Source of the DNA: Rhodospirillum centenum SW
GTDB taxonomy: Bacteria > Pseudomonadota > Alphaproteobacteria > Azospirillales > Azospirillaceae
Length of the DNA: 64,000 nucleotides
Assembly (NCBI RefSeq): GCF_000016185.1
Contig: NC_011420.2
Coordinates: 1,136,501 to 1,200,500, forward strand
Reading direction: 5' to 3'
Part shown: piece by piece, positions 1 through 64,000 of the stretch
Numbering within the stretch: position 1 is the stretch's first letter
How the letters are laid out: each line of letters begins with the position of its first letter
Program-made: the position numbers and the translations under genes
Notes under the pieces: generated by a model
The model's database searches: none
What the model was told of the DNA's origin: nothing
What the model saw: the letters and a program-made list of their open reading frames with translations, nothing else

Positions 1-942
1 CTCCTGGCCCAGCCGCGCCGTCGCCAGTTCCGTCCGCACCTGGGTCAGGATGCGGGCGGCCTCGGACCCCTGGATGCGGGCGATGTCGTCCTGGTACTTC
101 AACAGCGTGCCCAGCGTGTCGTTGATCGTCTCCGGGGACAGTTCCAGCTTGTCGAGCTGTACCAGCGCCTGCGCCCAGTCCAGCGTCTCCGCCACGCCGG
201 GCAGCTTGAACAGGTCCTGCCGTCGCAGGGCCTGGACGAAACCCACCACCTCCGCCGCCAGCCGTTCGGGCGCGCCGGGCGCCTTGCGCCGGAGGATCTC
301 CAGCTCCCGCGCCGCGCCCGGATAGTCCACCCAGGCGTAGAAGCAGCGCCGCTTCAGCGCGTCGTGGATCTCCCGCGTCCGGTTGGAGGTGAGGATCACG
401 AGCGGCGGCTCCTCCGCCCGGATGGTGCCCAGTTCGGGCACCGTCACCTGCCAGTCGGACAGCACTTCCAGCAGGAACGCCTCGAACGGCTCGTCCGCCC
501 GGTCCAGTTCGTCGATCAGCAGCACGGGCGGCCCCTCCGGGCGTGGCTCCAGCGCCTGGAGGACGGGCCGTTCGATCAGGAAGTCGCGGGCGAAGATGTC
601 CTTCTCCAGCGCCGCCCGGTCGCGGTCGCCGGCCGCTTCCGCCAGCCGGATGGCGATCATCTGGCGCGGATAGTTCCATTCGTAGACGGCAGACGCGATG
701 TCCAGCCCCTCGTAGCATTGCAGACGGAGCAGCCGGCGCCCCAGCGTGCCGGCCAGGACCTTGGCGACCTCCGTCTTGCCGACGCCCGCTTCGCCCTCCA
801 GGAACAGCGGGCGATTCAGCTTGAGCGCCAGGAACAGGGCCGTCGCCAGGGCGCGGTCGGCGACATAGTCCCCGGCCTGCAGCAAGGCCAGGGTCTCCTC
901 GACCGAGCCGGGAAGCGCGCGGGACAGAAGTGCGCGGGGCAT
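1..942 (-). CDS. coxD: MoxR/CoxD-type AAA+ ATPase (C-terminus may run past the window edge)
   Basis: An open frame runs from an ATG at 942 to the window edge without a stop (314 codons), close to full length for MoxR/CoxD ATPases. Walker A GEAGVGKTEVA lies near residues 40-50, and the Walker B segment LLIDELDRAD and the sensor-1-like ILTSNRTREI are visible. It is the last gene of a minus-strand coxS-coxL-coxM cluster, starting 12 bp beyond the coxM stop. In Oligotropha, CoxD is an ATP-dependent chaperone that helps build the [CuSMoO2] site of CO dehydrogenase. Here the hydroxylase is form II, so its role is inferred to be maturation of the molybdenum enzyme rather than of a Cu site. Confidence 0.85.
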   Translation of the reverse strand, partial: MPRALLSRALPGSVEETLALLQAGDYVADRALATALFLALKLNRPLFLEGEAGVGKTEVAKVLAGTLGRRLLRLQCYEGLDIASAVYEWNYPRQMIAIRLAEAAGDRDRAALEKDIFARDFLIERPVLQALEPRPEGPPVLLIDELDRADEPFEAFLLEVLSDWQVTVPELGTIRAEEPPLVILTSNRTREIHDALKRRCFYAWVDYPGAARELEILRRKAPGAPERLAAEVVGFVQALRRQDLFKLPGVAETLDWAQALVQLDKLELSPETINDTLGTLLKYQDDIARIQGSEAARILTQVRTELATARLGQE

Positions 943-953
943 GGTGCCGCTGG

Positions 954-1745
954 TCACGCGCCCGCCACCGCGCGCTGTGCCATGACCCGGACCAGATGCG
1001 CCCGGTACTCCGCGCTGGCGTGCAGGTCGCTGTTGAGGTCCGAGGCATCGACCGTCAGCCCGTCCAGCGCGGCGGGGGAGAAGTCGGCCGCCAGGGCGCG
1101 CTCGGCTTCCGTCCAGCGGAAGACGCAGGCGCCGGCCCCCGTCACGGCCACGCGCACCCCGTCCCCGCTCACGGCCACGAAGACGCCGACGACGGCGTAG
1201 CGGCTGGCCGGGTTGCGGAACTTCGTGTACTTCGCCCGCTCCGGCCGGGGGAAATGCACGGCCACGACGATCTCCCCCGGTTCCAGGGCTGTCTCGAACA
1301 GGCCGGTGAAGAAGTCGCGCGCCGCGATTTCCCGTCGGTCGGTGCGGACCGTGGCGCCCAGCGCCAGAAGGGCGGCGGGGTAGTCGGCGGCCGGGTCGCT
1401 GTTGGCGATGGAGCCGCCGAGCGTGCCGCGGTTGCGCACCTGCGGGTCACCGATCAGACCGGCCAGTTCGGCCAGCGCCGGGATCGTGGCCGTGACGGTC
1501 GGATCGAACTGGACCTCGTGATGGGTGGTGCCGGCGCCGATGCTGACACCGTCGCCTTCGGGACAGATCCCCCTGATCTCGGGGATACGGCCGAGGTCGA
1601 TCAGATCCGTGGGCTGGGCCAGCCGCTGCTTCAGGGTGGGCAACAGCGTCTGCCCCCCGGCCAGCAGCTTCGCGTCCTCCCGGCCCTGGAGCAGGGCGGC
1701 CGCAGCGGCAAGGGACAGGGGCCTGTGGTACTCGAAGCTGTACAT
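954..1745 (-). CDS. coxM: CO dehydrogenase/xanthine dehydrogenase-family FAD subunit
   Basis: A 263-residue FAD-binding subunit of a molybdenum hydroxylase. The two FAD loops of the PF00941 fold are visible: AGGQTLLPTLKQRL near residues 29-42 and GTLGGSIANSDPAADYPAA in the middle of the protein. The frame extends five codons upstream, but MYSFEYHRP matches the usual beginning of this family, so the ATG at 1745 was chosen. It starts 12 bp beyond the coxL stop, in an apparent operon. In the holoenzyme it accepts electrons from the CoxS [2Fe-2S] clusters and passes them to a quinone or other acceptor. Confidence 0.9.
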   Translation of the reverse strand: MYSFEYHRPLSLAAAAALLQGREDAKLLAGGQTLLPTLKQRLAQPTDLIDLGRIPEIRGICPEGDGVSIGAGTTHHEVQFDPTVTATIPALAELAGLIGDPQVRNRGTLGGSIANSDPAADYPAALLALGATVRTDRREIAARDFFTGLFETALEPGEIVVAVHFPRPERAKYTKFRNPASRYAVVGVFVAVSGDGVRVAVTGAGACVFRWTEAERALAADFSPAALDGLTVDASDLNSDLHASAEYRAHLVRVMAQRAVAGA

Positions 1746-1756
1746 GGCGGGCTCCC

Positions 1757-4165
1757 TCACTCGGCCGCGGCGGGGACGGAACGGGCGGATCGGATGGCGC
1801 GCCAGACCCGTTCGGGTGTGGCCGGCATGTCGAGATGGCGGATGCCCAGGTCCGAGAGGGCATCGACCACGGCGTTCATCACGCAGGCGGCCCCGCCGAT
1901 CGTGCCGGCCTCGCCACAGCCCTTCACGCCCAGCGGGTTGTGCGTGCAGGGGGCGTGCTCGTTCGTCTTCACCGTCATGAACGGCACGTCGTCCGCCCGC
2001 GGCATGCAGTAGTCCATGAAGGAGCCGGTCAGGAGCTGGCCGCTCTCCGGATCGTAGACGCAGTTCTCATAGAGCGCCTGGCCGATGCCCTGGACGACGC
2101 CGCCATGCACCTGCCCCTCGACCACCATCGGGTTGATGATGCGGCCGAAATCGTCCACCGCGATGAAGGAGACAACGCGGGTCACGCCGGTGTCGGCATC
2201 GATCTCCACCTCGCAGATCTGGGTGCCGTTGGGAAAGGTGAAGTTCTTCGGGTCGTAGAAGGCCTGCTCGTCCAAGCCGGGTTCCAGTTCATCCAGCGGG
2301 AACTTGTGCGGGACATAGGCAGACAGGGCGACGTCGGCGATGCCGATGGAGCGGTCGGTGCCGGCCACGGTGAAGCGGCCGTCCTTGAACTCGATGTCGC
2401 CTTCCGCCGCCTCCATCATGTGGGCGGCGATCCTGCGGGCCTTGGCCACCACCTTGTCCATCGCCTTGGCGATGGCCGAGCCGCCGACCGCCAGCGAGCG
2501 GGAGCCGTAGGTGCCCATGCCCATGGGCACCTTGGAGGTGTCGCCGTGGACGATCTCGACAGTCTCGATGGGCACACCCAGCCGGTCGGCGACGATCTGG
2601 GCGAAGGTCGTCTCATGGCTCTGGCCGTGGCTGTGCGATCCGGTGAAGACCGTGACGGACCCGGTCGGGTGGAAGCGGACCTCGGCACTCTCGTAAAGAC
2701 CGGCACGCGCGCCCAGGGCGCCGGCCACGTTCGACGGGGCGATGCCGCACGCCTCGATGTAGGCGCAGATGCCCAGGCCGCGCAGCTTGCCCTGCCGGGC
2801 GGAGGCGGCCTTGCGGGCGGGGAAGCCGGCATGGTCGGCCAGCGCCAGCGCATCGTCCAGGTTCTTCACGAAGTCGCCGCTGTCATAGGTCAGGGCGACC
2901 GGCGTGGCATAGGGCATCGCCTCTTTCGGGATCAGGTTGCGCCGGCGCAACTCCACCCTGTCGATGCCCGTCTCCCGCGCCGCCATGTCCACCAGCCGCT
3001 CCAGCAGGTAGCACGCCTCCGGCCGACCGGCGCCGCGGTAGGCATCCACGGGTACGGTGTGGGTGAAGACGGCCTTCACCTCCGCATAGATGGCGGGCGT
3101 CCTGTACTGGCCGGCCAGCAGCGTGGCGTAGAGATAGGTCGGGATGGAGGTGGAGAAGGTGCTGAGATAGGCGCCCATGTTCGCCGTGGTCCGGACCCGC
3201 AGGCCCAGGAAATGCCCGTCCGCATCCAGGGCCAGTTGCGCGCGGGTGACATGGTCGCGGCCGTGGGCGTCGGACATGAACGCCTCGCTGCGCTCCGCCA
3301 CCCACTTGACCGGCCGCCCGAGCCGGCGCGCCGCCCAGGTGACGATCGCCTCCTCGGCGTAATGGTAGATCTTGGAGCCGAAACCGCCACCGACGTCGGG
3401 CGCCACCACGCGCAGCTTGTGCTCGGGGATGCCCAGCACGAAGGCGCCCATCAGCAGGCGGATGACGTGCGGATTCTGGCTGGTGGTCCAGAGCGTCGTC
3501 TCGTCCGTCGCCCGGTCATACTCGCCGATATAGGCGCGCGGCTCCATGGCGTTGGGGACAAGGCGGTTGTTCACCAGATCCAGCGTGGTGACATGGGCCG
3601 CCTGGGCGAAGGCGGCTTCCGTCGCCTCGCGGTCCCCGATGTGCCAGTCGTAGCAGATGTTGCCCGGTGCCTGCGGATGCACCTGCGGAGCCTCGGGCGC
3701 GTCGGCCTCGGCCGTGGCGACGACGGAGGGCAGCGGCTCGTAGTCCACCAGGATCAGTTCGGCCGCATCCTTGGCCTGGTTGCGCGTCTGCGCGATGACC
3801 ACCGCTACCTGGTCGCCGACATGGCGGGCGACATCCGGCACCAGCGGCGGGTGCGGCGGCTCCGCCATCGGTGTGCCGTCCTTGTTGTGGATCAGCCAGC
3901 CGCAGGGCAGGGAGCCGACCTTGTCCGCCGCCATGTCGGCCCCGGTGAAGATCGCGACCACGCCGGGCGCCTGCAGCGCGTCGGCCGTGTCGATCGACCG
4001 GATGCGGGCGTGCGCGTGCGGACTGCGCAGGATATAGGCGTGGAGCTGGCCGGGGCGGTTGATGTCGTCGGTGTAGGTGCCGCGGCCGGTCAGGAAGCGC
4101 TGGTCCTCGCGGCGGCGCACGGCGGCGCCGATGCCGGTCGGAGCGGTATCGAGGGGTGCGGTCAT
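1757..4165 (-). CDS. coxL: Form II CO dehydrogenase-type molybdopterin large subunit
   Basis: An 802-residue molybdenum-cofactor subunit of the xanthine oxidase family. The N-terminal a/b hammerhead domain begins around [19 protein letters not shown]. The MoCo-binding glycine loop reads VGGGFGSK, and the catalytic glutamate motif [13 protein letters not shown] is near the C-terminus. The active-site loop near residue 370 reads AYRGAGR, the form II signature, not the AYXCSFR of true (form I) CO dehydrogenases. CO oxidation is therefore not assured and the natural substrate is unknown. The frame is open for about 170 codons further upstream, but the ATG at 4165 matches the family start and lies after the coxS stop. 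Confidence 0.92.
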
Positions 4166-4231
4166 GCGTGTCCTCCCTGGGGGACGAAGGCCCGGAGCCT
4201 CTGTCGGGCGCCTGGGCCGGAAATCCGCTCT

Positions 4232-4279
4232 GTCGTCGTGTGTGCTGGCCGTCGTTTGTGCTGGTCGTCGTGTGTGCCG
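4232..4279. repeat. Three tandem 16-bp units in the coxS-coxL spacer
   Basis: Three head-to-tail 16-bp copies occupy 4232-4247, 4248-4263 and 4264-4279. Copies 1 and 3 differ at one base, and copy 2 differs slightly more. They fill part of the 155-bp spacer between the coxS stop and the coxL start. This could be replication slippage or a short regulatory array; nothing in the sequence decides which. Confidence 0.8.
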
Positions 4280-4320
4280 GTCGCGTCTGCAACCGGCTGC
4301 GGCGCCGAGGGGAGGGCGAC

Positions 4321-4815
<495 letters not shown>

Positions 4816-4965
4816 GCGCCCTCCCGGTTCGTGGCGTTCTCACCTTCACGGACCGGTGCCGGCTTGTCCCCGCCGGATGATTCGGGCCGGAGAATCCAGG
4901 GCAGTCAGGGATTCAAGGTGAGCGTATCCCGGGGGGCGCTTGCCGGTCAAGGCAGCCGGTTCTGC

Positions 4966-5865
4966 TCAGACGAGCATGACCAGCACCAGAAGCACAAGCA
5001 GAAGCAGCGGCACCCAGACCGCCGGGCGCAACCCGAAGGGCGCATCCGGAGAGGCCTGCGGCGTCGGGGCGGGCTCGCGCGGTGCGGCATCGACCGCGGG
5101 TGCCGGGCTCTCCGCAACCGTCGCGGGCTCAGCTGCCACGGGCTCAGTTGCCACAGGGTCCGCTGCCGGTTCGGGGGCCGGGCCGGGTTCCTCCGTCTCG
5201 TCGTCAAGCCGGTGGTGCGGTTCGGCCAGCTCGTTCAGGACGGGCGCGGTCTCCTCGTCCACCTGGGCGACGCTGTCCGGGCGCGTCACCAGCGGCACCG
5301 AGGCCAGACCGGGGACTCCGGAGGAAGGGACTTCCGGCGCGGCTTCGACCTCTTCGGCCGTTTCGACCAGCAGTTCGGTCGCAGCTTCGTCGGCGGTTTC
5401 GGGTTGGGTCAGGGATTTCACGGGCACCCCCAGGATTTCGTGGAACTTATTGAAGAAGTCGTCCGCCATCTTGCGGGCCGTGCCCCGGATCAGGCGGGAG
5501 CCCAACTGCGCGAGCTTGCCGCCGACCTGTGCCTCGGCCGTATAGGTCAGGATGGTGATGCTGTCGCTTTCCGGTGTCAGCGCGACCCTGGCGATGCCCT
5601 TGCCGAAGCCGGCCGCACCGCCCTGACCCTCACCGGAAAGAGAATAGCCGTTCGGCGGGTCAAGGTCGGTCAGGGTGACCTTGCCGGCGAAACGGGCGCT
5701 GACGGGACCGATCTTGACCTTGGCCTTGAGGGCGAACCCGGTGTCGGAAGTCTGCTCAAGAGCTTCGCACCCCGGAATGCACTGGCGCAGCACCTCGGGA
5801 TCGTTCAGCGCCAACCAGACATGCTCGCGCGGTGCGTCGATGCGGTATTCGCCGTTGATATCCAT
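4966..5865 (-). CDS. coxG: CoxG-like SRPBCC protein with C-terminal membrane anchor
   Basis: A 299-residue protein. Residues 1 to about 145 form a CoxG/SRPBCC domain (MDINGEYRIDAPREHVWLAL, then FAGKVTLTDLDPP and GGKLAQLGSRLIRGTARK). A long acidic Pro/Ala/Glu-rich linker follows, then a hydrophobic tail (VPLLLLVLLVLVMLV) that should anchor it in the membrane. In Oligotropha, CoxG is implicated in recruiting CO dehydrogenase to the cytoplasmic membrane, and the tail and linker fit that role. It lies 150 bp upstream of coxS on the same strand. Confidence 0.88.
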   Translation of the reverse strand: MDINGEYRIDAPREHVWLALNDPEVLRQCIPGCEALEQTSDTGFALKAKVKIGPVSARFAGKVTLTDLDPPNGYSLSGEGQGGAAGFGKGIARVALTPESDSITILTYTAEAQVGGKLAQLGSRLIRGTARKMADDFFNKFHEILGVPVKSLTQPETADEAATELLVETAEEVEAAPEVPSSGVPGLASVPLVTRPDSVAQVDEETAPVLNELAEPHHRLDDETEEPGPAPEPAADPVATEPVAAEPATVAESPAPAVDAAPREPAPTPQASPDAPFGLRPAVWVPLLLLVLLVLVMLV

Positions 5866-6021
5866 GGTGCGGCTCCCTCTGGCAAGCCGATCGGATATCC
5901 GGGACGGTAAACCCGTTACGGAGCCCCGGCAAGCGGGGCCCGGGCCGCGGTCCTGCGGGGACGCACCGGGTCGGAACCTTCCCGGACGTCCACCGCGGCC
6001 GTGCGGTTGTGCCTGCGTCGA

Positions 6022-7515
6022 TCAGGCAGGGTGGAAGAACAGGAATGTCAGCACAATGAACAACGGTCCCAGGCAGACAAGGGACCATGCCATGTAACCG
6101 AAGAAGCTGGGCATCCGGATGCCCTGTTCCTCGCAGATCGACTTAACCATGAAGTTGGGCGCATTACCGATATAGGTATTCGCCCCCATGAAGACCGCGC
6201 CGGCGGAGATCGCGGCCAGCGTTGTTGCCAACGGTCCCATCAGAATCTCCGGATCGCCTCCGGCCAGATTGAAGAAGACCAGATAGGTCGGCGCGTTATC
6301 AAGGAAGCTCGAGAGGGCTCCCGTCAGCCAGAAGTAGGCGGCGGGGATCGGGTTGCCATCGGGGCCTGTGACGAAGTGCGCCAGACCTGCGAGCGCGCCG
6401 TCGGTCCCGGACCGCAGAATGGCGAGGGCCGGAATCATGGTGAGGAAGATGGCGAGGAAGAGAATCGCCACTTCCTGGATGGGAGTCCAGGTGAAGGCGT
6501 TCTCGACACGGATGCTCCTGCGCGTGGACTTGAGCGACATCGCCGCGATGGCGATCAGCGCCACATCGCGGACCAGGCTGTCGAGGGGGAAGCTAAGGTG
6601 CCAGATGTGCAGCGACCATTCGGGTTCCCACGGGCCGGTCGTCAGGACGACTCCGACGACACCGGCAAGGTAGAGGATGTTGTGTCCGCCCTGGATGCGG
6701 ATCTGGCGGGATTCCTCCTCGGGCATGGGCAGGCCCTCGCGCCGCCAGGCGATGCTGTCGATCAGATAGAACACCGCCAGCAGGACCACCGACATCAGCA
6801 TCATGGGGCCGAACATGTGCTCGACCGTCCAGCCGAAGTCCACGCCTTGCAGATAGCCGATGAAGAGCGGCGGGTCGCCCAGTGGGGTCAGCGAACCGCC
6901 GATGTTGGATACCAGGAAGATGAAGAAGACGAAGACATGGACCTTCGTCTTGCGTTCCTGGTTTGCCCGCAGCAGCGGCCGGATCAGCAGCATCGAGGCG
7001 CCGGTCGTGCCGACGAGGCTTGCGATCACCGTCCCGAAGGCCAGCAGCGACAGGTTGGTGTTCGGTGTTCCGATCAGGTTCCCTGAAACCAGGATGCCGC
7101 CAGACACGACGAACAGGGTGAAGATCAGGATCAGGAAGGGCAGGTAGTCGAGCAGCAGCGTATGCAGCAGTTCGTATCCCGCGATGTCGATGCCTTCGAC
7201 GGCGGCGAAAGGGATGGCGAATGCCAGCGCCCAGAAGACGGCGACCTTGCCGAAATTATGATGCCACAGCCTGGGCAGAAGCAGAGGCATCAGAGCGATG
7301 GAAAGCAGGATGCCGACGAAGGGGATGCCCCAGAAAAGGCTGAGATCGGCCCCGTCGAGATGGGCTGTAGCCGCCTCCAGGGGTGCTGTCTGCACCGCTC
7401 CTTCGGCGGCCTGGGCCGGTAAGACGGAAACAAGAGGAAGGGCGAAGGCCAGGGTGAGCGTTTTCAGCAGGCGCAATGCAGTAGTACTCCGATCCGTGGG
7501 AGGACGGGCCGTCAT
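6022..7515 (-). CDS. Sodium:proton antiporter-like membrane protein (NhaD/ArsB superfamily)
   Basis: A 497-residue polytopic membrane protein. The first hydrophobic segment resembles a signal sequence ending in AQA, followed by about eleven further membrane segments. The substrate-site loops resemble NhaD/ion-transporter proteins: GTTGASMLLIRP and its partner NIGGSLTPLGDPPLFIG, the pair of re-entrant hairpin motifs of this superfamily. Na+/H+ exchange is the likely role; the transported ion cannot be proved from sequence. It is transcribed alone on the minus strand. Confidence 0.8.
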   Translation of the reverse strand: MTARPPTDRSTTALRLLKTLTLAFALPLVSVLPAQAAEGAVQTAPLEAATAHLDGADLSLFWGIPFVGILLSIALMPLLLPRLWHHNFGKVAVFWALAFAIPFAAVEGIDIAGYELLHTLLLDYLPFLILIFTLFVVSGGILVSGNLIGTPNTNLSLLAFGTVIASLVGTTGASMLLIRPLLRANQERKTKVHVFVFFIFLVSNIGGSLTPLGDPPLFIGYLQGVDFGWTVEHMFGPMMLMSVVLLAVFYLIDSIAWRREGLPMPEEESRQIRIQGGHNILYLAGVVGVVLTTGPWEPEWSLHIWHLSFPLDSLVRDVALIAIAAMSLKSTRRSIRVENAFTWTPIQEVAILFLAIFLTMIPALAILRSGTDGALAGLAHFVTGPDGNPIPAAYFWLTGALSSFLDNAPTYLVFFNLAGGDPEILMGPLATTLAAISAGAVFMGANTYIGNAPNFMVKSICEEQGIRMPSFFGYMAWSLVCLGPLFIVLTFLFFHPA

Positions 7516-7709
7516 TGTCGGCCAACGCTTCCAAGACCGGAGATTTCCCCAGCCGGCCTCCGGAGTATACCCATTCTCCGCCGGGAAAGGCTTGTCAAGC
7601 TGCTATGCGGCGCTGTTCCGCACATCCGTCCGCTTGCCAACGGCACAGCCGTCCGGTTCGCTCCGGGCTGCCCGTTTACTCCGGTCTCCTGCTGGAGTAT
7701 CTGCAAGGG

Positions 7710-8171
7710 ATGCAGACCTTTCTCCGCCGCCTTCTCCCGTTCCTGCTGGTTTTCGGTATCGCGCTGCCGGCGGCGGCGCGGCTGGACCGTTCCAGCGTTC
7801 TTGTCGAAACCGCCTCCGGCGGCAGCCACCGCTTCGAGGTGGAACTGGCGCTGACTCCTCAGGATCAGGCGCGCGGCCTGATGTACCGGGATCACCTTGA
7901 TCCCGCGTCCGGCATGCTCTTCCTCTACGACCGGCCGCAGCCGGCCTCGTTCTGGATGCGCAATACGCTGATTCCGCTGGATATCATCTTCATCGCGGCG
8001 GACGGGCGGATCGTGAACATCGCGGCCGAGGCCCGGCCGCTGGACGAGACGCCGCTGCCATCGGACGGCCCCATCCTGGGCGTTCTGGAGATCGGCGGCG
8101 GGCTGGCGGCCAAGCTGGGAATCAGACCCGGTGACCGCGTTGTCCACAGTGCCTTCGAGAAGGGAAAGTAA
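7710..8171 (+). CDS. DUF192 family exported protein
   Basis: A 153-residue protein with an N-terminal signal sequence (FLRRLLPFLLVFGIALPAAA). The mature domain has DUF192 hallmarks: QARGLMYRDHLDPASGMLF, FWMRNTLIPLDIIFI and ILEIGGG-like LGVLEIGGGLAAKLGI. The function of the family is unresolved. The ATG at 7710 was preferred over an upstream in-frame start because it places the signal peptide at the N-terminus. Confidence 0.85.
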   Translation: MQTFLRRLLPFLLVFGIALPAAARLDRSSVLVETASGGSHRFEVELALTPQDQARGLMYRDHLDPASGMLFLYDRPQPASFWMRNTLIPLDIIFIAADGRIVNIAAEARPLDETPLPSDGPILGVLEIGGGLAAKLGIRPGDRVVHSAFEKGK

Positions 8172-8332
8172 TTCCGGAATCCGCGGCAGATTTCTTCCGG
8201 GACATTCCCGGACATCATCAGAATTTCTGCGGGACAGACGGATCTGTCGCGGGCGATCCCGTCCTAAAGGGGTAGCGACGTCTTCCGTAAATCCGATGGA
8301 CCGGAAGGCGTGACAACCTTTAAACTGTGCCC

Positions 8333-8833
8333 ATGGTCTGGGTTCCCAACCATGTGCCGCCGCTTCAGCAACCGGCCGCCCCTGTCCGGCCGGATGTGAG
8401 GGTTGCGCCCGTGGCGGCCATCAGCGACCGCCACGACCGCCGCTCGGGCAGCGATGCGAACCGTCGCCGGCGTGCCCTTTTCGACTTCCTGATGAAGGAG
8501 GTCCACGAGATCCGGGAACTGGAGCCTGACCAGAAGGCTCTGGTGCGGGACAATCTGCGTGGATTCGTGCAGCGCCAGTCGCTGCGCTCCCCGGACCAGC
8601 CGGTTCCGCCGCCGCCCTCGCCGGAAGAGGCGGCGGACACCGCCGCCGCCGCCATGGCTCCCGCGCCGAGCCCGGAACTGCCGGCGGACGAGCGGGAGAA
8701 CCGCCGCCGCCTGCGGGAGGAGGTGCGGCGCCTGCTGATGCTGCACAGCGACCGTGCCACCAAGATCGCCGCCTACATCCATGGCCTGATGGTGGCGACG
8801 CGCGAGGTGCATGTGGTCGATCTGGACGTCTGA
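8333..8833 (+). CDS. Hypothetical protein, Pro/Ala-rich with a charged C-terminal helix
   Basis: A 166-residue protein not recognised. A basic stretch (DANRRRRALFDFLMKEVHEI) is followed by a Pro/Glu/Ala-rich middle, then a charged helical C-terminus (ENRRRLREEVRRLLMLHSDR). There is no signal peptide or membrane segment. An in-frame GTG lies 6 bp upstream of the chosen ATG. It is flanked by unrelated genes. Confidence 0.6.
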   Translation: MVWVPNHVPPLQQPAAPVRPDVRVAPVAAISDRHDRRSGSDANRRRRALFDFLMKEVHEIRELEPDQKALVRDNLRGFVQRQSLRSPDQPVPPPPSPEEAADTAAAAMAPAPSPELPADERENRRRLREEVRRLLMLHSDRATKIAAYIHGLMVATREVHVVDLDV

Positions 8834-8848
8834 TCCGGGGGGCCGGCG

Positions 8849-9514
8849 TCAGCGTCGCCGCGCCAGGGTCAGGCCGTCGCCGATCGGCACCTGGCAGAGC
8901 GAGACCCTTTCGTCCCGCCCCAGCTTGGCGTTCAGCGCCCGGATCGCCTCCGTCCGGGGCGTCGTGTCCGCCGGGTCGGCGACCCGGCCGCTCCAGAGCG
9001 TGTTGTCCAGCGCCACGAGCCCGCCCGGCCGGACGAGGCGCAGCGCCTGTTCGTAGTAGGTATCGTAGTTGGGCTTGTCGGCGTCGATGAAGACCATGTC
9101 GAACGTCTCCCCCAGCCCCTCGGCCAGCAGCGCGTCGAGCGTGTCCAGCGCCGGCCCCAGCCGCAGCTCGATCCGGTCGGCGATGCCGGCTTCGGCCCAG
9201 TAGCGCCGCGCAACCGCGGTCCACTCCTCCGACACGTCGCAGCAGATCAGGCGCCCCTGCGGCGGCAGCGCCAGCGCGCAGGCGAGGGCGGAATAGCCGG
9301 TGAAGGTGCCTACCTCCAGCAGACGCACGGCGCCGGTCAGTTCCACCAGCAGCGCCAGGAACTGCCCCTGTTCGGGGGCGATCTGCATCGACGCCTGGCT
9401 GCCGAGCGCTGCGGTTTCCTCGCGCAGGCGGGCCAGGACCGCCGGTTCCCGCACCGAGGTGGCGCGGTAATAGGCATAGAGCCGGTCGTCCATCCCGATG
9501 GTTCGCGGCGACAT
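8849..9514 (-). CDS. Class I SAM-dependent O-methyltransferase (CCoAOMT-like)
   Basis: A 221-residue protein of the Methyltransf_3 family. Motif [16 protein letters not shown] binds SAM, the acidic loop is CCDVSEEW, and the metal/catalytic region is [16 protein letters not shown] followed by [15 protein letters not shown]. Members methylate catechol-type hydroxyls in a divalent-metal-dependent way; the substrate here is unknown. It converges on the plus-strand hypothetical gene ending at 8833. Confidence 0.88.
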
Positions 9515-9673
9515 CGGACCCTCCCGCGCCGGTGGTGCAGATCACCCATTCATAGGACGCGGCACCTGACCTGTCACCGGCGCAACAATCGGATGCTATC
9601 ACCGTCCGGGCGGGACCGGGGTCCCGCCGCCGGTGCCATCTCCGCCCGGACGCCCGTCTTCCGGTCCGCCGCC

Positions 9674-10603
9674 ATGTCCTCCAATCCGGTCCTCTACGCC
9701 GCCGCCGTGCTGATCTGGGGCTCCACCTGGTATGCCATCGAGTTCCAGCTCGGCGTCGTGGACCCCGCCGTCTCGGTGACGTACCGCTTCGCCCTGGCCG
9801 GTTCGCTGATGCTGGGCTGGCTGGCGGTGACGCGGCAGCGCCTGCTGCCGCCGCGCGCCGGCTGGCCCGCCATCCTGGTCACCGGGGTCTTCACCTTCTC
9901 GCTGAACTACCTGCTGATCTACAAGGCGACCGGGCTTCTCCCGTCGGGTCTGGTGGCGGTCGCCGGATCGACCCTCAGCCTGATGAACGTGCTGAATTCG
10001 CGGATATTCCTCGGCCAGCCGATGCGCCCGGCGGTGCTGCTCGGCGGCCTGATGGGTGTGGGGGGCGTGCTGCTGCTGTTCTCTCCGGAGATCGAGCGAC
10101 ACGGCTGGGTCGGTGGCACGCTGCTGGGCCTGGGGCTGGTCTTCCTGGGGAACTACTGCGCTTCGCTCGGCAACATGGCCGTGTCCAAGGCCCGCCGGGC
10201 GCAGGTGCCGCTGGTGGCGGCCACCGCCTGGGGCATGCTGGGCGGCGCCGCCCTGACGGCGCTGACCGCGGTCGTCCGTGGTGTGCCGTTCGATTTCGAC
10301 CCGTCGCTGCCCTATGTGCTGTCGCTGCTGTACCTCGCCCTGTTCGGGTCGGTCGCCGCGTTCCTCAGCTATTTCACGCTGCTGGGGCGGATCGGGGCGG
10401 ACCGGGCCGGCTATACGGCGGTGATGACGCCGATCCTGGCCCTGGTCATCTCCACCCTGTTCGAAGACTACCAGTGGAACCTGTCCGCGGCCCTGGGCCT
10501 GATGCTGGCGGTGGGGGGCAACATTCTGGTGATGGCGCCGGGGAGCCTGCGGCTGAAGCCCCCGATGGCGGCCGGTAAGGCGGCGGCCGGTGAGGCCGGC
10601 TGA
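9674..10603 (+). CDS. EamA-family DMT transporter
   Basis: A 309-residue protein with about ten membrane segments arranged as two EamA repeats. The N-terminal motif LIWGSTWYAIEFQLG is typical of the drug/metabolite transporter superfamily. The ATG at 9674 was chosen because the upstream 27 codons are not membrane-like. The substrate is unknown. Confidence 0.85.
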   Translation: MSSNPVLYAAAVLIWGSTWYAIEFQLGVVDPAVSVTYRFALAGSLMLGWLAVTRQRLLPPRAGWPAILVTGVFTFSLNYLLIYKATGLLPSGLVAVAGSTLSLMNVLNSRIFLGQPMRPAVLLGGLMGVGGVLLLFSPEIERHGWVGGTLLGLGLVFLGNYCASLGNMAVSKARRAQVPLVAATAWGMLGGAALTALTAVVRGVPFDFDPSLPYVLSLLYLALFGSVAAFLSYFTLLGRIGADRAGYTAVMTPILALVISTLFEDYQWNLSAALGLMLAVGGNILVMAPGSLRLKPPMAAGKAAAGEAG

Positions 10604-10706
10604 CCTGCCCCACGCCCGTCCGGACGGACAGTCCGGCCTTGATCATCCGAACGGTCGGGGCCGGTGGCCTTGCCCCGGCCGGGAGCGTGGTGTATCTCCA
10701 CCATGA

Positions 10707-10783
10707 CGGAGCGTAGCGCAGTCTGGTAGCGCGGCTGGTTTGGGTCCAGCAGGCCGGAGGTTCGAATCCTCTCGCTCCGACCA
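10707..10783 (+). tRNA. tRNA-Pro(UGG)
   Basis: A 77-nt cloverleaf. The acceptor arms CGGAGCG and CGCTCCG pair fully, the T-loop TTCGAAT is present, and CCA is encoded. The seven-base anticodon loop at 10739-10745 carries TGG at 10741-10743. Confidence 0.97.
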
Positions 10784-10859
10784 GCTTCCCGCGCCGGCCC
10801 GCTGGCGCACTTCCGGGGTCCACGGGGCCCCTCCCGAGGATGAGAGGCGGCTTGCGGTC

Positions 10860-11165
10860 ATGAAGGTCCGGATCTACCAGCCCAGCAAGACGACGATGCA
10901 GTCGGGGCGTGCCAAGACCAGCGGCTGGCTCCTGGAATACGAGATCGAGACACCGCGCCGCGCCGAGCCGCTGATGGGCTGGATTTCCTCGGGCGACACG
11001 CTGAACCAGGTCCGCCTGCGCTTCGACAGCAAGGAGGCGGCCATCGCCTTCGCGGAGAAGAAGGGGTGGGCCTGCGACGTGGCCGAGAGCCATACGCGCC
11101 GCGTCACGCCCAAGAGCTACGCGGACAATTTCCGGTCGGACCGGCCCCGCATCGGCCGGTTCTGA
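10860..11165 (+). CDS. NDUFS4-like accessory subunit of respiratory complex I
   Basis: A 101-residue protein of the ETC complex I subunit (NDUFS4, 18-kDa) family found in alphaproteobacteria and mitochondria. Typical features are the opening VRIYQPSKTTMQSGRAKT, the WLLEYE segment, GWISSGDTLNQVRLRF and the end KSYADNFRSDRP. It has a lone position between two tRNA genes. It stabilises the NADH-dehydrogenase module in homologues. Confidence 0.88.
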   Translation: MKVRIYQPSKTTMQSGRAKTSGWLLEYEIETPRRAEPLMGWISSGDTLNQVRLRFDSKEAAIAFAEKKGWACDVAESHTRRVTPKSYADNFRSDRPRIGRF

Positions 11166-11181
11166 CAGCTCCGGACCCAGG

Positions 11182-11258
11182 GCGCCCTTAGCTCAGTCGG
11201 ATAGAGCAACCGCCTTCTAAGCGGTAGGTCACAGGTTCGAATCCTGTAGGGCGCGCCA
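11182..11258 (+). tRNA. tRNA-Arg(UCU)
   Basis: A 77-nt cloverleaf with acceptor arms GCGCCCT and AGGGCGC, T-loop TTCGAAT and an encoded CCA. The stem ACCGC/GCGGT encloses loop CTTCTAA with anticodon TCT. It lies 84 bp left of the prophage end. No second copy of its 3' end was found on the right flank. Confidence 0.96.
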
Positions 11259-11337
11259 TTTCAGGAAAGAACTCTGCCCCCCTCTGATTGAGTTCGGCTT
11301 GACCATTCGGTTCTATTAATCGGATTGCCGCAATAAG

Positions 11338-11342
11338 GCAGC
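11338..11342. repeat. Left 5-bp target-site duplication (GCAGC)
   Basis: GCAGC immediately precedes the TGT terminus of the prophage. The same five bases follow the right terminus at 50103-50107. Mu-type transposition produces exactly such a 5-bp duplication. Confidence 0.93.
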
Positions 11343-11367
11343 TGTGACACGACAGATGGTCTTGGAG
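11343..11367 (+). repeat. Left-end terminal MuA-binding repeat (L1)
   Basis: The outermost 25 bp of the left end begin TGT and end ATGGTCTTGGAG. They match the reverse complement of 50078-50102 at 18 of 25 positions. Two further copies of the core lie inside the left end, one inverted at 11453-11473 and one direct at 11488-11506 (GCGACAGATGGTCGTGGAG). This arrangement resembles the L1/L2/L3 transposase sites of Mu. Confidence 0.85.
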
Positions 11368-11452
11368 AGGACCGGGATATTCCGAGAATTACCGGGACGT
11401 ATCGAGACACCGCAGAAACCCTGGGGTTCGGGGCGCCTTCGGTGGGGACCTG

Positions 11453-11473
11453 CTCCAAAACCATGTGACGCAC
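11453..11473 (-). repeat. Internal left-end transposase site (L2, inverted)
   Basis: On the minus strand this reads ...CACATGGTTTTGGAG, matching the ATGGTC-TGGAG core of the terminal repeats. Its orientation is opposite to L1 and L3. Confidence 0.7.
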
Positions 11474-11487
11474 CGAAAACGGCCTTT

Positions 11488-11506
11488 GCGACAGATGGTC
11501 GTGGAG
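11488..11506 (+). repeat. Internal left-end transposase site (L3)
   Basis: GCGACAGATGGTCGTGGAG repeats the core of the terminal repeat and closely matches the reverse complement of the right-end site at 50056-50075. The remaining left end up to 11644 contains no gene I can support. Confidence 0.75.
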
Positions 11507-11644
11507 GCGCCCCAGGGTCGACGCGGAGGGCGAAAGAGGCCCCGTCGAAGCGGGTGACGGTACCGCGGCGCCCGGCTACCACCAAAGATATTGCCCACCG
11601 CTCACGGTGTCGATAGGTTCCAGCCTGCCGCGCTCTGACGATCC

Positions 11645-12220
11645 TCAGGCCCGGCGTTTACTCTCGGCGCCGACCGGGGCTTCGCGGAGGTCGCGGCGCA
11701 GCTGGGCGAGCATGCCCTTCACGGCGACCTTGCGGTCGTTCGGGTCGTCGTAGGCGCCGACCAGGTCGGCGTGCATGCGGGCCGCCTGGCGCCCCAGGTC
11801 GCGCGGCGGAAGCCCTACGTTTTCCTCACGATAGACGGCGATGATGCCGTCGACGAGCAGGCCCATCAGGTCCTCGTCGACGGCCACCGCTCGCCCTTCA
11901 ACCGCCAGCGGAGGCTCAGCCTCTACCGGCGGTGCCGACGCATGCCTGCGCTCCATCGGGACATCACCGCCGGCGAGCCATTCGAGCGAGACGCCGGCGG
12001 CTTCAGCCATGCGAGCCATTGCGAAGAATTGCGGTTTCGCCTTCCCGTCGCGCCATTTTCCAATCTGCTCGTCGGTGACGCCGACAATCGTCGAGGTCGC
12101 GCGCAGGCCGCCGATCCGTTCAATGGCCGTTGAGAGACGGCTTCCGACTTCCGGGCTGTAACCCGGAACGGCGGCGCTCTTCCCCCTATTCTCTTCCGAC
12201 TTATCATAAGTGTCTGACAT
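11645..12220 (-). CDS. Phage repressor (c-type), HTH
   Basis: A 191-residue protein with an XRE/Mu-repressor-like helix-turn-helix around RLSTAIERIGGLRATSTIVG and VTDEQIGKWRDGKAKP, followed by a helical C-terminal region. It is the only leftward gene at the left end and diverges from ner, the position of the Mu c repressor. The ATG at 12220 was chosen; an ATG 45 bp upstream is also possible. Its likely targets are the repeated GTCGG boxes in the divergent control region. It should maintain lysogeny by blocking early transcription. Confidence 0.8.
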   Translation of the reverse strand: MSDTYDKSEENRGKSAAVPGYSPEVGSRLSTAIERIGGLRATSTIVGVTDEQIGKWRDGKAKPQFFAMARMAEAAGVSLEWLAGGDVPMERRHASAPPVEAEPPLAVEGRAVAVDEDLMGLLVDGIIAVYREENVGLPPRDLGRQAARMHADLVGAYDDPNDRKVAVKGMLAQLRRDLREAPVGAESKRRA

Positions 12221-12387
12221 ACCACCATTTTCCGCGATACCGACGAAGGACGGCACATCTCGCAAGTCGGAACCGATTTTTCCCGTTGACGCAGCCGTTT
12301 AACGTCGGCATTGTCAGAACAGATGTTTTGAATTGACACCGACAAAAACCGGCCCTGCCAGGCCGGCGCGAGATGGAGACGAACCCG
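12221..12387. promoter_or_regulatory. Divergent repressor/early control region
   Basis: This is the 167-bp space between repressor and ner. It has four GTCGG half-sites in alternating orientation (12240-12244 minus, 12266-12270 plus, 12304-12308 plus, 12339-12343 minus). A rightward promoter candidate has TTGACG at 12286-12291, a 17-bp spacer and CATTGT at 12309-12314. The layout fits a Mu-type operator that switches between lysogeny and early transcription. Site assignments are inference. Confidence 0.5.
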
Positions 12388-12696
12388 ATGGCGAAGCGAC
12401 GTCCGAAGGGCTGGCACAAGGAGGACATCAAGGCGGCGATCCGCAAGCGCGGCACCACCGTGACCGACCTTGCCCTGTCCAACGGCCTGGGCTCCAGCAC
12501 CTGCCGGGTCGCCCTGAACACCCCGTGCTTCACGGGTGAACAGGTGATCGCCGAGTTCCTCGGCGTTCCGGCGCAAGTGCTGTGGCCCGACCGCTACGAG
12601 CCGGACGGCACGCCCCGCCATCCGCGGGTCCGTAACCGTCTGAAGGGTATCCGCAATCAAAACGAATGTGAACGTCAAGAAGCGAGGGCGGCATGA
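12388..12696 (+). CDS. ner: Ner-like DNA-binding regulator
   Basis: A 102-residue protein of the Ner/Nlp HTH family: WHKEDIKAAIRKRGTTVTDL, LALSNGLGSSTCRVAL and the characteristic VLWPDRYEPDG close to the end of the domain. In Mu, Ner represses the early and repressor promoters after induction. The second ATG (12388) was chosen because GGAGA sits 8 bp upstream; an in-frame ATG also exists at 12373. It is the first gene of the early operon. Confidence 0.88.
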   Translation: MAKRRPKGWHKEDIKAAIRKRGTTVTDLALSNGLGSSTCRVALNTPCFTGEQVIAEFLGVPAQVLWPDRYEPDGTPRHPRVRNRLKGIRNQNECERQEARAA

Positions 12697-12857
12697 ACAT
12701 CTGCCCTGTCCTTGTCGAACGGCGCCTCCTCGATCTTGTGGCGGACAACGAGCGCAAGGCGCGGGAGCGCATCACAGCGCTCCCGCCCTTCACCGTCGAG
12801 CAGATGCGGCTAGTTCTTCGATCCGCCGCCGATGCTGAACGAGTGGCGGAGGATTAG
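12693..12857 (+). CDS. Small early protein, unknown
   Basis: A 54-codon frame whose ATG overlaps the ner stop in ATGA fashion. The product begins MNICPVLVERRLLDLVADNE and is charged and helical. The overlap with ner and the lack of any other gene in the gap support it. Its 3' end overlaps the convergent minus-strand gene by 48 bp, so one of the two may not be real. Confidence 0.45.
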   Translation: MNICPVLVERRLLDLVADNERKARERITALPPFTVEQMRLVLRSAADAERVAED

Positions 12858-13109
12858 GGTCATGCGCGCAATCTGCTTCGCCGTTTCCGAGCCTTCGCCT
12901 TCCGACCGTCGCTCCAGTTCCGCCGCACCGCTCTCCATGCGCGAGACGATGGTCTCAATGGCCGCGTCCGGGAGCGATCCTGCGCGGACCAGTTCCTGCA
13001 AGGTATGCACGAGGGCGAAGTGCATGGCCTGGATCGCACCTTCCACTGCCGGTGCTGCATACGCCTGCACCTTCATCTGCAACGCCTTCTCGAATTCGTT
13101 CTCGCTCAT
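12810..13109 (-). CDS. Hypothetical protein on the antisense strand of the early region
   Basis: A 99-residue, helical, soluble protein (MSENEFEKALQMKVQAYAAP, then ETIVSRMESGAAELERRSEG). The ATG at 13109 is preceded by AAGGGG at good spacing, so this start was preferred to an upstream TTG. It opposes the surrounding early genes and overlaps the small frame ending at 12857. It is not recognised. Confidence 0.55.
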   Translation of the reverse strand: MSENEFEKALQMKVQAYAAPAVEGAIQAMHFALVHTLQELVRAGSLPDAAIETIVSRMESGAAELERRSEGEGSETAKQIARMTLILRHSFSIGGGSKN

Positions 13110-13225
13110 GGTCAATCCCCTTACTCAAGGTTGTTTGGCGACACCGAGTGTAGGGGATGCGGGCGCGGCCGTCATGGGTTTGCCCATGGCGGCCCGCCCA
13201 ACCCAAGACCGGGAGCAAGCCTGAC

Positions 13226-13702
13226 ATGCGTATCCGGGGGGATGATCGGACGCTCGACCTGCTGAACTGGGAGCCGCCGAAGGTGGTGCACCGCTTCGAG
13301 GTCGATCATGTGCGCGCCGCGACCCTGCGGGCGCAGATCTCCAAGGCGGTCGCCGTGGCCCTGAAGGACTGCGGCAAGAACCGCGACGAGGTCGCCCAGG
13401 AGATGACCGACTACCTGGGCGAGACCACCGGCAAGAACATGCTGGACGCCTATGCGTCGGAGGCCCGCGAGGACCACGTCATCAACGTGGTGCGCTTCAT
13501 GGGGCTGGTGCACGCCACCGGCGACATCCGCCTGCTGCAGCTGCTGGCCGAGCCGTTCGGCCTGGCGGTGGTCGAGAAGAAGTACCTGCCCGCCATCGAT
13601 GAGGCCATGGACGTCGACCGCCGCGAAGCGCTGGCGGCCGAGCTGGACCGCCTGGACCAGCGCATCGCCGTGCGCCGCAAGCACCGCCGGGGGACACCAT
13701 GA
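13226..13702 (+). CDS. Early phage protein upstream of transposase, unknown
   Basis: A 158-residue protein opening MRIRGDDRTLDLLNWEPPKV. It contains AVALKDCGKNRDEVAQEMTD and a helical C-terminus (DRREALAAELDRLDQRIAVR). Comparable proteins occur between ner and MuA in alphaproteobacterial Mu-like phages. Its stop overlaps the MuA start by 4 bp (ATGA). A DNA-binding role is possible but not shown. Confidence 0.7.
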   Translation: MRIRGDDRTLDLLNWEPPKVVHRFEVDHVRAATLRAQISKAVAVALKDCGKNRDEVAQEMTDYLGETTGKNMLDAYASEAREDHVINVVRFMGLVHATGDIRLLQLLAEPFGLAVVEKKYLPAIDEAMDVDRREALAAELDRLDQRIAVRRKHRRGTP

Positions 13703-15831
13703 AGGACTGGTTCACGGCGGCCGAGCTGGCCGACCTGCAGCTGCCGGCCATCGCCTCCACCGAGCGCGGCATCCGCGGGCAGGCCACCCGCGGCGGGTGG
13801 GAGAGCCGCCAGCGCGCGGCTCGCGGCGGCGGTCGGGAGTATCCCCTTTCGGCGCTGCCCGAGGAGGCCCGCCTGGAGCTCGCCCGCCGGGCGGCGGCCG
13901 AGGCCGGCGACTATGAGAAGCCGACCCCGCCGAAGCGCAAGAGCGTCGGCCCGGCGCCGCAGAACGTCAACGTCGCCACGATGCCCGAGAAGCACCTGGC
14001 GGAGATGGAGGCCAAGGCGGCCGTGGTGCGCGCCTTCCACGCCTACCGCGACACCTGCGGCCTGGGGCAGGAGAAGGCCCGGCTGGAGTTCTGCGCGCTC
14101 TACAGCGAGCGTGTCATCCCGGTGGCGCCGTGGGTCCGCGACCAGGTGCCGCAGGTCAGCAAGAACGCCCTGCGCAAGTGGGAGAAGGCGATGGCCGAGC
14201 ACGGCCTGGCCGGGCTGGCGCCGCGCTACGGCAACCGCGCCGGCACCGGCATCCTGGACACCGACCAGGAGATGCAGACCTTCGTCCTCGGCCTGCTGGC
14301 CGATGCGCCGCACGTGTCATCGGCGCTGGTTTACAAGGGCTTGAAGGCCCGTTTCAGCGACCGTGAGCTGCCGTCCCTGCGGTCGGTGCAGCGCTTCATG
14401 GAGCGCTGGAAGGAGCGCAACAAGCAGCTGTTCGAGAAGGTCATGAACCCGGACGCCTGGCGCTCGAAGTACAAGGCCGCCTCGGGCTCGCGGTCGGAGG
14501 GCATCATCCGCCTCAACCAGGTGTGGGAGATGGACAGCACACCGGCCGACCTGCTGCTGGCGGACAACCAGCGCCACGCCCTGATCGGCATCATCGACGT
14601 GTACTCCCGCCGCCTGCGCCTGCTGGTGTCGCGGACGTCGTCGGCCGCCGCGATCGCCAGCGCCTTCCGCGCCTCCATCATGGCGTGGGGCGTGCCGGAG
14701 AGCGTGCGCATCGACAACGGCGCCGACTACATCAGCCGGCACATGCGCCGGGCCTATGACGCCCTGGGCGTCGAGACCGACATCTGCCCGCCGTTCACGC
14801 CCGAGAGCAAGCCGCACATCGAGCGCGCCTTCCGCACCTTCAGCCACGACCTGCTGGAGCTGCAGGCCGGCTTCATCGGTCACAACGTTGCCGAGCGCAA
14901 GGCGATCGAGGCCCGCAAGTCCTTCGCCCAGCGGCTGATGACGCGGGGCGAGACGGTCGAGATGCGCATGACGCCGGAAGAGCTGCAGAAGTTCTGCGAC
15001 CAGTGGTGCCAGGACATCTACCAGCACGACCAGCACGGCGGCCTGAACAACAAGACGCCGTTCCAGATGGCGGCGGCCTGGACGGCGCCGATCAAGCGCA
15101 TCGAGAACGAGCGCGCGCTGGACGTGCTGTTGTCCCCGACAGCCGGCGACGGCTGGCGCGTGGTCACCAAGAAGGGCATCCGCATCGACGGCGCCAGCTT
15201 CGACCACCAGTTCCTCGGCGGCATGGAAGGCCAGCGAGTGCAGGTCCTCTTCGACGAGGCGGACTACGGCTTCGTCTATGTCTTCGATGAGGCTGGCGAG
15301 TTCGTCTGCAAGGCCATGTGCCCGGAGCGGGTCGGCGTCAGCCGCATCGACGTCGCCGTCGCCCGCAAGGCGCGCCAGAACCAGGTCATCGCCGAGGGCA
15401 TGAAGCAGCTGCGCAAGGCCAAGAAGGACGCCCGCACCGAGGACGTGGTGGGCGACATCCTGATGGCCCGCGCCGAGGAGGCCGGCAAGCTGGTCACCTT
15501 CCCGACCCGCAGCGAGGCGCACACCACGCCGGCCCTGGACCAGGCGGCCCGTGCCGGCCGCGTCCTGCCGGAGCCGCCGCCGGCCCGCACCACCGCCGAC
15601 CGCGAGCGCCACCTGGCGCTGGTCGAGGAGCTGCGCACGGCGCCGCCGCCGCGTGACGAACGCGCGGAGAAGCGCGCTCGCGTGGAGCGCGCCCTGGAGA
15701 TCGAACAAAGGCTTGAAGCTGGCGAGGCCGTCGATGCCGACGATCGCCGGTGGTTCGAGGGGTACCGCGATCATCCCGAGTTCCAGACGCAGAAGGAGAT
15801 GATCGCGGAGTTCGGGCGGATGGTCATCTGA
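13699..15831 (+). CDS. Mu-type DDE transposase (MuA)
   Basis: A 710-residue transposase that cuts and joins the prophage ends. An N-terminal winged-helix Mu DNA-binding domain (WFTAAELADLQLPAIAST...REYPLSALP) is followed by a second HTH domain. The RNase-H-fold rve core has catalytic D279 (WEMDSTPADL), D339 (VRIDNGADY) and E375 (KPHIERAF). The Mu-transpos_C beta-barrel region follows, and a charged helical tail ends the protein, comparable to the part of MuA that contacts MuB and ClpX. The cognate binding sites are the end repeats at 11343-11506 and 50056-50102. Confidence 0.95.
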   Translation: MKDWFTAAELADLQLPAIASTERGIRGQATRGGWESRQRAARGGGREYPLSALPEEARLELARRAAAEAGDYEKPTPPKRKSVGPAPQNVNVATMPEKHLAEMEAKAAVVRAFHAYRDTCGLGQEKARLEFCALYSERVIPVAPWVRDQVPQVSKNALRKWEKAMAEHGLAGLAPRYGNRAGTGILDTDQEMQTFVLGLLADAPHVSSALVYKGLKARFSDRELPSLRSVQRFMERWKERNKQLFEKVMNPDAWRSKYKAASGSRSEGIIRLNQVWEMDSTPADLLLADNQRHALIGIIDVYSRRLRLLVSRTSSAAAIASAFRASIMAWGVPESVRIDNGADYISRHMRRAYDALGVETDICPPFTPESKPHIERAFRTFSHDLLELQAGFIGHNVAERKAIEARKSFAQRLMTRGETVEMRMTPEELQKFCDQWCQDIYQHDQHGGLNNKTPFQMAAAWTAPIKRIENERALDVLLSPTAGDGWRVVTKKGIRIDGASFDHQFLGGMEGQRVQVLFDEADYGFVYVFDEAGEFVCKAMCPERVGVSRIDVAVARKARQNQVIAEGMKQLRKAKKDARTEDVVGDILMARAEEAGKLVTFPTRSEAHTTPALDQAARAGRVLPEPPPARTTADRERHLALVEELRTAPPPRDERAEKRARVERALEIEQRLEAGEAVDADDRRWFEGYRDHPEFQTQKEMIAEFGRMVI

Positions 15832-15884
15832 CCGCGCCCATGCCGGCCCACTGCCATGGGCTCAACACAGAGGGGTAATACAAC

Positions 15885-16622
15885 ATGCCATTGGACCACG
15901 AAGTCAACAGCGGAACCATCGCGCCGCTGCGCAACGTGACCCTGTTCAACGAGGTGGTGAAGCGGGTGGTGAACCGCCCGCGCCACCTGCCGGGAATGGC
16001 CACCTTCCACGGCTTCTCCGGCTACGGCAAGACGTTTTCGGCAACCTACGCCGCCAACAAGTTCCGGGCCTACTACGTCGAGGTCGGCGAGAGCTGGACC
16101 AAGGCCAAGTTCTGCAAGTCGCTGATGATCGAGCTCGGCCTGCAGCCCAAGGGCACCGTCGCCGACATGGTCGACGCCATCATCAATCAGCTGGTGGTGA
16201 CCGACCGGCCGGTGATCATTGACGAGTTCGACCACGTGGTGCGCCGCCGGTACCACGAGACCATCCGCGAGATCCACGACAAGTCCGGCGCGCCGATGGT
16301 GCTGATCGGCGAGGAGATGCTGCCGCAGCAGCTGGCGGCCTCGGAGCGGTTCCACAACCGCATGCTCGACTGGGTGCCGGCGGTGCCGGCCGACGTCACC
16401 GACGCCATCGCCCTGGCCGAGCTCTACGCGCCGGAGATCGCCATCGCCGACGACCTGATCGACCACATCGCCCGCCAGGCCGGCGGCCGCGTCCGCCGCA
16501 TCTGCGTGAACCTGGAGAAGGTGCGGGAGACGGCCCGCTCGGAAGGGTGGGGTTCTGTCGACCTGAAGGCCTGGGGCGACCGCCCGCTGTTCTCCGGCCA
16601 GCCGCCGGCGCGTCGGGGGTGA
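15885..16622 (+). CDS. MuB-like AAA+ target-DNA activator
   Basis: A 245-residue AAA+ ATPase (ExeA/AAA_22 type). Walker A GFSGYGKT is at residues 43-50 and Walker B VIIDEFDHV around D113/E114. In Mu, MuB coats target DNA, gives target immunity and stimulates MuA. It lies 53 bp downstream of the transposase gene. Confidence 0.93.
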   Translation: MPLDHEVNSGTIAPLRNVTLFNEVVKRVVNRPRHLPGMATFHGFSGYGKTFSATYAANKFRAYYVEVGESWTKAKFCKSLMIELGLQPKGTVADMVDAIINQLVVTDRPVIIDEFDHVVRRRYHETIREIHDKSGAPMVLIGEEMLPQQLAASERFHNRMLDWVPAVPADVTDAIALAELYAPEIAIADDLIDHIARQAGGRVRRICVNLEKVRETARSEGWGSVDLKAWGDRPLFSGQPPARRG

Positions 16623-16624
16623 GC

Positions 16625-17242
16625 ATGGGTCGGCATTCGAGCGATACCATGGTCAAGCTGACCATCCGGGTCCCGCGCGGCAACCAGGGCTTCTGGGAGA
16701 TCATCCGCGAGCTGCGCACCTTCACGATCACGGACATCGACGGCCGGTGCAACACGCACCGCCAGACCATCCGCGACTTCGTCAAGCGCCTGGAGAAAGG
16801 CGGGTACGTCCGCGCCGTCGGCAACGTCGAGCACGACGCCATCCAGTACGAGTTGGTGAAGGATCAGCCCGAGGCGCCGCGCCTGCGCCGCGACGGCACC
16901 GACGCCCAGGACATGGGGCGCGGTCAGGACCAGATGTGGCGGGCGATCAAGATGCTGGGCGAGTTCACCGCCCGCGACATCGCCATCCACGCCTCGACCG
17001 ACCAGGTCAAGGTGCGGCTCAACTCGGCGCAGAGCTACCTGAAGCACCTGCACCGCGCCGGCTACCTGATGGTCAGCCGCCCCGCCAAGCCCGGCCATAA
17101 GCCGGGCACCGGGGAGATGGCTGCCTACCGCCTGATCCCGAACATGAACACGGGGCCGATGGCGCCGCAGGTCCAGCGCACCGAATGGGTCTTCGACCCG
17201 AACCGGCGCCAGGTCATGGGACCCGAGGGGGGAGAGCGATGA
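16625..17242 (+). CDS. Winged-helix early protein
   Basis: A 205-residue protein with two apparent winged-helix units: FWEIIRELRTFTITDIDGRC...TIRDFVKRLEKGGYV and MWRAIKMLGEFTARDIAIHA...SYLKHLHRAGYL. The duplicated fold suggests DNA binding. It is a common neighbour of MuB in Mu-like phages. Its ATG is 2 bp beyond the MuB stop. Confidence 0.75.
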   Translation: MGRHSSDTMVKLTIRVPRGNQGFWEIIRELRTFTITDIDGRCNTHRQTIRDFVKRLEKGGYVRAVGNVEHDAIQYELVKDQPEAPRLRRDGTDAQDMGRGQDQMWRAIKMLGEFTARDIAIHASTDQVKVRLNSAQSYLKHLHRAGYLMVSRPAKPGHKPGTGEMAAYRLIPNMNTGPMAPQVQRTEWVFDPNRRQVMGPEGGER

Positions 17243-17628
17243 ACGCCAAGACCGCAACCTTCATGGAGAAGGCCGCCGAGGCATGGGGCGATGCCATGCC
17301 GGAGTGGGTAGTTACCCTGGCGACGGCCTGCGACGCGCAGGGCCAGCGCCGGGTGGCCGACATCATCGAGCGCTCTCCGGCGCTGGTGTCCAACGTCATC
17401 CGCGGGCGCTACGGCGCCAACGGCTACGCCGGTGACCTGACGGCGGTGGAGCAGGTGGTGCGGGGCGCCCTGATGAACGCGACCCTTAACTGCCCTGTCC
17501 TGGGGGAGATCGGCCTCAACCGCTGCCAGGACGAGCGGACGCGCCCCTTCACGGCGACGTCGAGTATGCGGGCACGGCTCTATCGGGCCTGCCGCCAGTG
17601 CCCCCACAACCAGAACGCGGGAGGGTGA
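17239..17628 (+). CDS. HTH protein with a four-cysteine C-terminus
   Basis: A 129-residue protein overlapping the previous gene by 4 bp. The N-terminal half looks like an HTH regulator (IERSPALVSNVIRGRYG). The C-terminal half has conserved-looking cysteines (NCPVLGEIGLNRC, then YRACRQCPH) that could bind zinc. Similar proteins sit in Mu-like early operons; the function is unknown. Confidence 0.7.
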   Translation: MNAKTATFMEKAAEAWGDAMPEWVVTLATACDAQGQRRVADIIERSPALVSNVIRGRYGANGYAGDLTAVEQVVRGALMNATLNCPVLGEIGLNRCQDERTRPFTATSSMRARLYRACRQCPHNQNAGG

Positions 17629-17630
17629 TC

Positions 17631-17924
17631 ATGGTGACCAACCGACTGCGCGCCCTGGCGCAGCAGATCCGCATCCAATCGCAGCAGCACCCGGTGGCGC
17701 AGGCCGTCCTAGCCGACCGCCTGGCCGCGGCGGCCGAGGAGGCCCCGGCCCCTGTCGCCGACCGGCTGCGCGAGACCGCCGCCGGCGTCCTCGCCCTGTC
17801 GAAGGCGAGGCCGTGGGACCCGATGACACAGGCCGAGCGTGAGCAGCTCGCCGACTTCCTCGACCTGGCCGCCGGCAGTGCCGAGCGGGTGGCGGTTCGC
17901 CAGGCCGCCGGAGGTGCGGCATGA
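17631..17924 (+). CDS. Early phage protein, unknown
   Basis: A 97-residue, alanine-rich, helical protein (MVTNRLRALAQQIRIQSQQH). It is not recognised. It is tightly packed in the early operon and its stop overlaps the next start by 4 bp. Confidence 0.6.
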   Translation: MVTNRLRALAQQIRIQSQQHPVAQAVLADRLAAAAEEAPAPVADRLRETAAGVLALSKARPWDPMTQAEREQLADFLDLAAGSAERVAVRQAAGGAA

Positions 17925-18223
17925 GCAAGACCGTGAAGCCCGTCACCGAGTTCAAGATCGGCGATGCCAGCGCCCGCACCATCGCCGTGGTGGGTGCGCC
18001 CACTGCCCTGGTGCTGATCGCCCTGGTCGGCGACGACACCTACCACGTGGTCGACCAGCTGCTCGACGGGACGCTGCGTCACCGCCTCGGGCCGATCAGC
18101 TCGCAGACCGCGCTCGATGCCGTGCAGCGCGTGATCGCCGGGCGGGAGCGGTCGATCACCGGCGACAGCCTGGCCGCCGTCGCCGGCCTGGTGGGCATCG
18201 CCGCCCAGGGAGGTGCGCTGTGA
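17921..18223 (+). CDS. Early phage protein, unknown
   Basis: A 100-residue protein (MSKTVKPVTEFKIGDASART, then VGDDTYHVVDQLLDGTLRHR). It has no signal peptide or recognisable domain. It overlaps both neighbours by 4 bp, supporting coupled translation. Confidence 0.6.
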   Translation: MSKTVKPVTEFKIGDASARTIAVVGAPTALVLIALVGDDTYHVVDQLLDGTLRHRLGPISSQTALDAVQRVIAGRERSITGDSLAAVAGLVGIAAQGGAL

Positions 18224-18543
18224 GCCAGCCCATCGCCATCATCGCCGCCCGGACGGCGGAGGCCTTCGGGGTGCCGCTGTCCGAGATGGTCAGTGAGCGG
18301 CGGACCCGCGACGTCGTCGTCGCCCGCCACGTGGCCATGACCCTGGCGCGCAAGCTGACCCCGGCCAGCTACCCGCGCATCGCCAGGGCCTTCAAGCGCG
18401 GCGACCACTCCACGGCCATGCATGCCGAACGGGCGACCGCGGTGCGCATGGAGCGGGACCCGGAGCTCGCGCGCAAGGTCGACGAGCTGTTCGACCGCCT
18501 GAGCTACGAGCTCAACGCCGTCCACGGGAGGCCGCAGTCATGA
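18220..18543 (+). CDS. DnaA domain IV-like DNA-binding protein
   Basis: A 107-residue protein starting with GTG in a GTGA overlap. The segment from SERRTRDVVVARHVAMTLAR through ASYPRIARAFKRGDHSTAMH closely follows the pattern of the C-terminal DnaA-box-binding domain of DnaA (RxxxVxxxRxxAMxLA ... IGxxFxxRDHSTVxHA). No AAA+ module is present. It could bind DnaA-box-like sites on phage or host DNA; the role is inferred. Confidence 0.75.
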   Translation: MSQPIAIIAARTAEAFGVPLSEMVSERRTRDVVVARHVAMTLARKLTPASYPRIARAFKRGDHSTAMHAERATAVRMERDPELARKVDELFDRLSYELNAVHGRPQS

Positions 18544-18749
18544 GCCGTCTGCAGTTCGCCCACATCCCCGGCATGGGGCCGGCCGGCAAGACCTGCCGCG
18601 TGTGCCGCCACTGGAACACCGACAGCCACAAGGAGCGCGTCTGCGCCAAGGCCGCCGAGCTCTCGGGCAAGCGGCTGGAGGACCTGACGCCGGTCTCCGG
18701 CGGCACGTGCGCCTGCAAGTACTGGGAGGAGCGCAGTGAGACACCCTGA
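18540..18749 (+). CDS. Small four/five-cysteine protein
   Basis: A 69-residue protein with CRVCRHW near residue 20, VCAK in the middle and GGTCACKYW at the end, spacing suggestive of a zinc site. A chromosomal protein at 61088-61312 has a similar cysteine layout. It overlaps the previous gene by 4 bp. Confidence 0.65.
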   Translation: MSRLQFAHIPGMGPAGKTCRVCRHWNTDSHKERVCAKAAELSGKRLEDLTPVSGGTCACKYWEERSETP

Positions 18750-18846
18750 GTACCTCGTTGCCTGCCGGACGGTGACCGCCCCGCGGCCCGTTCGGGGCTA
18801 CTTCAAACGCCTGTTCAACCGCCTGTTCAAGAGGGTTCAAGCATGA
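18736..18846 (+). CDS. Tiny basic peptide (36 codons)
   Basis: A GTG-started frame overlapping the preceding stop and ending in a TGA that overlaps the next ATG. The product contains GYFKRLFNRLFKRVQA, an amphipathic basic repeat. It fills an otherwise empty gap in a tightly packed operon. It may be real or only a leader. Confidence 0.35.
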   Translation: MRHPEYLVACRTVTAPRPVRGYFKRLFNRLFKRVQA

Positions 18847-19496
18847 CCGAGAGCAACCTGATCACCCTGCCCACCCCAGCCGTCGACGCGCCGGCCGGCT
18901 TCGTCATGGACGCCAAGGGCCGCCTGGTGCCCGAGACCAGCATCAAGGCTCACGAGCAGCTGGAGGACCAGATGGTCCGCAAGGTGCTGAGCTACGCCGT
19001 CGAGCTGGCCAACCAGATCCGCCGCTTCAAGGGCCACGTCTTCGCCGACGCCAACAGCTACATGAGCCTCGCCGAGGAGGAATACGGCGTCTCCAAGCGC
19101 GGCGCCAAGGGCAAGGGCAACGTCACCTTCACCACCTACGACGGCCTCATGAAGTTTCAGATCGCCGTCGCCGACCGCCTGACCTTCGGGCCGGAGCTGC
19201 AGATCGCCCGCCAGCTGTTCGAGGAGTGCATCGTCGACTGGGCAGAGGGCGCCCGGCCGGAGTTGCGCGTGCTGGTCGACGGCGCCTTCCAGACCGACAA
19301 GGAGGGCAACGTCAGCCGCGACGCCATCTTCCGTCTGCTGCGCATCGACTTCGACGATGCCCGGTGGAAGCGCGGCCAGGACGCCATCCGCGACAGCATC
19401 CGCATCATCGGCTCCAAGAGCTACGCCCGCTTCTACGTTCGCGAGAACCAGGAGGCGCAGTGGCGCTCGGTGCCGATCGACCTGGCCGCCGCGTGA
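18843..19496 (+). CDS. DUF3164 early phage protein
   Basis: A 217-residue protein of the DUF3164 family typical of Mu-like early regions: FVMDAKGRLVPETSIKAHEQ, an IRRFKGHVFADANSYMSLAEE segment, and RVLVDGAFQTDKEGNVSRDA. The function is unknown. It is cytoplasmic with no membrane segments. Confidence 0.85.
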   Translation: MTESNLITLPTPAVDAPAGFVMDAKGRLVPETSIKAHEQLEDQMVRKVLSYAVELANQIRRFKGHVFADANSYMSLAEEEYGVSKRGAKGKGNVTFTTYDGLMKFQIAVADRLTFGPELQIARQLFEECIVDWAEGARPELRVLVDGAFQTDKEGNVSRDAIFRLLRIDFDDARWKRGQDAIRDSIRIIGSKSYARFYVRENQEAQWRSVPIDLAAA

Positions 19497-19506
19497 GGGG
19501 GTCGCC

Positions 19507-19770
19507 GTGAGCATCGAATGCAGGTCGGACGTCATCTGCCCTGTGTGCGGTCATCCCGATTGGGACACCTTCGAGGCCGAGGCCGGCGAGCATGTCTGCG
19601 CCGGCTGCGGCAACCCGTTCTGGCTGACCATCGAGACCGAGCATCTGTTCGTGACCGAGACGATCGAGGACCACCTGGTCGCCATCGGCAGGAAGCAACC
19701 GCAGCCCCTGGAGCTGACGCCCTTGGAAGAGGCGATCGCCAGGGCCGAGAGAGGGTTCGCCAATGTTTGA
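19507..19770 (+). CDS. Small zinc-ribbon protein
   Basis: An 87-residue protein starting at GTG. CPVCGH near residue 11 and CAGCG near residue 31 form a CxxC...CxxC zinc ribbon, followed by an acidic helical tail. The function is unknown. It overlaps the following gene by 8 bp. Confidence 0.7.
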   Translation: MSIECRSDVICPVCGHPDWDTFEAEAGEHVCAGCGNPFWLTIETEHLFVTETIEDHLVAIGRKQPQPLELTPLEEAIARAERGFANV

Positions 19771-20209
19771 GATCATCCCACCGAAGACCGGGCTCAAGTC
19801 CCGGCCCGTCGGCGCCGGCGAAGTGGCCATCAGCGTCCGGCGCGGACCCGCCCACCGGGGTCATGTCCTGACCTTCTCCATGGGCCAGGACCTGGCCATC
19901 GCGCTCGACTGGCGCGACGGCACCAAGGTCGTTGTCGCCTGGGGCCGCGACAAGGCGCTCGGCAAGGTCAAGATCGGCCCGGCCGTCGGTGACGGCCCGA
20001 ACTGGGAGGTGCGCGGCAACAAGGCGCGCGACGTCTTCAAGGTCTACACGGGCGCCCTGCCGGAGACCTTCTCCGGCGAGCTCTACAGCGGCAAGCGCGT
20101 GGTGCACGAGGTCATCAAGACGGCCGCCACCGAGCCGGCGCCGTACCTGGTGGTGACCTTGCCCAAGGGCTTCCACGAGGACCTGGTCAGGGCGATGGCC
20201 CATGCCTGA
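19763..20209 (+). CDS. Early phage protein, unknown
   Basis: A 148-residue protein (MFEIIPPKTGLKSRPVGAGE; a beta-rich middle with AIALDWRDGTKVVVAWGRD). It is not recognised. It is packed between the zinc-ribbon gene and a tiny frame that leads into the VR2 target gene. Confidence 0.65.
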   Translation: MFEIIPPKTGLKSRPVGAGEVAISVRRGPAHRGHVLTFSMGQDLAIALDWRDGTKVVVAWGRDKALGKVKIGPAVGDGPNWEVRGNKARDVFKVYTGALPETFSGELYSGKRVVHEVIKTAATEPAPYLVVTLPKGFHEDLVRAMAHA

Positions 20210-20303
20210 GCGCGAGACCGAGGACGGCTTCAATCCGTGGGGCAACGGCCCGGTGCCTGTGATGCCGCGCCAGCCCGAACCGAACGACACCGAGGGGGAA
20301 TGA
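20202..20303 (+). CDS. Tiny hypothetical peptide (33 codons)
   Basis: An ATG overlapping the previous gene, ending 4 bp before the VR2 target gene. The product is acidic and proline-rich (GFNPWGNGPVPVMPRQPEPN). Its placement suggests translational coupling, but its coding status is uncertain. Confidence 0.4.
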   Translation: MPERETEDGFNPWGNGPVPVMPRQPEPNDTEGE

Positions 20304-20307
20304 CATC

Positions 20308-21489
20308 ATGAAGACCATCGACATCAACGTGAGCGGCCCGGTCGGCTGCGGCAAGTCCGCCATCCTGGCCATGATCGAGCGCGAGCTGCGCCGCCAGGGC
20401 TTCGCCTTCCGCTACGCCAATCCGGCCGAGGATGTGCCCGAGAAGAACCTGGCCGACGTGGTCGGCGAGCTGGCTGGCCTCGACCGCGGCGCCGTCGCCT
20501 TCGTCCTGCGCAGCGACGGCGGGGCGGCGGTGGACGGCTCGACCGCACCGCTCGGCGTCGGCTACACGCCCGGCAAGGGGTGGCGTCGCCTCGGCCTCGG
20601 CGACGGGCGCGACATCGGCGCCAACCGCCTGTTCTCCGGCATCGAGCCGCGGACGGTCGATGGTCAGGAGGTGGTGGCCATCCCCGCCTTCCACTACCGC
20701 GTCGAGAGCGACGACGCCGGCTTCCGGCTGTGGCTGTCGGCCCAGCCGCGCGACGGCTACACCCGACACCCGGCCTTCATGCTGGACGGCGCGCCCATGG
20801 ACGAGATCCTGGTCGGCGCCTACGAGGCATCCGGCGGCGACGTCGCCGCATCGCAGCGCGGCGAGAAGCCGATGGTCAACGTCTCTCTGCCCGAGATGCG
20901 GAACGCCTGCGCCGCCCGTGGCGAGGGCTGGGGCCTGTGGTCCATCTACGAGCTCGCCGCCATCCAGATGCTGGCCCTGGTCGAGGTCGGCCACCCGGAC
21001 CTGCAGGACGCCATCGGCCGGGGCAACGTGTCGGGCTCCGGCGCCGTTCCCGGCGGCTCCACCAGCGCCGCCTGGCGCGGGCTGCATGAGCTGTGGGGCA
21101 ACGTCTTCCACTGGGTCGACGGCCTGCGCGTGTCCGCCGCCGGCGACATCGAGGCCTGGGACCTGGCCGGCCGCCGCGAGTGGGTCAACACCGAGATCCG
21201 CTCGCAGCTGGTCGAGGAGGGCGGGTGGCCGACCGCGTTCCACGCCGAGCCGGAGATCGACGCGCTCCTGCTGCCGTGCGCCGTCACCGGCGACCGCGAC
21301 CAGGCGATGGTCCGCGACTATCACTTCGGTGCCTGGGAGGACGTCGAGAGCTACCCAATCCACGGCGGCAGCTGGGGCAGCGGGTCGTACGCGGGCCTCT
21401 TCAGCCTGACCCTGAACAACGCCCCGGCGAACTCGTGCACGAACATCGGTGGCCGCCTCGCGAAGCGTGTCCGGTCCTCGGCCAACTGA
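20308..21489 (+). CDS. DGR remote target: P-loop segment fused to C-type-lectin/FGE-like domain with VR2
   Basis: A 393-residue protein. Residues 1 to about 60 carry a P-loop (GPVGCGKS at 10-17) and resemble short P-loop proteins of Mu-like early regions. From about residue 110 a formylglycine-generating-enzyme/C-type-lectin-like fold follows, clearly related to the C-terminus of the tail-fibre target (shared LWSIYE, LWGNV, WVN). The last part (residues 352-385) is a variable repeat matching the DGR template at 48655-48756. A hairpin follows the stop. There is no signal peptide. It lies among early transposition genes, 27 kb from the reverse transcriptase. The function is unknown; its site of action may be inside the host. 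Confidence 0.88.
   Translation: MKTIDINVSGPVGCGKSAILAMIERELRRQGFAFRYANPAEDVPEKNLADVVGELAGLDRGAVAFVLRSDGGAAVDGSTAPLGVGYTPGKGWRRLGLGDGRDIGANRLFSGIEPRTVDGQEVVAIPAFHYRVESDDAGFRLWLSAQPRDGYTRHPAFMLDGAPMDEILVGAYEASGGDVAASQRGEKPMVNVSLPEMRNACAARGEGWGLWSIYELAAIQMLALVEVGHPDLQDAIGRGNVSGSGAVPGGSTSAAWRGLHELWGNVFHWVDGLRVSAAGDIEAWDLAGRREWVNTEIRSQLVEEGGWPTAFHAEPEIDALLLPCAVTGDRDQAMVRDYHFGAWEDVESYPIHGGSWGSGSYAGLFSLTLNNAPANSCTNIGGRLAKRVRSSAN
21361..21462 (+). repeat. DGR variable repeat VR2 (remote)
   Basis: A 102-nt copy of the template repeat in the same reading frame. It differs from TR at ten positions; nine are TR adenines and one is a T-to-G change in codon 24. The 3' block GGTGGCCGCCTCGCGAA is identical to TR, after which VR has G where TR has C, the pattern expected for an initiation-of-mutagenic-homing (IMH) sequence. 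Confidence 0.93.
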
Positions 21490-21497
21490 GTTCTGCC

Positions 21498-21519
21498 GGC
21501 GGCGCCGGCAGGCGCCGCC
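21498..21519 (+). promoter_or_regulatory. DGR target hairpin downstream of VR2
   Basis: A perfect 9-bp stem (21498-21506 with 21511-21519) closed by tetraloop GGCA, starting 35 nt after VR2. The loop fits the GRNA consensus of DGR target-recognition hairpins. A different stem of the same length with loop GAGA lies 36 nt after VR1. Confidence 0.8.
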
Positions 21520-21538
21520 CTACCATGGGAGGGTGATC

Positions 21539-21994
21539 ATGAGTGCAGCCAAGAAGAACCCGACCCGGCTGGCCCTGATCAAGAAGGTTCACGTCGCCGC
21601 CCGCCAGCTGGCGCTGACCGACGACTGCTACCGCTCCGTCCTGGCGCGGGCCACCGGCGGCAAGGCCTCGACCAAGGCCATGAGCATCATCGAGCTGGAG
21701 GCGGTGGTCCGCGAGTTCCGCCGCCTCGGCTGGAAGGACCAGCCGGCGCGCAAGGCCGGCACCCGGCCCCAGGCCGACACCGAGCAGGCCCGCAAGGCGC
21801 GGGCGCTGTGGCTGGCTCTGGCCAACATGGGCGTCCTGCGCGATGCCTCGGAGGCGGCGCTGGCCCTGTGGGTGAAGCGCCAGACCGGCGTCGACGCGCT
21901 CCAGTGGCTCGGGCCGGAAGAGCTCAACCAGGTGATCGAGGCGCTCAAGTCCTGGGTCGCCCGCGAACGCGCCAAGAGGGAGGCAGGCCGATGA
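21539..21994 (+). CDS. gemA: GemA-like protein (DUF1018)
   Basis: A 151-residue GemA-family protein: LIKKVHVAARQLALTDDCYR, SVLARATGGKASTKAMSIIE and REFRRLGWK are family hallmarks. In Mu, GemA modulates host gene expression and DNA topology late in the early phase. It begins 19 bp after the VR2 hairpin. Confidence 0.9.
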   Translation: MSAAKKNPTRLALIKKVHVAARQLALTDDCYRSVLARATGGKASTKAMSIIELEAVVREFRRLGWKDQPARKAGTRPQADTEQARKARALWLALANMGVLRDASEAALALWVKRQTGVDALQWLGPEELNQVIEALKSWVARERAKREAGR

Positions 21995-22245
21995 GCAAGT
22001 TCCGCCGCAAGCACCAGCGCCGCGGCCGGTACGCCGCCAGCCAGGAGGCGGCGCCGCTGCTGGCCCACATGCCGACGGCGCAGGGTATGCACGACGCTCT
22101 GGTCGGTGGCGGCTTCGTCCTGGCCAAGAGCGTCCGCCCCTACCTGCGGACGGACGGCCTCATGTCCATCCGCTTCGTGTGGCGTCTGCGCCACCAGGGC
22201 GGCACCACCTCCGTCACCTACACCGAAGTCCTGCGGGTGGGATGA
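21991..22245 (+). CDS. Small basic phage protein, unknown
   Basis: An 84-residue basic protein (MSKFRRKHQRRGRYAASQEA). It overlaps gemA by 4 bp and the Mor-like gene by 4 bp. It is not recognised. Confidence 0.6.
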   Translation: MSKFRRKHQRRGRYAASQEAAPLLAHMPTAQGMHDALVGGGFVLAKSVRPYLRTDGLMSIRFVWRLRHQGGTTSVTYTEVLRVG

Positions 22246-22628
22246 TGTCCATGACGCCGATCGTGTCGATGCAGCTGGCCGAGATCGCGGAGGTCGTGGG
22301 CGTGCCCGCAGCCCTGCGGCTGGCCGATGCGTTCGGCGGTCAGGAGGGGTGCAACGTGCCGAAGACCCCGCGGCGGGATCACCCGTGGGTCGAGCCGCTG
22401 GGGTGGGAGCCCTTCGCGGCGCTGTGCGAGGCCTACGGCGGATGCCGCATCACCATCCCGCGCAACGCCTTCGCCAAGACCATCAAGTCGAAGATGGCGG
22501 AGCTGAAGCGGCAGGGCTACTCCCATCGTGCCATCGCCCGTCGCCTCAAGTGCACCGAGCGGTATGTCCGCATGGTCATGAACGGCGGCCAGGACGATCG
22601 CCAGGCCTGCCTCTTCGCGGACGATTGA
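22242..22628 (+). CDS. Mor/C-family transcription activator
   Basis: A 128-residue protein of the Mor family. An N-terminal dimerisation region (IAEVVGVPAALRLADAFGG) is followed by a C-terminal HTH (LKRQGYSHRAIARRLKCTER). In Mu, Mor activates the middle promoter and C the late promoters. Only one such gene is visible here, so it may do both. Its probable sites are the three 18-bp palindromes at 22680, 29834 and 41849. It is the last gene of the early operon. Confidence 0.85.
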   Translation: MMSMTPIVSMQLAEIAEVVGVPAALRLADAFGGQEGCNVPKTPRRDHPWVEPLGWEPFAALCEAYGGCRITIPRNAFAKTIKSKMAELKRQGYSHRAIARRLKCTERYVRMVMNGGQDDRQACLFADD

Positions 22629-22679
22629 CGCCGGGCCGGCGAGATAGAATACTCCTCCGCAGTTCCGTCGGAGGTGGTG

Positions 22680-22697
22680 CCCGGAAGATCTTCCGGG
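22680..22697. promoter_or_regulatory. 18-bp palindrome 1, candidate late activator site (lysis operon)
   Basis: The sequence is CCCGGAA-GATC-TTCCGGG, a perfect palindrome. Copies with the same arms and other centres lie at 29834-29851 and 41849-41866, each at the head of a late operon. All three continue GCA. It corresponds in position to Mu Plys. Binding by the Mor/C protein is inference. Confidence 0.7.
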
Positions 22698-22726
22698 CAT
22701 TACTACAGGACAGTCGCAGCGATCAT

Positions 22727-22757
22727 CCCCTCAGGTACTCAAGCCTGAGGGGTTTTT
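22727..22757 (+). terminator. Rho-independent-type hairpin before endolysin
   Basis: Nine-bp stem CCCCTCAGG/CCTGAGGGG with an eight-base loop, followed by TTTTT. It could end early transcription. Its 3' arm contains GAGGGG, which is also the only good ribosome-binding site for the GTG at 22759, so it may instead, or also, control endolysin translation. Confidence 0.7.
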
Positions 22758-22758
22758 C

Positions 22759-23319
22759 GTGTCCGACAGCCTATTCCAGCACGCGCTCGACGTCGTGCTC
22801 GCCCACGAGGGCGGCTTCGTCAACGACCCCGTCGATCCGGGCGGCGCCACCAACTGGGGCATCTCGCTGCGCTGGCTGGCCAGCGCGGGCGAGCTCGACC
22901 TCGACGGCGACGGGTCGCCCGACGGTGACCTCGACCTGGACGGCGACATCGACGTCGACGACATCCGCGCCATGACCCGCGAGGACGCGGCCTTCTTCTA
23001 CCGCGCCCACTGGTGGGACCGTCACGACTACGGCGCCCTCCACCTGACGGTCGCCACCAAGGTCTTCGACCTGGCCGTCAACATGGGGTCGCCGCAGGCG
23101 CACAAGCTCCTGCAGCGGGCCTGCCGCGCCTGCGGCAAGGAGATCGCCGACGACGGCATCATCGGCCCCGTCACCCGCGCCACCGTCGCCGGCATCCCGC
23201 CCGAGATGCTGATCCCGCCGCTCCGTGAAGCCGCCGCCGGCTTCTACCGCCAGCTCATCGCCGTGCGTCCCCAGCTCGCCAAGTACGAGCGCGGGTGGCT
23301 CAAGCGCGCCTACTACTGA
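22759..23319 (+). CDS. Endolysin, GH108 N-acetylmuramidase with EF-hand-like insert
   Basis: A 186-residue peptidoglycan hydrolase. The GH108 motif VLAHEGGFVNDPVDPGGATN gives catalytic E17, and the C-terminal half matches the peptidoglycan-binding_3 region (VNMGSPQAHKLLQ). Between them, residues about 50-73 contain repeated Asp/Gly loops (DLDGDGSPDGDLDLDGDIDV) resembling EF-hand or dockerin calcium loops. No signal peptide is present, so release needs a holin. The start is GTG. Confidence 0.9.
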   Translation: MSDSLFQHALDVVLAHEGGFVNDPVDPGGATNWGISLRWLASAGELDLDGDGSPDGDLDLDGDIDVDDIRAMTREDAAFFYRAHWWDRHDYGALHLTVATKVFDLAVNMGSPQAHKLLQRACRACGKEIADDGIIGPVTRATVAGIPPEMLIPPLREAAAGFYRQLIAVRPQLAKYERGWLKRAYY

Positions 23320-23331
23320 GGAGGACCCAAC

Positions 23332-23922
23332 GTGTCCGAGATCGACAGCAAGCCCTGGTATCTGTCCCGCACCATCATCGGCGTGCTGGTCACGCTGATC
23401 GCCCAGCTGCTGAGCCGGTGGGGCTACGAGCTGACGCCCGCCCTGCGCGGCGACCTGGTTGACGTCATCCTCGACCTGGTGTCGGTCGGCGGCGCCGGCC
23501 TGGCTATCTTCGGCCGGGTGAAGGCGTCCAAGCCCATCGCCAAGCCGAGCGTGGGGGCGGCCAAGATGCTTCTTGCCGCCATGCTTCTGGGTGGCCTGGC
23601 CGTCGGCGGGCCGGTCGCCTGCGCGTCATACACCGTGACACAGGCCGAGCAGGCGACGCCGGCGCAGACCGTCTATGCCATCCAGGCCGACTACAACGCC
23701 GCTCTCGCGACGGCGGCATCCTACATCGAGAGCTCGAGCGCCGACCCCGACGTGGTCGATGTAATCCGCACGCTCGATGCCGCCGCCTACGACGCCCTTC
23801 AGGAGGCGCAGGGCGCGGCCCGCTCCGGCGGCAGCGCCGCCACGGCGGCGGCCGTCTCCGCCGCCCGGTCTGCCGTCGCAGCACTTGCCGAGTATCTGGT
23901 CAGCAAGGAGATCATCCGATGA
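23332..23922 (+). CDS. Holin-like lysis protein with internal lipoprotein-like signal
   Basis: A 196-residue protein starting at GTG. The N-terminal part has a holin-like opening (KPWYLSRTIIGVLVTLIAQL) and a second hydrophobic stretch. From an internal ATG at 23569 a signal-like sequence appears (MLLAAMLLGGLAVGG then PVAC), resembling a lipobox, followed by an alanine-rich helical region. It may be a holin fused to, or overlapping, a spanin-like lipoprotein. The assignment rests on position after the endolysin and on topology. Confidence 0.6.
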   Translation: MSEIDSKPWYLSRTIIGVLVTLIAQLLSRWGYELTPALRGDLVDVILDLVSVGGAGLAIFGRVKASKPIAKPSVGAAKMLLAAMLLGGLAVGGPVACASYTVTQAEQATPAQTVYAIQADYNAALATAASYIESSSADPDVVDVIRTLDAAAYDALQEAQGAARSGGSAATAAAVSAARSAVAALAEYLVSKEIIR

Positions 23923-24116
23923 ACGTGGCGCAGCTCATCCTGCTCGGCATCCAGATCGCCGAGGCCATCGCCGCTGGCGTGCCGGAGGCCATCGAAGCCA
24001 AGAAAGCCATCGACCGCATGCTGGCCGAGAACCGCGACCCGACCGACGAGGAGTGGTCGGCGCTCAACGCCGCGACGGCCGCGCTGCACCGCCGCGTCCA
24101 GGGCGAGGAGCGGTGA
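23919..24116 (+). CDS. Small lysis-region protein, unknown
   Basis: A 65-residue protein with one N-terminal hydrophobic stretch (MNVAQLILLGIQIAEAIAAG) and an acidic helical tail. It overlaps the previous gene by 4 bp. A role in lysis is suggested only by position. Confidence 0.6.
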   Translation: MNVAQLILLGIQIAEAIAAGVPEAIEAKKAIDRMLAENRDPTDEEWSALNAATAALHRRVQGEER

Positions 24117-24120
24117 CCAC

Positions 24121-24540
24121 ATGGCTGACTTTCTGGGTACCTGGGGGTGGCTCGCCGCCATCGTCACCAACCTGTTCATCGCCTGGGTGGGGTGGTCGCT
24201 GCGTCACCAGTTCGTGACCCGTGACGATCACGCGCAGGCCCTGCAGGCGATGACCAAGCATCACGAGGATCAGGTGGCGAGCGTGGCCGAGCGTGCCCAG
24301 AAGGCGGCCGAGGCGGCCGATCATGCCGCCCGCCGCGCCGACCAGGTGGCGGCGGAGTTGGCGACCATGCCGTCACGCGACGAGGTGCACAAGCTGCACC
24401 TCTCGGTCACCGAGCTGTCCGGCCGCATCGAGCGCTTTGGCGAGCGGCTGGACGGGTCCCGCGAGAGCATGTCGCGCTTCCAGCGCGTGCTCGACCGCGT
24501 CGAAGACTTCCTGCTGAAGAACGGGGGGCGCCCGGCATGA
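24121..24540 (+). CDS. DUF2730 membrane protein
   Basis: A 139-residue protein with one N-terminal transmembrane helix (WLAAIVTNLFIAWVGWSL) and a long coiled-coil-like region. It is of the DUF2730 type found between lysis and packaging genes of Mu-like phages. A spanin-like role is possible but unproven. Confidence 0.75.
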   Translation: MADFLGTWGWLAAIVTNLFIAWVGWSLRHQFVTRDDHAQALQAMTKHHEDQVASVAERAQKAAEAADHAARRADQVAAELATMPSRDEVHKLHLSVTELSGRIERFGERLDGSRESMSRFQRVLDRVEDFLLKNGGRPA

Positions 24541-24842
24541 GCTACAAGGACTTCGTGGCGGAGGACCGCCGCCTGGTCATCCTGAAGCTGCTGGAGGAAG
24601 ACCCCGGCGGCAGCCACAACCATGCGGTCCTGCAGGAGGCCCTGCGCCGCTGGGGGCACACCGTCAGCCGCGACGTCGTGAAGTCCGACCTGGCGTGGCT
24701 GGCCGAGCAGGCTCTTGTCTCCGTGCAGCTGGTGGGCGACGGCGATCCCTACCACGTGGCCACCATCACCGACCGCGGCTGTGACGTCGCTACCGGCGCC
24801 GCCACCGTGCCGGGCGTCAAGCACCCGCGCCGGCGCGCCTGA
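24537..24842 (+). CDS. Winged-helix phage protein (Mu gp26-region)
   Basis: A 101-residue protein with an ArsR-like winged-helix pattern (RRLVILKLLEEDPGGSHNHA then VSRDVVKSDLAWLAEQALV). Similar proteins sit just before gp27 in Mu-like phages. It overlaps DUF2730 by 4 bp. Confidence 0.75.
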   Translation: MSYKDFVAEDRRLVILKLLEEDPGGSHNHAVLQEALRRWGHTVSRDVVKSDLAWLAEQALVSVQLVGDGDPYHVATITDRGCDVATGAATVPGVKHPRRRA

Positions 24843-24855
24843 GGAGAGCCTCCGC

Positions 24856-25398
24856 ATGGGTCGGAAGTCCACCATCGCCCGCCTGCCGGCCGAGGTCCGC
24901 GAGCTGATCGGGGCGCTGCGCAAGCAGGGCCGCACGCTCGACGAGATCATGGAGAAGCTCCAGGAGCTCGACGTCCAGGTCTCGCGTGCCGCCCTCGGCC
25001 GCCACACCAAGCAGATCGACGCCATCGCCGACCACATGCGCAAGTCGCGCGACATGGCGCGCGCCCTGACTGAGCGCTTCGGCGACGAGGGCATCGGCGA
25101 CCTGGCGCGCTACAACCTCCAGGTCGCCCACGGCCTGCTGATGCGGCTGATGATCTCGGAGGAGGGCGAGCCCATCCAGCTGGATGCCAAGGAAGCCATG
25201 TTCCTCACCTCGGCCATCAAGAACGTGACGGCCGCCGCCAAGGCCGATGCCGACCGCGAGACCAAGGTCCGCGCCCAGATCGCCGCCCAGGCGGCCGAGG
25301 TGGCAGAGGAGACGGTCGCCGAGCTGAAGAAGGTGGGGATGTCGGCCGAGGGCGCCGAGGCCATCCGCGCCCGCATCCTGGGGGTCGCCGGGGCATGA
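24856..25398 (+). CDS. DUF3486 protein, Mu gp27-like (small terminase-like)
   Basis: A 180-residue protein with an N-terminal HTH (IARLPAEVRELIGALRKQGR) and helical remainder, DUF3486 family. It directly precedes and overlaps the large terminase gene by 4 bp, the place of the small terminase subunit, which recognises phage DNA for packaging. Confidence 0.85.
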   Translation: MGRKSTIARLPAEVRELIGALRKQGRTLDEIMEKLQELDVQVSRAALGRHTKQIDAIADHMRKSRDMARALTERFGDEGIGDLARYNLQVAHGLLMRLMISEEGEPIQLDAKEAMFLTSAIKNVTAAAKADADRETKVRAQIAAQAAEVAEETVAELKKVGMSAEGAEAIRARILGVAGA

Positions 25399-26948
25399 GC
25401 GACCAGGCCGCGCCTTTCGTCCTACTCCCCTACCAGCAGCGCTGGATCGCCGACCGCTCGCCGGTCAAGGCGGCCGAGAAGAGCCGCCGCGTCGGCCTCA
25501 CCTGGGCCGAGGCCGCCGACGACGTGCTCATCGCCGGCCTGGCGGCCGACGACGGTGGGGATGATGTCTGGTACATCGGCTACAACCAGGACATGGCGCG
25601 CGAGTTCATCGAGACCTGCGCCGACTGGGCGCGGCATTTCGCGACCGCCGCCGAGGCCATGGAAGAGGTGCTGGTCGATGACGAGGACAAGGATATCCTC
25701 GCCTTCCGCATCCGCTTCGCGTCGGGCCACAAGATCACCGCCCTGTCGTCACGGCCCTCCAACCTGCGCGGCAAGCAGGGTGTGGTGGTCATCGACGAGG
25801 CGGCCTTTCATCCCGACTTGAAGGAGCTGTTGAAGGCGGCTTTCGCGCTGCTCATCTGGGGCGGCCGGGTACGCATCATCTCGACCCACGACGGGGTGGA
25901 AAACGCCTTCAACGAGCTGTGCGAGGACATCCGCGCCGGCCGCAACAAGTACAGCCTGCACCGCATCACCTTCGACGAGGCGCTCTCCGAAGGTCTCTAC
26001 CGGCGCATCTGCCTGGTGCGCGGCGTTGAGTGGTCGCCGGAGATCGAGGCCGAGTGGCGCCAGGAGATCATCGACTTCTACGGAGACGGCGCCGACGAGG
26101 AGCTCTTCTGCATCCCGAAGGCCTCGGGCGGCCGGTACATCCCGCGCGCCCTGATCGAGGCGCGGATGGACGAGGTGGTTCCCGTCCTGCGGTGGGTCCA
26201 GGCCGACGACTTCGTCGACCAGCCCGACCACATCCGCGAGGCCGACTGCCGCGAGTGGCTCGACCTCACGGTGCGGCCGCACCTGCTGCGGCTGTCCGGC
26301 ACCGAGCGCACCTTCTTCGGCGAGGACTTCGGCCGGTCGGGCGACCTCACGGTCATCTGGCCGCTGGTGCTGGAGCAGAACCTGGTGCGCCGCACGCCCT
26401 TCATCATCGAGATGCGCAACATTCCGTTCCGCCAGCAGGAGCAGGTGCTCTTCTACCTGGTCGACCGCCTGCCCCGGTTCTCGGGCGGCAAGCTCGATGC
26501 ACGCGGCAACGGCCAGTATCTGGCGGAGGTGGCGCGCCAGCGCTACGGGTCGCAGCTGATCGAGCAGGTGATGCTGTCGGAGGGCTGGTACCGCGACAAC
26601 ATGCCGCGCCTGAAGGCGGCCTTCGAGGACGGCACCATCACGCTGCCGAAGGATGCCGACGTGCTCGACGACTTCCGGGCGATCGAGGTGGTTCGGGGCG
26701 TGGCGCGCGTGCCCGACAGCGCCAGGACCAAGGGGCGCAACGGGCAGCGGCACGGCGACGCCGCCATCGCCGCCGCCCTGGCCTACGCGGCCTCCGAGGA
26801 TGACGCCGGCCCGATCGACGCGACGGTCGCCGGCGACGTCCGCCACGGCTACCGGGGCTTCGCCGAGGATGGCGGCGAGGCTGGACAACCGACCGACCGC
26901 GGCTTCGGCACGCTGGGCGGGCTCAACGACTTTGAAGGGTTCATGTGA
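25395..26948 (+). CDS. Terminase large subunit (Mu gp28-like)
   Basis: A 517-residue packaging motor. The atypical Walker A is SRRVGLTWAEA (about 30-40), with Walker B GVVVIDEAAFH near D134/E135. The RNase-H-like nuclease domain opens with FFGEDFGRSGDLTVIW near residue 311. It pumps DNA into proheads and cuts host-flanking DNA by headful packaging. Confidence 0.93.
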   Translation: MSDQAAPFVLLPYQQRWIADRSPVKAAEKSRRVGLTWAEAADDVLIAGLAADDGGDDVWYIGYNQDMAREFIETCADWARHFATAAEAMEEVLVDDEDKDILAFRIRFASGHKITALSSRPSNLRGKQGVVVIDEAAFHPDLKELLKAAFALLIWGGRVRIISTHDGVENAFNELCEDIRAGRNKYSLHRITFDEALSEGLYRRICLVRGVEWSPEIEAEWRQEIIDFYGDGADEELFCIPKASGGRYIPRALIEARMDEVVPVLRWVQADDFVDQPDHIREADCREWLDLTVRPHLLRLSGTERTFFGEDFGRSGDLTVIWPLVLEQNLVRRTPFIIEMRNIPFRQQEQVLFYLVDRLPRFSGGKLDARGNGQYLAEVARQRYGSQLIEQVMLSEGWYRDNMPRLKAAFEDGTITLPKDADVLDDFRAIEVVRGVARVPDSARTKGRNGQRHGDAAIAAALAYAASEDDAGPIDATVAGDVRHGYRGFAEDGGEAGQPTDRGFGTLGGLNDFEGFM

Positions 26949-28411
26949 TGGCGGAGCGTCCGATCTACGAAGAGATCGCCACCAGCGGCGACGGCGAGGA
27001 CATCACGGCCGGCTACGTCGACGAGCTGCGCCGCCCGCGCGACGAGATCCTGCGCACCAGGGGCGGCGGGTCGCTGGCCATCTACGAGCGCCTCAAGCGC
27101 GACGACCAGGTGCAGAGCTGCTTCCAGCAGCGCGTCAACGCCGTGGTGTCCCGCGAGTGGTTCGTCGAGCCGGGCGGACCGAAGCGCCTGGACAAGAAGG
27201 CGGCCGAGTTCGTCGAGCAGCAGCTGCGGCGCATCCGCTTCGACAACGTCACCAAGAAGATGCTGAACGGGGTGTTCTACGGCTACGGCGTCGCCGAGTG
27301 CATGTGGGCGGCCGAGGGAGCCCAGATCGTGCTCGACGATGTCCGCGTCCGCCGGGCCGGCCGGTTCCGCTTCGGCAAGGACGGCACGCTGCGCCTCCTG
27401 GCCAAGGGGCATCCCGAGGGCCTGGTCATGCCTGACCGCAAGTTCTGGACCTACTCCGCCGGCGCCGACGACGACGATGATCCCTACGGCCGCGGCCTGG
27501 CCTACTGGCTCTACTGGCCCGTCTGGTTCAAGCGCAACGGCCTGAAGTTCTGGGCGATCTTCATGGAGAAGTTCGCCGCCCCGACCGCCAAGGGCACGGT
27601 GCCGAAGGGCGCCACCCAGGAGGAGCGGGAGAAGCTGCTCGCCGCCCTGCGCGCCATCACCATGGACAGCGCCCTGGTGGTGCCCGAGGGGACGCAGGCC
27701 GAGCTGCTGCAGGCGGCCAAGTCCTCGGCCGGCGACTATGCCACCTTCTACCGGCTCATGGACGCCGCCATCGCCAAGGTCGTCCTGTCGCAGACCATGA
27801 CCACCGACAACGGCTCCAGCCGCGCCCAGGCCGAAGTGCACGAGGACGTCAAGCTGGAGGTCGTGAAGGCCGACGCCGACCTCATCTGCGAGAGCTTCGC
27901 CGACCAGGTGGTGCGCTGGCTGGTCGACTGGAACTTCCCCGGCGCCGCCTATCCGGCGGTGTGGCGCGACGTCACCGAGCCCGAGGACCTGAAGGCCCGC
28001 GCCGACCGCGACAAGGTGATCTACGACATGGGCTACACGCCGACGCAGGAGTACGTCGACGAGACCTATGGCGAGGGCTTTCTCCTGCGCCAGGTATCGC
28101 CGCCGGCGCCGCCGGCCGGGCAGCTACCCGCGCCCACCCCTGCCGCGCCCGCCGCCTTCGCCGAGGGCGACGATGAGCGCGACGCCGTCGACGACCTGGT
28201 CGACCAGCTCGACGAGGTGGCGGCGCCGGCCATGGGCGCCTGGATCGACGAGGTCGCCCGCGTGCTCGATACCTCGACCTCGATCCCGCAGGCCATCGAG
28301 CGCCTGGAGGCCCTGTACCCGGACCTGTCCCTCGACGCCCTGGCGGCGGCGATCGGCGACGCCATGACGGTCGCCGACCTCTCCGGCCGCGCCGAGGCAG
28401 TCGATGCCTGA
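26948..28411 (+). CDS. Portal protein (DUF935, Mu gp29-like)
   Basis: A 487-residue DUF935 portal protein. Recognisable segments are LRRPRDEILRTRGGGSLAIY, VQSCFQQRVNAVVSREWFVE and LVVPEGTQAELLQAAKSS. It forms the dodecameric vertex through which DNA enters. An in-frame GTG three bases upstream is an alternative start. It overlaps the head-morphogenesis gene by 8 bp. Confidence 0.92.
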   Translation: MAERPIYEEIATSGDGEDITAGYVDELRRPRDEILRTRGGGSLAIYERLKRDDQVQSCFQQRVNAVVSREWFVEPGGPKRLDKKAAEFVEQQLRRIRFDNVTKKMLNGVFYGYGVAECMWAAEGAQIVLDDVRVRRAGRFRFGKDGTLRLLAKGHPEGLVMPDRKFWTYSAGADDDDDPYGRGLAYWLYWPVWFKRNGLKFWAIFMEKFAAPTAKGTVPKGATQEEREKLLAALRAITMDSALVVPEGTQAELLQAAKSSAGDYATFYRLMDAAIAKVVLSQTMTTDNGSSRAQAEVHEDVKLEVVKADADLICESFADQVVRWLVDWNFPGAAYPAVWRDVTEPEDLKARADRDKVIYDMGYTPTQEYVDETYGEGFLLRQVSPPAPPAGQLPAPTPAAPAAFAEGDDERDAVDDLVDQLDEVAAPAMGAWIDEVARVLDTSTSIPQAIERLEALYPDLSLDALAAAIGDAMTVADLSGRAEAVDA

Positions 28412-29627
28412 CGTCCTGCCGCAGGGCCTCCCGTTCGAGGAGGCGGCCGACTACTTCCGCCAGAAGGTCGACCTCCCGACGGAGGCCTGGACCGACCTGC
28501 GCGAGGACATGCACGCGCGCGCCTTCGTGGTGGCCGGCGCAAAGAAGGCCGCCCTCCTGGCCGACTTCCGCCAGGCCCTGCAGGCGGCCCTCGACGACGG
28601 CGAGACGCTGGCCGACTTCCGCAAGCGCTTCGATGACATCGTCGCCCGCCACGGCTGGAGCTACAAGGGCGGCCGCGGCTGGCGGACGCGGGTCATCTAC
28701 GACACCAACCTGAGGATGGCCCAATCGGCCGGGCGCTGGCAGCAGATCATGCGTCGCGCCGCGGCGGCCGAGGCGCAGGGTCAGGTCGTCTACATCCGCT
28801 ACCTGGCCATCCTCGATGGCCGCACCCGCCCCGCCCACAAGGGCTGGAACGACGTGGTGCTGCCGTCCGACCATCCCTTCTGGCGCACCCACTACCCGCC
28901 GAACGGCTGGCGGTGCCGCTGCTCCGTGCAGATCCTCACCGAGCGCCAGTTGGCGCGCTACGGCATCAAGGTCACCGAGCAGCCGCCGCCGGTCGAGATG
29001 CAGCCGCGCACCGTCAACACGCCGTCGGGCCCCGTCTCATGGCCGACGCCGGCCGGTATCGACACCGGCTTCGGCTACAATGTCGGCCGCGCCGCCTGGG
29101 GCTCGCGCATGGATGCCCAGGCCATGGCCGGATGGAAGGAGGGCGGCAAGGACGCCTTCGAGCCCCTGACGCCGCCAGGCGCGCCGCCGGCGAAGAGTCT
29201 GGCACCGGCGCCGGCGCCGGCCGCTCCGCTGCCCTCCACCCTGCCGGCCGACCGTCTGGCCACCGTCCAGGGTGTGCTGGGTGGAGCAGAGAAGATCGTC
29301 AAGGCGCCCGACGGAGCGCGCGTGTCCTTGACGGCGCAGGCCCTTGCGGACACTCTCCCGGACGAGCGGCTGCGCGTCCTGCCTCTGGTCGAGGATGTTG
29401 TCGCCGATCCGGGCGAGACCTGGTTCAGCTTCGAGCGCCACAAGGAGGCCGGCAAGGTCCGCTTGCGCCGGCGCCAGGTGAAGGCCTTCGAGCTGCCGGA
29501 CGGCACCACGGTCGAGGTCGGTGTGCAGCTGGTCGACGGCCGTCTGGAGTGGGTCCTGCTGGGCGACGACGAGATCGCCGCCGCCCGCTCCGGCATCCTC
29601 CTGCAGGGGGTAAGCCGAGCGAAGTAG
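28404..29627 (+). CDS. Head morphogenesis protein (MuF/SPP1 gp7-like) with C-terminal nuclease-like domain
   Basis: A 407-residue minor head protein. Residues about 90-195 form the MuF/SPP1-gp7 domain, ending in the typical HYPPNGWRCRCSVQIL. The proline/alanine linker near 250-270 leads to a C-terminal domain (about 275-400) with ETWFSFERHKEAGKVRLRRR and FELPDGTTVEVGVQLVDGRL, resembling PBECR-type barnase/EndoU/colicin-like nuclease modules attached to MuF proteins. The toxin assignment is moderate confidence. Confidence 0.85.
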   Translation: MPDVLPQGLPFEEAADYFRQKVDLPTEAWTDLREDMHARAFVVAGAKKAALLADFRQALQAALDDGETLADFRKRFDDIVARHGWSYKGGRGWRTRVIYDTNLRMAQSAGRWQQIMRRAAAAEAQGQVVYIRYLAILDGRTRPAHKGWNDVVLPSDHPFWRTHYPPNGWRCRCSVQILTERQLARYGIKVTEQPPPVEMQPRTVNTPSGPVSWPTPAGIDTGFGYNVGRAAWGSRMDAQAMAGWKEGGKDAFEPLTPPGAPPAKSLAPAPAPAAPLPSTLPADRLATVQGVLGGAEKIVKAPDGARVSLTAQALADTLPDERLRVLPLVEDVVADPGETWFSFERHKEAGKVRLRRRQVKAFELPDGTTVEVGVQLVDGRLEWVLLGDDEIAAARSGILLQGVSRAK

Positions 29628-29833
29628 GAAAACGCCCTCAGGAGCTTCAGGATGAGCGTGACGCCTTCCGGGGTAGCTCGACACCACGAAAGATGCTCGC
29701 GCGCATCTAGACCCGTTTAAGCCCCCTTTAACGTCGATCCTGCGCGCGTGTTATTGGCGGGTGTCCAGATCGCCCGCTTGACCAGGTCCCCGCCGCCGCG
29801 CATGCTGGCGGCGTCGCGACCCCGCGCCCCTTG

Positions 29834-29851
29834 CCCGGAATAGTTTCCGGG
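29834..29851. promoter_or_regulatory. 18-bp palindrome 2, candidate late activator site (head operon)
   Basis: CCCGGAA-TAGT-TTCCGGG, the same arms as palindrome 1. It sits in the 288-bp gap between gp30-like and the protease gene, the position of Mu promoter PI. The rest of the gap (29628-29833) holds nothing else I recognise. Confidence 0.7.
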
Positions 29852-29880
29852 CAGTACCCCTTCCGATGCAGACCGAGAAT

Positions 29881-29907
29881 GCCCCACGACCTTCAATGAC
29901 GTGGGGC
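29881..29907 (+). promoter_or_regulatory. Leader hairpin before the head protease gene
   Basis: Eight-bp stem GCCCCACG/CGTGGGGC with an 11-base loop. Its 3' arm carries GTGGGG, the nearest ribosome-binding-like sequence to the GTG at 29916, so folding could affect initiation. There is no U-tract, so a terminator is unlikely. Confidence 0.5.
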
Positions 29908-29915
29908 TGCTTCCC

Positions 29916-31007
29916 GTGCCTAACATCGAGATCTTCCGCGCCGGCCGCCACACGGCCATGAGCGGCGAGACCCTGAGCTTCAGCGACGCCGACCTCGACG
30001 GCACCGTGTCGTCCTACGACCCGGCGGTGCACGAGGCCCCGGTGGTCATCGGCCATCCCAAGCACGACGCCCCGGCCTACGGCTGGGTCAAGGGTCTGCG
30101 CCGCGACGGCGACAGCTTGCTCGCCGGCGTCGACCAGCTGGAGCCCGGCTTCGCGGAGATGGTCCGCGACGGCCGCTTCAAGAAGGTCTCCGCCAGCTTC
30201 TACAAGCCCGACAGTCCCTCGAACCCCAAGCCGGGCAGCTACTACCTGCGGCACGTCGGCTTCCTGGGGGCGCAGCCGCCGGCCGTGAAGGGCCTGGCGC
30301 CGATCGAGCTGTCGGACGACCCCGAGCAGGCGGTGACCATCGAGTTCGGCGAGATCAGCGGCTACACGGTCGGCGACCTGTTCCGCGCCATGCGCGACTG
30401 GATGCTGACCAAGTTCGGCCAGGAGGACGCCGACCAGGCGCTTCCGGCCGGTCTCGTGACGTCCCTGCAGGAGCAGGCGGCGCAACCCGAGGGGGCGCCG
30501 TCCCCCGCCTTTAGCGAACCCACGGACGACAAGGAGACGAAGCCCGTGACGGACAAGCCGAAACAGCCGGCCGTCGACGCCGACGAGCTGGCCCGCCGGG
30601 AGGCGGACCTGCGCAGCCGCGAGGCTGCCTTCGCCGAGCGCGAGCGCGAGCAGCGCCGCGCCGAGAACGCGAGCTTCCTTGAAGGGCTCGTGAAGGAGGG
30701 CCGCCCGCTGCCCTGCGCCCAGGACACCCTGCTCGCCTTCATGGACCACCTCGGCGGCGCGACCGTCGACTTCGGCGAGAGCGAGCAGCGCGACCCGCTG
30801 ACGGTCTTCAAGGACGAGGTGCTGGCCAAGCTGCCCAAGCGGGTGGACTTCGGCGAGAAGGCTCCGGCCGACGGCGCCGATGACGCGGTCGACACCGCCG
30901 AAGAGATCACCCGCCGCGCCCTGGTCTACCAGGAGGAGCAGCGCAAGTCCGGCATCCAGGTCAGCGTGACCGAGGCCGTCCGCCACGTGACGAAGGAGAA
31001 GTCGTGA
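29916..31007 (+). CDS. Head protease/scaffold (Mu gpI-like)
   Basis: A 363-residue protein. The N-terminal half is the Mu gpI-type prohead protease (VPNIEIFRAGRHTAMSG, VVIGHPKHDAPAYGWVKGL, KKVSASFYKP). The C-terminal half is a charged coiled-coil scaffold. An internal in-frame GTG at 30546 could give a separate scaffold product like Mu Z. The start GTG at 29916 was chosen because homologues begin at this PNIEIF sequence. Confidence 0.88.
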   Translation: MPNIEIFRAGRHTAMSGETLSFSDADLDGTVSSYDPAVHEAPVVIGHPKHDAPAYGWVKGLRRDGDSLLAGVDQLEPGFAEMVRDGRFKKVSASFYKPDSPSNPKPGSYYLRHVGFLGAQPPAVKGLAPIELSDDPEQAVTIEFGEISGYTVGDLFRAMRDWMLTKFGQEDADQALPAGLVTSLQEQAAQPEGAPSPAFSEPTDDKETKPVTDKPKQPAVDADELARREADLRSREAAFAEREREQRRAENASFLEGLVKEGRPLPCAQDTLLAFMDHLGGATVDFGESEQRDPLTVFKDEVLAKLPKRVDFGEKAPADGADDAVDTAEEITRRALVYQEEQRKSGIQVSVTEAVRHVTKEKS

Positions 31008-31378
31008 TGAGCAACCCCGGCCTGATCAAGGCTTTCAAGGCCGGCGCGGCCATCGCTGCCCGGCGTGTCGTGAAGTTCGAGGCCGACGGCGACGTCGTCC
31101 AGGCCGCCGCCGCCACTGATGCCGTGATCGGCGTCTCCGACCTCGGCGCCGCCGCGGCCGGCGATACCGTCGACGTGATCCTCTCCGACACCGCCGCGGT
31201 CGAGTACGGCGGGCCGGTGACCTTCGGTGCGCCGCTGACCGCCGACGCCGACGGCAAGGCCGTCGTCGCCAGCCCGGCGGCCGGCGCCAACAACTGGATC
31301 ATCGGCCAGGCCATGGTCGACGGCGTCGCCGGCGACATCGGCCTGGTGCACATCGCCAAGTCCCAGATGCAGGGCTAA
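31007..31378 (+). CDS. Capsid decoration-like protein (DUF2190-like)
   Basis: A 123-residue protein rich in short beta strands and alanine (VVQAAAATDAVIGVSDLGAA, VDVILSDTAAVEYGGPV). It lies between protease and major capsid genes, where head-stabilising decoration proteins are found. An in-frame GTG precedes the ATG by 3 bp. Confidence 0.75.
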   Translation: MSNPGLIKAFKAGAAIAARRVVKFEADGDVVQAAAATDAVIGVSDLGAAAAGDTVDVILSDTAAVEYGGPVTFGAPLTADADGKAVVASPAAGANNWIIGQAMVDGVAGDIGLVHIAKSQMQG

Positions 31379-31390
31379 GGAGAGCGCCCC

Positions 31391-32317
31391 ATGAAGCACC
31401 CGTTTCCCACTGATCCGGCGCTGACCGCGATCGCCATGGCCTACACCAACGGGGCCATGATCGCCGACCTGGTCCTGCCGCGCGTCCCCGTCGGCAAGCG
31501 CGAGTTCAAGTACTACGAGCACGACATGGCTGAGGGCTTCACCGTCCCGGACACCCGTGTCGGCCGCAAGTCGCGCCCCGGCCAGGTCGAGTTCACCGCC
31601 GTCGAGAAGACGTCGTCCTGCGACGACTACGGCCTCGACGACGCGGTGCCCCAGGACGACATCGACAATGCCCCGACCAACTACGACCCGCGGGGCCGCG
31701 CCGTCGAGGGCATCACCAACCTGATCCTGCTCGATCGCGAGGTCCGCACCGCCGACGTCGTCTTCGACGCCGCCACCTACCCGGTCGGCCACAAGGAGAC
31801 CCTGGCGGGCACCGAGCAGTTCTCCGACTTCACCAGCTCGACGCCGATCAAGGTGATCAGCGAGGCGCTGGACGGCCCGATCATGCGGCCGAACGTCATG
31901 GTCATCGGCCAGCCCGCCTGGACCATCCTGCGCCAGCACCCCGACATCGTGAAGGCGACCAAGGGCAACAGCGGCGACAAGGGCATGGCGGCGCGCCAGG
32001 CCGTCGCCGAACTGTTCGAGCTCGAGGAGCTGATCGTCGGCCAGGGCTGGGTCAACACCGCCCGCCCCGGCCAGGTCACCAACTACCAGCGCGTCTGGGG
32101 CAAGCACATCGCCCTGCTGCACCGCGACCGCAACGCCGACACCCGCCAGGGCGCCACCTTCGGCCTGACCGCCCAGTTCGGCGGCCGTGTCGCCGGCTCC
32201 TGGCAGGATCGCAACATCGGCCTTCGGGGCGGTGAGTATGTTCGCGCCGGCGAGAGCGTGAAGGAGCTGATCACCGCTCCGCACCTCGGCTACTTCCTCG
32301 AAAACGCCGTCGGCTAA
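31391..32317 (+). CDS. Major capsid protein (Mu gpT position)
   Basis: A 308-residue capsid protein with YTNGAMIADLVLPRVPVGKR near the N-terminus, PNVMVIGQPAWTILRQHPDI in the middle and a strand-rich C-terminus. Assignment rests on overall similarity to phage capsid proteins and position after protease/scaffold. It should form the icosahedral shell. Confidence 0.88.
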   Translation: MKHPFPTDPALTAIAMAYTNGAMIADLVLPRVPVGKREFKYYEHDMAEGFTVPDTRVGRKSRPGQVEFTAVEKTSSCDDYGLDDAVPQDDIDNAPTNYDPRGRAVEGITNLILLDREVRTADVVFDAATYPVGHKETLAGTEQFSDFTSSTPIKVISEALDGPIMRPNVMVIGQPAWTILRQHPDIVKATKGNSGDKGMAARQAVAELFELEELIVGQGWVNTARPGQVTNYQRVWGKHIALLHRDRNADTRQGATFGLTAQFGGRVAGSWQDRNIGLRGGEYVRAGESVKELITAPHLGYFLENAVG

Positions 32318-32328
32318 GGAGGCGCGTC

Positions 32329-32523
32329 ATGCCGAAGTACGAAGTCGTGAGCGCCGTCCGTGCGGCCGGCAAGCTGCACCGCGAGGGCGAGATCGTCGAG
32401 CTGGACGAGGTGGTCGCCGACGGCCTGGTCGATCTCGGGCGCCTGGCGCCCGCGAAGGCCGCGGCCAAGCCGGCCGGCAAGGCCGGCGCCAAGAGCGACG
32501 AGGGTGAGCCCGACAAGGGCTGA
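32329..32523 (+). CDS. Small head protein, unknown
   Basis: A 64-residue protein with a basic Ala/Lys-rich tail (PAKAAAKPAGKAGAKSDEGE). It is a typical small gene after the major capsid in Mu-like phages (Mu gp35 position). The function is unknown. Confidence 0.65.
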   Translation: MPKYEVVSAVRAAGKLHREGEIVELDEVVADGLVDLGRLAPAKAAAKPAGKAGAKSDEGEPDKG

Positions 32524-32549
32524 CCCGCTGACACCAGGAGCCGATCGAC

Positions 32550-32963
32550 ATGGCCTACGCCACCATCCAGGAGTTCAAGGACCGCATCGACGACCAGGTC
32601 GTCCTGCAGCTGACCACGCGGGACGGCCAGGCGGCCGACGATGCCGCCATCCAGCAGGCCCTGGATGATGCCGCCGCCGTGATCGACGGCTACCTGGAGC
32701 GCATCTCGACTGCCGACCGCCCGTCGGCCGCGGTCCTGCGCCCCTACGCGGTGGACATCGCCGTCTACCGCCTGGCGCGCAACCGGCCGGGCCAGGAGTT
32801 CGAGAGCATCCAGGCCGCCTACGAGGCCGCCGTGAAGTTCCTGTCGCGCGTCGCCGAGGGCCGGTTCCCTGGTGCCGGCGCCAGCGAGAGCCCGACCGGG
32901 GGCGCCGCCGTCCACTACGCGCCGCCGCGCACCTTCAGCTCCGACGCCATGGGTGACTTCTGA
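32550..32963 (+). CDS. DUF1320 head-tail connector (Mu gp36-like)
   Basis: A 137-residue DUF1320 protein: [43 protein letters not shown]. Helical, it is likely a head-completion/connector protein. It overlaps the next start. Confidence 0.85.
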
Positions 32964-33406
32964 TGCCGGTGCAGTTGAGCGTCACCTTCAACGACGGCGG
33001 TGCCGTCGCCGCCCTGGAAGGCCTGCAGGGGCGCATCGGCAACCTGCGGCCGGCCATGGACGAGGTCGGCCAGGCCCTGCAGACGTCGACACACCAGCGG
33101 TTCCTGGATGCCGAGGACCCCGACGGCCGACCGTGGCCGGAGTTGTCGGCGGTGACCAAGGCGAAGCGGGGCTCGGACGCCAAGCCGCTGCGCGACCGCG
33201 GCAACCTCTTCGACAGCATCAACTGGCGTGCCGGCGCTCATGAGGTGGCCGTCGGGTCCATCCGCAAGTACGCCCGCATCCAGCAGCTCGGCGGCCAGGC
33301 CGGCCGGGGTCGCAAGGTCACCATCCCGCCGCGGCCCTACCTCGGCGTCAACGAAGACGACCGCCAGGAAATCGCCGACATCCTGCGCGTCCACCTGGGG
33401 GATTGA
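32963..33406 (+). CDS. Virion morphogenesis protein (Mu gpG-like)
   Basis: A 147-residue phage virion morphogenesis/tail-completion protein: [70 protein letters not shown]. It joins heads to tails in the family. Confidence 0.88.
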   Translation: MPVQLSVTFNDGGAVAALEGLQGRIGNLRPAMDEVGQALQTSTHQRFLDAEDPDGRPWPELSAVTKAKRGSDAKPLRDRGNLFDSINWRAGAHEVAVGSIRKYARIQQLGGQAGRGRKVTIPPRPYLGVNEDDRQEIADILRVHLGD

Positions 33407-33409
33407 TCC

Positions 33410-33904
33410 ATGTTCGTCGACGACATGGTCTCCGCGATCGTCGCCCGCCTGGCAGCCGTGCTGCCCAGCCTGAAGGCCGAGGCCTTCCCCGACGATCCGG
33501 CCAACTACCGGCTCTACCACCCGACCGGGGCGGCGCTGGTGATCTACGGCGGCAGCCGCTACGGCGAGCCCGACAGCCTGGGCGCCATCGTCCAGAAGCG
33601 CCTGGCGGAGTTCGACGTCACCCTGCTGCTGCGCAACCTGCGCGGCCCGACCGGCGCCAACACCCACGTCGACGCCATCCGCCTCGCCCTGACCGGCTTC
33701 AAGGTGGCCGGCGGCGGCTCGAAGCTGCGGCCCGTCCGCGACCGCTTCGTCGCCCACGACAGCGGCGTGTGGCGGTTCGAGATCACCTTCGTCGCCGCGA
33801 TCCCGGCGATCGAACAGCTGGAGGAGGACCTTGTGCCGCTGCTCAAGCGCCTGACCTTCACCGGCGATGACGGCACCACCGAGGTCCCCAAGGAGGCCCC
33901 ATGA
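33410..33904 (+). CDS. Mu gp37-like tail terminator-region protein
   Basis: A 164-residue protein of the Gp37/DUF1834 type (AAVLPSLKAEAFPDDPANYR, RLAEFDVTLLLRNLRG, RFEITFVAAIPAI). The position between gpG and sheath fits a tail-terminator role. It overlaps the next gene by 4 bp. Confidence 0.82.
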   Translation: MFVDDMVSAIVARLAAVLPSLKAEAFPDDPANYRLYHPTGAALVIYGGSRYGEPDSLGAIVQKRLAEFDVTLLLRNLRGPTGANTHVDAIRLALTGFKVAGGGSKLRPVRDRFVAHDSGVWRFEITFVAAIPAIEQLEEDLVPLLKRLTFTGDDGTTEVPKEAP

Positions 33905-34122
33905 GCACCAAGAGCCTGAAGCGCTACCGATACGACGGCCCGATGTCGGGCGTCACCCTGCGGGACGGCAAGGCCTCCCGCGAGGTCATGCTCATCCCCG
34001 GAAAGGAGACCGAGCTCCCGGCCGACAACCCGCACGTCAAGGCCCTGGCGGCGCGCGGCCACCTGACCGAGGTCGCGGCGCCCGCCGCCAAGACCAAGGC
34101 CGGCAAGCAGGAGGAGAAGTAA
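33901..34122 (+). CDS. DUF2635 protein (Mu gp38-like)
   Basis: A 73-residue DUF2635 protein with GVTLRDGKASREVMLIPGKE and VKALAARGHLTEV, ending in a Lys-rich tail. A regular companion of the sheath gene; function unknown. Confidence 0.82.
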   Translation: MSTKSLKRYRYDGPMSGVTLRDGKASREVMLIPGKETELPADNPHVKALAARGHLTEVAAPAAKTKAGKQEEK

Positions 34123-34123
34123 C

Positions 34124-35587
34124 ATGCCCGCCGCCTTCCTTCACGGCTCCGAGACCATCGAGATCAGCCGCGGCGCCCGCCCGGTCAAGCAGGTGAAGAG
34201 CGCCGTCATCGGCCTGGTCGGCACGGCGCCGATCCACCTGCTCGACGCGGCCAACCGCAAGCTCAACGAGCCCTTCCTGGTGCTCTCCGATACCGATGCC
34301 GGCAAGTACTGCGGCCCGCAGGTCGCGGGCTTCACCATCCCGCAGGCGCTGGATGCGGTCTTCGACCAGGGCCGCGGCACGGTCATCGTCATCAACGTCT
34401 TCGACCCGGCGGTGCACAAGGCTTCCGTCGCGGCCGAGGCGCTGACCTTCGCCGACAACGACAAGGCCATCCTGGCCAACGGCGCCGACAGCATCATCAG
34501 CGCCACGGTCAAGTCTGGCGACGGCGCCACGACCTACGTGGAGGGGACGGACTACACCATCGAGCGGGCGACCGGCGTCATCACCCGCCTGGAGGCCGGC
34601 TCGATCGCGGCCGGCGGCAGCGTCCAGGTGGACTACGACCACGCCGACGTGAGCCTGGTCACCCCGACCGAGATCATCGGCAGCGTCGATGTCGCCGGCA
34701 ACCGCCTCGGCATGCAGGGCTTCCTCAACTGCTACAACCGCTTCGGCTTCTTCCCGAAGGTCCTGATCGCGCCGGCCTACTGCACCCAGGTCTCGGTGGC
34801 TGCCGAGCTGGAGGTGCTGGCGGCGCAGGACAAGTGCCGCGCGGTAGCCCTGGTGGACGCGCCCATCGGCACCACCCGCGACCAGGCGCTGACCGGACGC
34901 GGGCCGGATGGCGCGATCAACTTCAACTTCAGCTCCGACCGCGTGGTCCTGTGCTATCCGCACCTGAAGGTCTACGACACGACGACCGGCGCCGAGCGGC
35001 TGGAGCCGTTCTCGCAGCGCCTGGCCGGCGTGATCGCCGCGACCGACGACGCCAACGGCTACTGGTTCAGCCCGTCCAACAAGGTCATCAAGGGCATCAC
35101 CGGCTCCGAGCTCGACCTGTCGGCGATGATCAACGACCCGACATCGGACGTGAACGTCCTCAACGAGGCCGGCATCGTCACCCTGTTCAACTCCTTCGGC
35201 ACCGGCCTGCGCACCTGGGGCAACCGCTCCTCGGCCTTCCCGGCGTCGACGGCGCAGACCAACTTCATCCAGACGCGCCGCACGGCCGACATGATCCACG
35301 AGAGCCTGGAGTACGCGATGCTCCAGTTCATCGACCAGCCGATCAACGACGCCCTGATCGACGCCATCAGCGAGACCGCCAACGGCTTCATCCGCGTGCT
35401 GATCGGTCGCGGCGCCCTGATCCAGGGGTCGCGGGTCGAGTGGCTGAAGGAGCGCAACCCCGACGTCGAGCTCGCCGCCGGGCACCTGACCTTTAGCATC
35501 ACCATGCTGCCGCCGCCGCCGGCCGAGCGCATCACGTTCGAGAGCTTCATCGACATCAGCCTGCTGTCCAACCTGCAGGCCGGCTAA
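34124..35587 (+). CDS. Tail sheath protein (Mu gpL-like)
   Basis: A 487-residue contractile tail sheath. N-terminal FLHGSETIEISRGARPVKQV and the C-terminal RVEWLKERNPDVELAAGHLT segment, followed by FSITMLPPPPAERITFE, are family hallmarks. It polymerises around the tube and contracts on infection, identifying the phage as a myovirus. Confidence 0.93.
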   Translation: MPAAFLHGSETIEISRGARPVKQVKSAVIGLVGTAPIHLLDAANRKLNEPFLVLSDTDAGKYCGPQVAGFTIPQALDAVFDQGRGTVIVINVFDPAVHKASVAAEALTFADNDKAILANGADSIISATVKSGDGATTYVEGTDYTIERATGVITRLEAGSIAAGGSVQVDYDHADVSLVTPTEIIGSVDVAGNRLGMQGFLNCYNRFGFFPKVLIAPAYCTQVSVAAELEVLAAQDKCRAVALVDAPIGTTRDQALTGRGPDGAINFNFSSDRVVLCYPHLKVYDTTTGAERLEPFSQRLAGVIAATDDANGYWFSPSNKVIKGITGSELDLSAMINDPTSDVNVLNEAGIVTLFNSFGTGLRTWGNRSSAFPASTAQTNFIQTRRTADMIHESLEYAMLQFIDQPINDALIDAISETANGFIRVLIGRGALIQGSRVEWLKERNPDVELAAGHLTFSITMLPPPPAERITFESFIDISLLSNLQAG

Positions 35588-35599
35588 GGGAGAGGCCGC

Positions 35600-36121
35600 A
35601 TGCCCATCCAGGTCAACAAGATCTTCAACGCCAACATCTACCTCGACGGCACGAACAACCTGATCGGCCGCGCCGCCGAGGTCACGCTGCCCGAGATCAG
35701 CGTCGCCACCTCCGAGCACTCCGGCCTCGGCATGGTCGGCACGCTGGAGCTGCCGGCCGGCCTGCAGGCCATGACGCTGCAGATCAAGTGGTCCGGCTTC
35801 TATGCCGATCACATGAAGGCCGGCGCCAACCCGTTCAAGGCGCACAAGTTCCAGGTGCGTGGCTCGGTCGAGACCTACGGCGCCGAAGGGCGCGTGGCCG
35901 AGGCCCCGGTGGTCTGGCACATCACGGCGAGCTGGAAGAAGGCCGCGCTCGGCGGCGTCAAGCCGAAAGAGGCGGCCGAGTTCGAGGACGAGCTCGCGGC
36001 CACCTACGTCAAGGTCGTCCACGACGGCAAGGAGCTGCTCGAAGTCGACGTGCTCCAGAACATCTGGCGCGCCGCCGGCGAGGACGTCCTCGCCAACTAC
36101 CGCAAGAACATCGGAGGCTGA
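35600..36121 (+). CDS. Major tail tube protein (Mu gpM / P2 FII-like)
   Basis: A 173-residue tube protein with LIGRAAEVTLPEISVATSEH, KWSGFYADHM and VLQNIWRAAGEDVLANYRKN. It forms the inner tube. It directly follows the sheath gene. Confidence 0.9.
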   Translation: MPIQVNKIFNANIYLDGTNNLIGRAAEVTLPEISVATSEHSGLGMVGTLELPAGLQAMTLQIKWSGFYADHMKAGANPFKAHKFQVRGSVETYGAEGRVAEAPVVWHITASWKKAALGGVKPKEAAEFEDELAATYVKVVHDGKELLEVDVLQNIWRAAGEDVLANYRKNIGG

Positions 36122-36127
36122 TAGGCC

Positions 36128-36537
36128 ATGAGCGAGAAGAAGACCCGCGAGATCACCCTGCCGAGCGGCGCCGTCGCGTCCATCCGCGAGGGCAAGGGCC
36201 GCGACCTGCTGGCTGCCACCCGCGCCGCCGGCGGCCCCAACGACCCCATGAAGATCGCCTTCGGCCTGATCGCCGCCCTGGTGACCATCGACGGCCGCGG
36301 CCTGGTGATCGAGGACGTCGAGGACATGGATCTCGCCGACGTCTTCAAGCTGCAGGGCGAAGTCATGGGAAACGGCGTGTCCTTACCCGCCAGCACTTTG
36401 CCCAGCTGAAGGCCGAGGGGGTCATCAGCCACGGCGAGCTGATGGAGATGTCGTGGGAAGAGGTGCTGGCGGAGGTGGACGACTACGCCGACTACGTGCG
36501 GCGCAAGAATGAGGCGATGAGGCGGGAGGGGGCTTAG
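36128..36537 (+). CDS. Tail assembly chaperone, gp41 and -1 frameshift product gp41-gp42
   Basis: The zero frame encodes a 93-residue protein ending at 36409. The sequence ATG GGA AAC at 36365-36373 contains the slippery heptamer GGGAAAC (36367-36373) in the correct X XXY YYZ phase. A -1 slip continues as ...GKRRVLTRQHFAQLKAEG to a stop at 36537, giving a fusion of about 136 residues (36128-36373 joined to 36373-36537). The second frame has no convincing start of its own. Such paired products bind tape measure in long-tailed phages. Confidence 0.85.
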
Positions 36538-36773
36538 TCCTTCTTCGCCTTCTCGGCCTCGATCCGGGCCACCTCCTCCCGGAACATGCGGGGCGTGTCG
36601 CGCAGGGTGCGCAGGATGCCGAGCGGCCAGCCCGCCACCTCCTTCGCCACGCCCCAGGCAAGCAGGAGGAGCTCCCGCACCGTCACGCTGACGGCCGCCA
36701 GGATGGTCAGCACGGCCGCGATGCCGGCGCCGATGCCGAAGGCGATGAAGAAGGGGGCGAGAAAGCCGATCAT
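36534..36773 (-). CDS. Small antisense membrane protein in the tail operon
   Basis: A 79-residue frame opposite the tail operon. It begins MIGFLAPFFIAFGIGAGIAA, with two probable membrane segments and a charged C-terminal helix (FREEVARIEAEKAKKD). It neatly fills the 254-bp gap between the chaperone stop and the tape-measure start. It is not recognised. An exclusion or lysogenic-conversion role is possible but speculative. Confidence 0.5.
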   Translation of the reverse strand: MIGFLAPFFIAFGIGAGIAAVLTILAAVSVTVRELLLLAWGVAKEVAGWPLGILRTLRDTPRMFREEVARIEAEKAKKD

Positions 36774-36791
36774 CGGTAGAGGATAGGGCCT

Positions 36792-39482
36792 GTGGACAAT
36801 CTCTTCAACATGGCGGTGATCATCTCGGCGATCGACCGCGCGTCCGGCCCCATCCGCCGCGTCGGCCAGTCCCTGGGCGATCTCACCGAGCGAGCCCAGC
36901 GGATGGCGGAGTTCGGCCAGCAGATGACGGTGGCCGGGGCGCTGACCCAGGGCGCCGCCAACCAGATGACCGGCGCGCTCGGCAAGGTCATCAACCCGGC
37001 CATCCAGTTCGAGAGCACGATGGCCGACGTGAAGCGGGTCGTGAACTTCGACACGCCCGAGGCCTTCGCCCAGATGGGCGACGACATCCTGGCCATGTCG
37101 ACCCGCATCCCCATGGCCGCCTCGGGCCTCGGCGACATCGTGGCCGCCGCCGGTCAGGCCGGCATCGCCCGCCACGAGCTGCTGCAGTTCGCCGAGGATG
37201 CCGCCAAGATGGGTGTCGCCTTCGACATGAGCGGCGCCGAAGCCGGCGCGGCGATGACCGGCCTGCGCACCATCTTCGCGCTGACGCAGGACCAGGTCGT
37301 CAGCCTGGGTGACGGCATCAACCACCTGGCCAACAACATGGACGCGACCGCGTCCGGCCTGCTCAACATCATGAACCGCGCCGGCTCGACGGCCAAGCTG
37401 ATCGGCCTGACGGGCGAGCAGACGGCGGCCCTGGGCGCTGCCTTCCTGGCCCTGAAGACGCCACCCGAGGTCGCGGCGACTGGCATGAACGCACTGTTCA
37501 ACAAGCTGGCCACGGCCGACAAGCAGGGCAAGAGGTTCCAGGAGGCGCTGAGCGGCATCGGCATGAGCGCAGAGCAGTTGAAGGGCGCGCTGGCCGAGGA
37601 CGCCCAGGGCGCGCTGCTCGACTTCCTCGGCGCCGTCCAGCAGTCGGACGACGTCATGGGCACCCTGACCGACCTGTTCGGCGCAGAGTATGCCGACGAC
37701 ATGGCCAAGCTGGTCGGTTCCCTCGACACCTACCGCGGCGCTGTCGGCCTGGTGGCGCAGGAGACCGCCTACGCCGGCTCGATGCAGGCCGAGTATCAGG
37801 CGCGCTCGGAGACCACCGAGAACGCCCTGCAGCTCATGAACAACGTCATGAACCGGCTGGGCGTGACGCTCGGCAACCTGGTGCTGCCCACCCTCAACGA
37901 GGGCCTGCTGGTGCTGCAGGATCTCGGCAACGCCATGACGGACTTCGCCAAGGCCAACCCCACCCTGTTCAAGGTGGCGCTCGGGTTCTTCGGCATCCTG
38001 GCCGTGGCCCTGGCCATCGTGGCGCCGATCCTGTCGGTGGTCGGTGGCCTGGTCATGATGGGGTCCTACGGCCTGATGGGCGTGGCCAAGCTCGGCGCCG
38101 GCCTGAAGTGGCTGCGCGGGCAGTTCCTGCGCGTCCTGCCAGCCGTGCGCGCGCTCGCCGCCAACATCTGGCGCCTGGCCGTCCAGGGCGCCGCCCGCTT
38201 CTCCGTCGGCATCGCCCGCATGGCAGCCTCACTGGTGACCGGCCTGGTGCCGGCCCTGGGGTCGGCCGTCGCCGGCGCCTGGGCGTTCACGGCCGCCCTG
38301 CTCGCCAACCCCATCACCTGGGTCGTGCTGGCGCTGGCGGCCGCGGCGGCCGTCGTCTACGCCTACTGGGAGCCCATCAAGGCCTTCTTCCAGGGGCTTT
38401 GGCAGGGCATTGAAGCCGCCTTCAAGCCGGTGCTGGCGAGCCTTGAGGGGGCCTTCGCGCCGGTCGGCGCGGCCTTCGCTGCCGCCTTTGCACCCTTCGC
38501 GCCGCTGCTCGACGTGGTCAGCGCCGCCTTCGACCGCGTGGTCGGGTGGGTGCGCGGGTTCCTGGAGCCCCTGGGGTTCGCCCAGTCGGAGCTCGACGGC
38601 GTGCGCTCGGCCGGAGCGTCGGTCGGTGAGGTCATCGGCGGTGTCCTGGCGACCAGCCTGCAGGTCGCCCTGCTGCCCCTGCGCCTGGTCATCGGCGCGG
38701 TGACCGAGCTCTTCAACGCCCTGGCCGCGGTCGGCGGCTGGCTGATGGGCCAGTGGCAGGAGGTCGTCGCGGCCTTCGACCAGGGCCTCATCCAGGGGCT
38801 CGTGACCGTCTTCGGCAAGGTCAATCCGGTGGGCTGGCTGGCCTCCGGCTTCTCCGGCCTGACCGACTACCTGCTCGGCATCGACCTGTCGTCGGCCGGC
38901 GCCAACATCGTCAACACCATCTGGGAGGGCATGAAGTCGGTGGCCTCCAAGCCGGCCGAGGCGATCAAGGAAATCGTCGGCCAGGTGCGCGAGTATCTGC
39001 CGTTCTCGCCGGCCAAGGTGGGGCCGCTCTCGGACCTCGACCGCATCAAGCTGGTGGAGACCGTGGCCGACAGCGTCCGGCCCGAGCCGCTGGTCAACGC
39101 CATGCGCACCACGGCCGCCGCCGGCATGGCCGCGCTCACCATGGCCGGGGCGCCGGCTGCCGCCACCGAGCTGCCGCCGGCGGTGCAGGAGGTCCAGCGG
39201 GTGGCCGGCCAGGTGGCCGGGCTCGGCCCCGTCGCGCAGGCGTCCTTCGCCCCGGTGGTGGCGGCGCCGCAGGTGGCCGACGTTCCGGCGCCGGCCGCGG
39301 CGGGCGGCCCGGTCAACATCTCGTTCGCCATCACGGTCGAGGGCAACGCCACGGCCGAGACGGTCGAGGCCCTGGAAGAGCGGCTGCAGCGCTGGGTGCG
39401 CGAGAACGGCCCCCTCCTGGCGCGCGCCGTCGGCCGCGAGCAGACGCGGGCAGGGCGCATGGACTTCGGGGAGGGTGGCTGA
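36792..39482 (+). CDS. Tail tape measure protein
   Basis: An 896-residue tape-measure protein of the TP901 type. The N-terminal region is helical (SAIDRASGPIRRVGQSLGDL and a FESTMADVKRVVNF segment), hydrophobic segments lie around residues 395-530, and an alanine-rich C-terminus follows. The start is GTG. It sets tail length and passes DNA to the host. Confidence 0.92.
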   Translation: MDNLFNMAVIISAIDRASGPIRRVGQSLGDLTERAQRMAEFGQQMTVAGALTQGAANQMTGALGKVINPAIQFESTMADVKRVVNFDTPEAFAQMGDDILAMSTRIPMAASGLGDIVAAAGQAGIARHELLQFAEDAAKMGVAFDMSGAEAGAAMTGLRTIFALTQDQVVSLGDGINHLANNMDATASGLLNIMNRAGSTAKLIGLTGEQTAALGAAFLALKTPPEVAATGMNALFNKLATADKQGKRFQEALSGIGMSAEQLKGALAEDAQGALLDFLGAVQQSDDVMGTLTDLFGAEYADDMAKLVGSLDTYRGAVGLVAQETAYAGSMQAEYQARSETTENALQLMNNVMNRLGVTLGNLVLPTLNEGLLVLQDLGNAMTDFAKANPTLFKVALGFFGILAVALAIVAPILSVVGGLVMMGSYGLMGVAKLGAGLKWLRGQFLRVLPAVRALAANIWRLAVQGAARFSVGIARMAASLVTGLVPALGSAVAGAWAFTAALLANPITWVVLALAAAAAVVYAYWEPIKAFFQGLWQGIEAAFKPVLASLEGAFAPVGAAFAAAFAPFAPLLDVVSAAFDRVVGWVRGFLEPLGFAQSELDGVRSAGASVGEVIGGVLATSLQVALLPLRLVIGAVTELFNALAAVGGWLMGQWQEVVAAFDQGLIQGLVTVFGKVNPVGWLASGFSGLTDYLLGIDLSSAGANIVNTIWEGMKSVASKPAEAIKEIVGQVREYLPFSPAKVGPLSDLDRIKLVETVADSVRPEPLVNAMRTTAAAGMAALTMAGAPAAATELPPAVQEVQRVAGQVAGLGPVAQASFAPVVAAPQVADVPAPAAAGGPVNISFAITVEGNATAETVEALEERLQRWVRENGPLLARAVGREQTRAGRMDFGEGG

Positions 39483-39913
39483 TGTTTCTCATGCTGGGGG
39501 CTGTGCGCCTCGATGTCCTGACCGTGCGCGGTCTGCAGATCAGCGACGGCTGGACCTACGCCGAGCATGCCGTGGTCGAGGGCCGGCCGAAGCTCCAGTT
39601 CACCGGCGCCAAGCTGCGGGACGCCAGCATCGACTTCCGCCTGCGCCGCGACTGGGGCGATCCCGAGGTGCTGCTCGATCAGCTGCGCACCCTGGCGGAG
39701 GCCGGCGAGGCGCAACTGCTGCAGCGGGGCGACGGGCGGCTGATCGGCCTGTTCGTGATCACCGGCCTGACCGACAGCCCCAAGTGGTCGATCTCCAACG
39801 GCCGGCCGGTCGAGGTCGAGGCGTCGATGACCCTCAAGGAGTACGTGCCCGAGGACGGGCAGCGGCCGGCGCCGGTGGCGGTGGTCGGCTCGGCCATGGC
39901 CAGGCGCGGGTGA
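39482..39913 (+). CDS. Tail protein gpU-like (P2 GpU family)
   Basis: A 143-residue protein (MFLMLGAVRLDVLTVRGLQI, KLQFTGAKLRDASIDFRLRR, MTLKEYVPED), matching the P2 gpU/phage tail protein family and the order U-X-D after tape measure. Confidence 0.85.
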   Translation: MFLMLGAVRLDVLTVRGLQISDGWTYAEHAVVEGRPKLQFTGAKLRDASIDFRLRRDWGDPEVLLDQLRTLAEAGEAQLLQRGDGRLIGLFVITGLTDSPKWSISNGRPVEVEASMTLKEYVPEDGQRPAPVAVVGSAMARRG

Positions 39914-39921
39914 GGTGACGC

Positions 39922-40137
39922 ATGGACTACCTGGAGCACATCACTCAGGAGGGCGAGCGCTGGGACGCCATCAGCTGGCGCTACTACGGCGACCCGCACC
40001 GCTACGAGGAGATCATCAAGGCGAACCCCGAGGTGCCGATCGCCCGCGTCCTGCCGTCAGGCCTGGTGCTGCGCATCCCCCTGATCGAGGTCGACCAGCT
40101 GGTGCCGGCCGACGACCTGCCGCCGTGGAAGAGGTAG
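39922..40137 (+). CDS. Tail protein X (LysM-like)
   Basis: A 71-residue P2 gpX-type protein. The LysM-like pattern GERWDAISWRYYGDPHRYEE then IIKANPEV is clear. It connects tail tube and hub. Confidence 0.88.
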   Translation: MDYLEHITQEGERWDAISWRYYGDPHRYEEIIKANPEVPIARVLPSGLVLRIPLIEVDQLVPADDLPPWKR

Positions 40138-40140
40138 CCG

Positions 40141-41127
40141 ATGGCCACTCTGGTCAAGCAGCCAGCCTGGCGCCTTGTCTATGCCGGCAAGGACATCACC
40201 GGCGACATCATGGAGCAGGTCGTCTCGGTGGCCTACACCGACCACGTCCACGGCAAGTCCGACGAGATGGAGGTCACGATCGAGGACCGCACCGGCCGCT
40301 GGCGCGGTGGATGGTATCCGGCGAAGGGTGACGAGGCCGAGTTGTGGATCGGCTACGCCCGCGGCCTGATGATGCCCTGCGGCAAGTTCCGCGTCGACGA
40401 GGTCGAGTTCTCCGGCCCGCCCGACATCATCGTCCTGCGCTGCCTCGCCGCCTCGATCACTCAGGACTTGCGGACCAAGAAGAGCCGGGCCTTCGAGGCG
40501 CAGACCCTCAAGGCGATCGCCGAGACGGTCGCCGGCGAGCACGGCCTGGCGCTGGTGGGCGAGGTCGTCGACATCGCCTTCGACCGCATCAGCCAGGACG
40601 ACGAGACGGACCTCGCCTTCCTCAAGCGCCTGGCCGAGGACTACGGCCACTCCTTCACGGTGCGCGGCGAGAACCTGGTCTTCGCCAAGGTCGAGGAGCT
40701 GCGCGGCGGCAAGGTCGTCGCGGCCCTGGCCAGGGGCGACCTGCAGGACTACAGCCTGCGCGACAAGGCGCGGGACGTCTACCGGGCCTGCGAGGTCAGC
40801 TACCAGGACCCGCAGACCAAGGAGTTGATCACCCATACCGTCGAGGCCGAGGGTGTGGAGTCTGGTGACACCCTGAAGCGCAAGGTGCGCGTCGAGAACG
40901 CGAGTCAGGCCGAAGCCAAGGCGAAGGCGCTGCTCGACAAGGAGAACCGCCTCCAGCTCGCCGGCAGCCTGACGGTGTCGGGCATGCCCCACCTGGTGGC
41001 CGGCGTCAACCTCGCGCTCACCGACCTCGGCCGGCTGTCCGGCGTCTATCACATCACCCGCTCGACCCACTCCGTCGAGCGCGGCCGCGGCTACACCACC
41101 GACGTGGAGATCGAGCGTGTATCGTAG
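40141..41127 (+). CDS. Baseplate hub protein (P2 gpD / Mu gp44-like)
   Basis: A 328-residue late-control-D-family hub protein. Key segments are AWRLVYAGKDITGDIMEQVV, DEMEVTIEDRTGRWRGGWYP and ASITQDLRTKKSRAFEAQTL. It forms the trimeric hub of the baseplate. Its end overlaps the spike gene by 11 bp. Confidence 0.9.
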   Translation: MATLVKQPAWRLVYAGKDITGDIMEQVVSVAYTDHVHGKSDEMEVTIEDRTGRWRGGWYPAKGDEAELWIGYARGLMMPCGKFRVDEVEFSGPPDIIVLRCLAASITQDLRTKKSRAFEAQTLKAIAETVAGEHGLALVGEVVDIAFDRISQDDETDLAFLKRLAEDYGHSFTVRGENLVFAKVEELRGGKVVAALARGDLQDYSLRDKARDVYRACEVSYQDPQTKELITHTVEAEGVESGDTLKRKVRVENASQAEAKAKALLDKENRLQLAGSLTVSGMPHLVAGVNLALTDLGRLSGVYHITRSTHSVERGRGYTTDVEIERVS

Positions 41128-41545
41128 GGGCATCGTCACCCAGACCGACCCGGCGACCTGCCGGGTCAAGGTCCGCTTCCCCGACCGGGACAACGTCGAG
41201 AGCTGGTGGCTCGAGGTCGGGCAGCCCAAGACCCACCACGACCAGGTCTACTGGATGCCGGACGTCGGCGAGCACGTGGCCTGCCTGATGGACGAGCACG
41301 GCGAGGCCGGCGTGGTGCTGTGCGCCATCTACTCCAGCGCCGACCGCCCGCCGGTGGCCAGCCAGGACAAGCTGCACATCGTGACCAAGGACGGGGCCGT
41401 CATCGAGCACGACCGCGCCGAGCACCGCCTGCTGATCGACCTGACCGCCAGCGCCGGCACGATCCACCTGAAGACCGGCGGGTCCGAGATCATCATGACG
41501 CCAGACGGCATTATCCTGCTCGGCACCCGCATCGACATCAACTAA
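41117..41545 (+). CDS. Baseplate spike protein (P2 gpV / Mu gp45-like)
   Basis: A 142-residue spike protein starting at GTG. An OB-fold opens it (VTQTDPATCRVKVRFPDRDN), followed by a beta-prism-like C-terminus with repeated short strands (TIHLKTGGSEIIMTPDGIIL). It pierces the outer membrane. Confidence 0.9.
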   Translation: MYRRGIVTQTDPATCRVKVRFPDRDNVESWWLEVGQPKTHHDQVYWMPDVGEHVACLMDEHGEAGVVLCAIYSSADRPPVASQDKLHIVTKDGAVIEHDRAEHRLLIDLTASAGTIHLKTGGSEIIMTPDGIILLGTRIDIN

Positions 41546-41554
41546 GGTCCGCCC

Positions 41555-41845
41555 ATGCCCGCCGTCACCCGCCTCGGAGACATCTGCACCGGCCACGGCT
41601 GCTGGCCGCCGCGCCCCTCGGCCTCGGCTAGCCCCGACGTCTTCGTCAACGGCATCGCCGTGCACCGCCAGGGAGACGCCTGGGCGGCCCATACCTGCCC
41701 CTCGATCCCGGAAACGCACGCGAGTGTCTTGGCGGCGGGGTCTTCTTCGGTGTACGTTAACGGTCGCCAGATCGGGCGCATCGGCGACCCCGTCGCCTGC
41801 GGGTCCTCCGTCGCCACTGGCTCCCCCAACGTCTTCGCCGGGTAG
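41555..41845 (+). CDS. PAAR-domain spike tip protein
   Basis: A 96-residue PAAR protein. It has repeated glycine-rich strands with metal-binding His/Cys (VTRLGDICTGHGCWPPRPSA, VNGIAVHRQGDAWAAHTC, GRIGDPVACGS). It sharpens the gpV spike tip. A separate PAAR tip is not part of classical Mu. Confidence 0.9.
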   Translation: MPAVTRLGDICTGHGCWPPRPSASASPDVFVNGIAVHRQGDAWAAHTCPSIPETHASVLAAGSSSVYVNGRQIGRIGDPVACGSSVATGSPNVFAG

Positions 41846-41848
41846 CTC

Positions 41849-41866
41849 CCCGGAAGTACTTCCGGG
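41849..41866. promoter_or_regulatory. 18-bp palindrome 3, candidate late activator site (baseplate operon)
   Basis: CCCGGAA-GTAC-TTCCGGG, the third copy with identical arms. It lies between the PAAR and gpW-like genes, roughly where Mu promoter PP controls tail genes. An imperfect hairpin (41872-41901) follows and abuts the next ATG. Confidence 0.7.
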
Positions 41867-41901
41867 CATTTGCGGGACAGGGCCTCCCATACCCTTCCCG
41901 C

Positions 41902-42264
41902 ATGATCCCACGTCACCAGGACATAAGGGCTGTCTACTGGCAGCCGCGCCTCGGCGCAGGAGGTCAGGTCGTCGAGGACCTGGCCGACATCGCCCAGTGC
42001 ATCGCCATCATCCTGCTGACGCCCAAGGGCAGCGACCCGCACCGCCCCGAGTTCGCCTCCGACTGCTGGAAGTACATCGACTGGCCGGTCGACCAGGCCG
42101 TGCCCCACCTGGTGCGCGAGGCCGTCCTGGCCATCGAGCGGTGGGAGCCGCGGGTCATCCTGGTCGGGGTGGAGCCCGTCATCGAGAACGCCCGGATCAC
42201 CCTGCGCGTGACCTGGCGCCTGGCGGCTGACGCGGCGCCGCAGGTGACGGAGGTGGCGCTGTGA
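41902..42264 (+). CDS. Baseplate wedge protein gpW/gp25-like (Mu gp46)
   Basis: A 120-residue GPW_gp25-family protein: QVVEDLADIAQCIAIILLTP then GSDPHRPEFASDCWKYIDWP are diagnostic. It is a lysozyme-like wedge component. It overlaps gpJ by 4 bp. Confidence 0.9.
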   Translation: MIPRHQDIRAVYWQPRLGAGGQVVEDLADIAQCIAIILLTPKGSDPHRPEFASDCWKYIDWPVDQAVPHLVREAVLAIERWEPRVILVGVEPVIENARITLRVTWRLAADAAPQVTEVAL

Positions 42265-43367
42265 CCGGCCTTCCCGAGCCCGACTTCATCGCCCGCGACC
42301 CCGTCGCCGTCACGTCCGAGCTGATCGCCATCTACGAGGCGATGACCGGCCGCACCCTGCAGCCGGCGCAGGTCGAGCGGCTCATCATCGACCTCATTGC
42401 CTATTCCGAGACGCTCGTACGCATCGGCATCCAGGAGGCCGCCAAGCAGAACCTGGTCGCCTACTCGCGCGGTGCGAACCTCGACCACCACGGCGCGCTG
42501 CTCGGCGTCTCACGCCTGCCGGCCAAGGCCGCGGCAACCACACTGGAGTTCACCCTGTCGGCCGCGCAGGCCGGTGACGTGGCCATCCCCAAGGGGACGC
42601 GCGTGAAGGCCAAAGACGGCGCCGTCGTCTTCGCGACCAGCGAGCGCCTGGTCATCCCGGCGGGCACCCTGGCGGGCAGCGTCCCGGCCGCCGCCGGCGA
42701 GCTCGGCGAGACCGGCAACGGCTACCTTCCGGGCGAGGTCGCCACGCTCATGGACCCCATCGCCGGCGTCGCCGCCGCCGCCAACACCGCGACCACCTAC
42801 GGCGGTGCGCCTGTCGAGGACGACGAGCGCCTGCGCCAGCGCGTCCAGGAGGCGCCGGAGCGCTTCTCGGTGGCCGGCCCCGGCGGGGCTTACCGCTGGC
42901 ACGCCATGACCTCGCACCAGTCCCTGGTCGATGCCGCCGTGGTCAGCCCGACCCCCGGCGTCGTCCAGGTCTACCCGCTGGGCAAGGACGGCATCCCGGC
43001 GCCGGAGATCCTCGACGTCGTGCTCGCGGCCTTGAACGACGACAAGGTCCGGCCGCTGACCGACTTGGTCCAGGTCCTGCCGCCGACCGAGGTCGCCTAC
43101 ACCATCGACGCCACCCTCACGCTGCTGCGCGGCGCCGACCAGGTGAGCGTCGAGGCGGCGGCCCGCAAGGCTGCCGAGGCCTACGCCGCCGGCCGTCGCG
43201 GCGGCCTGGGACGTGACCTCATCCACAGCCAGATCATCGCCGCCCTGTCCGTTCCCGGCGTCTACAAGGTGCAGGTCAACGCCCCGGCCGAGCGGGTGGT
43301 CGACGGCTACGAGTGGGCCAACTGCACCTCGATCGCCCTGAGCTTCGGAGGCGCGGTCGATGGCTGA
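42261..43367 (+). CDS. Baseplate protein J (Mu gp47-like)
   Basis: A 368-residue baseplate J protein starting at GTG. IDLIAYSETLVRIGIQEAAK, LDHHGALLGVSRLPAKAAAT and VSPTPGVVQVYPLGKDG are typical. It forms wedges with gpW and gpI. Confidence 0.92.
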   Translation: MTGLPEPDFIARDPVAVTSELIAIYEAMTGRTLQPAQVERLIIDLIAYSETLVRIGIQEAAKQNLVAYSRGANLDHHGALLGVSRLPAKAAATTLEFTLSAAQAGDVAIPKGTRVKAKDGAVVFATSERLVIPAGTLAGSVPAAAGELGETGNGYLPGEVATLMDPIAGVAAAANTATTYGGAPVEDDERLRQRVQEAPERFSVAGPGGAYRWHAMTSHQSLVDAAVVSPTPGVVQVYPLGKDGIPAPEILDVVLAALNDDKVRPLTDLVQVLPPTEVAYTIDATLTLLRGADQVSVEAAARKAAEAYAAGRRGGLGRDLIHSQIIAALSVPGVYKVQVNAPAERVVDGYEWANCTSIALSFGGAVDG

Positions 43368-44406
43368 TGAGCGCCTCCTGCCCGCCGGCATCCGTGACGA
43401 GCGTTCCCTGGCCCTGCTGTCGCTCCTGGACCGGCTCGACGGCCTCGACCTGACCCGGCTCCTGATCTACGGCATCGACGGCGTCGAGGCCTCGGCGCTG
43501 CCGCATCTCGGCTGGCAGTTCCACGTCATGGGCGCCGAGGGCTGGGAGCTGGCAGTCTCCGAGGGGCAGCGGCGCGCGCTCATCAAGCGGGCGCTGGAGC
43601 TGCACCGCTACAAGGGCACCCGGTGGGCGGTGCGCCAGGCGCTCGATGCGCTCGGCGTGTCGGCCGAAATCGTCGAGTGGTTCGAGCCTGAGGCCGCCGA
43701 CCTGGCGCCCTACGAGTTCGGCCTTCTGGCCCGCATCCGCCAGCCCGTCCGCCGCGACGAACTGCTCGGCGCCGAGACATCGGACGCTGTCCGCCGCGCC
43801 GTCGCCGAGTACAAGAACGCCCGCTCGCATCTGGCCTGGATCGCCTTCGCCATCGACCTGGAGATCCCGCTCGGCCCCATCGAGCCGGTGTTGACGCGCC
43901 TGTCGGTCGACCACAGCCGCCTGAGCGTGGACTGGTTCCCGGTCTTCGACATCACGGCGGCCGACGCCGCGGCGCTCGACCCCGACCCGTTCGTCCAGCA
44001 CCGCGAGGTGATCGACGTCACCCCGGCGCCGGTGCTGATGGGGCGGCCCCACCACCTCGACCGCGCCCTGCCCGAGGCCTTCGCCGATACCGGCCTGCAG
44101 ATGGACCTGGCGCTGCCCTACGCCGAGGGCGCGTGGACGTCGGGCATCGAGCTCGTGCAGCGGACCGGCGTCACCGCCGCCGCCCTGCCGGCGCTGCCGG
44201 CGACGCTCGCGGCCTCGACCGTGGTGGCGCCGGCCACCGGCCTCGACTTGGCGCCGGTGGCCGTCTCGGCCGCCGTGTCGTCTGCCGCAACATCCCTTGC
44301 CCCGCGCGCCGTCCCTGCCGAGGGCCTCGACCTGATGGCCAGCTTCGACGCCGTGGCCGCTGATTTCGTACCGCTCGACATGCCTATGGAGGCCGTCCAT
44401 GTCTGA
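43360..44406 (+). CDS. Tail protein I (P2 gpI / Mu gp48-like)
   Basis: A 348-residue protein. The N-terminal two-thirds match P2 gpI (LPAGIRDERSLALLSLLDRL, LPHLGWQFHVMGAEGWELAV, HRYKGTRWAVRQALDALGV). The C-terminal extension is alanine-rich and may contact the fibre. It overlaps both neighbours by 8 bp. Confidence 0.88.
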   Translation: MADERLLPAGIRDERSLALLSLLDRLDGLDLTRLLIYGIDGVEASALPHLGWQFHVMGAEGWELAVSEGQRRALIKRALELHRYKGTRWAVRQALDALGVSAEIVEWFEPEAADLAPYEFGLLARIRQPVRRDELLGAETSDAVRRAVAEYKNARSHLAWIAFAIDLEIPLGPIEPVLTRLSVDHSRLSVDWFPVFDITAADAAALDPDPFVQHREVIDVTPAPVLMGRPHHLDRALPEAFADTGLQMDLALPYAEGAWTSGIELVQRTGVTAAALPALPATLAASTVVAPATGLDLAPVAVSAAVSSAATSLAPRAVPAEGLDLMASFDAVAADFVPLDMPMEAVHV

Positions 44407-44809
44407 TCCTGTCTGGAAGCAGGCCAAGGTGCTGCAGGGGCTCTACCGCCGCATGGCGGCGTCCCTGGTCAACGCCGGCCCGTGCGTCCGCATCACCACC
44501 TTCCGCCTCGGCCACGGCTGGCTCAATGAAGGGGGCGCCGTGCCGGTCCCCGAGCAGCCGCCTTTCACCGCCACCGCCATCCCTGGCGAGTTCTTCTCCG
44601 GGGCCGTCGAAGGCACCGCCGAGGACGAAAGCGCGCTCATCAAGTGCGTCGTTCCGGCCGGGGCTGTCGATGCGCCGACCCGCGCCACGGTGATCGGTCT
44701 CTACGACCAGGCGGGCACCCTGGTCGCGGCGGTGTCCTTCCTGCCGGAGTGGATCACCCCGGACAAGCGGTACGAGCACTACCTGCACCTGAACTTCCCG
44801 ACGGAGTGA
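44399..44809 (+). CDS. Tail-fibre-associated protein, DUF3751-like
   Basis: A 136-residue protein. GWLNEGGAVPVPEQPPFTAT and VIGLYDQAGTLVAAVSF resemble N-terminal parts of phage tail-collar fibres. It lies between gpI and the long fibre; probably a fibre attachment protein. Confidence 0.65.
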   Translation: MSDPVWKQAKVLQGLYRRMAASLVNAGPCVRITTFRLGHGWLNEGGAVPVPEQPPFTATAIPGEFFSGAVEGTAEDESALIKCVVPAGAVDAPTRATVIGLYDQAGTLVAAVSFLPEWITPDKRYEHYLHLNFPTE

Positions 44810-44813
44810 AGCC

Positions 44814-45377
44814 ATGCCCCTGACCGTGGACATCAAGTGGCGTGAGCAGTACGCCTCAAGCGCCCTCAACCGCAAGCTCGCGGGGGTTCTCGACCCTGGC
44901 ATCTACTGGGGCTTCGCCGTCGCGCCCGGCGGCGGCCTCAATGTCCGCGTCTTCGAGGGCGCGGACCCGGATTACCCCGTCTCCGTCGCCGTGGTGGAGC
45001 GCGACGGCTACAGCATGACGGTGCGCCTGGACACCGACGAGACCGTGCCCATCCTGGCGCCCGGCACCTGGCATATCGTCCTGGAGGGCAGCTACATCGT
45101 CGGCCAGGACACCTCGGCCGCACTGAAGGCCGTGCCGTCGCCTGCCCCCCACCATGTGGTGCTGGCCAAGGTGGTGGTGCCCGAGGGTGCCGCCGCCATC
45201 ACCACCGGGATGATCTCCGCCGTGGGCCGCTCTGAAGCGCACCCGGCCCTTCATGTGGCGCGCATGGTGACCATGGTCACCAGTCTCACCGAGAGCCTGA
45301 TCGACGCCCGTGCCCGACTGACCAACCTCGAACGCTGGGCGCAAGCGGCCGGCTTCGACCCCGCCACCATGTACTGA
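44814..45377 (+). CDS. Tail-fibre-region protein, unknown
   Basis: A 187-residue protein: beta-rich (GIYWGFAVAPGGGLNVRVFE, GTWHIVLEGSYIVGQDTSAA), with a helical end (SLIDARARLTNLERW). Position suggests attachment of the DGR-target fibre to the baseplate. Not recognised. Confidence 0.65.
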   Translation: MPLTVDIKWREQYASSALNRKLAGVLDPGIYWGFAVAPGGGLNVRVFEGADPDYPVSVAVVERDGYSMTVRLDTDETVPILAPGTWHIVLEGSYIVGQDTSAALKAVPSPAPHHVVLAKVVVPEGAAAITTGMISAVGRSEAHPALHVARMVTMVTSLTESLIDARARLTNLERWAQAAGFDPATMY

Positions 45378-45390
45378 GGAGGCCCGCTAG

Positions 45391-47943
45391 ATGGGAACCC
45401 TGACCACTGAACTGCTGAACCAGGCCACCGCGCTCAACTCCCTGCGCGCCCGCGTCGATCTGCTGCTGGCCGCCTATGGCGAGGGCTCGCTTGACCCCGC
45501 CGAAATCCAGCGCCAAATCCAGGATGCCACCCAGGACGCCATCGACGCGGTGCTGGCGCAGCTTGATGGCCTGGATGTCTCCGAGCTGTCGCTGCGCGTT
45601 GAGTTGCAGCGCAAGCTGATCGGCCTGCAGAACGCCTACGGGCCGGAGAAGTACTTCTTCGAGTTCTTCAACCCCCTGTTTGCCGTGGCCGACACTCTGT
45701 CCGTGGCGGGCGTCTCCACCGTGGCCGGGGACGACAGCGTGGACATCTCCTCGACCTCCAAGCTGGAGGTGGGTCGCGAATATGTGATCGACAGCGTCGG
45801 CCAGTCGATCGTCATCACCGTCGCTGAAATCCTGAGTGCAACCCGCTTCAAGGCGTCTTCCAATATCCCGGCCACCGTGTCCGCTGGCACCTTGCGGCGC
45901 ACCAACTGGGTGATCGGCAATGGCCAGGCGACGGCTGCCGCCGGGCAGGTCTACTATTCCAAGCGCCTGGACCTCGGGCCGGGTGATGTGGACAAGGCGG
46001 TGATCGTCCGCCGCACCGACAATGCCGCGACCATCCGCCTCTACTTCAAGGATGTCAGCCACACGACCTGGACCGAGGCTCACTGGGCCTGGAAGCGGGA
46101 TGCCGACACCGGCCTGACCGATCTTGGCCTGGTGGCGGACGGCAGCGCCGACACCGGCATGATCGATGTCGAGTACCGCCTGCCGGCGCGCGGCGCCTTT
46201 GACCTGAAGATGGTGGTCGAGGGTGGCAACGTCACCGTGAAGCACGTCGTCGGCGTCGATCAGGAAACCCTGCTCGGCGGCATCCACCACGGCCCGGCGC
46301 AGCCGGTGAACTCGTCCCCGGCCAATGCCGCGACGGGCATCAACGAGACCCCGACCCTGGCCGTGGCGGGCTATTCTTCGATGGTGGGCAGCGCCATGGC
46401 GGCCACCCAGTGGCAGGTGTCCATCAGTGCCTCCGTCTGGACCGCCCCGGTCTACGACAGCGGCGAGGTGGGTCCGGGCCTGTCCCACCAGGTGCCGCCT
46501 GCTGTCCTGCAGGAGGGGCAGACCTATCACTGGCGGGCTCGCCAGAAGGACGCCAAGGGCGGCTGGTCCGAGTGGTCGGCGCCGACCTCCTTCGCCACGG
46601 CGGCCAGCTTCGAGTACGTGATCACCCCCACCATCACGAGCCCGAGCAACGGCGCCATCGACATCCCCGAGCGCCCGACGCTTCACAGCGCCGCCTTCGC
46701 GGTGCATGGCGGGTCGGATACCCATGCCGCCAGCCAGTGGCAAATCCGCACCAATGCCGGGACCTACGCGAGCCCGGCCTGGGATAGCGGGGCCGATACG
46801 GTCAACAAGACCAACGTGCAGGTGCCCGCCGGCATCCTGCTGGATGGCCAGCGGACCTACCATGCCCGCGTTCGCCACCAGGGCGCCGCCCTCGGCTGGT
46901 CCGAGTGGTCGCCCGAGGTGTCCTTCACCACCAAGGACATGTTCGCCAACATCATCGGCATCGCCCTGGTCACCTCGGGTGGCGGTGGCGGCACCTGGGC
47001 GCGGGTGGATGAGAACGGCAACAACAAGGCCGCCGACGCCAGCTTCTTCAACAACCACCCTGTCTACGGCGGCATCACCGATGTCACCGTGGATGGCCAG
47101 GCCATGGTGCGGGTGCCGAAGTTCTACTACAAGGTCGGCACCGCCCCGACGGGCAGCGACCGCGCTGGCCGGAAGTGCTGGTGGGTGTCGGACCAGCCCG
47201 TGACCGGGTTCCAGATCCATCCGGCCTTCCGCGATGCTGGGGCGGACATTCCCTACATCTATGTCGGCAAGTACGAAGCCACCAACGACGGCGGCACCAA
47301 GGCCGGGTCTGTCGCGAGTGTCGCGCCGCTGGTCAGTATCGACTTCAACGTCATGAAGACCCGCTGCGCGGCGCGCAACACCGGCGGCGTCTCGGGCTTC
47401 CGCCTGTGGTCGATCTACGAGGTGGCCGCGCTCCAGACCCTGGCTCTGATCGAGATGGGCGGGGCCGACAGCCAGGCATTGATCGGGGCGGGCAACACCA
47501 ACTCCTCCGCCGCCGTCAACACCGGCACCACCAACGCCACCTGGCGCGGGGTGCGGGAACTGTGGGGCAACGTCTGGCACATGGTGGACGGCCTCAAGAC
47601 CGACACCTCCAACCGCCTGCAGGTGTGGGACCGCAACGGCAACAAGACCTGGGTCAACACCAACATCACCATCGCCCCCTCGGGCTGGATGGTGTCGGCG
47701 CTGGAGAGCACGGGCACCGGCTTCGACTTCCGCGACCTGTTCGTCGCGGCGACCGTGGACGGCACCCAGGGCAACGGCACCTTCGGCGACTACCATTGGA
47801 GCGCCGCGTCGGGGACCGAGTACGTCTGCTACCACGGCGGCGACTGGAGCAGCGGGTCGTACGCGGGCCTCTTCCCGCTGAACCTGAACAGCGCCCCGTC
47901 GTACTCGCACTCGAGCCTCGGTGGCCGCCTCGCGAAGACGTAA
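45391..47943 (+). CDS. DGR target tail fibre/adhesin with C-type-lectin-like domain (VR1)
   Basis: An 850-residue receptor-binding fibre. Residues 1 to about 295 are helical then beta-rich. Two fibronectin-III-like modules follow (about 300-405 and 408-515, both ending in a WSEWS-type strand). The C-terminal region from about 555 is a formylglycine-generating-enzyme/C-type-lectin-like fold (GFRLWSIYEVAALQTLALIE, RELWGNVWHMVDGL). Residues 815-848 are the variable repeat. It is the last tail gene and lies just before avd, TR and RT, as mtd does in phage BPP-1. It should display diversified ligand sites at the tail tip. Confidence 0.92.
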   Translation: MGTLTTELLNQATALNSLRARVDLLLAAYGEGSLDPAEIQRQIQDATQDAIDAVLAQLDGLDVSELSLRVELQRKLIGLQNAYGPEKYFFEFFNPLFAVADTLSVAGVSTVAGDDSVDISSTSKLEVGREYVIDSVGQSIVITVAEILSATRFKASSNIPATVSAGTLRRTNWVIGNGQATAAAGQVYYSKRLDLGPGDVDKAVIVRRTDNAATIRLYFKDVSHTTWTEAHWAWKRDADTGLTDLGLVADGSADTGMIDVEYRLPARGAFDLKMVVEGGNVTVKHVVGVDQETLLGGIHHGPAQPVNSSPANAATGINETPTLAVAGYSSMVGSAMAATQWQVSISASVWTAPVYDSGEVGPGLSHQVPPAVLQEGQTYHWRARQKDAKGGWSEWSAPTSFATAASFEYVITPTITSPSNGAIDIPERPTLHSAAFAVHGGSDTHAASQWQIRTNAGTYASPAWDSGADTVNKTNVQVPAGILLDGQRTYHARVRHQGAALGWSEWSPEVSFTTKDMFANIIGIALVTSGGGGGTWARVDENGNNKAADASFFNNHPVYGGITDVTVDGQAMVRVPKFYYKVGTAPTGSDRAGRKCWWVSDQPVTGFQIHPAFRDAGADIPYIYVGKYEATNDGGTKAGSVASVAPLVSIDFNVMKTRCAARNTGGVSGFRLWSIYEVAALQTLALIEMGGADSQALIGAGNTNSSAAVNTGTTNATWRGVRELWGNVWHMVDGLKTDTSNRLQVWDRNGNKTWVNTNITIAPSGWMVSALESTGTGFDFRDLFVAATVDGTQGNGTFGDYHWSAASGTEYVCYHGGDWSSGSYAGLFPLNLNSAPSYSHSSLGGRLAKT
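47833..47934 (+). repeat. DGR variable repeat VR1
   Basis: A 102-nt in-frame copy of TR. It differs at thirteen positions, twelve of them TR adenines; the exception is a C-to-G in codon 16. The 3' block GGTGGCCGCCTCGCGAA is unchanged and is followed by G where TR has C, as at VR2. Confidence 0.95.
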
Positions 47944-47970
47944 CCTGGACCCTGCCCACTGTGTTCTGAC

Positions 47971-47992
47971 GGGTCGCGCGAGAGCGCGACCC
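47971..47992 (+). promoter_or_regulatory. DGR target hairpin downstream of VR1
   Basis: Perfect 9-bp stem GGGTCGCGC/GCGCGACCC with GAGA tetraloop, 36 nt after VR1. The stem sequence differs from that at VR2 but length, loop class (GRNA) and spacing agree. In the BPP-1 DGR a comparable hairpin is needed for homing. It could also serve as a weak terminator. Confidence 0.8.
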
Positions 47993-48012
47993 CTACCTGG
48001 GAGAGAGAAGAC

Positions 48013-48297
48013 ATGCAGATCGGTGAACTGATTTCGTGGGGTGAGGTGCCGTCTCTGGGGCTTCCCGCGTTCGAGGACATCCTGCCCGAGAGCGGTTTCC
48101 GCCGCGAGGTGAAGATCTACAAGGTGCCGACCGAGCTGAGCGAGACCCGCTACTTCGTCTCGGTCAAGGAGGGCGCCCAGCCGGAGGAGGTGCCGCCGAG
48201 CCTGATCCGCGAGACGGACCTGCTCGTGCACTTCACCCTCGACGCCTCCGGCCAGGCCCAGCTGATCTACGGGCATCCGGCTGTTCGCGCCGCCTGA
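48013..48297 (+). CDS. Small protein between DGR target and Avd, unknown
   Basis: A 94-residue protein (MQIGELISWGEVPSLGLPAF, REVKIYKVPTELSETRYFVS). Mostly beta, no signal peptide. A good GAGAGAG ribosome-binding sequence precedes it, and its stop is 2 bp from the avd start. It may be a fibre chaperone or DGR accessory factor; the sequence does not decide. Confidence 0.65.
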   Translation: MQIGELISWGEVPSLGLPAFEDILPESGFRREVKIYKVPTELSETRYFVSVKEGAQPEEVPPSLIRETDLLVHFTLDASGQAQLIYGHPAVRAA

Positions 48298-48299
48298 CC

Positions 48300-48656
48300 G
48301 TGGCGCAGCACCTAGAAGGCCTGAGGATACTGGCCAAGCTGGAGGAGCTCGACGCCTACTCCCACCAGGTGGCGCTCCAGTTCCCCAAGTACGAGCGCCA
48401 CGTCCTCTCGGCCGAGATCCGGTCGACCTTGAACCGCGTGCTCCATCTGACGGTGCAGGCGGCCAAGCGGTACCACAAGAAGACCACGCTCCAGGACCTC
48501 GACATCGAGGTCGAGTTCCTGCGGGCGCTGGTCAGGAAGGCAAGAAGATTGGGGTACATCACCCCGAACCGTTACGAGGTCTGGTCCCGCCATATTGATG
48601 AAATCGGCCGCATGGTCGGTGGCTGGATCAGGTCCGTATCGGGCGACAGCCGGTAA
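48300..48656 (+). CDS. avd: Avd-like DGR accessory protein
   Basis: A 118-residue basic helical protein starting at GTG. The pattern of four amphipathic helices (LEGLRILAKLEELDAYSHQV, ILNRV-like STLNRVLHLTVQAAKRYH, EFLRALVRKARRLGYI, EVWSRHIDEIGRMVGGW) matches the Avd four-helix bundle. Avd forms a pentamer that binds the reverse transcriptase and template RNA. The TR overlaps its stop codon. Confidence 0.88.
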   Translation: MAQHLEGLRILAKLEELDAYSHQVALQFPKYERHVLSAEIRSTLNRVLHLTVQAAKRYHKKTTLQDLDIEVEFLRALVRKARRLGYITPNRYEVWSRHIDEIGRMVGGWIRSVSGDSR

Positions 48657-48756
48657 CGGCGGCAACTGGAGCAACGGGTCGAACGCGGGCCTCTTCAACC
48701 TGAACCTGAACAACGCCCCGTCGAACTCGAACACGAACATCGGTGGCCGCCTCGCG
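48655..48756 (+). repeat. DGR template repeat (TR)
   Basis: A 102-nt non-mutated template between avd and RT. It contains 25 adenines, 22 of them in eleven AAC codons in the VR reading frame. AAC is the usual DGR codon because substitution of either adenine cannot create a stop. It starts inside the avd stop codon and ends in the GC-rich block GGTGGCCGCCTCGCGAA. About 170 bp without a gene separate it from RT and probably form part of the structured template RNA. Confidence 0.95.
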
Positions 48757-48924
48757 AACGAACAAGGCCAGAAGTCGGTGTCCGACAGGGCACCTTCCAG
48801 TGCTGTTACTTCGGGGCTGTTGTCCGCTCCCCGATGGGGAGGAAGATCAACAGGCCGGCGCGGCTAGTAGGGCTCAGGCCCGAATGTGGCGCCGGCCTCC
48901 ACTTTGAGCAGAGGAGAATGTGCA

Positions 48925-49995
48925 GTGCCCAAGTCGGCGGGTGGCTTATGGGACAGCGTGACGGCCTTCGAGAACCTCTACGGCGCCTACCTGGCGGCCC
49001 GCAAGGGCAAGAGGTACAGCGACGAGGTCCTGGAGTTCGGCTTCGGCCTGGAGGAGAAGCTCTTCGACCTTCAGGGCCAAATGGTCAACGGCGTGTGGCG
49101 GCCGGGCCGGCCGCGGGAGTTCATGGTGCGCGATCCGAAGCCTCGGCTGATCAGCGCGCCGCCCTTCGCCGACCGGGTGGTGCACCATGCCGTGGTCCGC
49201 GTCATCGAGCCCGTCCTTGAACGTCGCTTCATCTTCGACAGCTACGCCTGCCGCAAGGGTCGGGGCGTCCACACGGCCGTCGACCGCCTCCAGCGGCACC
49301 TGCGTGAGGCCAGCTGCGAGGGCGGCAAGGTGTGGGTCCTGAAGGCCGACATCAGCAAGTACTTCGCCAGCATCAACCACGGCCGCCTGATGGCCATCCT
49401 GGGCCGGTCGATCTCCGACAAGAAGGTGCTGTGGCTGTGCCGGACGAACCTCAAGGGCTACGGCTTCGACGAGGGTGTCGGCATCCCGGTCGGGGCACTG
49501 ACCAGCCAGCTCTTCGCCAACATCTACCTCGACCAGCTGGACCACTGGATCAAGGACGAGCTCGGCATCAAGCGCTACGTCCGCTACATGGACGACTTCG
49601 TGATCGTGGGGCACTCCAAGGCCGACCTGTGGGCGCTCTACGACGCCATCGCCGACTTCCTCGCCACCAAGCTCGCCCTGCGCCTGAACCGCAAGACGAC
49701 GGTCCTGCCGGCGTCTGGCGGCATCGACTTCTGCGGCTACCGGACCTGGACCACGCACCTCCTGCCGCGCAAGCGCAACGTCAAGAAAGCCCGCGCCACC
49801 TTCCGTGAGCTGGCGGCCCTCTACCGGCGCGGCGAGGTCTCCTACGACCAGATCAGACCCTTCGTGGCCAGCTTCCTCGGCTACATGAAGCACTGCAGCT
49901 CCAGGCGCACCGTGGAGGCCATTCTGGAGGACTTCGTCCTCACCCCGCCGCCGGTGCGAGCGCCCCTCCCAGAGGGGTTCCAGGTGGCGGCATAA
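48925..49995 (+). CDS. DGR reverse transcriptase
   Basis: A 356-residue reverse transcriptase. Motifs visible: RPRLISAPPFADRVVHHAVV, YACRKGRGVHTAV, LKADISKYF (D142), IPVGALTSQLFANIYL (S194 Q195, the SQ form typical of DGR RTs rather than the QG of group II/retroviral RTs) and YMDD (221-224, catalytic D223 D224). The GTG at 48925 was chosen because GAGGAG lies 8 bp upstream. No maturase, endonuclease or primase domain is present. It copies TR RNA with adenine-specific errors. Confidence 0.95.
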   Translation: MPKSAGGLWDSVTAFENLYGAYLAARKGKRYSDEVLEFGFGLEEKLFDLQGQMVNGVWRPGRPREFMVRDPKPRLISAPPFADRVVHHAVVRVIEPVLERRFIFDSYACRKGRGVHTAVDRLQRHLREASCEGGKVWVLKADISKYFASINHGRLMAILGRSISDKKVLWLCRTNLKGYGFDEGVGIPVGALTSQLFANIYLDQLDHWIKDELGIKRYVRYMDDFVIVGHSKADLWALYDAIADFLATKLALRLNRKTTVLPASGGIDFCGYRTWTTHLLPRKRNVKKARATFRELAALYRRGEVSYDQIRPFVASFLGYMKHCSSRRTVEAILEDFVLTPPPVRAPLPEGFQVAA

Positions 49996-50055
49996 AGGGG
50001 TGTTTAAGGGGTGGCTCGGAGGTGCTTCAAGGATGCGAAAATCGGCTCCGAGCCG

Positions 50056-50075
50056 CTCCACGACCATGTGTCGCG
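50056..50075 (-). repeat. Inner right-end transposase site
   Basis: Reverse complement reads CGCGACACATGGTCGTGGAG, nearly the same as left site L3. It sits 2 bp from the terminal repeat. Confidence 0.75.
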
Positions 50076-50077
50076 CG

Positions 50078-50102
50078 CTCCAGAACCATTTGGCGCGCTA
50101 CA
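50078..50102 (-). repeat. Right-end terminal MuA-binding repeat
   Basis: The outermost 25 bp; the reverse complement begins TGT and ends ATGGTTCTGGAG, matching the left terminus at 18 of 25 positions. It ends in ACA at 50102, exactly abutting the target duplication. Confidence 0.88.
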
Positions 50103-50107
50103 GCAGC
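50103..50107. repeat. Right 5-bp target-site duplication (GCAGC)
   Basis: Identical to 11338-11342. Together they fix the insertion boundaries to the base. Confidence 0.93.
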
Positions 50108-50137
50108 CTATTAAGTAATAAAGCTCGCATCAATGGT

Positions 50138-51901
50138 TTAATCGAAGCGGAGGCCGAACAGGCCACCGGTATCCGTCGCGTCGGTCAGCTTGGTGTCGAT
50201 GACATGGGCTTGTACGTCAAAGCCGTGCTGGAAACCATCCCGAGGCAGTGCGTCCGAGTTCATCGTCACGATATACTGAAAGCCAGCTGCCTCGGCCCGC
50301 TCGGCACCGAGTTGCAATGCCTTAGCGACTTGACGTTCATCCACGCCATCGAACAGATGGCTGTCATGAATAAGAAAGCCGGGGCTGCGCCCGTTCTTCA
50401 GGCTGATTTCGGTCAACATGAGATCAAAGCAGAAGATCTGCATGTTGGTGATGCCCTTGCTTCGCTGGCCGTCGATATGGACCTCGAACTGGGGACCATT
50501 TCCGGTTTCGGAAATCGTCAGGCTGCCGGCCTTCTCATAAAGGGATTCTGAGAGCGCCTCGAAGGAAAGGATAGCTTCGCGGATGATGTCGGCCCGCTCG
50601 TGGATATCATCTCGCAGCGCTTTGGTCAGGTTGGCGCGCTCGATGTCGAGTTCGGCCTTGGTGCTCTCGATCCGCTCGGCGGTGTCAAGACGCTGGCGGA
50701 GGCCCTCGGCTTCGGCTTCGGCGCGGCCGGCTTCTTCGCGCAGCGTGGTATAGTGTTCCAGCGCGCCGCCCGAGCGCAGCACGCCCATGATCTGCCGCCG
50801 GCGCCGGTCACGTTCGGCAGTGCGCTGATAGCGTTCGGCGACACGGGCCTCGGCCGAGGCGATCTCGGCGGTCAGATGCGCGCGCCGGTTCTCGATGATG
50901 CTTCGGTGGAAACGCTCGACCTCATCGAAGCGCCGCCGCACCATGTCGGGCAGGACGACACCGGCCTCGGCATAGAGCTTTGTGACATTGCCGAGATCGG
51001 GCGCATCCTCCTCGGAGAGCGAGGCACGAAGCTGTTGCAGAAGATCGCCATCGATAACGTTCTCGACGTTCATGCCGTCGATCTCGCGCGTGATCTCGTT
51101 CGCCTCGCGCTCCAGGGCCTTGTATTCCGGCACCACCTCGAAGGTTTCAAGCTGCTGACGCAGCCGCGCGGCGCGAGCCTCGGCGATAGCCAGCTTTGTC
51201 CTGAGATCGGCCGCCTTGCCAAAGAACCGGCCAAGATCGCCGCTTCGGGCGGCCTTGCGCAGTTCCTGCGCGACCTTCTCCTGCGCGCGCAGCTCTTGAA
51301 AGCGGCCGGGGATGCTCCAGTCGAGGCCGAGCAGGTAGCAAATCGAGACCTGCTGATTCCATGCCTGCTGCATTCCCGAATGCTGCATCGGCTGCTGGAA
51401 GCCGCCGCTGTTCTGACGGCGGACGAAATAGGAAAAGAGCGAGCGGAACGACGGCTGGAAACCCTCGGCTTCGTCCCCGGCCGAAATCGGCAAGCCGAAC
51501 CAGAGCTGGCCGAGGTTGGCCTTCCAGTTCTCATTCGACAGCTCGAACAGCCCGGCGCGGCTGTCGAACTGTGGCGGGATCGGCCAGCTCTCGACCGGGC
51601 CGTTGACCACGATCCGGCCCGGCTTGGCACCGCTGCGCGCCGCCGAGATCGCGTTTTCCGCGATATCGACGTCGACGTCGAACGTCCAGGCCGTCAGCGC
51701 GCCGGAACGGAATATGCTGTCCTTGCGGGCGTCGGCGCCGAACAGGAAATGGACCAGTTCGATGAAGCTGGTCTTGCCGGCGCCATTTCTCGATTGGCGA
51801 TCGTTCGCACCTGCGCTCTTGTCGGCCAGTAAAATGTTCAGGCCGGGCTTGAAGGTCAGGGTCTTGAAAGAAGCGAGGTCGCTACCGAAGCGGCGGATCA
51901 T
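50138..51901 (-). CDS. ABC-3C system ATPase (DUF2326, SMC/Rad50-like)
   Basis: A 587-residue ABC ATPase. Walker A SRNGAGKTSFIEL is near residues 37-49; a long coiled coil (about 210-470) follows; the C-terminal half has GFLIHDSHLFD as Walker-B-like segment. DUF2326 proteins are the ATPase of ABC-three-component conflict systems. The ATG at 51901 overlaps the preceding gene by 4 bp and begins MIRRFGSDLASFKTLTF, the family start. The stop is 35 bp from the prophage end, so the gene is intact. Confidence 0.88.
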   Translation of the reverse strand: MIRRFGSDLASFKTLTFKPGLNILLADKSAGANDRQSRNGAGKTSFIELVHFLFGADARKDSIFRSGALTAWTFDVDVDIAENAISAARSGAKPGRIVVNGPVESWPIPPQFDSRAGLFELSNENWKANLGQLWFGLPISAGDEAEGFQPSFRSLFSYFVRRQNSGGFQQPMQHSGMQQAWNQQVSICYLLGLDWSIPGRFQELRAQEKVAQELRKAARSGDLGRFFGKAADLRTKLAIAEARAARLRQQLETFEVVPEYKALEREANEITREIDGMNVENVIDGDLLQQLRASLSEEDAPDLGNVTKLYAEAGVVLPDMVRRRFDEVERFHRSIIENRRAHLTAEIASAEARVAERYQRTAERDRRRRQIMGVLRSGGALEHYTTLREEAGRAEAEAEGLRQRLDTAERIESTKAELDIERANLTKALRDDIHERADIIREAILSFEALSESLYEKAGSLTISETGNGPQFEVHIDGQRSKGITNMQIFCFDLMLTEISLKNGRSPGFLIHDSHLFDGVDERQVAKALQLGAERAEAAGFQYIVTMNSDALPRDGFQHGFDVQAHVIDTKLTDATDTGGLFGLRFD

Positions 51902-52143
51902 GGCTGAACCCTCCGCACTAGGCCACGGTCGAAATCGACCGCGCCGATTGTGAAGAGCAGATCGAGCGACAGGATGAACCATTGATAGTCGATTGGAGCG
52001 TTGGGGGCGTGGAGCGAACGGCGCCCGCGCATCTCGTCCCACAGCCGCGACATGGTCATCGGCTGCTTGAGGATGTCGAGAACCTCGGCACCGACGCCGA
52101 TGAGCGCGCGATCAGGACGGACATGCTTCGTCGGGAGGATCAT
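51898..52143 (-). CDS. ABC-3C middle component (MC6-like)
   Basis: An 81-residue protein opening MILPTKHVRPDRALIGVGAE, the conserved beginning of MC6-type middle components, then a winged-helix-like body. It overlaps both neighbours by 4 bp, indicating translational coupling. It probably bridges ATPase and effector. Confidence 0.85.
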   Translation of the reverse strand: MILPTKHVRPDRALIGVGAEVLDILKQPMTMSRLWDEMRGRRSLHAPNAPIDYQWFILSLDLLFTIGAVDFDRGLVRRVQP

Positions 52144-53054
52144 GACGCCTCCACAGCAATGATGATCGGGTCTTCGAAGATGTCGCAGCTATCGAAAAAA
52201 TAGGCGAGTACCGCCAGCGCCGCACCTTGCCGTTTCGGCTCGCCGTTGAAGCCAGCGTAATCCTGAAGATGCTTGAAGATCGTATCGGCCGGAAGGTCGA
52301 AAGCCTTTAACTCGGCATAGCGCAGCCGAAACGCCTCGGCGATGCGCTCGCCTAAATCGGGACGCGGGCTTTTGCGAAAAAAGGTGTCTACGAGCGCAGA
52401 CTTCCGACGGCCGATACGCAGGAAGAGGCCAGATTCCTCCGACAGGGCGTTCTTTTCGAGCTTTTCCGGTGACGGTGGCGTCAAAGGTGGATCAATCGGG
52501 CTGGGTTCCTGCCGCTGGAGCGCCTCGATAATCGGCACCAGATCGGACATGACGAGACGGTCCACGATCGCGATTGACGCAGCGGGACCGAAGAGCGCTT
52601 GAAGCGCCGACAGATCGAGCTTCATCGCGAGATCGAGCAGTTCCGGCTCGGACCAAGTCTCGATCTGAAGGGGCGCATGGGCTTGGCGAAGCCCGTCCAG
52701 ATGCTGAACCGCGTTCGGCGGAAGGCCGCGTCCGTCATTATGAACGAACACCCACTCCTGCATGTTACCGGCCCAATGCGCGCGGGCGCCGTGGAAGTCC
52801 GCATCGACCTTGGCGATGAGGTCAGCTTCCTTCATGGCGTCCGGTGCGTAGCACTGGAACACAGAGCCCGAGCTGATCCGGCGGCCGTCGCATTTCAGAT
52901 CGCCAAAGGGACCATAGGGGCGAACTTCCTCGAAATCTGGGCCGAATGCGTGGCCCGCCAGAAGCACGAACCAGTCCTGAAAGGCTGCGCCTTTCTTCGT
53001 ATGAAACGCCAGAAGGAAGCGTTCGACGTAGATGGATCGCTGCAACTCATCCAT
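52140..53054 (-). CDS. ABC-3C effector/C-terminal component protein
   Basis: A 304-residue protein. The N-terminal part contains GAAFQDWFVLLAGHAFGPDF, then FGDLKCDGR and VFQCYAP, an arrangement recalling restriction-endonuclease-like PD-(D/E)xK folds, although a canonical catalytic lysine is not obvious. The C-terminal half is the helical ABC-3C partner domain (RQGAALAVLAYFFDSCDIFE). Effector chemistry is uncertain. Confidence 0.78.
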   Translation of the reverse strand: MDELQRSIYVERFLLAFHTKKGAAFQDWFVLLAGHAFGPDFEEVRPYGPFGDLKCDGRRISSGSVFQCYAPDAMKEADLIAKVDADFHGARAHWAGNMQEWVFVHNDGRGLPPNAVQHLDGLRQAHAPLQIETWSEPELLDLAMKLDLSALQALFGPAASIAIVDRLVMSDLVPIIEALQRQEPSPIDPPLTPPSPEKLEKNALSEESGLFLRIGRRKSALVDTFFRKSPRPDLGERIAEAFRLRYAELKAFDLPADTIFKHLQDYAGFNGEPKRQGAALAVLAYFFDSCDIFEDPIIIAVEAS

Positions 53055-53427
53055 GACGCCGCCTTGGCGATGGCTCGCCACTCTTCTTCCGGGCTGACAC
53101 TGCGCCGACCGGAGCAAGATCGCCGAGATGATGAATCCGCAGCGCCGGCCGCTTAGGGAGCTTGACGGTCAACTCCAGCTCGCCACCGACGGCTTCCACA
53201 TAGCTGCGCAGCGTCGAGATGTGCATATCGGTCTGCTTCTCGATCTTCGAGACCGATGGTTGGGTGATATTGAGGGCGGAGGCGATGTCCGCTTGCGCCT
53301 TGCCCGCGATCTGACGCAGTTCGCGCAGACCTTCGACGTGCTGCTTCAATACGTCATGGCGCGCTTCGATTGCGACCCGCTCGTCATGAGGAAGGGCGGA
53401 GATGCTGTTGTCGAGCCTACGGCCCAT
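53047..53427 (-). CDS. XRE-family HTH regulator of the ABC-3C operon
   Basis: A 126-residue protein with a HigA/XRE helix-turn-helix: AQADIASALNITQPSVSKIE then LRSYVEAVGGELELTVKL. It is the first gene of the operon and overlaps the next by 8 bp, so it probably autoregulates the system. An upstream ATG is possible; 53427 fits the family start. Confidence 0.85.
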   Translation of the reverse strand: MGRRLDNSISALPHDERVAIEARHDVLKQHVEGLRELRQIAGKAQADIASALNITQPSVSKIEKQTDMHISTLRSYVEAVGGELELTVKLPKRPALRIHHLGDLAPVGAVSARKKSGEPSPRRRHG

Positions 53428-53764
53428 CCTGCGGTCCTTCCTTGCTAAGAGTTGATGGCAGCCGACCATTGCCCAAAGACCATGACCTACATGACCTACA
53501 TGATGTGATTCCGTTGCAAGCGCACCCGGTACATAGCCTTGGAGCTATGTTGGGGGCAACGGCAAAGTGCAACTGGCATTGCCCTTGTCGCAACGCTGAC
53601 TTCACGGACTACGTTCGAACTTCGCCAAAAGGAGGGCCGTAGCGTAGACCGAGTTTTCATCATCGCCCGGTGCGGTGCGCCAACCCGGCCGATTCCGGAA
53701 CCACGGGGCGGTGGCCGCGTTGGCAGCAGGGGCCGCGCCGCCGGTGCCGCGGAAGAGGTAGCAG
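53428..53764. other. Control region of ABC-3C operon and island boundary, no gene
   Basis: No supported gene in this 337-bp stretch. A tandem 9-bp direct repeat CATGACCTA-CATGACCTA lies at 53481-53498, just upstream of the HTH gene start, and may be its operator. A palindrome ACATAGC-CTTGGA-GCTATGT is at 53531-53550. The right boundary of the defence island probably falls here, but no tRNA-Arg-like duplication could be found. Confidence 0.5.
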
Positions 53765-54028
53765 ATGCGCTTCGTCGTCAATGTGCTGGTCGCCTGCCTC
53801 GTGGTCGGCCTGCTGCTGACCTGGCTGGGAATCGATCCCGTGGCGTTGCTGAACGGCGCCTGGGCGGCGGTCCAGGATGCGCCGCGCGCCATTGCCGATG
53901 CCGCCGGCTGGGCGGTGCCCTACATCCTGACCGGCGCCATCGTGGTGGTGCCGGTTGCCGCGGTCGCCCTGGTGCTGCGCCTGATCCGGCAGCGCCGGCG
54001 TCCCGGAGGCGGCGATCCCTATGTCTGA
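53765..54028 (+). CDS. DUF6460 small membrane protein
   Basis: An 87-residue protein with two membrane helices (VVNVLVACLVVGLLLTWLGI and LTGAIVVVPVAAVALVLRLI) and a basic C-terminus. It matches the DUF6460 type of alphaproteobacteria; function unknown. Confidence 0.75.
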   Translation: MRFVVNVLVACLVVGLLLTWLGIDPVALLNGAWAAVQDAPRAIADAAGWAVPYILTGAIVVVPVAAVALVLRLIRQRRRPGGGDPYV

Positions 54029-54086
54029 TCCCTGTCCCTGATCCGCAGCACAGGAAGCGGTTCCGCCGATCCTGGGCGTGTGGCGG

Positions 54087-54461
54087 TCAGCGCCCGGACT
54101 CCGAGGCGAGGCTTCCGATCGGGCCCATGGCGACCAGACGGGCGGGGCGGTTGAAGTTCATGGTGATCATCAGGGTGGCATGCCCCTTGATGACGTAGAG
54201 CACCTTCTCCGCATCCACGGGCAGGGGAATGTTCTTCGCCATGCAATGGGTGATGAGCGCGGCCTGCACCTCCTCCTCGGCAAGGGTCAGGACCTGCTTG
54301 CCGCCGTCGAGGTCGAGGTAGGTCTTCACCCCGTCCTCCATGGCGAAGCGGATGCCCGTGATCTCCCCCTCGGGGAGCGGGTCCTTCAGGCGCCGGCGCC
54401 GGTCGATCACCGAAGCGACCACCTCGCGGTCGTTGAAGACGATGCAGCGCAGCTCCTTCAT
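54087..54461 (-). CDS. Conserved hypothetical protein
   Basis: A 124-residue soluble protein (MKELRCIVFNDREVVASVID, GDAEKVLY-like VDAEKVLYVIKGHATLMITM). The ATG at 54461 gives a compact protein; the longer upstream frame has no plausible start signal. Not recognised. Confidence 0.65.
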   Translation of the reverse strand: MKELRCIVFNDREVVASVIDRRRRLKDPLPEGEITGIRFAMEDGVKTYLDLDGGKQVLTLAEEEVQAALITHCMAKNIPLPVDAEKVLYVIKGHATLMITMNFNRPARLVAMGPIGSLASESGR

Positions 54462-54539
54462 GGGACCATTCCCTGTTGAGATCGCGCCGATCCTAGCTTC
54501 TGCCTGAGCGCACGACCAGAGGTGTGCGGGCCTGCGCGC

Positions 54540-54577
54540 AAAAGAAAGAGCCGGCGTTTCCAACGGGAAGCGCCGGC
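54540..54577 (-). terminator. Rho-independent terminator of the hisI operon
   Basis: On the minus strand, stem GCCGGCG/CGCCGGC extended by TTCC/GGAA around loop CGTT, followed by TCTTTCTTTT. It lies downstream of hisI, about 110 bp after its stop. Confidence 0.75.
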
Positions 54578-54687
54578 CTGAGTGGATAGGGAGGGTTAAG
54601 AGACACCCCTTTCTAGGAAGGGGCTTTGCTTCCAACATTGATATGGATCAAGGGTACCTAATATTCCGCCCCGCTGCCGGAGCGGCG

Positions 54688-55089
54688 TCAGCCCTTGCCG
54701 TACAGCTCTTCCGCCGGCACCTCGACATCGGCGATGACGGCCAGCGTGCCGTCCCGCACGGCGCGGTAGAAGCAGTTCCGCCGTCCGGTGTGGCAGGCGA
54801 CGCCCACCTGATCCACCAGCAGCAGCAGGGCATCGCCGTCGCAGTCGAGGCGAAGCTCCTTCAGGTGCTGGATCTGGCCCGAGGTGTCCCCCTTGCGCCA
54901 GAGCGCCCGGCGGGAGCGGGACCAGTAGACGACACGGCCGCCGGCCAGCGTCTCCTTGATCGACTCGCGGTTCATCCAGGCCAGCATCAGCACCTCGCCC
55001 GTATCGTGCTGCTGGGCGATGGCCGGGACCAGGCCGTCCGCGTCGAAGCGCAGTTCGGCGAAAAGAGCCTCCAGCACGGCGGTCGTCAT
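54688..55089 (-). CDS. hisI: Phosphoribosyl-AMP cyclohydrolase
   Basis: A 133-residue HisI. The metal/zinc motifs are LDCDGDALL and ACHTGRRNCF, with MLAWMNRESIKETL and VYWSRSRRALWRKGDTSGQI typical of the family. It opens the ring of PR-AMP in histidine synthesis. It overlaps the metC stop by 4 bp. Confidence 0.95.
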   Translation of the reverse strand: MTTAVLEALFAELRFDADGLVPAIAQQHDTGEVLMLAWMNRESIKETLAGGRVVYWSRSRRALWRKGDTSGQIQHLKELRLDCDGDALLLLVDQVGVACHTGRRNCFYRAVRDGTLAVIADVEVPAEELYGKG

Positions 55090-56291
55090 CGGCGGGTCCT
55101 GCGCAGACGGTCGAAGGCACGGTCGAGATCGCGGATCAGGTCCTCGGCGTCTTCCAGACCGGCATGCAGGCGGATCAGCGTGCCCCGGCCGCGCCAGGGA
55201 ACGGCGGTCCTGATCCTGTCGGGGAAGGCGGGCAGGATCAGGCTCTCGAATCCACCCCAGCTGTAACCCATGCCGAACAGGGACAGGCCGTCCAGCATGG
55301 CGGCCAGGGCATCCTGCGGAATGCGATCCAGCTCCACCGCGAACAGGCCGCAGGCGCCGGTGAAGTCGCGTTGCCAGAGGGCATGGCCGGGATCGTCGGG
55401 CAGGGCCGGATGCAGGACGCGGCGGACCTCCGGCTGCCCGGCCATCCAGCGGGCCAGCCGTATCCCCGTCTCCTGGTGCCGCGCGAGACGGACAGGCAGG
55501 GTCCGCAGGCCGCGCAGCGCCAGGAACAGGTCGTCCGCCCCGGCCGCGGCACCCAGCATCACGGCCGACTGCTTGACCGCCATCCGGCAGGCCTCCTCCC
55601 GGGCGACGATGACGCCCAGGGTGGCATCCGAATGGCCGCAGACATACTTCGTCGCCGCCTGGATCGAGACGTCCACGCCCAGGGCCAGCGGCTTGAAGAA
55701 GACGCCGGCCGCCCAGGTGTTGTCGATCAGGGTCAGGCAGCCGCGCGCCCGCGCTGCGGCGACGATGGCCGGCACGTCCTGCATCTCGAAGGTGAGGGAA
55801 CCCGGCGACTCCAGCATGATCAGCCGGGTGTTCTCCCGGATCAGGCCGGCGATGCCGGCCCCGATGCCGGGATCGTAGAACTCTGTCTCCACGCCCAGCC
55901 GGGCCAGCATCTGGTCGCAGAAGTGGCGGGTCGGACCGTAGACGCTGTCCGTCACGAGGATGTGATCGCCTGCCCGCACGAAGGCGCTCAGCGCGACGGT
56001 GATGGCCTGGAGGCCGGAGCCGACGGCGACGGCGCCGCAACCGCCTTCCAGTTCGGCCATCGCCTCCTCGAAGGCGTGGCTGGACGGTGTGCCCATGCGG
56101 CCGTAGCGGACGGAACGGTATTCCGGGTCAGGGGCCAGGAAGGCCGCAAGGGTCGGGTGAAGGATGGTGGAGGCCCGGTAGGGCGGGATGTTCACGGCAC
56201 CGGCATGGCTGCCAGGGGCGCGGCCGGCGTGGGCGAGGCGGGTCGAAAGATCCAGGTCGCGGGATGGAGTGCTGTCGGTATCGGCGTTCAT
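55086..56291 (-). CDS. metC: Cystathionine beta-lyase
   Basis: A 401-residue Cys/Met-metabolism PLP enzyme. The PLP lysine is in SIQAATKYVCGHSDATLG, the substrate region SVRYGRMGTPSSHAFEEAMA and a C-terminal SWGGFESLILP are characteristic of MetC. It converts cystathionine to homocysteine. It lies between hisI and a GNAT gene, overlapping each by 4 bp. Confidence 0.92.
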   Translation of the reverse strand: MNADTDSTPSRDLDLSTRLAHAGRAPGSHAGAVNIPPYRASTILHPTLAAFLAPDPEYRSVRYGRMGTPSSHAFEEAMAELEGGCGAVAVGSGLQAITVALSAFVRAGDHILVTDSVYGPTRHFCDQMLARLGVETEFYDPGIGAGIAGLIRENTRLIMLESPGSLTFEMQDVPAIVAAARARGCLTLIDNTWAAGVFFKPLALGVDVSIQAATKYVCGHSDATLGVIVAREEACRMAVKQSAVMLGAAAGADDLFLALRGLRTLPVRLARHQETGIRLARWMAGQPEVRRVLHPALPDDPGHALWQRDFTGACGLFAVELDRIPQDALAAMLDGLSLFGMGYSWGGFESLILPAFPDRIRTAVPWRGRGTLIRLHAGLEDAEDLIRDLDRAFDRLRRTRR

Positions 56292-56890
56292 CGTACGGGG
56301 GGTTCTGCCAAAGGGATCTGAGGGGCGGCATCGAGGGGCATCACGCCCTCCAGCCTGGGGTCGTCTTCCAGCCGTTCTTCCTGCCGGAGGGGAACGAAAC
56401 CGGCGCGTTGGTACATCAGCAGCGCCTTGGGATGGTCGAAGGTGCAGGTGTTCACGGCCATCCGGGTGACGCCGGCGCCGCTCCAGCCCGCCTCGACCGC
56501 CCAGTCCAGCAGCCAGGGACCCAGTCCATGACCGATGAACTCCGGGATCAGGCCGAGATAGGCGATCTCGACCTGTCCCGGCCTGCGGCGGTCCAGTTCC
56601 ACATAGCCGGCGGGCACGCCGGCGACATAGGGCACGAAGACCTCGACCTTCTCATCGTGGATGATGGCGCGCAGGGCGTCGTCGGACAGGCGGCGGCGGG
56701 TGTGCCAGAGCCAGGGCTCGCCCACCGTGGCGTAGAGGTAGCGGTAGAAGGAGACGGTGCAGCCCTCGGCCCGCAGCAGCGCCATGCGCTCGAAGGGGGG
56801 CGGTCGGTGCCGCGGCCGCGGCGCCTCCACCATCTCCAGGAAGGTCACGATCGTGCGCAGCTTGCCGGCCGGGACCGCGTCTTCCGTCAT
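56288..56890 (-). CDS. GNAT family N-acetyltransferase
   Basis: A 200-residue acetyltransferase. EIAYLGLIPEFIGHGLGPWL is the acetyl-CoA-binding motif A, and LMYQRAGFVPL the usual end of the fold. Substrate unknown. It overlaps both neighbours by 4 bp. Confidence 0.88.
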   Translation of the reverse strand: MTEDAVPAGKLRTIVTFLEMVEAPRPRHRPPPFERMALLRAEGCTVSFYRYLYATVGEPWLWHTRRRLSDDALRAIIHDEKVEVFVPYVAGVPAGYVELDRRRPGQVEIAYLGLIPEFIGHGLGPWLLDWAVEAGWSGAGVTRMAVNTCTFDHPKALLMYQRAGFVPLRQEERLEDDPRLEGVMPLDAAPQIPLAEPPVR

Positions 56891-57753
56891 CTCGTACCTC
56901 CAGCGGGGCCGGTCTCCACCGGCAGATCGGGGCGGGCGCCCCATTCGCACCAGGAACCGTCATAGACCGGGACATCGGTGCGGCCGAGGCGATGGAGCGC
57001 CAGAGCCAGCACGCAGGCGGTGATACCGCTGCCGCAGGAGGCGACGACCGGCCGTTCCAGGTCCAGTCCCGCCGCACGGAAACGCGCCGCCAGGGCCTCG
57101 GCCGGGAGCATCGTCTTCGTGTCGGCGTCCATCAGGTCGGAGACGGGCACGTTGCGCGCGCCCGGCATGTGGCCGCTGCGCAGGCCGGGGCGCGGTTCGG
57201 GTACGCTGCCGTCGAAGCGGCCGGCCGGGCGGGCATCGACGATCTGCGCCGCGCCGGTCTCCAGTCCCGCCAGCATGTCGCCCACGTCGCGGACCAGGGA
57301 CGGGTCGTGCCGCGCCCGGAAGGGCCGGGGGGCAGGCATCGGGGGCGGCGAGCCCTCCAGCGGCCGGCCCTCGGCCTGCCAGCGCGGCAGGCCGCCATCC
57401 AGCACGAAGACCTTCGCGTGGCCGAAGACCCGGAAGGTCCACCAGACCCGCGGCGCGCTGAGAATGCCGTTGCTGTCATAGACGACGATCGTGTCCGCGC
57501 TGCCGATCCCCAGCATGGACACGGCCTGAGCGAACGCCTCCGCGGCGGGAAGCATGTGCGGCAGGTCCGTGTCGGGGGCCGCGATGCCGTCGATGTCGAA
57601 GAACACGGCACCGGGGATGCGGACCGCCGCATGTTCCGCCCGCGGATCGCGCGCGACACCGGGCATGTGCCAGGACGCATCCACGACGCGCACGGACGGA
57701 TCGGCCAGATGCTCGGCCAGCCACTGCGTACTGACCAGCGGATCGGAAACCAT
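56887..57753 (-). CDS. sseA: 3-mercaptopyruvate/thiosulfate sulfurtransferase
   Basis: A 288-residue two-domain rhodanese. The active-site loop CGSGITACV matches the CGSGVTA of mercaptopyruvate sulfurtransferases; LVSTQWLAEHL begins domain 1 and VYDGSWCEWGARPDLPVE ends domain 2. It transfers sulfur from 3-mercaptopyruvate. Confidence 0.92.
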   Translation of the reverse strand: MVSDPLVSTQWLAEHLADPSVRVVDASWHMPGVARDPRAEHAAVRIPGAVFFDIDGIAAPDTDLPHMLPAAEAFAQAVSMLGIGSADTIVVYDSNGILSAPRVWWTFRVFGHAKVFVLDGGLPRWQAEGRPLEGSPPPMPAPRPFRARHDPSLVRDVGDMLAGLETGAAQIVDARPAGRFDGSVPEPRPGLRSGHMPGARNVPVSDLMDADTKTMLPAEALAARFRAAGLDLERPVVASCGSGITACVLALALHRLGRTDVPVYDGSWCEWGARPDLPVETGPAGGTR

Positions 57754-57759
57754 CGACTC

Positions 57760-58494
57760 TCACTCCTTCAAGGCGACGACGATGCGCCGGTTCTGTCTGC
57801 CCTTGTTCTCGATCTTCACGACACTGACGGGGCCGATCTCGCCGGTGCGGGCGACATGGGTGCCGCCGCAGGGCTGGAGGTCCACCGGCGCCTCGTCCGT
57901 GCCGATCAGCAGCAGCCGCAGCAGACCCCCGCCCCGCGGCGGCTGCACCGAGAGGGTCCGGACCAGATCGGGCCGGCGGTCCAGCTCCGCATCATCGACG
58001 ATACGCTCGGTCACCGGATGGTCGGCTGCGATGAGGGCGTTCAGCGCACCTTCGATCTCCGCCTTGTCCAGGCTGCCCGACGGCACGTCGAAGTCCAGCC
58101 GGCTGCGATCCGCCCCGACCTGCCCGCCGGTGACGGAGCCCGGGACGACCGCGCAGAGGAGATGCAGCGTCGTGTGCATCCGCATGTGCCGGTGGCGGCG
58201 CTCCCAGTCGATCTCCAGGGTCACCGGAGTGCCGGGCGCGGGCAGGGGGGCGGCCGCGTCCTCGGGAATGTGCAGCACGTCGTCGCCCGACAGCGGTGCA
58301 GCCTCTCCGGCCTTGCGCGTGTCGGCGATCCGCAGTGTCCCGCCCTCCCAGGTCAGCGTGCCGCTGTCGCCCGGCTGCCCGCCGCCGGCCGGATAGAAGA
58401 GGGTCCGGTCGAGCCGGACACCCTCCGGCCCGGACGACAGGACCGTGGCCTCGGCAGTCCGGGCACAGGGTGACTCGCGGAACAGCAGGGTCAT
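57760..58494 (-). CDS. Alanyl-tRNA editing protein (AlaX)
   Basis: A 244-residue trans-editing enzyme. The zinc-binding pair HTTLH and CGGTH is present, with TLFYPAGGGQPGDSGTL at the N-terminus. It hydrolyses Ser-tRNA(Ala) or Gly-tRNA(Ala). AlaX-M type by length. Confidence 0.92.
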   Translation of the reverse strand: MTLLFRESPCARTAEATVLSSGPEGVRLDRTLFYPAGGGQPGDSGTLTWEGGTLRIADTRKAGEAAPLSGDDVLHIPEDAAAPLPAPGTPVTLEIDWERRHRHMRMHTTLHLLCAVVPGSVTGGQVGADRSRLDFDVPSGSLDKAEIEGALNALIAADHPVTERIVDDAELDRRPDLVRTLSVQPPRGGGLLRLLLIGTDEAPVDLQPCGGTHVARTGEIGPVSVVKIENKGRQNRRIVVALKE

Positions 58495-58591
58495 GGCACT
58501 TCCCCGGAAATAAAAGGAAAATTCTCAAGGCCCGGATGCTAACGGCGCATCCGTTGGCGATCAAGGAACGTGCCGGGACTCGAGGTGCGGC

Positions 58592-59233
58592 TCAGTCCGC
58601 CCAGCGTCGGCGCAGGGACAGGCGGTGCCGGGCCAGCCAGTGGAGCGCCACCAGGGTGACACCGTTGCGGATTTCGTTGCGGTCGGCGCGGGTGATGGCG
58701 TCGTCCGCCGGCAGGACCAGGACACGGATGTCCTCGTTCTCCTCCGCCAACCCGTGCAGCCCACCCGCCCCGGCACTGTCCACCCGGCCGCAGTAGAGGG
58801 TGATGACCTCGCTGCACCCGCCGGGGCTGGGCAGGAACTCCCCGATCAGGACCAGATCGCTGACGGTGCAGCCGGCCTCCTCCACGGATTCTCGGCGCAC
58901 CACCTGCTCCGGCGTCTCCCCGGGATCGACGATCCCGGCCACCGCCTCCACCAGCCACGGCTCCTGGTCCGCAGCCAGGGCGCCGACACGGAACTGCTCC
59001 ACCAGCACCACGGCGTCGCGGAGGGGATCGTAGAGCAGGATGGCGGCGGCATGGCCGCGGTCGAACAGCTCCCGGCTCATCTCGCCGCTCCAGCCGCCGG
59101 CGAACAGGCGGTGGCGCAGCCGGAAGACGTCCACGCGGAAATAGCCGCGATAGGCCTGGCGACGCTCCAGCACCTGGACGTCGTCCCGGCCGAACGGCGC
59201 CTCGGCGGGCGGGGAGGAAGGCTGGTCGGTCAT
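58592..59233 (-). CDS. NUDIX ADP-ribose pyrophosphatase-like hydrolase
   Basis: A 213-residue protein with a perfect Nudix box GIVDPGETPEQVVRRESVEE followed by AG, and a proline-containing downstream segment typical of NudF. The ATG at 59233 was chosen over a much longer open frame. Confidence 0.9.
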   Translation of the reverse strand: MTDQPSSPPAEAPFGRDDVQVLERRQAYRGYFRVDVFRLRHRLFAGGWSGEMSRELFDRGHAAAILLYDPLRDAVVLVEQFRVGALAADQEPWLVEAVAGIVDPGETPEQVVRRESVEEAGCTVSDLVLIGEFLPSPGGCSEVITLYCGRVDSAGAGGLHGLAEENEDIRVLVLPADDAITRADRNEIRNGVTLVALHWLARHRLSLRRRWAD

Positions 59234-59354
59234 GGCGGTCCGGCGGATGACGGGATCGGCTGCGACGACCGGGGCTGCCGGCCGTTCAGTCAGGGTAGAC
59301 CCGGGGAACGGCACAAGGCCAGCCCGGGTCTCCGGCGACCGAAGGGGAGACGGC

Positions 59355-60572
59355 ATGTCCCTGACCAGCACGCGGCAGTTCGATTTCATGGGAGGCTCGG
59401 GGCACCGGCTGTCCGGCCGGCTCGACCTGCCGGCGGGGGAGACGCGGGCGGCGGCGCTGTTCGCCCACTGCTTCACCTGCTCCAAGGACCACCACGCCTC
59501 CATCCGCATCAGCCGCGCCCTGGCCGAGCGGGGATTCGCGGTGCTGCGGTTCGACTTCACCGGCCTGGGCAACAGCGCCGGCGATTTCGCCAACACAGAC
59601 TTCAGCAGCAATGTCGGTGACCTGGTCGCCGCCGCCCGGGCGCTGGCCGACGCGGTCGCCCCGCCTCGCCTGCTGCTCGGTCACAGCCTGGGCGGGGCCG
59701 CGGTGATCCGGGCCGCCTCTGAGCTGCCGGAGGTCGGGGCGGTCGTCACGGTGAATGCGCCCTTCGGCCCGGCGCATCTCCGCCGGCTCGTCGCCGGACG
59801 GGAGGCGGAGATCGCGGCGGAGGGGCGGGCGCGGATCGAGATCGGCGGGCGGAGCTTCCCCATCACGGCGGACTTCCTGGAGGACATCGGCGACCAGCCC
59901 ATGGCTGCCACGCTGGCGACGTTGGGGCGGCCGTTGCTGGTCTTCCACGATCCGGACGACCCGGTCGTCCCGGTGGAGAATGCCGACCGGATCCTGGCCG
60001 CGGCCCGCCAGCCGAAGAGCTTCATCGCCCTGGACGGGGCGGGCCATCTGGTGGCGGACCGCGAGGACGCGGCCCATGTCGCGGAGATCGCAGCCGCCTG
60101 GGCCACGCGGGCGTTGCGACTGGCTCCGGCCGATACCGCGGCATCGCCGCGCAACGAGGTCGGCCGGGCGTCCGTCCGGGAAGCGGGGGATTCGCGGCTG
60201 GGCGTGCTGGTGACCGCCGGGGGACGGGTGTTCCGGGCCGACGAACCGCCCCCCGTCGGCGGTGGCAGCGGTCCCGATCCCTACCAGCTCCTGCTGGCGG
60301 CGCTGGGCGCCTGCACGGCGATGACGCTGCGCCTCTATGCGGAGCGCAAGGACTGGCCGCTGGCGGGAATCGCGGTCGATCTGGCGCATGGCAAGACCGA
60401 CGGGGGCGACGGCCGCCGCATCGACCGGTTCGAGCGCCGGCTGATCCTCGACGGTCCGCTCGACGCCGCGCAGAAGCAGCGGCTGCTGGAGATCGCCGAA
60501 CGCTGCCCCGTCCACCGGACCCTGGAGTCGGCGCCGGTCATCCGCACCGTGCTGGGCGGGACCGACGGGTGA
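59355..60572 (+). CDS. Alpha/beta hydrolase-OsmC fusion protein
   Basis: A 405-residue fusion. Residues 1-250 are an alpha/beta hydrolase (FAHCFTCSKDHHASIRISRA; nucleophile elbow GHSLGG; C-terminal His in DGAGHLV). Residues about 265-400 are OsmC-like with the two redox cysteines in LGACTAMTLRLYAERK and ERCPVHRTL. The fusion is a known family; organic hydroperoxide reduction is likely. Confidence 0.9.
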   Translation: MSLTSTRQFDFMGGSGHRLSGRLDLPAGETRAAALFAHCFTCSKDHHASIRISRALAERGFAVLRFDFTGLGNSAGDFANTDFSSNVGDLVAAARALADAVAPPRLLLGHSLGGAAVIRAASELPEVGAVVTVNAPFGPAHLRRLVAGREAEIAAEGRARIEIGGRSFPITADFLEDIGDQPMAATLATLGRPLLVFHDPDDPVVPVENADRILAAARQPKSFIALDGAGHLVADREDAAHVAEIAAAWATRALRLAPADTAASPRNEVGRASVREAGDSRLGVLVTAGGRVFRADEPPPVGGGSGPDPYQLLLAALGACTAMTLRLYAERKDWPLAGIAVDLAHGKTDGGDGRRIDRFERRLILDGPLDAAQKQRLLEIAERCPVHRTLESAPVIRTVLGGTDG

Positions 60573-60635
60573 GGGCGGGAACCGGGGGCCGGCTGCCGGG
60601 TTGCTGGCGGGACGGGGCGATGAAGGAGCCGGACC

Positions 60636-60809
60636 ATGGCGATTCGCACACAGGAAGAGTACGAGCGCGCGGTGCAGGAGTTCCAGGGGCTGCGCGATGC
60701 ACCGGCCGACAGCCAGGACGGACGCCGGCGGGCGGAGCTGGATGCCGAGATCAAGGCCTTCTACATGCAGAACGGCGACGAGATGCGACGGGGCAGGCCG
60801 ACCCGGTGA
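60636..60809 (+). CDS. Small hypothetical protein
   Basis: A 57-residue charged helical protein (MAIRTQEEYERAVQEFQGLR) preceded by AAGGAG. It looks like an independent small gene; not recognised. The following 278 bp contain nothing I can support. Confidence 0.6.
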   Translation: MAIRTQEEYERAVQEFQGLRDAPADSQDGRRRAELDAEIKAFYMQNGDEMRRGRPTR

Positions 60810-61087
60810 TTCTCCCTGCCCAGGCCGTCAGCAACGGCGCTGGCGCTGGGCGTGGCGATACCATCGATTCGCTGCGGCTGATTCTGCATCCGGCGGCCGG
60901 GTGCCGCCCCTGTGCGGGATCGGCCAGCCTCTGCTCCCCTTCCGGCGATCCCGATAGCACTGCCGGCATCGATGTCGCAGATGCCTGCGTCGCCCCTGCG
61001 GCGCTGCGTGATATAGCTCCCGGTTAGAAGATCATCTTCGACTACGGCCGTGAGCCGTGGTTCGAGGTTCAGGACCAGGAGGTCGGG

Positions 61088-61312
61088 GTGCGCCGAGGGG
61101 ACAACTGCTATTCCTGCCGATTCTGGCTGGGGGGTGGCGTGCGGGAACGGGGGCCGAAGGGACTCTGCCGCCGCTTTCCCCCGGTGGTGACCGACCGTGC
61201 CCCGGCCGGCACCTTTCCGACCACGATGTCCACGGACTGGTGCGGGGAATGGCAGCGCCACATTCCGGCCGCAGCGGGGCAGGACACCAGCACCCTCTAC
61301 GACGAGCTGTGA
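61088..61312 (+). CDS. Small four-cysteine protein
   Basis: A 74-residue protein starting at GTG after AGGAGGT. NCYSCRFW, GLCRRFPP and WCGEW give four cysteines arranged like a metal site. The phage protein at 18540-18749 has a comparable layout (CRVCRHW, VCAK, CACKYW). Function unknown. Confidence 0.7.
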   Translation: MRRGDNCYSCRFWLGGGVRERGPKGLCRRFPPVVTDRAPAGTFPTTMSTDWCGEWQRHIPAAAGQDTSTLYDEL

Positions 61313-61359
61313 TTACGGGGAAGGGAATGCCGGTTCCCGCCGACATCGGCGATGACGAC

Positions 61360-61401
61360 GCATCGCGGACCGTAAACGGAGCATCGCGGACCGTAAACGG
61401 A
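61360..61401. repeat. Perfect 21-bp tandem duplication
   Basis: The 21 bp at 61360-61380 are repeated exactly at 61381-61401. Located downstream of tRNA-Asn; probably a slippage event. A hairpin (61406-61429) next to it may end the tRNA transcript. Confidence 0.9.
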
Positions 61402-61439
61402 GAACGGGCCGGGTGTTTCCACCCGACCCGCTTCCTGAT

Positions 61440-61515
<76 letters not shown>

Positions 61516-61666
61516 TCAGTGCCGCTGTCCGGTGCGCCGTGAGGCGTCCCGTCGTGCGGTGGGCGGCTATATAGCAAAGGGTTTTTGACGATGCAAACCC
61601 CTAATCGATGGTTTTTTTCGGAATCGTGAACGTGCCGGTTTTCCTGACCACAGACGCTTGCAGATC

Positions 61667-62302
61667 ATGACGGAACAGCGACGGACCGGCGCCAGTGCCG
61701 GCGCCAAGGCAGGGGGCGACAATCCCTGGACCACGCTGGACAGCCGGACCCGCTATGAGAATCCCTGGATCCGTGTCGTCCACGACCGGGTTCTGACGCC
61801 GGCCGGAAGCCCCGGAATCTACGGCGTGGTGCAGTTCCTGAACCGGGCGGTCGGGGTCGTTCCCGTCGATGCGGACGGCGCGACCTGGCTGGTCGGTCAG
61901 TTCCGCTATCCGCTGGGGCGCTACAGTTGGGAGATCCCCGAGGGGGGTGCGCCGGAGGGGCAGCCCCCCACGGTGGCGGCGCTGCGCGAGCTGGCGGAGG
62001 AGACGGGACTCGTGGCAGAGAATCTCCTGGAAATCGGGCGCATCGACCTGTCCAACAGCGTCACCGACGAAGTCGGGTTCGCCTATGCCGCCTGGGGACT
62101 GCGTGCCGGCGATCCGATGCCGGAAGAGACCGAACGCCTGGAGGTCCGCCGTCTGCCCCTGGGCGAGGCGCTGGCGATGGTTCTGGACGGACGGATCACC
62201 GATTCCTTGAGCCAGATCGCCCTGATGAGGCTGCGCCTCCTGGCGGATGCCGGAACCTTGCCGCCCGGTCTGGCGGCGGCGGTCGCCAAGGGATTGGCCT
62301 GA
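61667..62302 (+). CDS. NUDIX hydrolase
   Basis: A 211-residue NUDIX protein. The box reads GGAPEGQPPTVAALRELAEE then TGL, with Gln where the first Glu of the consensus usually stands; the catalytic RExxEE is intact. Similar to ADP-ribose pyrophosphatases. The ATG at 61667 was chosen over an upstream TTG. Confidence 0.88.
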   Translation: MTEQRRTGASAGAKAGGDNPWTTLDSRTRYENPWIRVVHDRVLTPAGSPGIYGVVQFLNRAVGVVPVDADGATWLVGQFRYPLGRYSWEIPEGGAPEGQPPTVAALRELAEETGLVAENLLEIGRIDLSNSVTDEVGFAYAAWGLRAGDPMPEETERLEVRRLPLGEALAMVLDGRITDSLSQIALMRLRLLADAGTLPPGLAAAVAKGLA

Positions 62303-62414
62303 CCCCGTCGGCTGCCAGGGCAGGAAGCAAGGAGATCGGGGAGGCCCTGTCAGGGGCAGCGCCGCAGGGCAACGGTCTTCAGCGACCAGTTCCTTAGCGA
62401 CTGATGGGGCTCTC

Positions 62415-62488
62415 TGGAGGCACGGCCGGGAATCGAACCCGGGTTCACGGATTTGCAGTCCGTTGCATCACCACTCTGCCACCGCGCC
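62415..62488 (-). tRNA. tRNA-Cys(GCA)
   Basis: A 74-nt cloverleaf on the minus strand. Acceptor GGCGCGG pairs with CCGTGCC with one G-U, the anticodon stem CGGA/TCCG encloses CTGCAAA with anticodon GCA, and CCA is encoded. Confidence 0.96.
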
Positions 62489-62701
62489 GGTGAGAGCCGG
62501 CCGGGTCATGCCCGGCTGAGGCGTGGACATATAGGATGGCGTGCCGCGCGCGGTCAAGCATCCGTGCTATATCCGTCCGCTAGGGCGTCAACATGTGCCG
62601 CGCCAGATTGTGTTCGGTGGCCTGCGCGGATATATAGCCTGCTGAGAAGCGCGAGTGCTCCCGCCTCCGTCCGCCCTCCCGAAGACCCTGATAGACCCCC
62701 G

Positions 62702-63367
62702 ATGGCTGCAACGACGGACTACTCCGATGCCCGCGTCAACATGGTCGAAGGGCAGATCCGTCCCAACAAGGTGACGGACCTCCGGCTGGTCGACGCCTTC
62801 CTGGATGTTCCGCGCGAACTCTTCGTGCCCCGCACGCTGCGCGGCATCGCCTATGTGGACGAGGGTATTCCGCTGGGCGACGGACGCTATCTCATGGAAC
62901 CGATGGTGCTGGCCCGTCTTCTCCAGGAAGCCGGCATCGGCGCCCATGACATCGTTCTCGATGTCGGCTGCGGCACCGGCTACGCAGCGGCCGTGATCGG
63001 CCGGCTGGCCGCGACGGTCGTCGCCGTGGAGGGCGACGCTGCCCTGGCAGCCACCGCCGCTCGGGCCCTGCGCGAGGCCGGAGCGGACAACGTGCTGCTG
63101 ATGCAGGGGCCGCCGGAGCAGGGCTGGCCGGCGCAGCAGCCCTACGATGTCATCCTGATCGACGGGGCCGTGGCCGAGGTGCCGGAGGCGCTTCTCGATC
63201 AGCTTGCCGAGGGTGGGCGTCTCGTCACCGTGGTGGCGGCGTCGGAGCGCCTTGGCGAGGCCCGTATCTACCAGAAGATTGCCGGCATCGTTTCCAGCCG
63301 GCCCCTGTTCGATGCCACCGTGCATCCGTTGCCCGGCTTCGGGACGAAGCCGGCATTCCAGTTCTGA
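62702..63367 (+). CDS. pcm: Protein-L-isoaspartate O-methyltransferase-like protein
   Basis: A 221-residue PIMT-family methyltransferase. Motif I is VLDVGCGTGYAAAVIG, preceded by PRELFVPRTLRGIAYVDEGI. It lies upstream of a rhodanese and tolC, a typical alphaproteobacterial context. It repairs isoaspartyl residues in the family; this tolC-linked form may have another target. Confidence 0.9.
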   Translation: MAATTDYSDARVNMVEGQIRPNKVTDLRLVDAFLDVPRELFVPRTLRGIAYVDEGIPLGDGRYLMEPMVLARLLQEAGIGAHDIVLDVGCGTGYAAAVIGRLAATVVAVEGDAALAATAARALREAGADNVLLMQGPPEQGWPAQQPYDVILIDGAVAEVPEALLDQLAEGGRLVTVVAASERLGEARIYQKIAGIVSSRPLFDATVHPLPGFGTKPAFQF

Positions 63368-63399
63368 AACCAGCCAGTTCTGAACCCAGGAGGTGGCCG

Positions 63400-63732
63400 A
63401 TGGCCGGACCCGGACGCGCCGAGATCGAGGTCGAAGCCCTCGATGCGATGCTGAAGGGCGGTCAGCCGGTCGCCATCCTGGATGTGCGTGAACCCTGGGA
63501 AGTGGACCTTTGCTCCATCGACGGGAGCATTACCATTCCGTTGGGGCAGCTTCCGCGGCATGCGGCCGGGCTGCCGACGGACAGGCCGCTGGTGGGTGTC
63601 TGCCATCACGGCTTCCGCAGTGCCCAGGCAGTATCCTGGCTCCGCTTCCAAGGGTTCGACCGGGCCGTCAATCTTGCCGGAGGAATCGACGCTTGGGCCC
63701 GGCGGATCGACCCGACCATGAAGGTGTATTGA
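63400..63732 (+). CDS. Single-domain rhodanese
   Basis: A 110-residue rhodanese with ILDVREPWEVDLCSIDGSIT and active-site loop VCHHGFRSAQAVSWL (Cys nucleophile). AGGAGG precedes the ATG. Sulfur donor unknown. Confidence 0.92.
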   Translation: MAGPGRAEIEVEALDAMLKGGQPVAILDVREPWEVDLCSIDGSITIPLGQLPRHAAGLPTDRPLVGVCHHGFRSAQAVSWLRFQGFDRAVNLAGGIDAWARRIDPTMKVY

Positions 63733-63734
63733 AG

Positions 63735-64000
63735 ATGGACGCCAAGAGTCTGAGAAACCGTCTCCGCCGCGCCCTGTGCGGCACTCTGCCGGCACTGGCG
63801 CTGGCCGCCGGCCTTGGCGCAACGCCTGCCGCGGCACAGTCGCTCCAGGAGGCCCTGGCGCAGGCCTACCAGTCCAACCCGACCCTGGACGCCGAGCGGG
63901 CCGCTCTCCGCGCCACGGACGAGCAGGTTCCCTATGCCCGGTCGGGGTTTCTGCCCAACGTGACCGCCACCGGCGAAGCCGGCCGCGTGCGCAACGAGCA
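63735..64000 (+). CDS. tolC: TolC-family outer-membrane efflux protein (cut by window end)
   Basis: The first 88 codons of a TolC-like protein. A signal sequence ends ATPAAA-Q, followed by SLQEALAQAYQSNPTLDAER and ARSGFLPNVTATGEAG, typical of the first TolC repeat. It starts 2 bp after the rhodanese stop. Confidence 0.9.
   Translation, partial: MDAKSLRNRLRRALCGTLPALALAAGLGATPAAAQSLQEALAQAYQSNPTLDAERAALRATDEQVPYARSGFLPNVTATGEAGRVRNE

Follow-up and report, generated by a model that had tools for sequence, protein, structure and literature searches.

A gene in the early region of a Mu-like prophage of Rhodospirillum centenum SW is almost certainly, to judge from its sequence, a true remote target of the prophage's DGR. 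The gene lies at 20308-21489 of the window, as we call the whole 64,000-nucleotide stretch analysed (positions 1136501-1200500 of the 4.36-Mb single-contig genome), and is an open frame for a 393-residue protein that, according to structure models, joins a mini P-loop module, a linker and a C-type-lectin domain, the lectin matching phrog_5302. The C-terminal part of this protein is encoded by a variable repeat, VR2, whose start lies 27,294 bases from that of the template repeat (TR), in agreement with the earlier note, which had placed a second, remote and adenine-biased repeat at the end of this gene, 27 kb from the TR.

All features listed for the window lie on the + strand. MuA, a MuB-like protein and GemA are clear Mu-like phage markers in the window, and a Mor-like one falls under its cutoff: the genes for Mu transposase A (13699-15831; Mu-transpos_C, rve, HTH_Tnp_Mu_1) and a MuB-like ATPase (15885-16622; AAA_22, TniB, phrog_296) are followed by those for the DUF3164 early protein (18843-19496; PF11363, 2e-62), the VR2 protein, GemA directly after it (21539-21994; PF06252, 1.4e-38, scanned from 21548) and a Mor-like activator (22251-22628; PF08765, 2.9e-4, 21.3 bits, its cutoff of 24.9 not being reached). 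The VR2 gene lies between those for DUF3164 and GemA; its setting among early genes is as originally described. The DGR cassette, downstream of the prophage tail genes, comprises the first target, an 850-residue tail-type protein (45391-47943; phrog_5302 tail protein, with an Ig-type domain) with VR1 (47834-47936) at its end; a hairpin after VR1 (47971-47992; 9-bp stem, GAGA loop); the accessory protein Avd (48300-48656; PF22296 bAvd, 1.2e-27; phrog_3206); the 103-nt TR (48656-48758; 26 adenines); and the reverse transcriptase (RT; 48886-49995; PF00078, 9.8e-24; phrog_1423, 6e-132). RT and Avd are thus present in the same element as the VR2 gene. A 94-residue ORF (48013-48297) that separates the VR1 gene from Avd has no NCBIfam match, and an ORF of similar size likewise precedes Avd in locus L216 (14-313).

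Three in-register copies of the repeat, namely VR2 (21362-21464), VR1 and the TR, are found in the window and in the whole 4.36-Mb genome alike. VR2 departs from the TR at nine positions, eight of which are TR adenines (26 of the 103 bases being A; hypergeometric p = 5e-5), and VR1 departs from it at 12, of which 11 are adenines (p = 4e-7); the two variable repeats of this genome differ from each other at 15 of 103 sites. The adenine bias reported earlier for VR2 thus stands, and the count of ten differences with nine at adenines becomes nine with eight within the 103 nt; the tenth lies one base further upstream (21361 at VR2, 48655 at the TR), is C in both VR2 and VR1, and is therefore probably the edge of the homology rather than a mutation. 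The repeat shares the reading frame of ORF 20308-21489, as claimed, and encodes about residues 352-386 of 393, with TR adenines only at codon positions 1 and 2.

The unchanged GC-rich 3' block and the downstream hairpin resembling that of VR1, both noticed at the outset, are also borne out. The IMH-like block (21446-21464) consists of 19 nt that are the same in all six copies compared, i.e., the TR, VR1 and VR2 of the window phage and of its relative G462. The hairpin (21498-21519) has a 9-bp stem and a GGCA loop, of the GRNA type, and begins 33 nt past VR2, as against 34 nt for the 9-bp hairpin past VR1; the 70 nt after the TR contain no perfect stem of at least 6 bp with a 4-nt loop. A GRNA loop on a stem of at least 7 bp occurs in 0.12% of 20,000 stretches of 70 nt drawn at random from the window and follows all seven remote VRs and all five adjacent VRs tested in Mu-like phages, none of four TRs, and six of the six early VRs of loci L196-L201; in the large phages G480 and G481, a GRNA hairpin follows one of two remote and neither of two adjacent VRs. 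A chance or ordinary repeat is ruled out for VR2 by the adenine bias and the hairpin statistics. Phage DGR hairpins of 7-10 bp with a GRNA loop, 4-34 bp after the VR, have been described, and BPP-1 requires its own; a figure legend of the same paper names R. centenum SW (Guo et al., 2011; PMC3240598). The IMH block and GRNA-loop hairpin are shared with the BPP-1 Mtd/VR system, in which the target, however, is the tail tip beside the RT, whereas VR2 is remote.

Judged from comparison with relatives, VR2 is diversifying in nature. The relative G462 (IMG/VR contig 3300042281_000566; loci L005, L010, and L152) has the same gene in the same place, with a protein 93% identical (L005), and a TR identical to that of the window (L010). 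Its VR2 differs from the window VR2 at 17 sites, 15 of which are TR adenines (15 of 26 adenine sites against two of 77 others; Fisher p = 2e-9), and divergence reaches 17% in VR2 as compared with about 2.5% across the remainder of a 12.8-kb BLAST alignment. Codons 352-385 carry 17 non-synonymous and no synonymous changes between the window and L005, and Ka/Ks is 0.08 over codons 1-110 and 0.14 over the scaffold (codons 111-351). VR2 is therefore not fixed among relatives, nor do its differences spread appreciably beyond TR adenines, the two outcomes that the earlier note had named as counting against its proposal. The case for natural variation is stronger still in the lineage of loci L197-L200, in which the early lectin gene is identical over 909 nt outside the VR in six of six pairs and differs at 12-20 of 120 nt within it, all but 0-1 of these at TR adenines. 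With L114, L196 and L201 included, all 21 pairs differ at 12-21 VR positions, 0-3 of which lie away from TR adenines, and at 0-64 of the 909 outside; the VR of L201 is close to the TR sequence. As the L196-L201 contigs show no RT, the TR for these comparisons was taken from related records (L025, L027 and L026, which are identical, and L029, with one difference).

The early position of the target recurs in other Mu-like phages. Relatives of the RT were collected in 46 IMG/VR loci, including one (L009) that is the window phage itself, and in 42 of these self-comparison revealed a TR/VR pair with adenine bias (none in L021, L031, L049, and L053). For 27 of the 42, the TR was compared with all or most of the record; 14 others besides L009 are short contigs that were compared within the locus only. 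A remote VR is present in six of the 27 records (G462, G472, with two, G474, G476, G480, and G481). A marker-protein search of 31 records, several of them covered in part, found GemA in six, four of which (G462, G472, G474, and G476) have the early target; the other two, G463 and G485, have an adjacent VR only. With the window counted, the target thus sits just upstream of gemA in five of seven Mu-like DGR phages in which gemA is visible, at a distance of 0.05-0.65 kb, with a Mor-like gene after gemA and Gam or DUF3164 upstream of the target (except in G474, the contig of which starts inside the target). The neighbouring genes scanned comprise DUF3164, GemA and Mor-like ones, with a Gam-like one in L057, L113 and L114. 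The two early VRs of G472 differ from its TR exclusively at adenines (12 of 12 and 15 of 15 differences); these targets stand in tandem (L114, 1284-3562), giving three targets from one TR. An early lectin precedes gemA in all six of L196-L201 as well, and L057 (G495) encodes a complete mini P-loop and lectin fusion of 399 residues directly before gemA, with the Gam-like gene upstream; this contig stops partway through the tail-lectin gene, short of any TR. The search of other phages for the same fusion that had been proposed earlier hence recovered it twice, in L005 (93% identity) and L057 (56%).

The early target appears to be optional, since G463, G485 and four named Mu-like DGR phages (BalMu-1, YPCBV-1, Bise, and ZX4290) have an adjacent VR only; no early target was found in any of these four, and each of them, like the P2-like ACA1, has one adenine-biased TR/VR pair adjoining the RT. 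Several other arrangements were also encountered. The 80-90-kb phages G480 and G481 gave no matches to the Mu-like marker proteins, and their second VRs (L118, 7567-7678; L119, 7104-7213) lie about 64 and about 51 kb from the TR, where nearby genes match terminase gpA and, in G480, radical SAM weakly and with scores under the cutoff. The second target of G496 (second lectin, 14560-15411; L238, 1135-2343), about 4 kb after the RT, has all nine VR differences at TR adenines, no gemA found beside it, and no GRNA hairpin at either of its VRs; its N-terminal domain, for which a MazG-like identity finds no support, matches phrog_31484, an unrelated phage domain. In G497 and G498 a GemA-like gene (phrog_286) follows the early lectin. 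The adenine bias against the TR is weak in G497 (seven of 16 differences at A; p = 0.017), and the two phages differ from each other at 22 of 105 VR sites, 13 of them at TR adenines, and at 89 of 1014 positions outside. G503 has a single adjacent VR, and G504 a repeat pair with no adenine bias. In L023 (G470; IMGVR 2829501449_000001, 375-11596), a whole DGR cassette (a bare 354-residue lectin, TR, and RT) lies between early-type genes (DUF3164, Bro-N) and DUF5675, peptidase and terminase genes; an ORF at 5433-5768 occupies the usual place of Avd, and no target other than the 354-residue lectin was found in that record.

The fusion was also sought in bacterial chromosomes. A pattern search of genome contigs gave 15 pattern matches and no relatives, and a search of 194 related genomes gave one positive, the R. 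centenum genome itself. In the class sample, the lectin profile matched two of 385 genomes, R. centenum and G376, and the 16 kb around the G376 lectin hold no match to the window early and structural genes tested, to Avd or to the RT. The first 60 residues matched 22 of the 385 at E ≤ 0.01, and all but the match in R. centenum have E-values of 0.0025 or weaker and are short Walker-A matches. Matches to the lectin occur in 22 records of named phages, with rows that begin at residue 109 or later, and none covers 80% of the VR2 protein.

In a tree of 22 lectin scaffolds, built after removal of the VR, the early targets of the window, L005, L057 and L113 fall together (93/99), with support of 99/98 for the first three, although long branches (L057 and L113) and the odd residue make-up of four early rows call for caution with this group. 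The tandem early copies of G472 are placed next to the tail lectins of G472 and its close relatives (96/99). The tree thus requires no fewer than two changes between the tail and early positions, a single change being found in none of 200 bootstrap trees, and two arrivals at the early place would be the simplest reading.

The P-loop segment of the earlier note has a Walker A motif but amounts to a mini-domain of about 58 residues that reaches no Pfam family cutoff and is absent from some early targets. The module (residues 1-58; 20308-20481) carries GPVGCGKS at residues 10-17, which apart from the C/S position is unchanged in all 15 rows compared, and EKN at residues 45-47. A complete NTPase is ruled out by scores far below cutoff (Pfam best match AAA_16, 13.6 bits against 32.6; NCBIfam best match, 12.2 against 750), and a PDB sequence search returned generic Walker-A matches, the best being a designed ATPase (1.3e-5). 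The module is homologous to stand-alone phage proteins of 70-106 residues in 10 loci (L162-L166, L168-L170, L172, and L173) to longer ones in L167, L171, L174 and L176, and to the proteins of 242-247 residues in phage PhiKM and look-alikes, these lengths depending on the start codons chosen. Such phrog_3787-like proteins, whether alone or longer, share SGPVG[CS]GKS and a conserved E (mostly EKN, EKR, or ERR) about 28 residues on, and differ from the VR2 protein in having neither lectin nor VR. Between the window and L057, residues 1-51 are 86% identical (Ka/Ks 0.13) and the lectin scaffold 50% (Ka/Ks 0.50), so the mini P-loop, as the best conserved part, is not a decaying remnant; these ratios show purifying selection on scaffold and N-terminus alike. 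The mini P-loop N-terminus is found in the window, L005 and L057; other early targets begin with a segment of about 45 residues that, on visual comparison, is similar in L113, L237 and L239, or, in G472, with a short N-terminus of uncertain start.

Structure prediction, likewise suggested in the earlier note, models the lectin fold confidently and residues 1-58 as a folded mini P-loop. The latter is predicted as strand, P-loop, helix, strand and two helices (AlphaFold block means of 74-88 over residues 1-50 and 56 over 51-60), followed by a mostly low-confidence linker (residues 59-81; 20482-20550; pLDDT below 50 at residues 61-75) and the C-type-lectin-fold domain (residues 82-390; 20551-21477). 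The best PDB match of this domain is TaqVP (5vf4; Z 27.7, 253 residues, rmsd 2.7 Å), followed by TvpA (Z 15.7), PvdO and Mtd (Z 15.2); this comparison used the whole protein in the first model only, in which the N-terminus is undefined. A second model, made with the stand-alone homologues, has a confident N-terminus and is less confident in parts of residues 300-380. TaqVP, the variable protein that a Thermus aquaticus prophage diversifies through its DGR, shares the C-type-lectin fold over residues 110-388 of the VR2 protein, with the mini P-loop outside the match; its gene, unlike the remote VR2 gene, has avd, TR and RT as neighbours, the arrangement seen in BPP-1 (PMC6328139).

The VR2 gene is very probably expressed with the early genes, as its setting indicates. 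The genes from 18843 to 22628 are tightly spaced on one strand; a sigma-70 consensus scan of 18700-22900 showed no promoter-like site on the + strand before 22625, and the sole terminator-like site in that interval (22727-22752; 1.0 expected by chance) follows mor. All this accords with early expression, though in this host such evidence is weak. No hydrophobic leader is seen by eye, in accord with the lack of a signal peptide noted before, and PADLOC assigns the protein to no defence family (best E 0.088).

The best reading of these sequence data, which document the gene's identity as a DGR target, its natural diversification, location, recurrence and fold, is that of a working remote target whose product would be a C-type-lectin binder in the cytosol, made along with the early operon and probably serving in conflict with the host or between phages. 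We hold this reading, as a whole, with somewhat better than even confidence. TR RNA would be copied by the RT, with Avd, such that random bases are placed opposite adenines, and the mutagenised cDNA would home to VR2 as well as to VR1, because VR2 keeps the target-marking 3' block and the GRNA hairpin. The product would be a bare C-type-lectin binder, with neither a tail shaft nor a leader in evidence, borne on a mini P-loop module, and should be made early and in the cytoplasm given the position of its gene inside the DUF3164-gemA-mor cluster. It may bind a variable component of the host or of a rival phage during takeover or lysogeny, in the service of counter-defence or superinfection control, while VR1 would diversify the receptor-binding tip. 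That the protein is not a virion part is likely; a conflict role, whether against the host or against competing phages, is a tentative proposal, with somewhat less than an even chance.

The main rival, which we consider unlikely, makes the VR2 protein an accessory virion part, that is, an early-encoded, packaged receptor-binding or decoration lectin through which the DGR would widen adsorption, as at VR1. This would suit the homology of the VR2 lectin to the prophage's own tail lectin (46% when its own genome was searched), the 'tail protein' label of its family (phrog_5302), the nesting of the G472 early copies among tail lectins, and the nearest solved structure, TaqVP, being likewise a prophage DGR target. 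Nevertheless, the protein has no visible tail-attachment part, its gene lies away from the tail genes, between DUF3164 and gemA, and N-termini vary among the early targets, the remote target of G496 carrying its phrog_31484-like domain.

The closeness of the G472 early copies to the tail-tip lectin, whose shaft they lack, together with the feeding of both places by one TR, could also be accommodated by a soluble decoy or immunity factor that, at the surface or after lysis, masks receptors of the tail-tip class or acts as a competitor of sibling or rival phages. We regard this as quite improbable, for no signal peptide is seen by eye, and the 15 differences between VR1 and VR2 over 103 sites leave room for different ligands. 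Least probable of all, in our estimation, is a neutral by-product, wherein a duplicated lectin end that moved to the early region is diversified only via its kept IMH and hairpin and serves no function. The optional presence of the early target and the tandem copies in G472 are compatible with such an origin, but the two or more moves to a single place that the tree requires, the intact frames and kept hairpins, and Ka/Ks values of 0.13 (residues 1-51) and 0.50 (scaffold) against L057 and 0.14 (scaffold) against L005 argue for a maintained gene. Returning to the preferred reading of a cytosolic binder, a more speculative extension, held as less likely than not, is that the early DGR lectin, placed more than once by Mu-like phages among their early genes, is a cytosolic, antibody-like binder constantly renewed against variable defence proteins of the host or against rival phages, with N-terminal modules as exchangeable effector or docking parts.

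Remote second targets are not without precedent. In the Quimbyviridae, a lectin target lies distal to the structural genes, among methyltransferases, and a conflict role was suggested (Benler et al., 2021; PMC8008677). The window phage shares with them two C-type-lectin targets, the second remote from the RT (here 27.3 kb from the TR) and outside the structural genes; the Quimbyviridae, however, are described as phages of about 75 kb, of Bacteroides and others, with the second target on the opposite strand, near methyltransferases and a mutY-like gene, whereas that of the Mu-like window phage is on the same strand, before gemA, and fused to a mini P-loop. Four gut prophage species have also been reported to carry a second VR, distal from the RT and near counter-defence genes (a 2025 Nature article; PMC12629997); the second remote VR, there found by TR BLAST, is common to both systems, and the portions of that article considered here name no gemA/mor location or P-loop fusion. 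Two-target phage DGRs appear in two further papers (PMC11792537; PMC10743442). Since remote, non-structural second targets are thus already published, what is new is confined to the early location, its recurrence and this fusion, and the earlier suggestion that no target of such architecture had been described needs to be narrowed to that extent. In the open-licence literature searched, titles and abstract openings hold no report of an early-operon DGR target in Mu-like phages, and Guo et al. (2011) is the only paper found there on DGRs and R. centenum. By its own statement, the survey of Roux et al. (2021; PMC8144416) would miss targets away from the RT. Such targets may therefore be undercounted.

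Phage DGRs are mostly understood as receptor-switching tools. The present findings suggest that phages also diversify proteins acting inside the infected cell, and a recurrent early target, with a VR that varies while the gene is otherwise identical, makes it a testable question what a phage must vary there.
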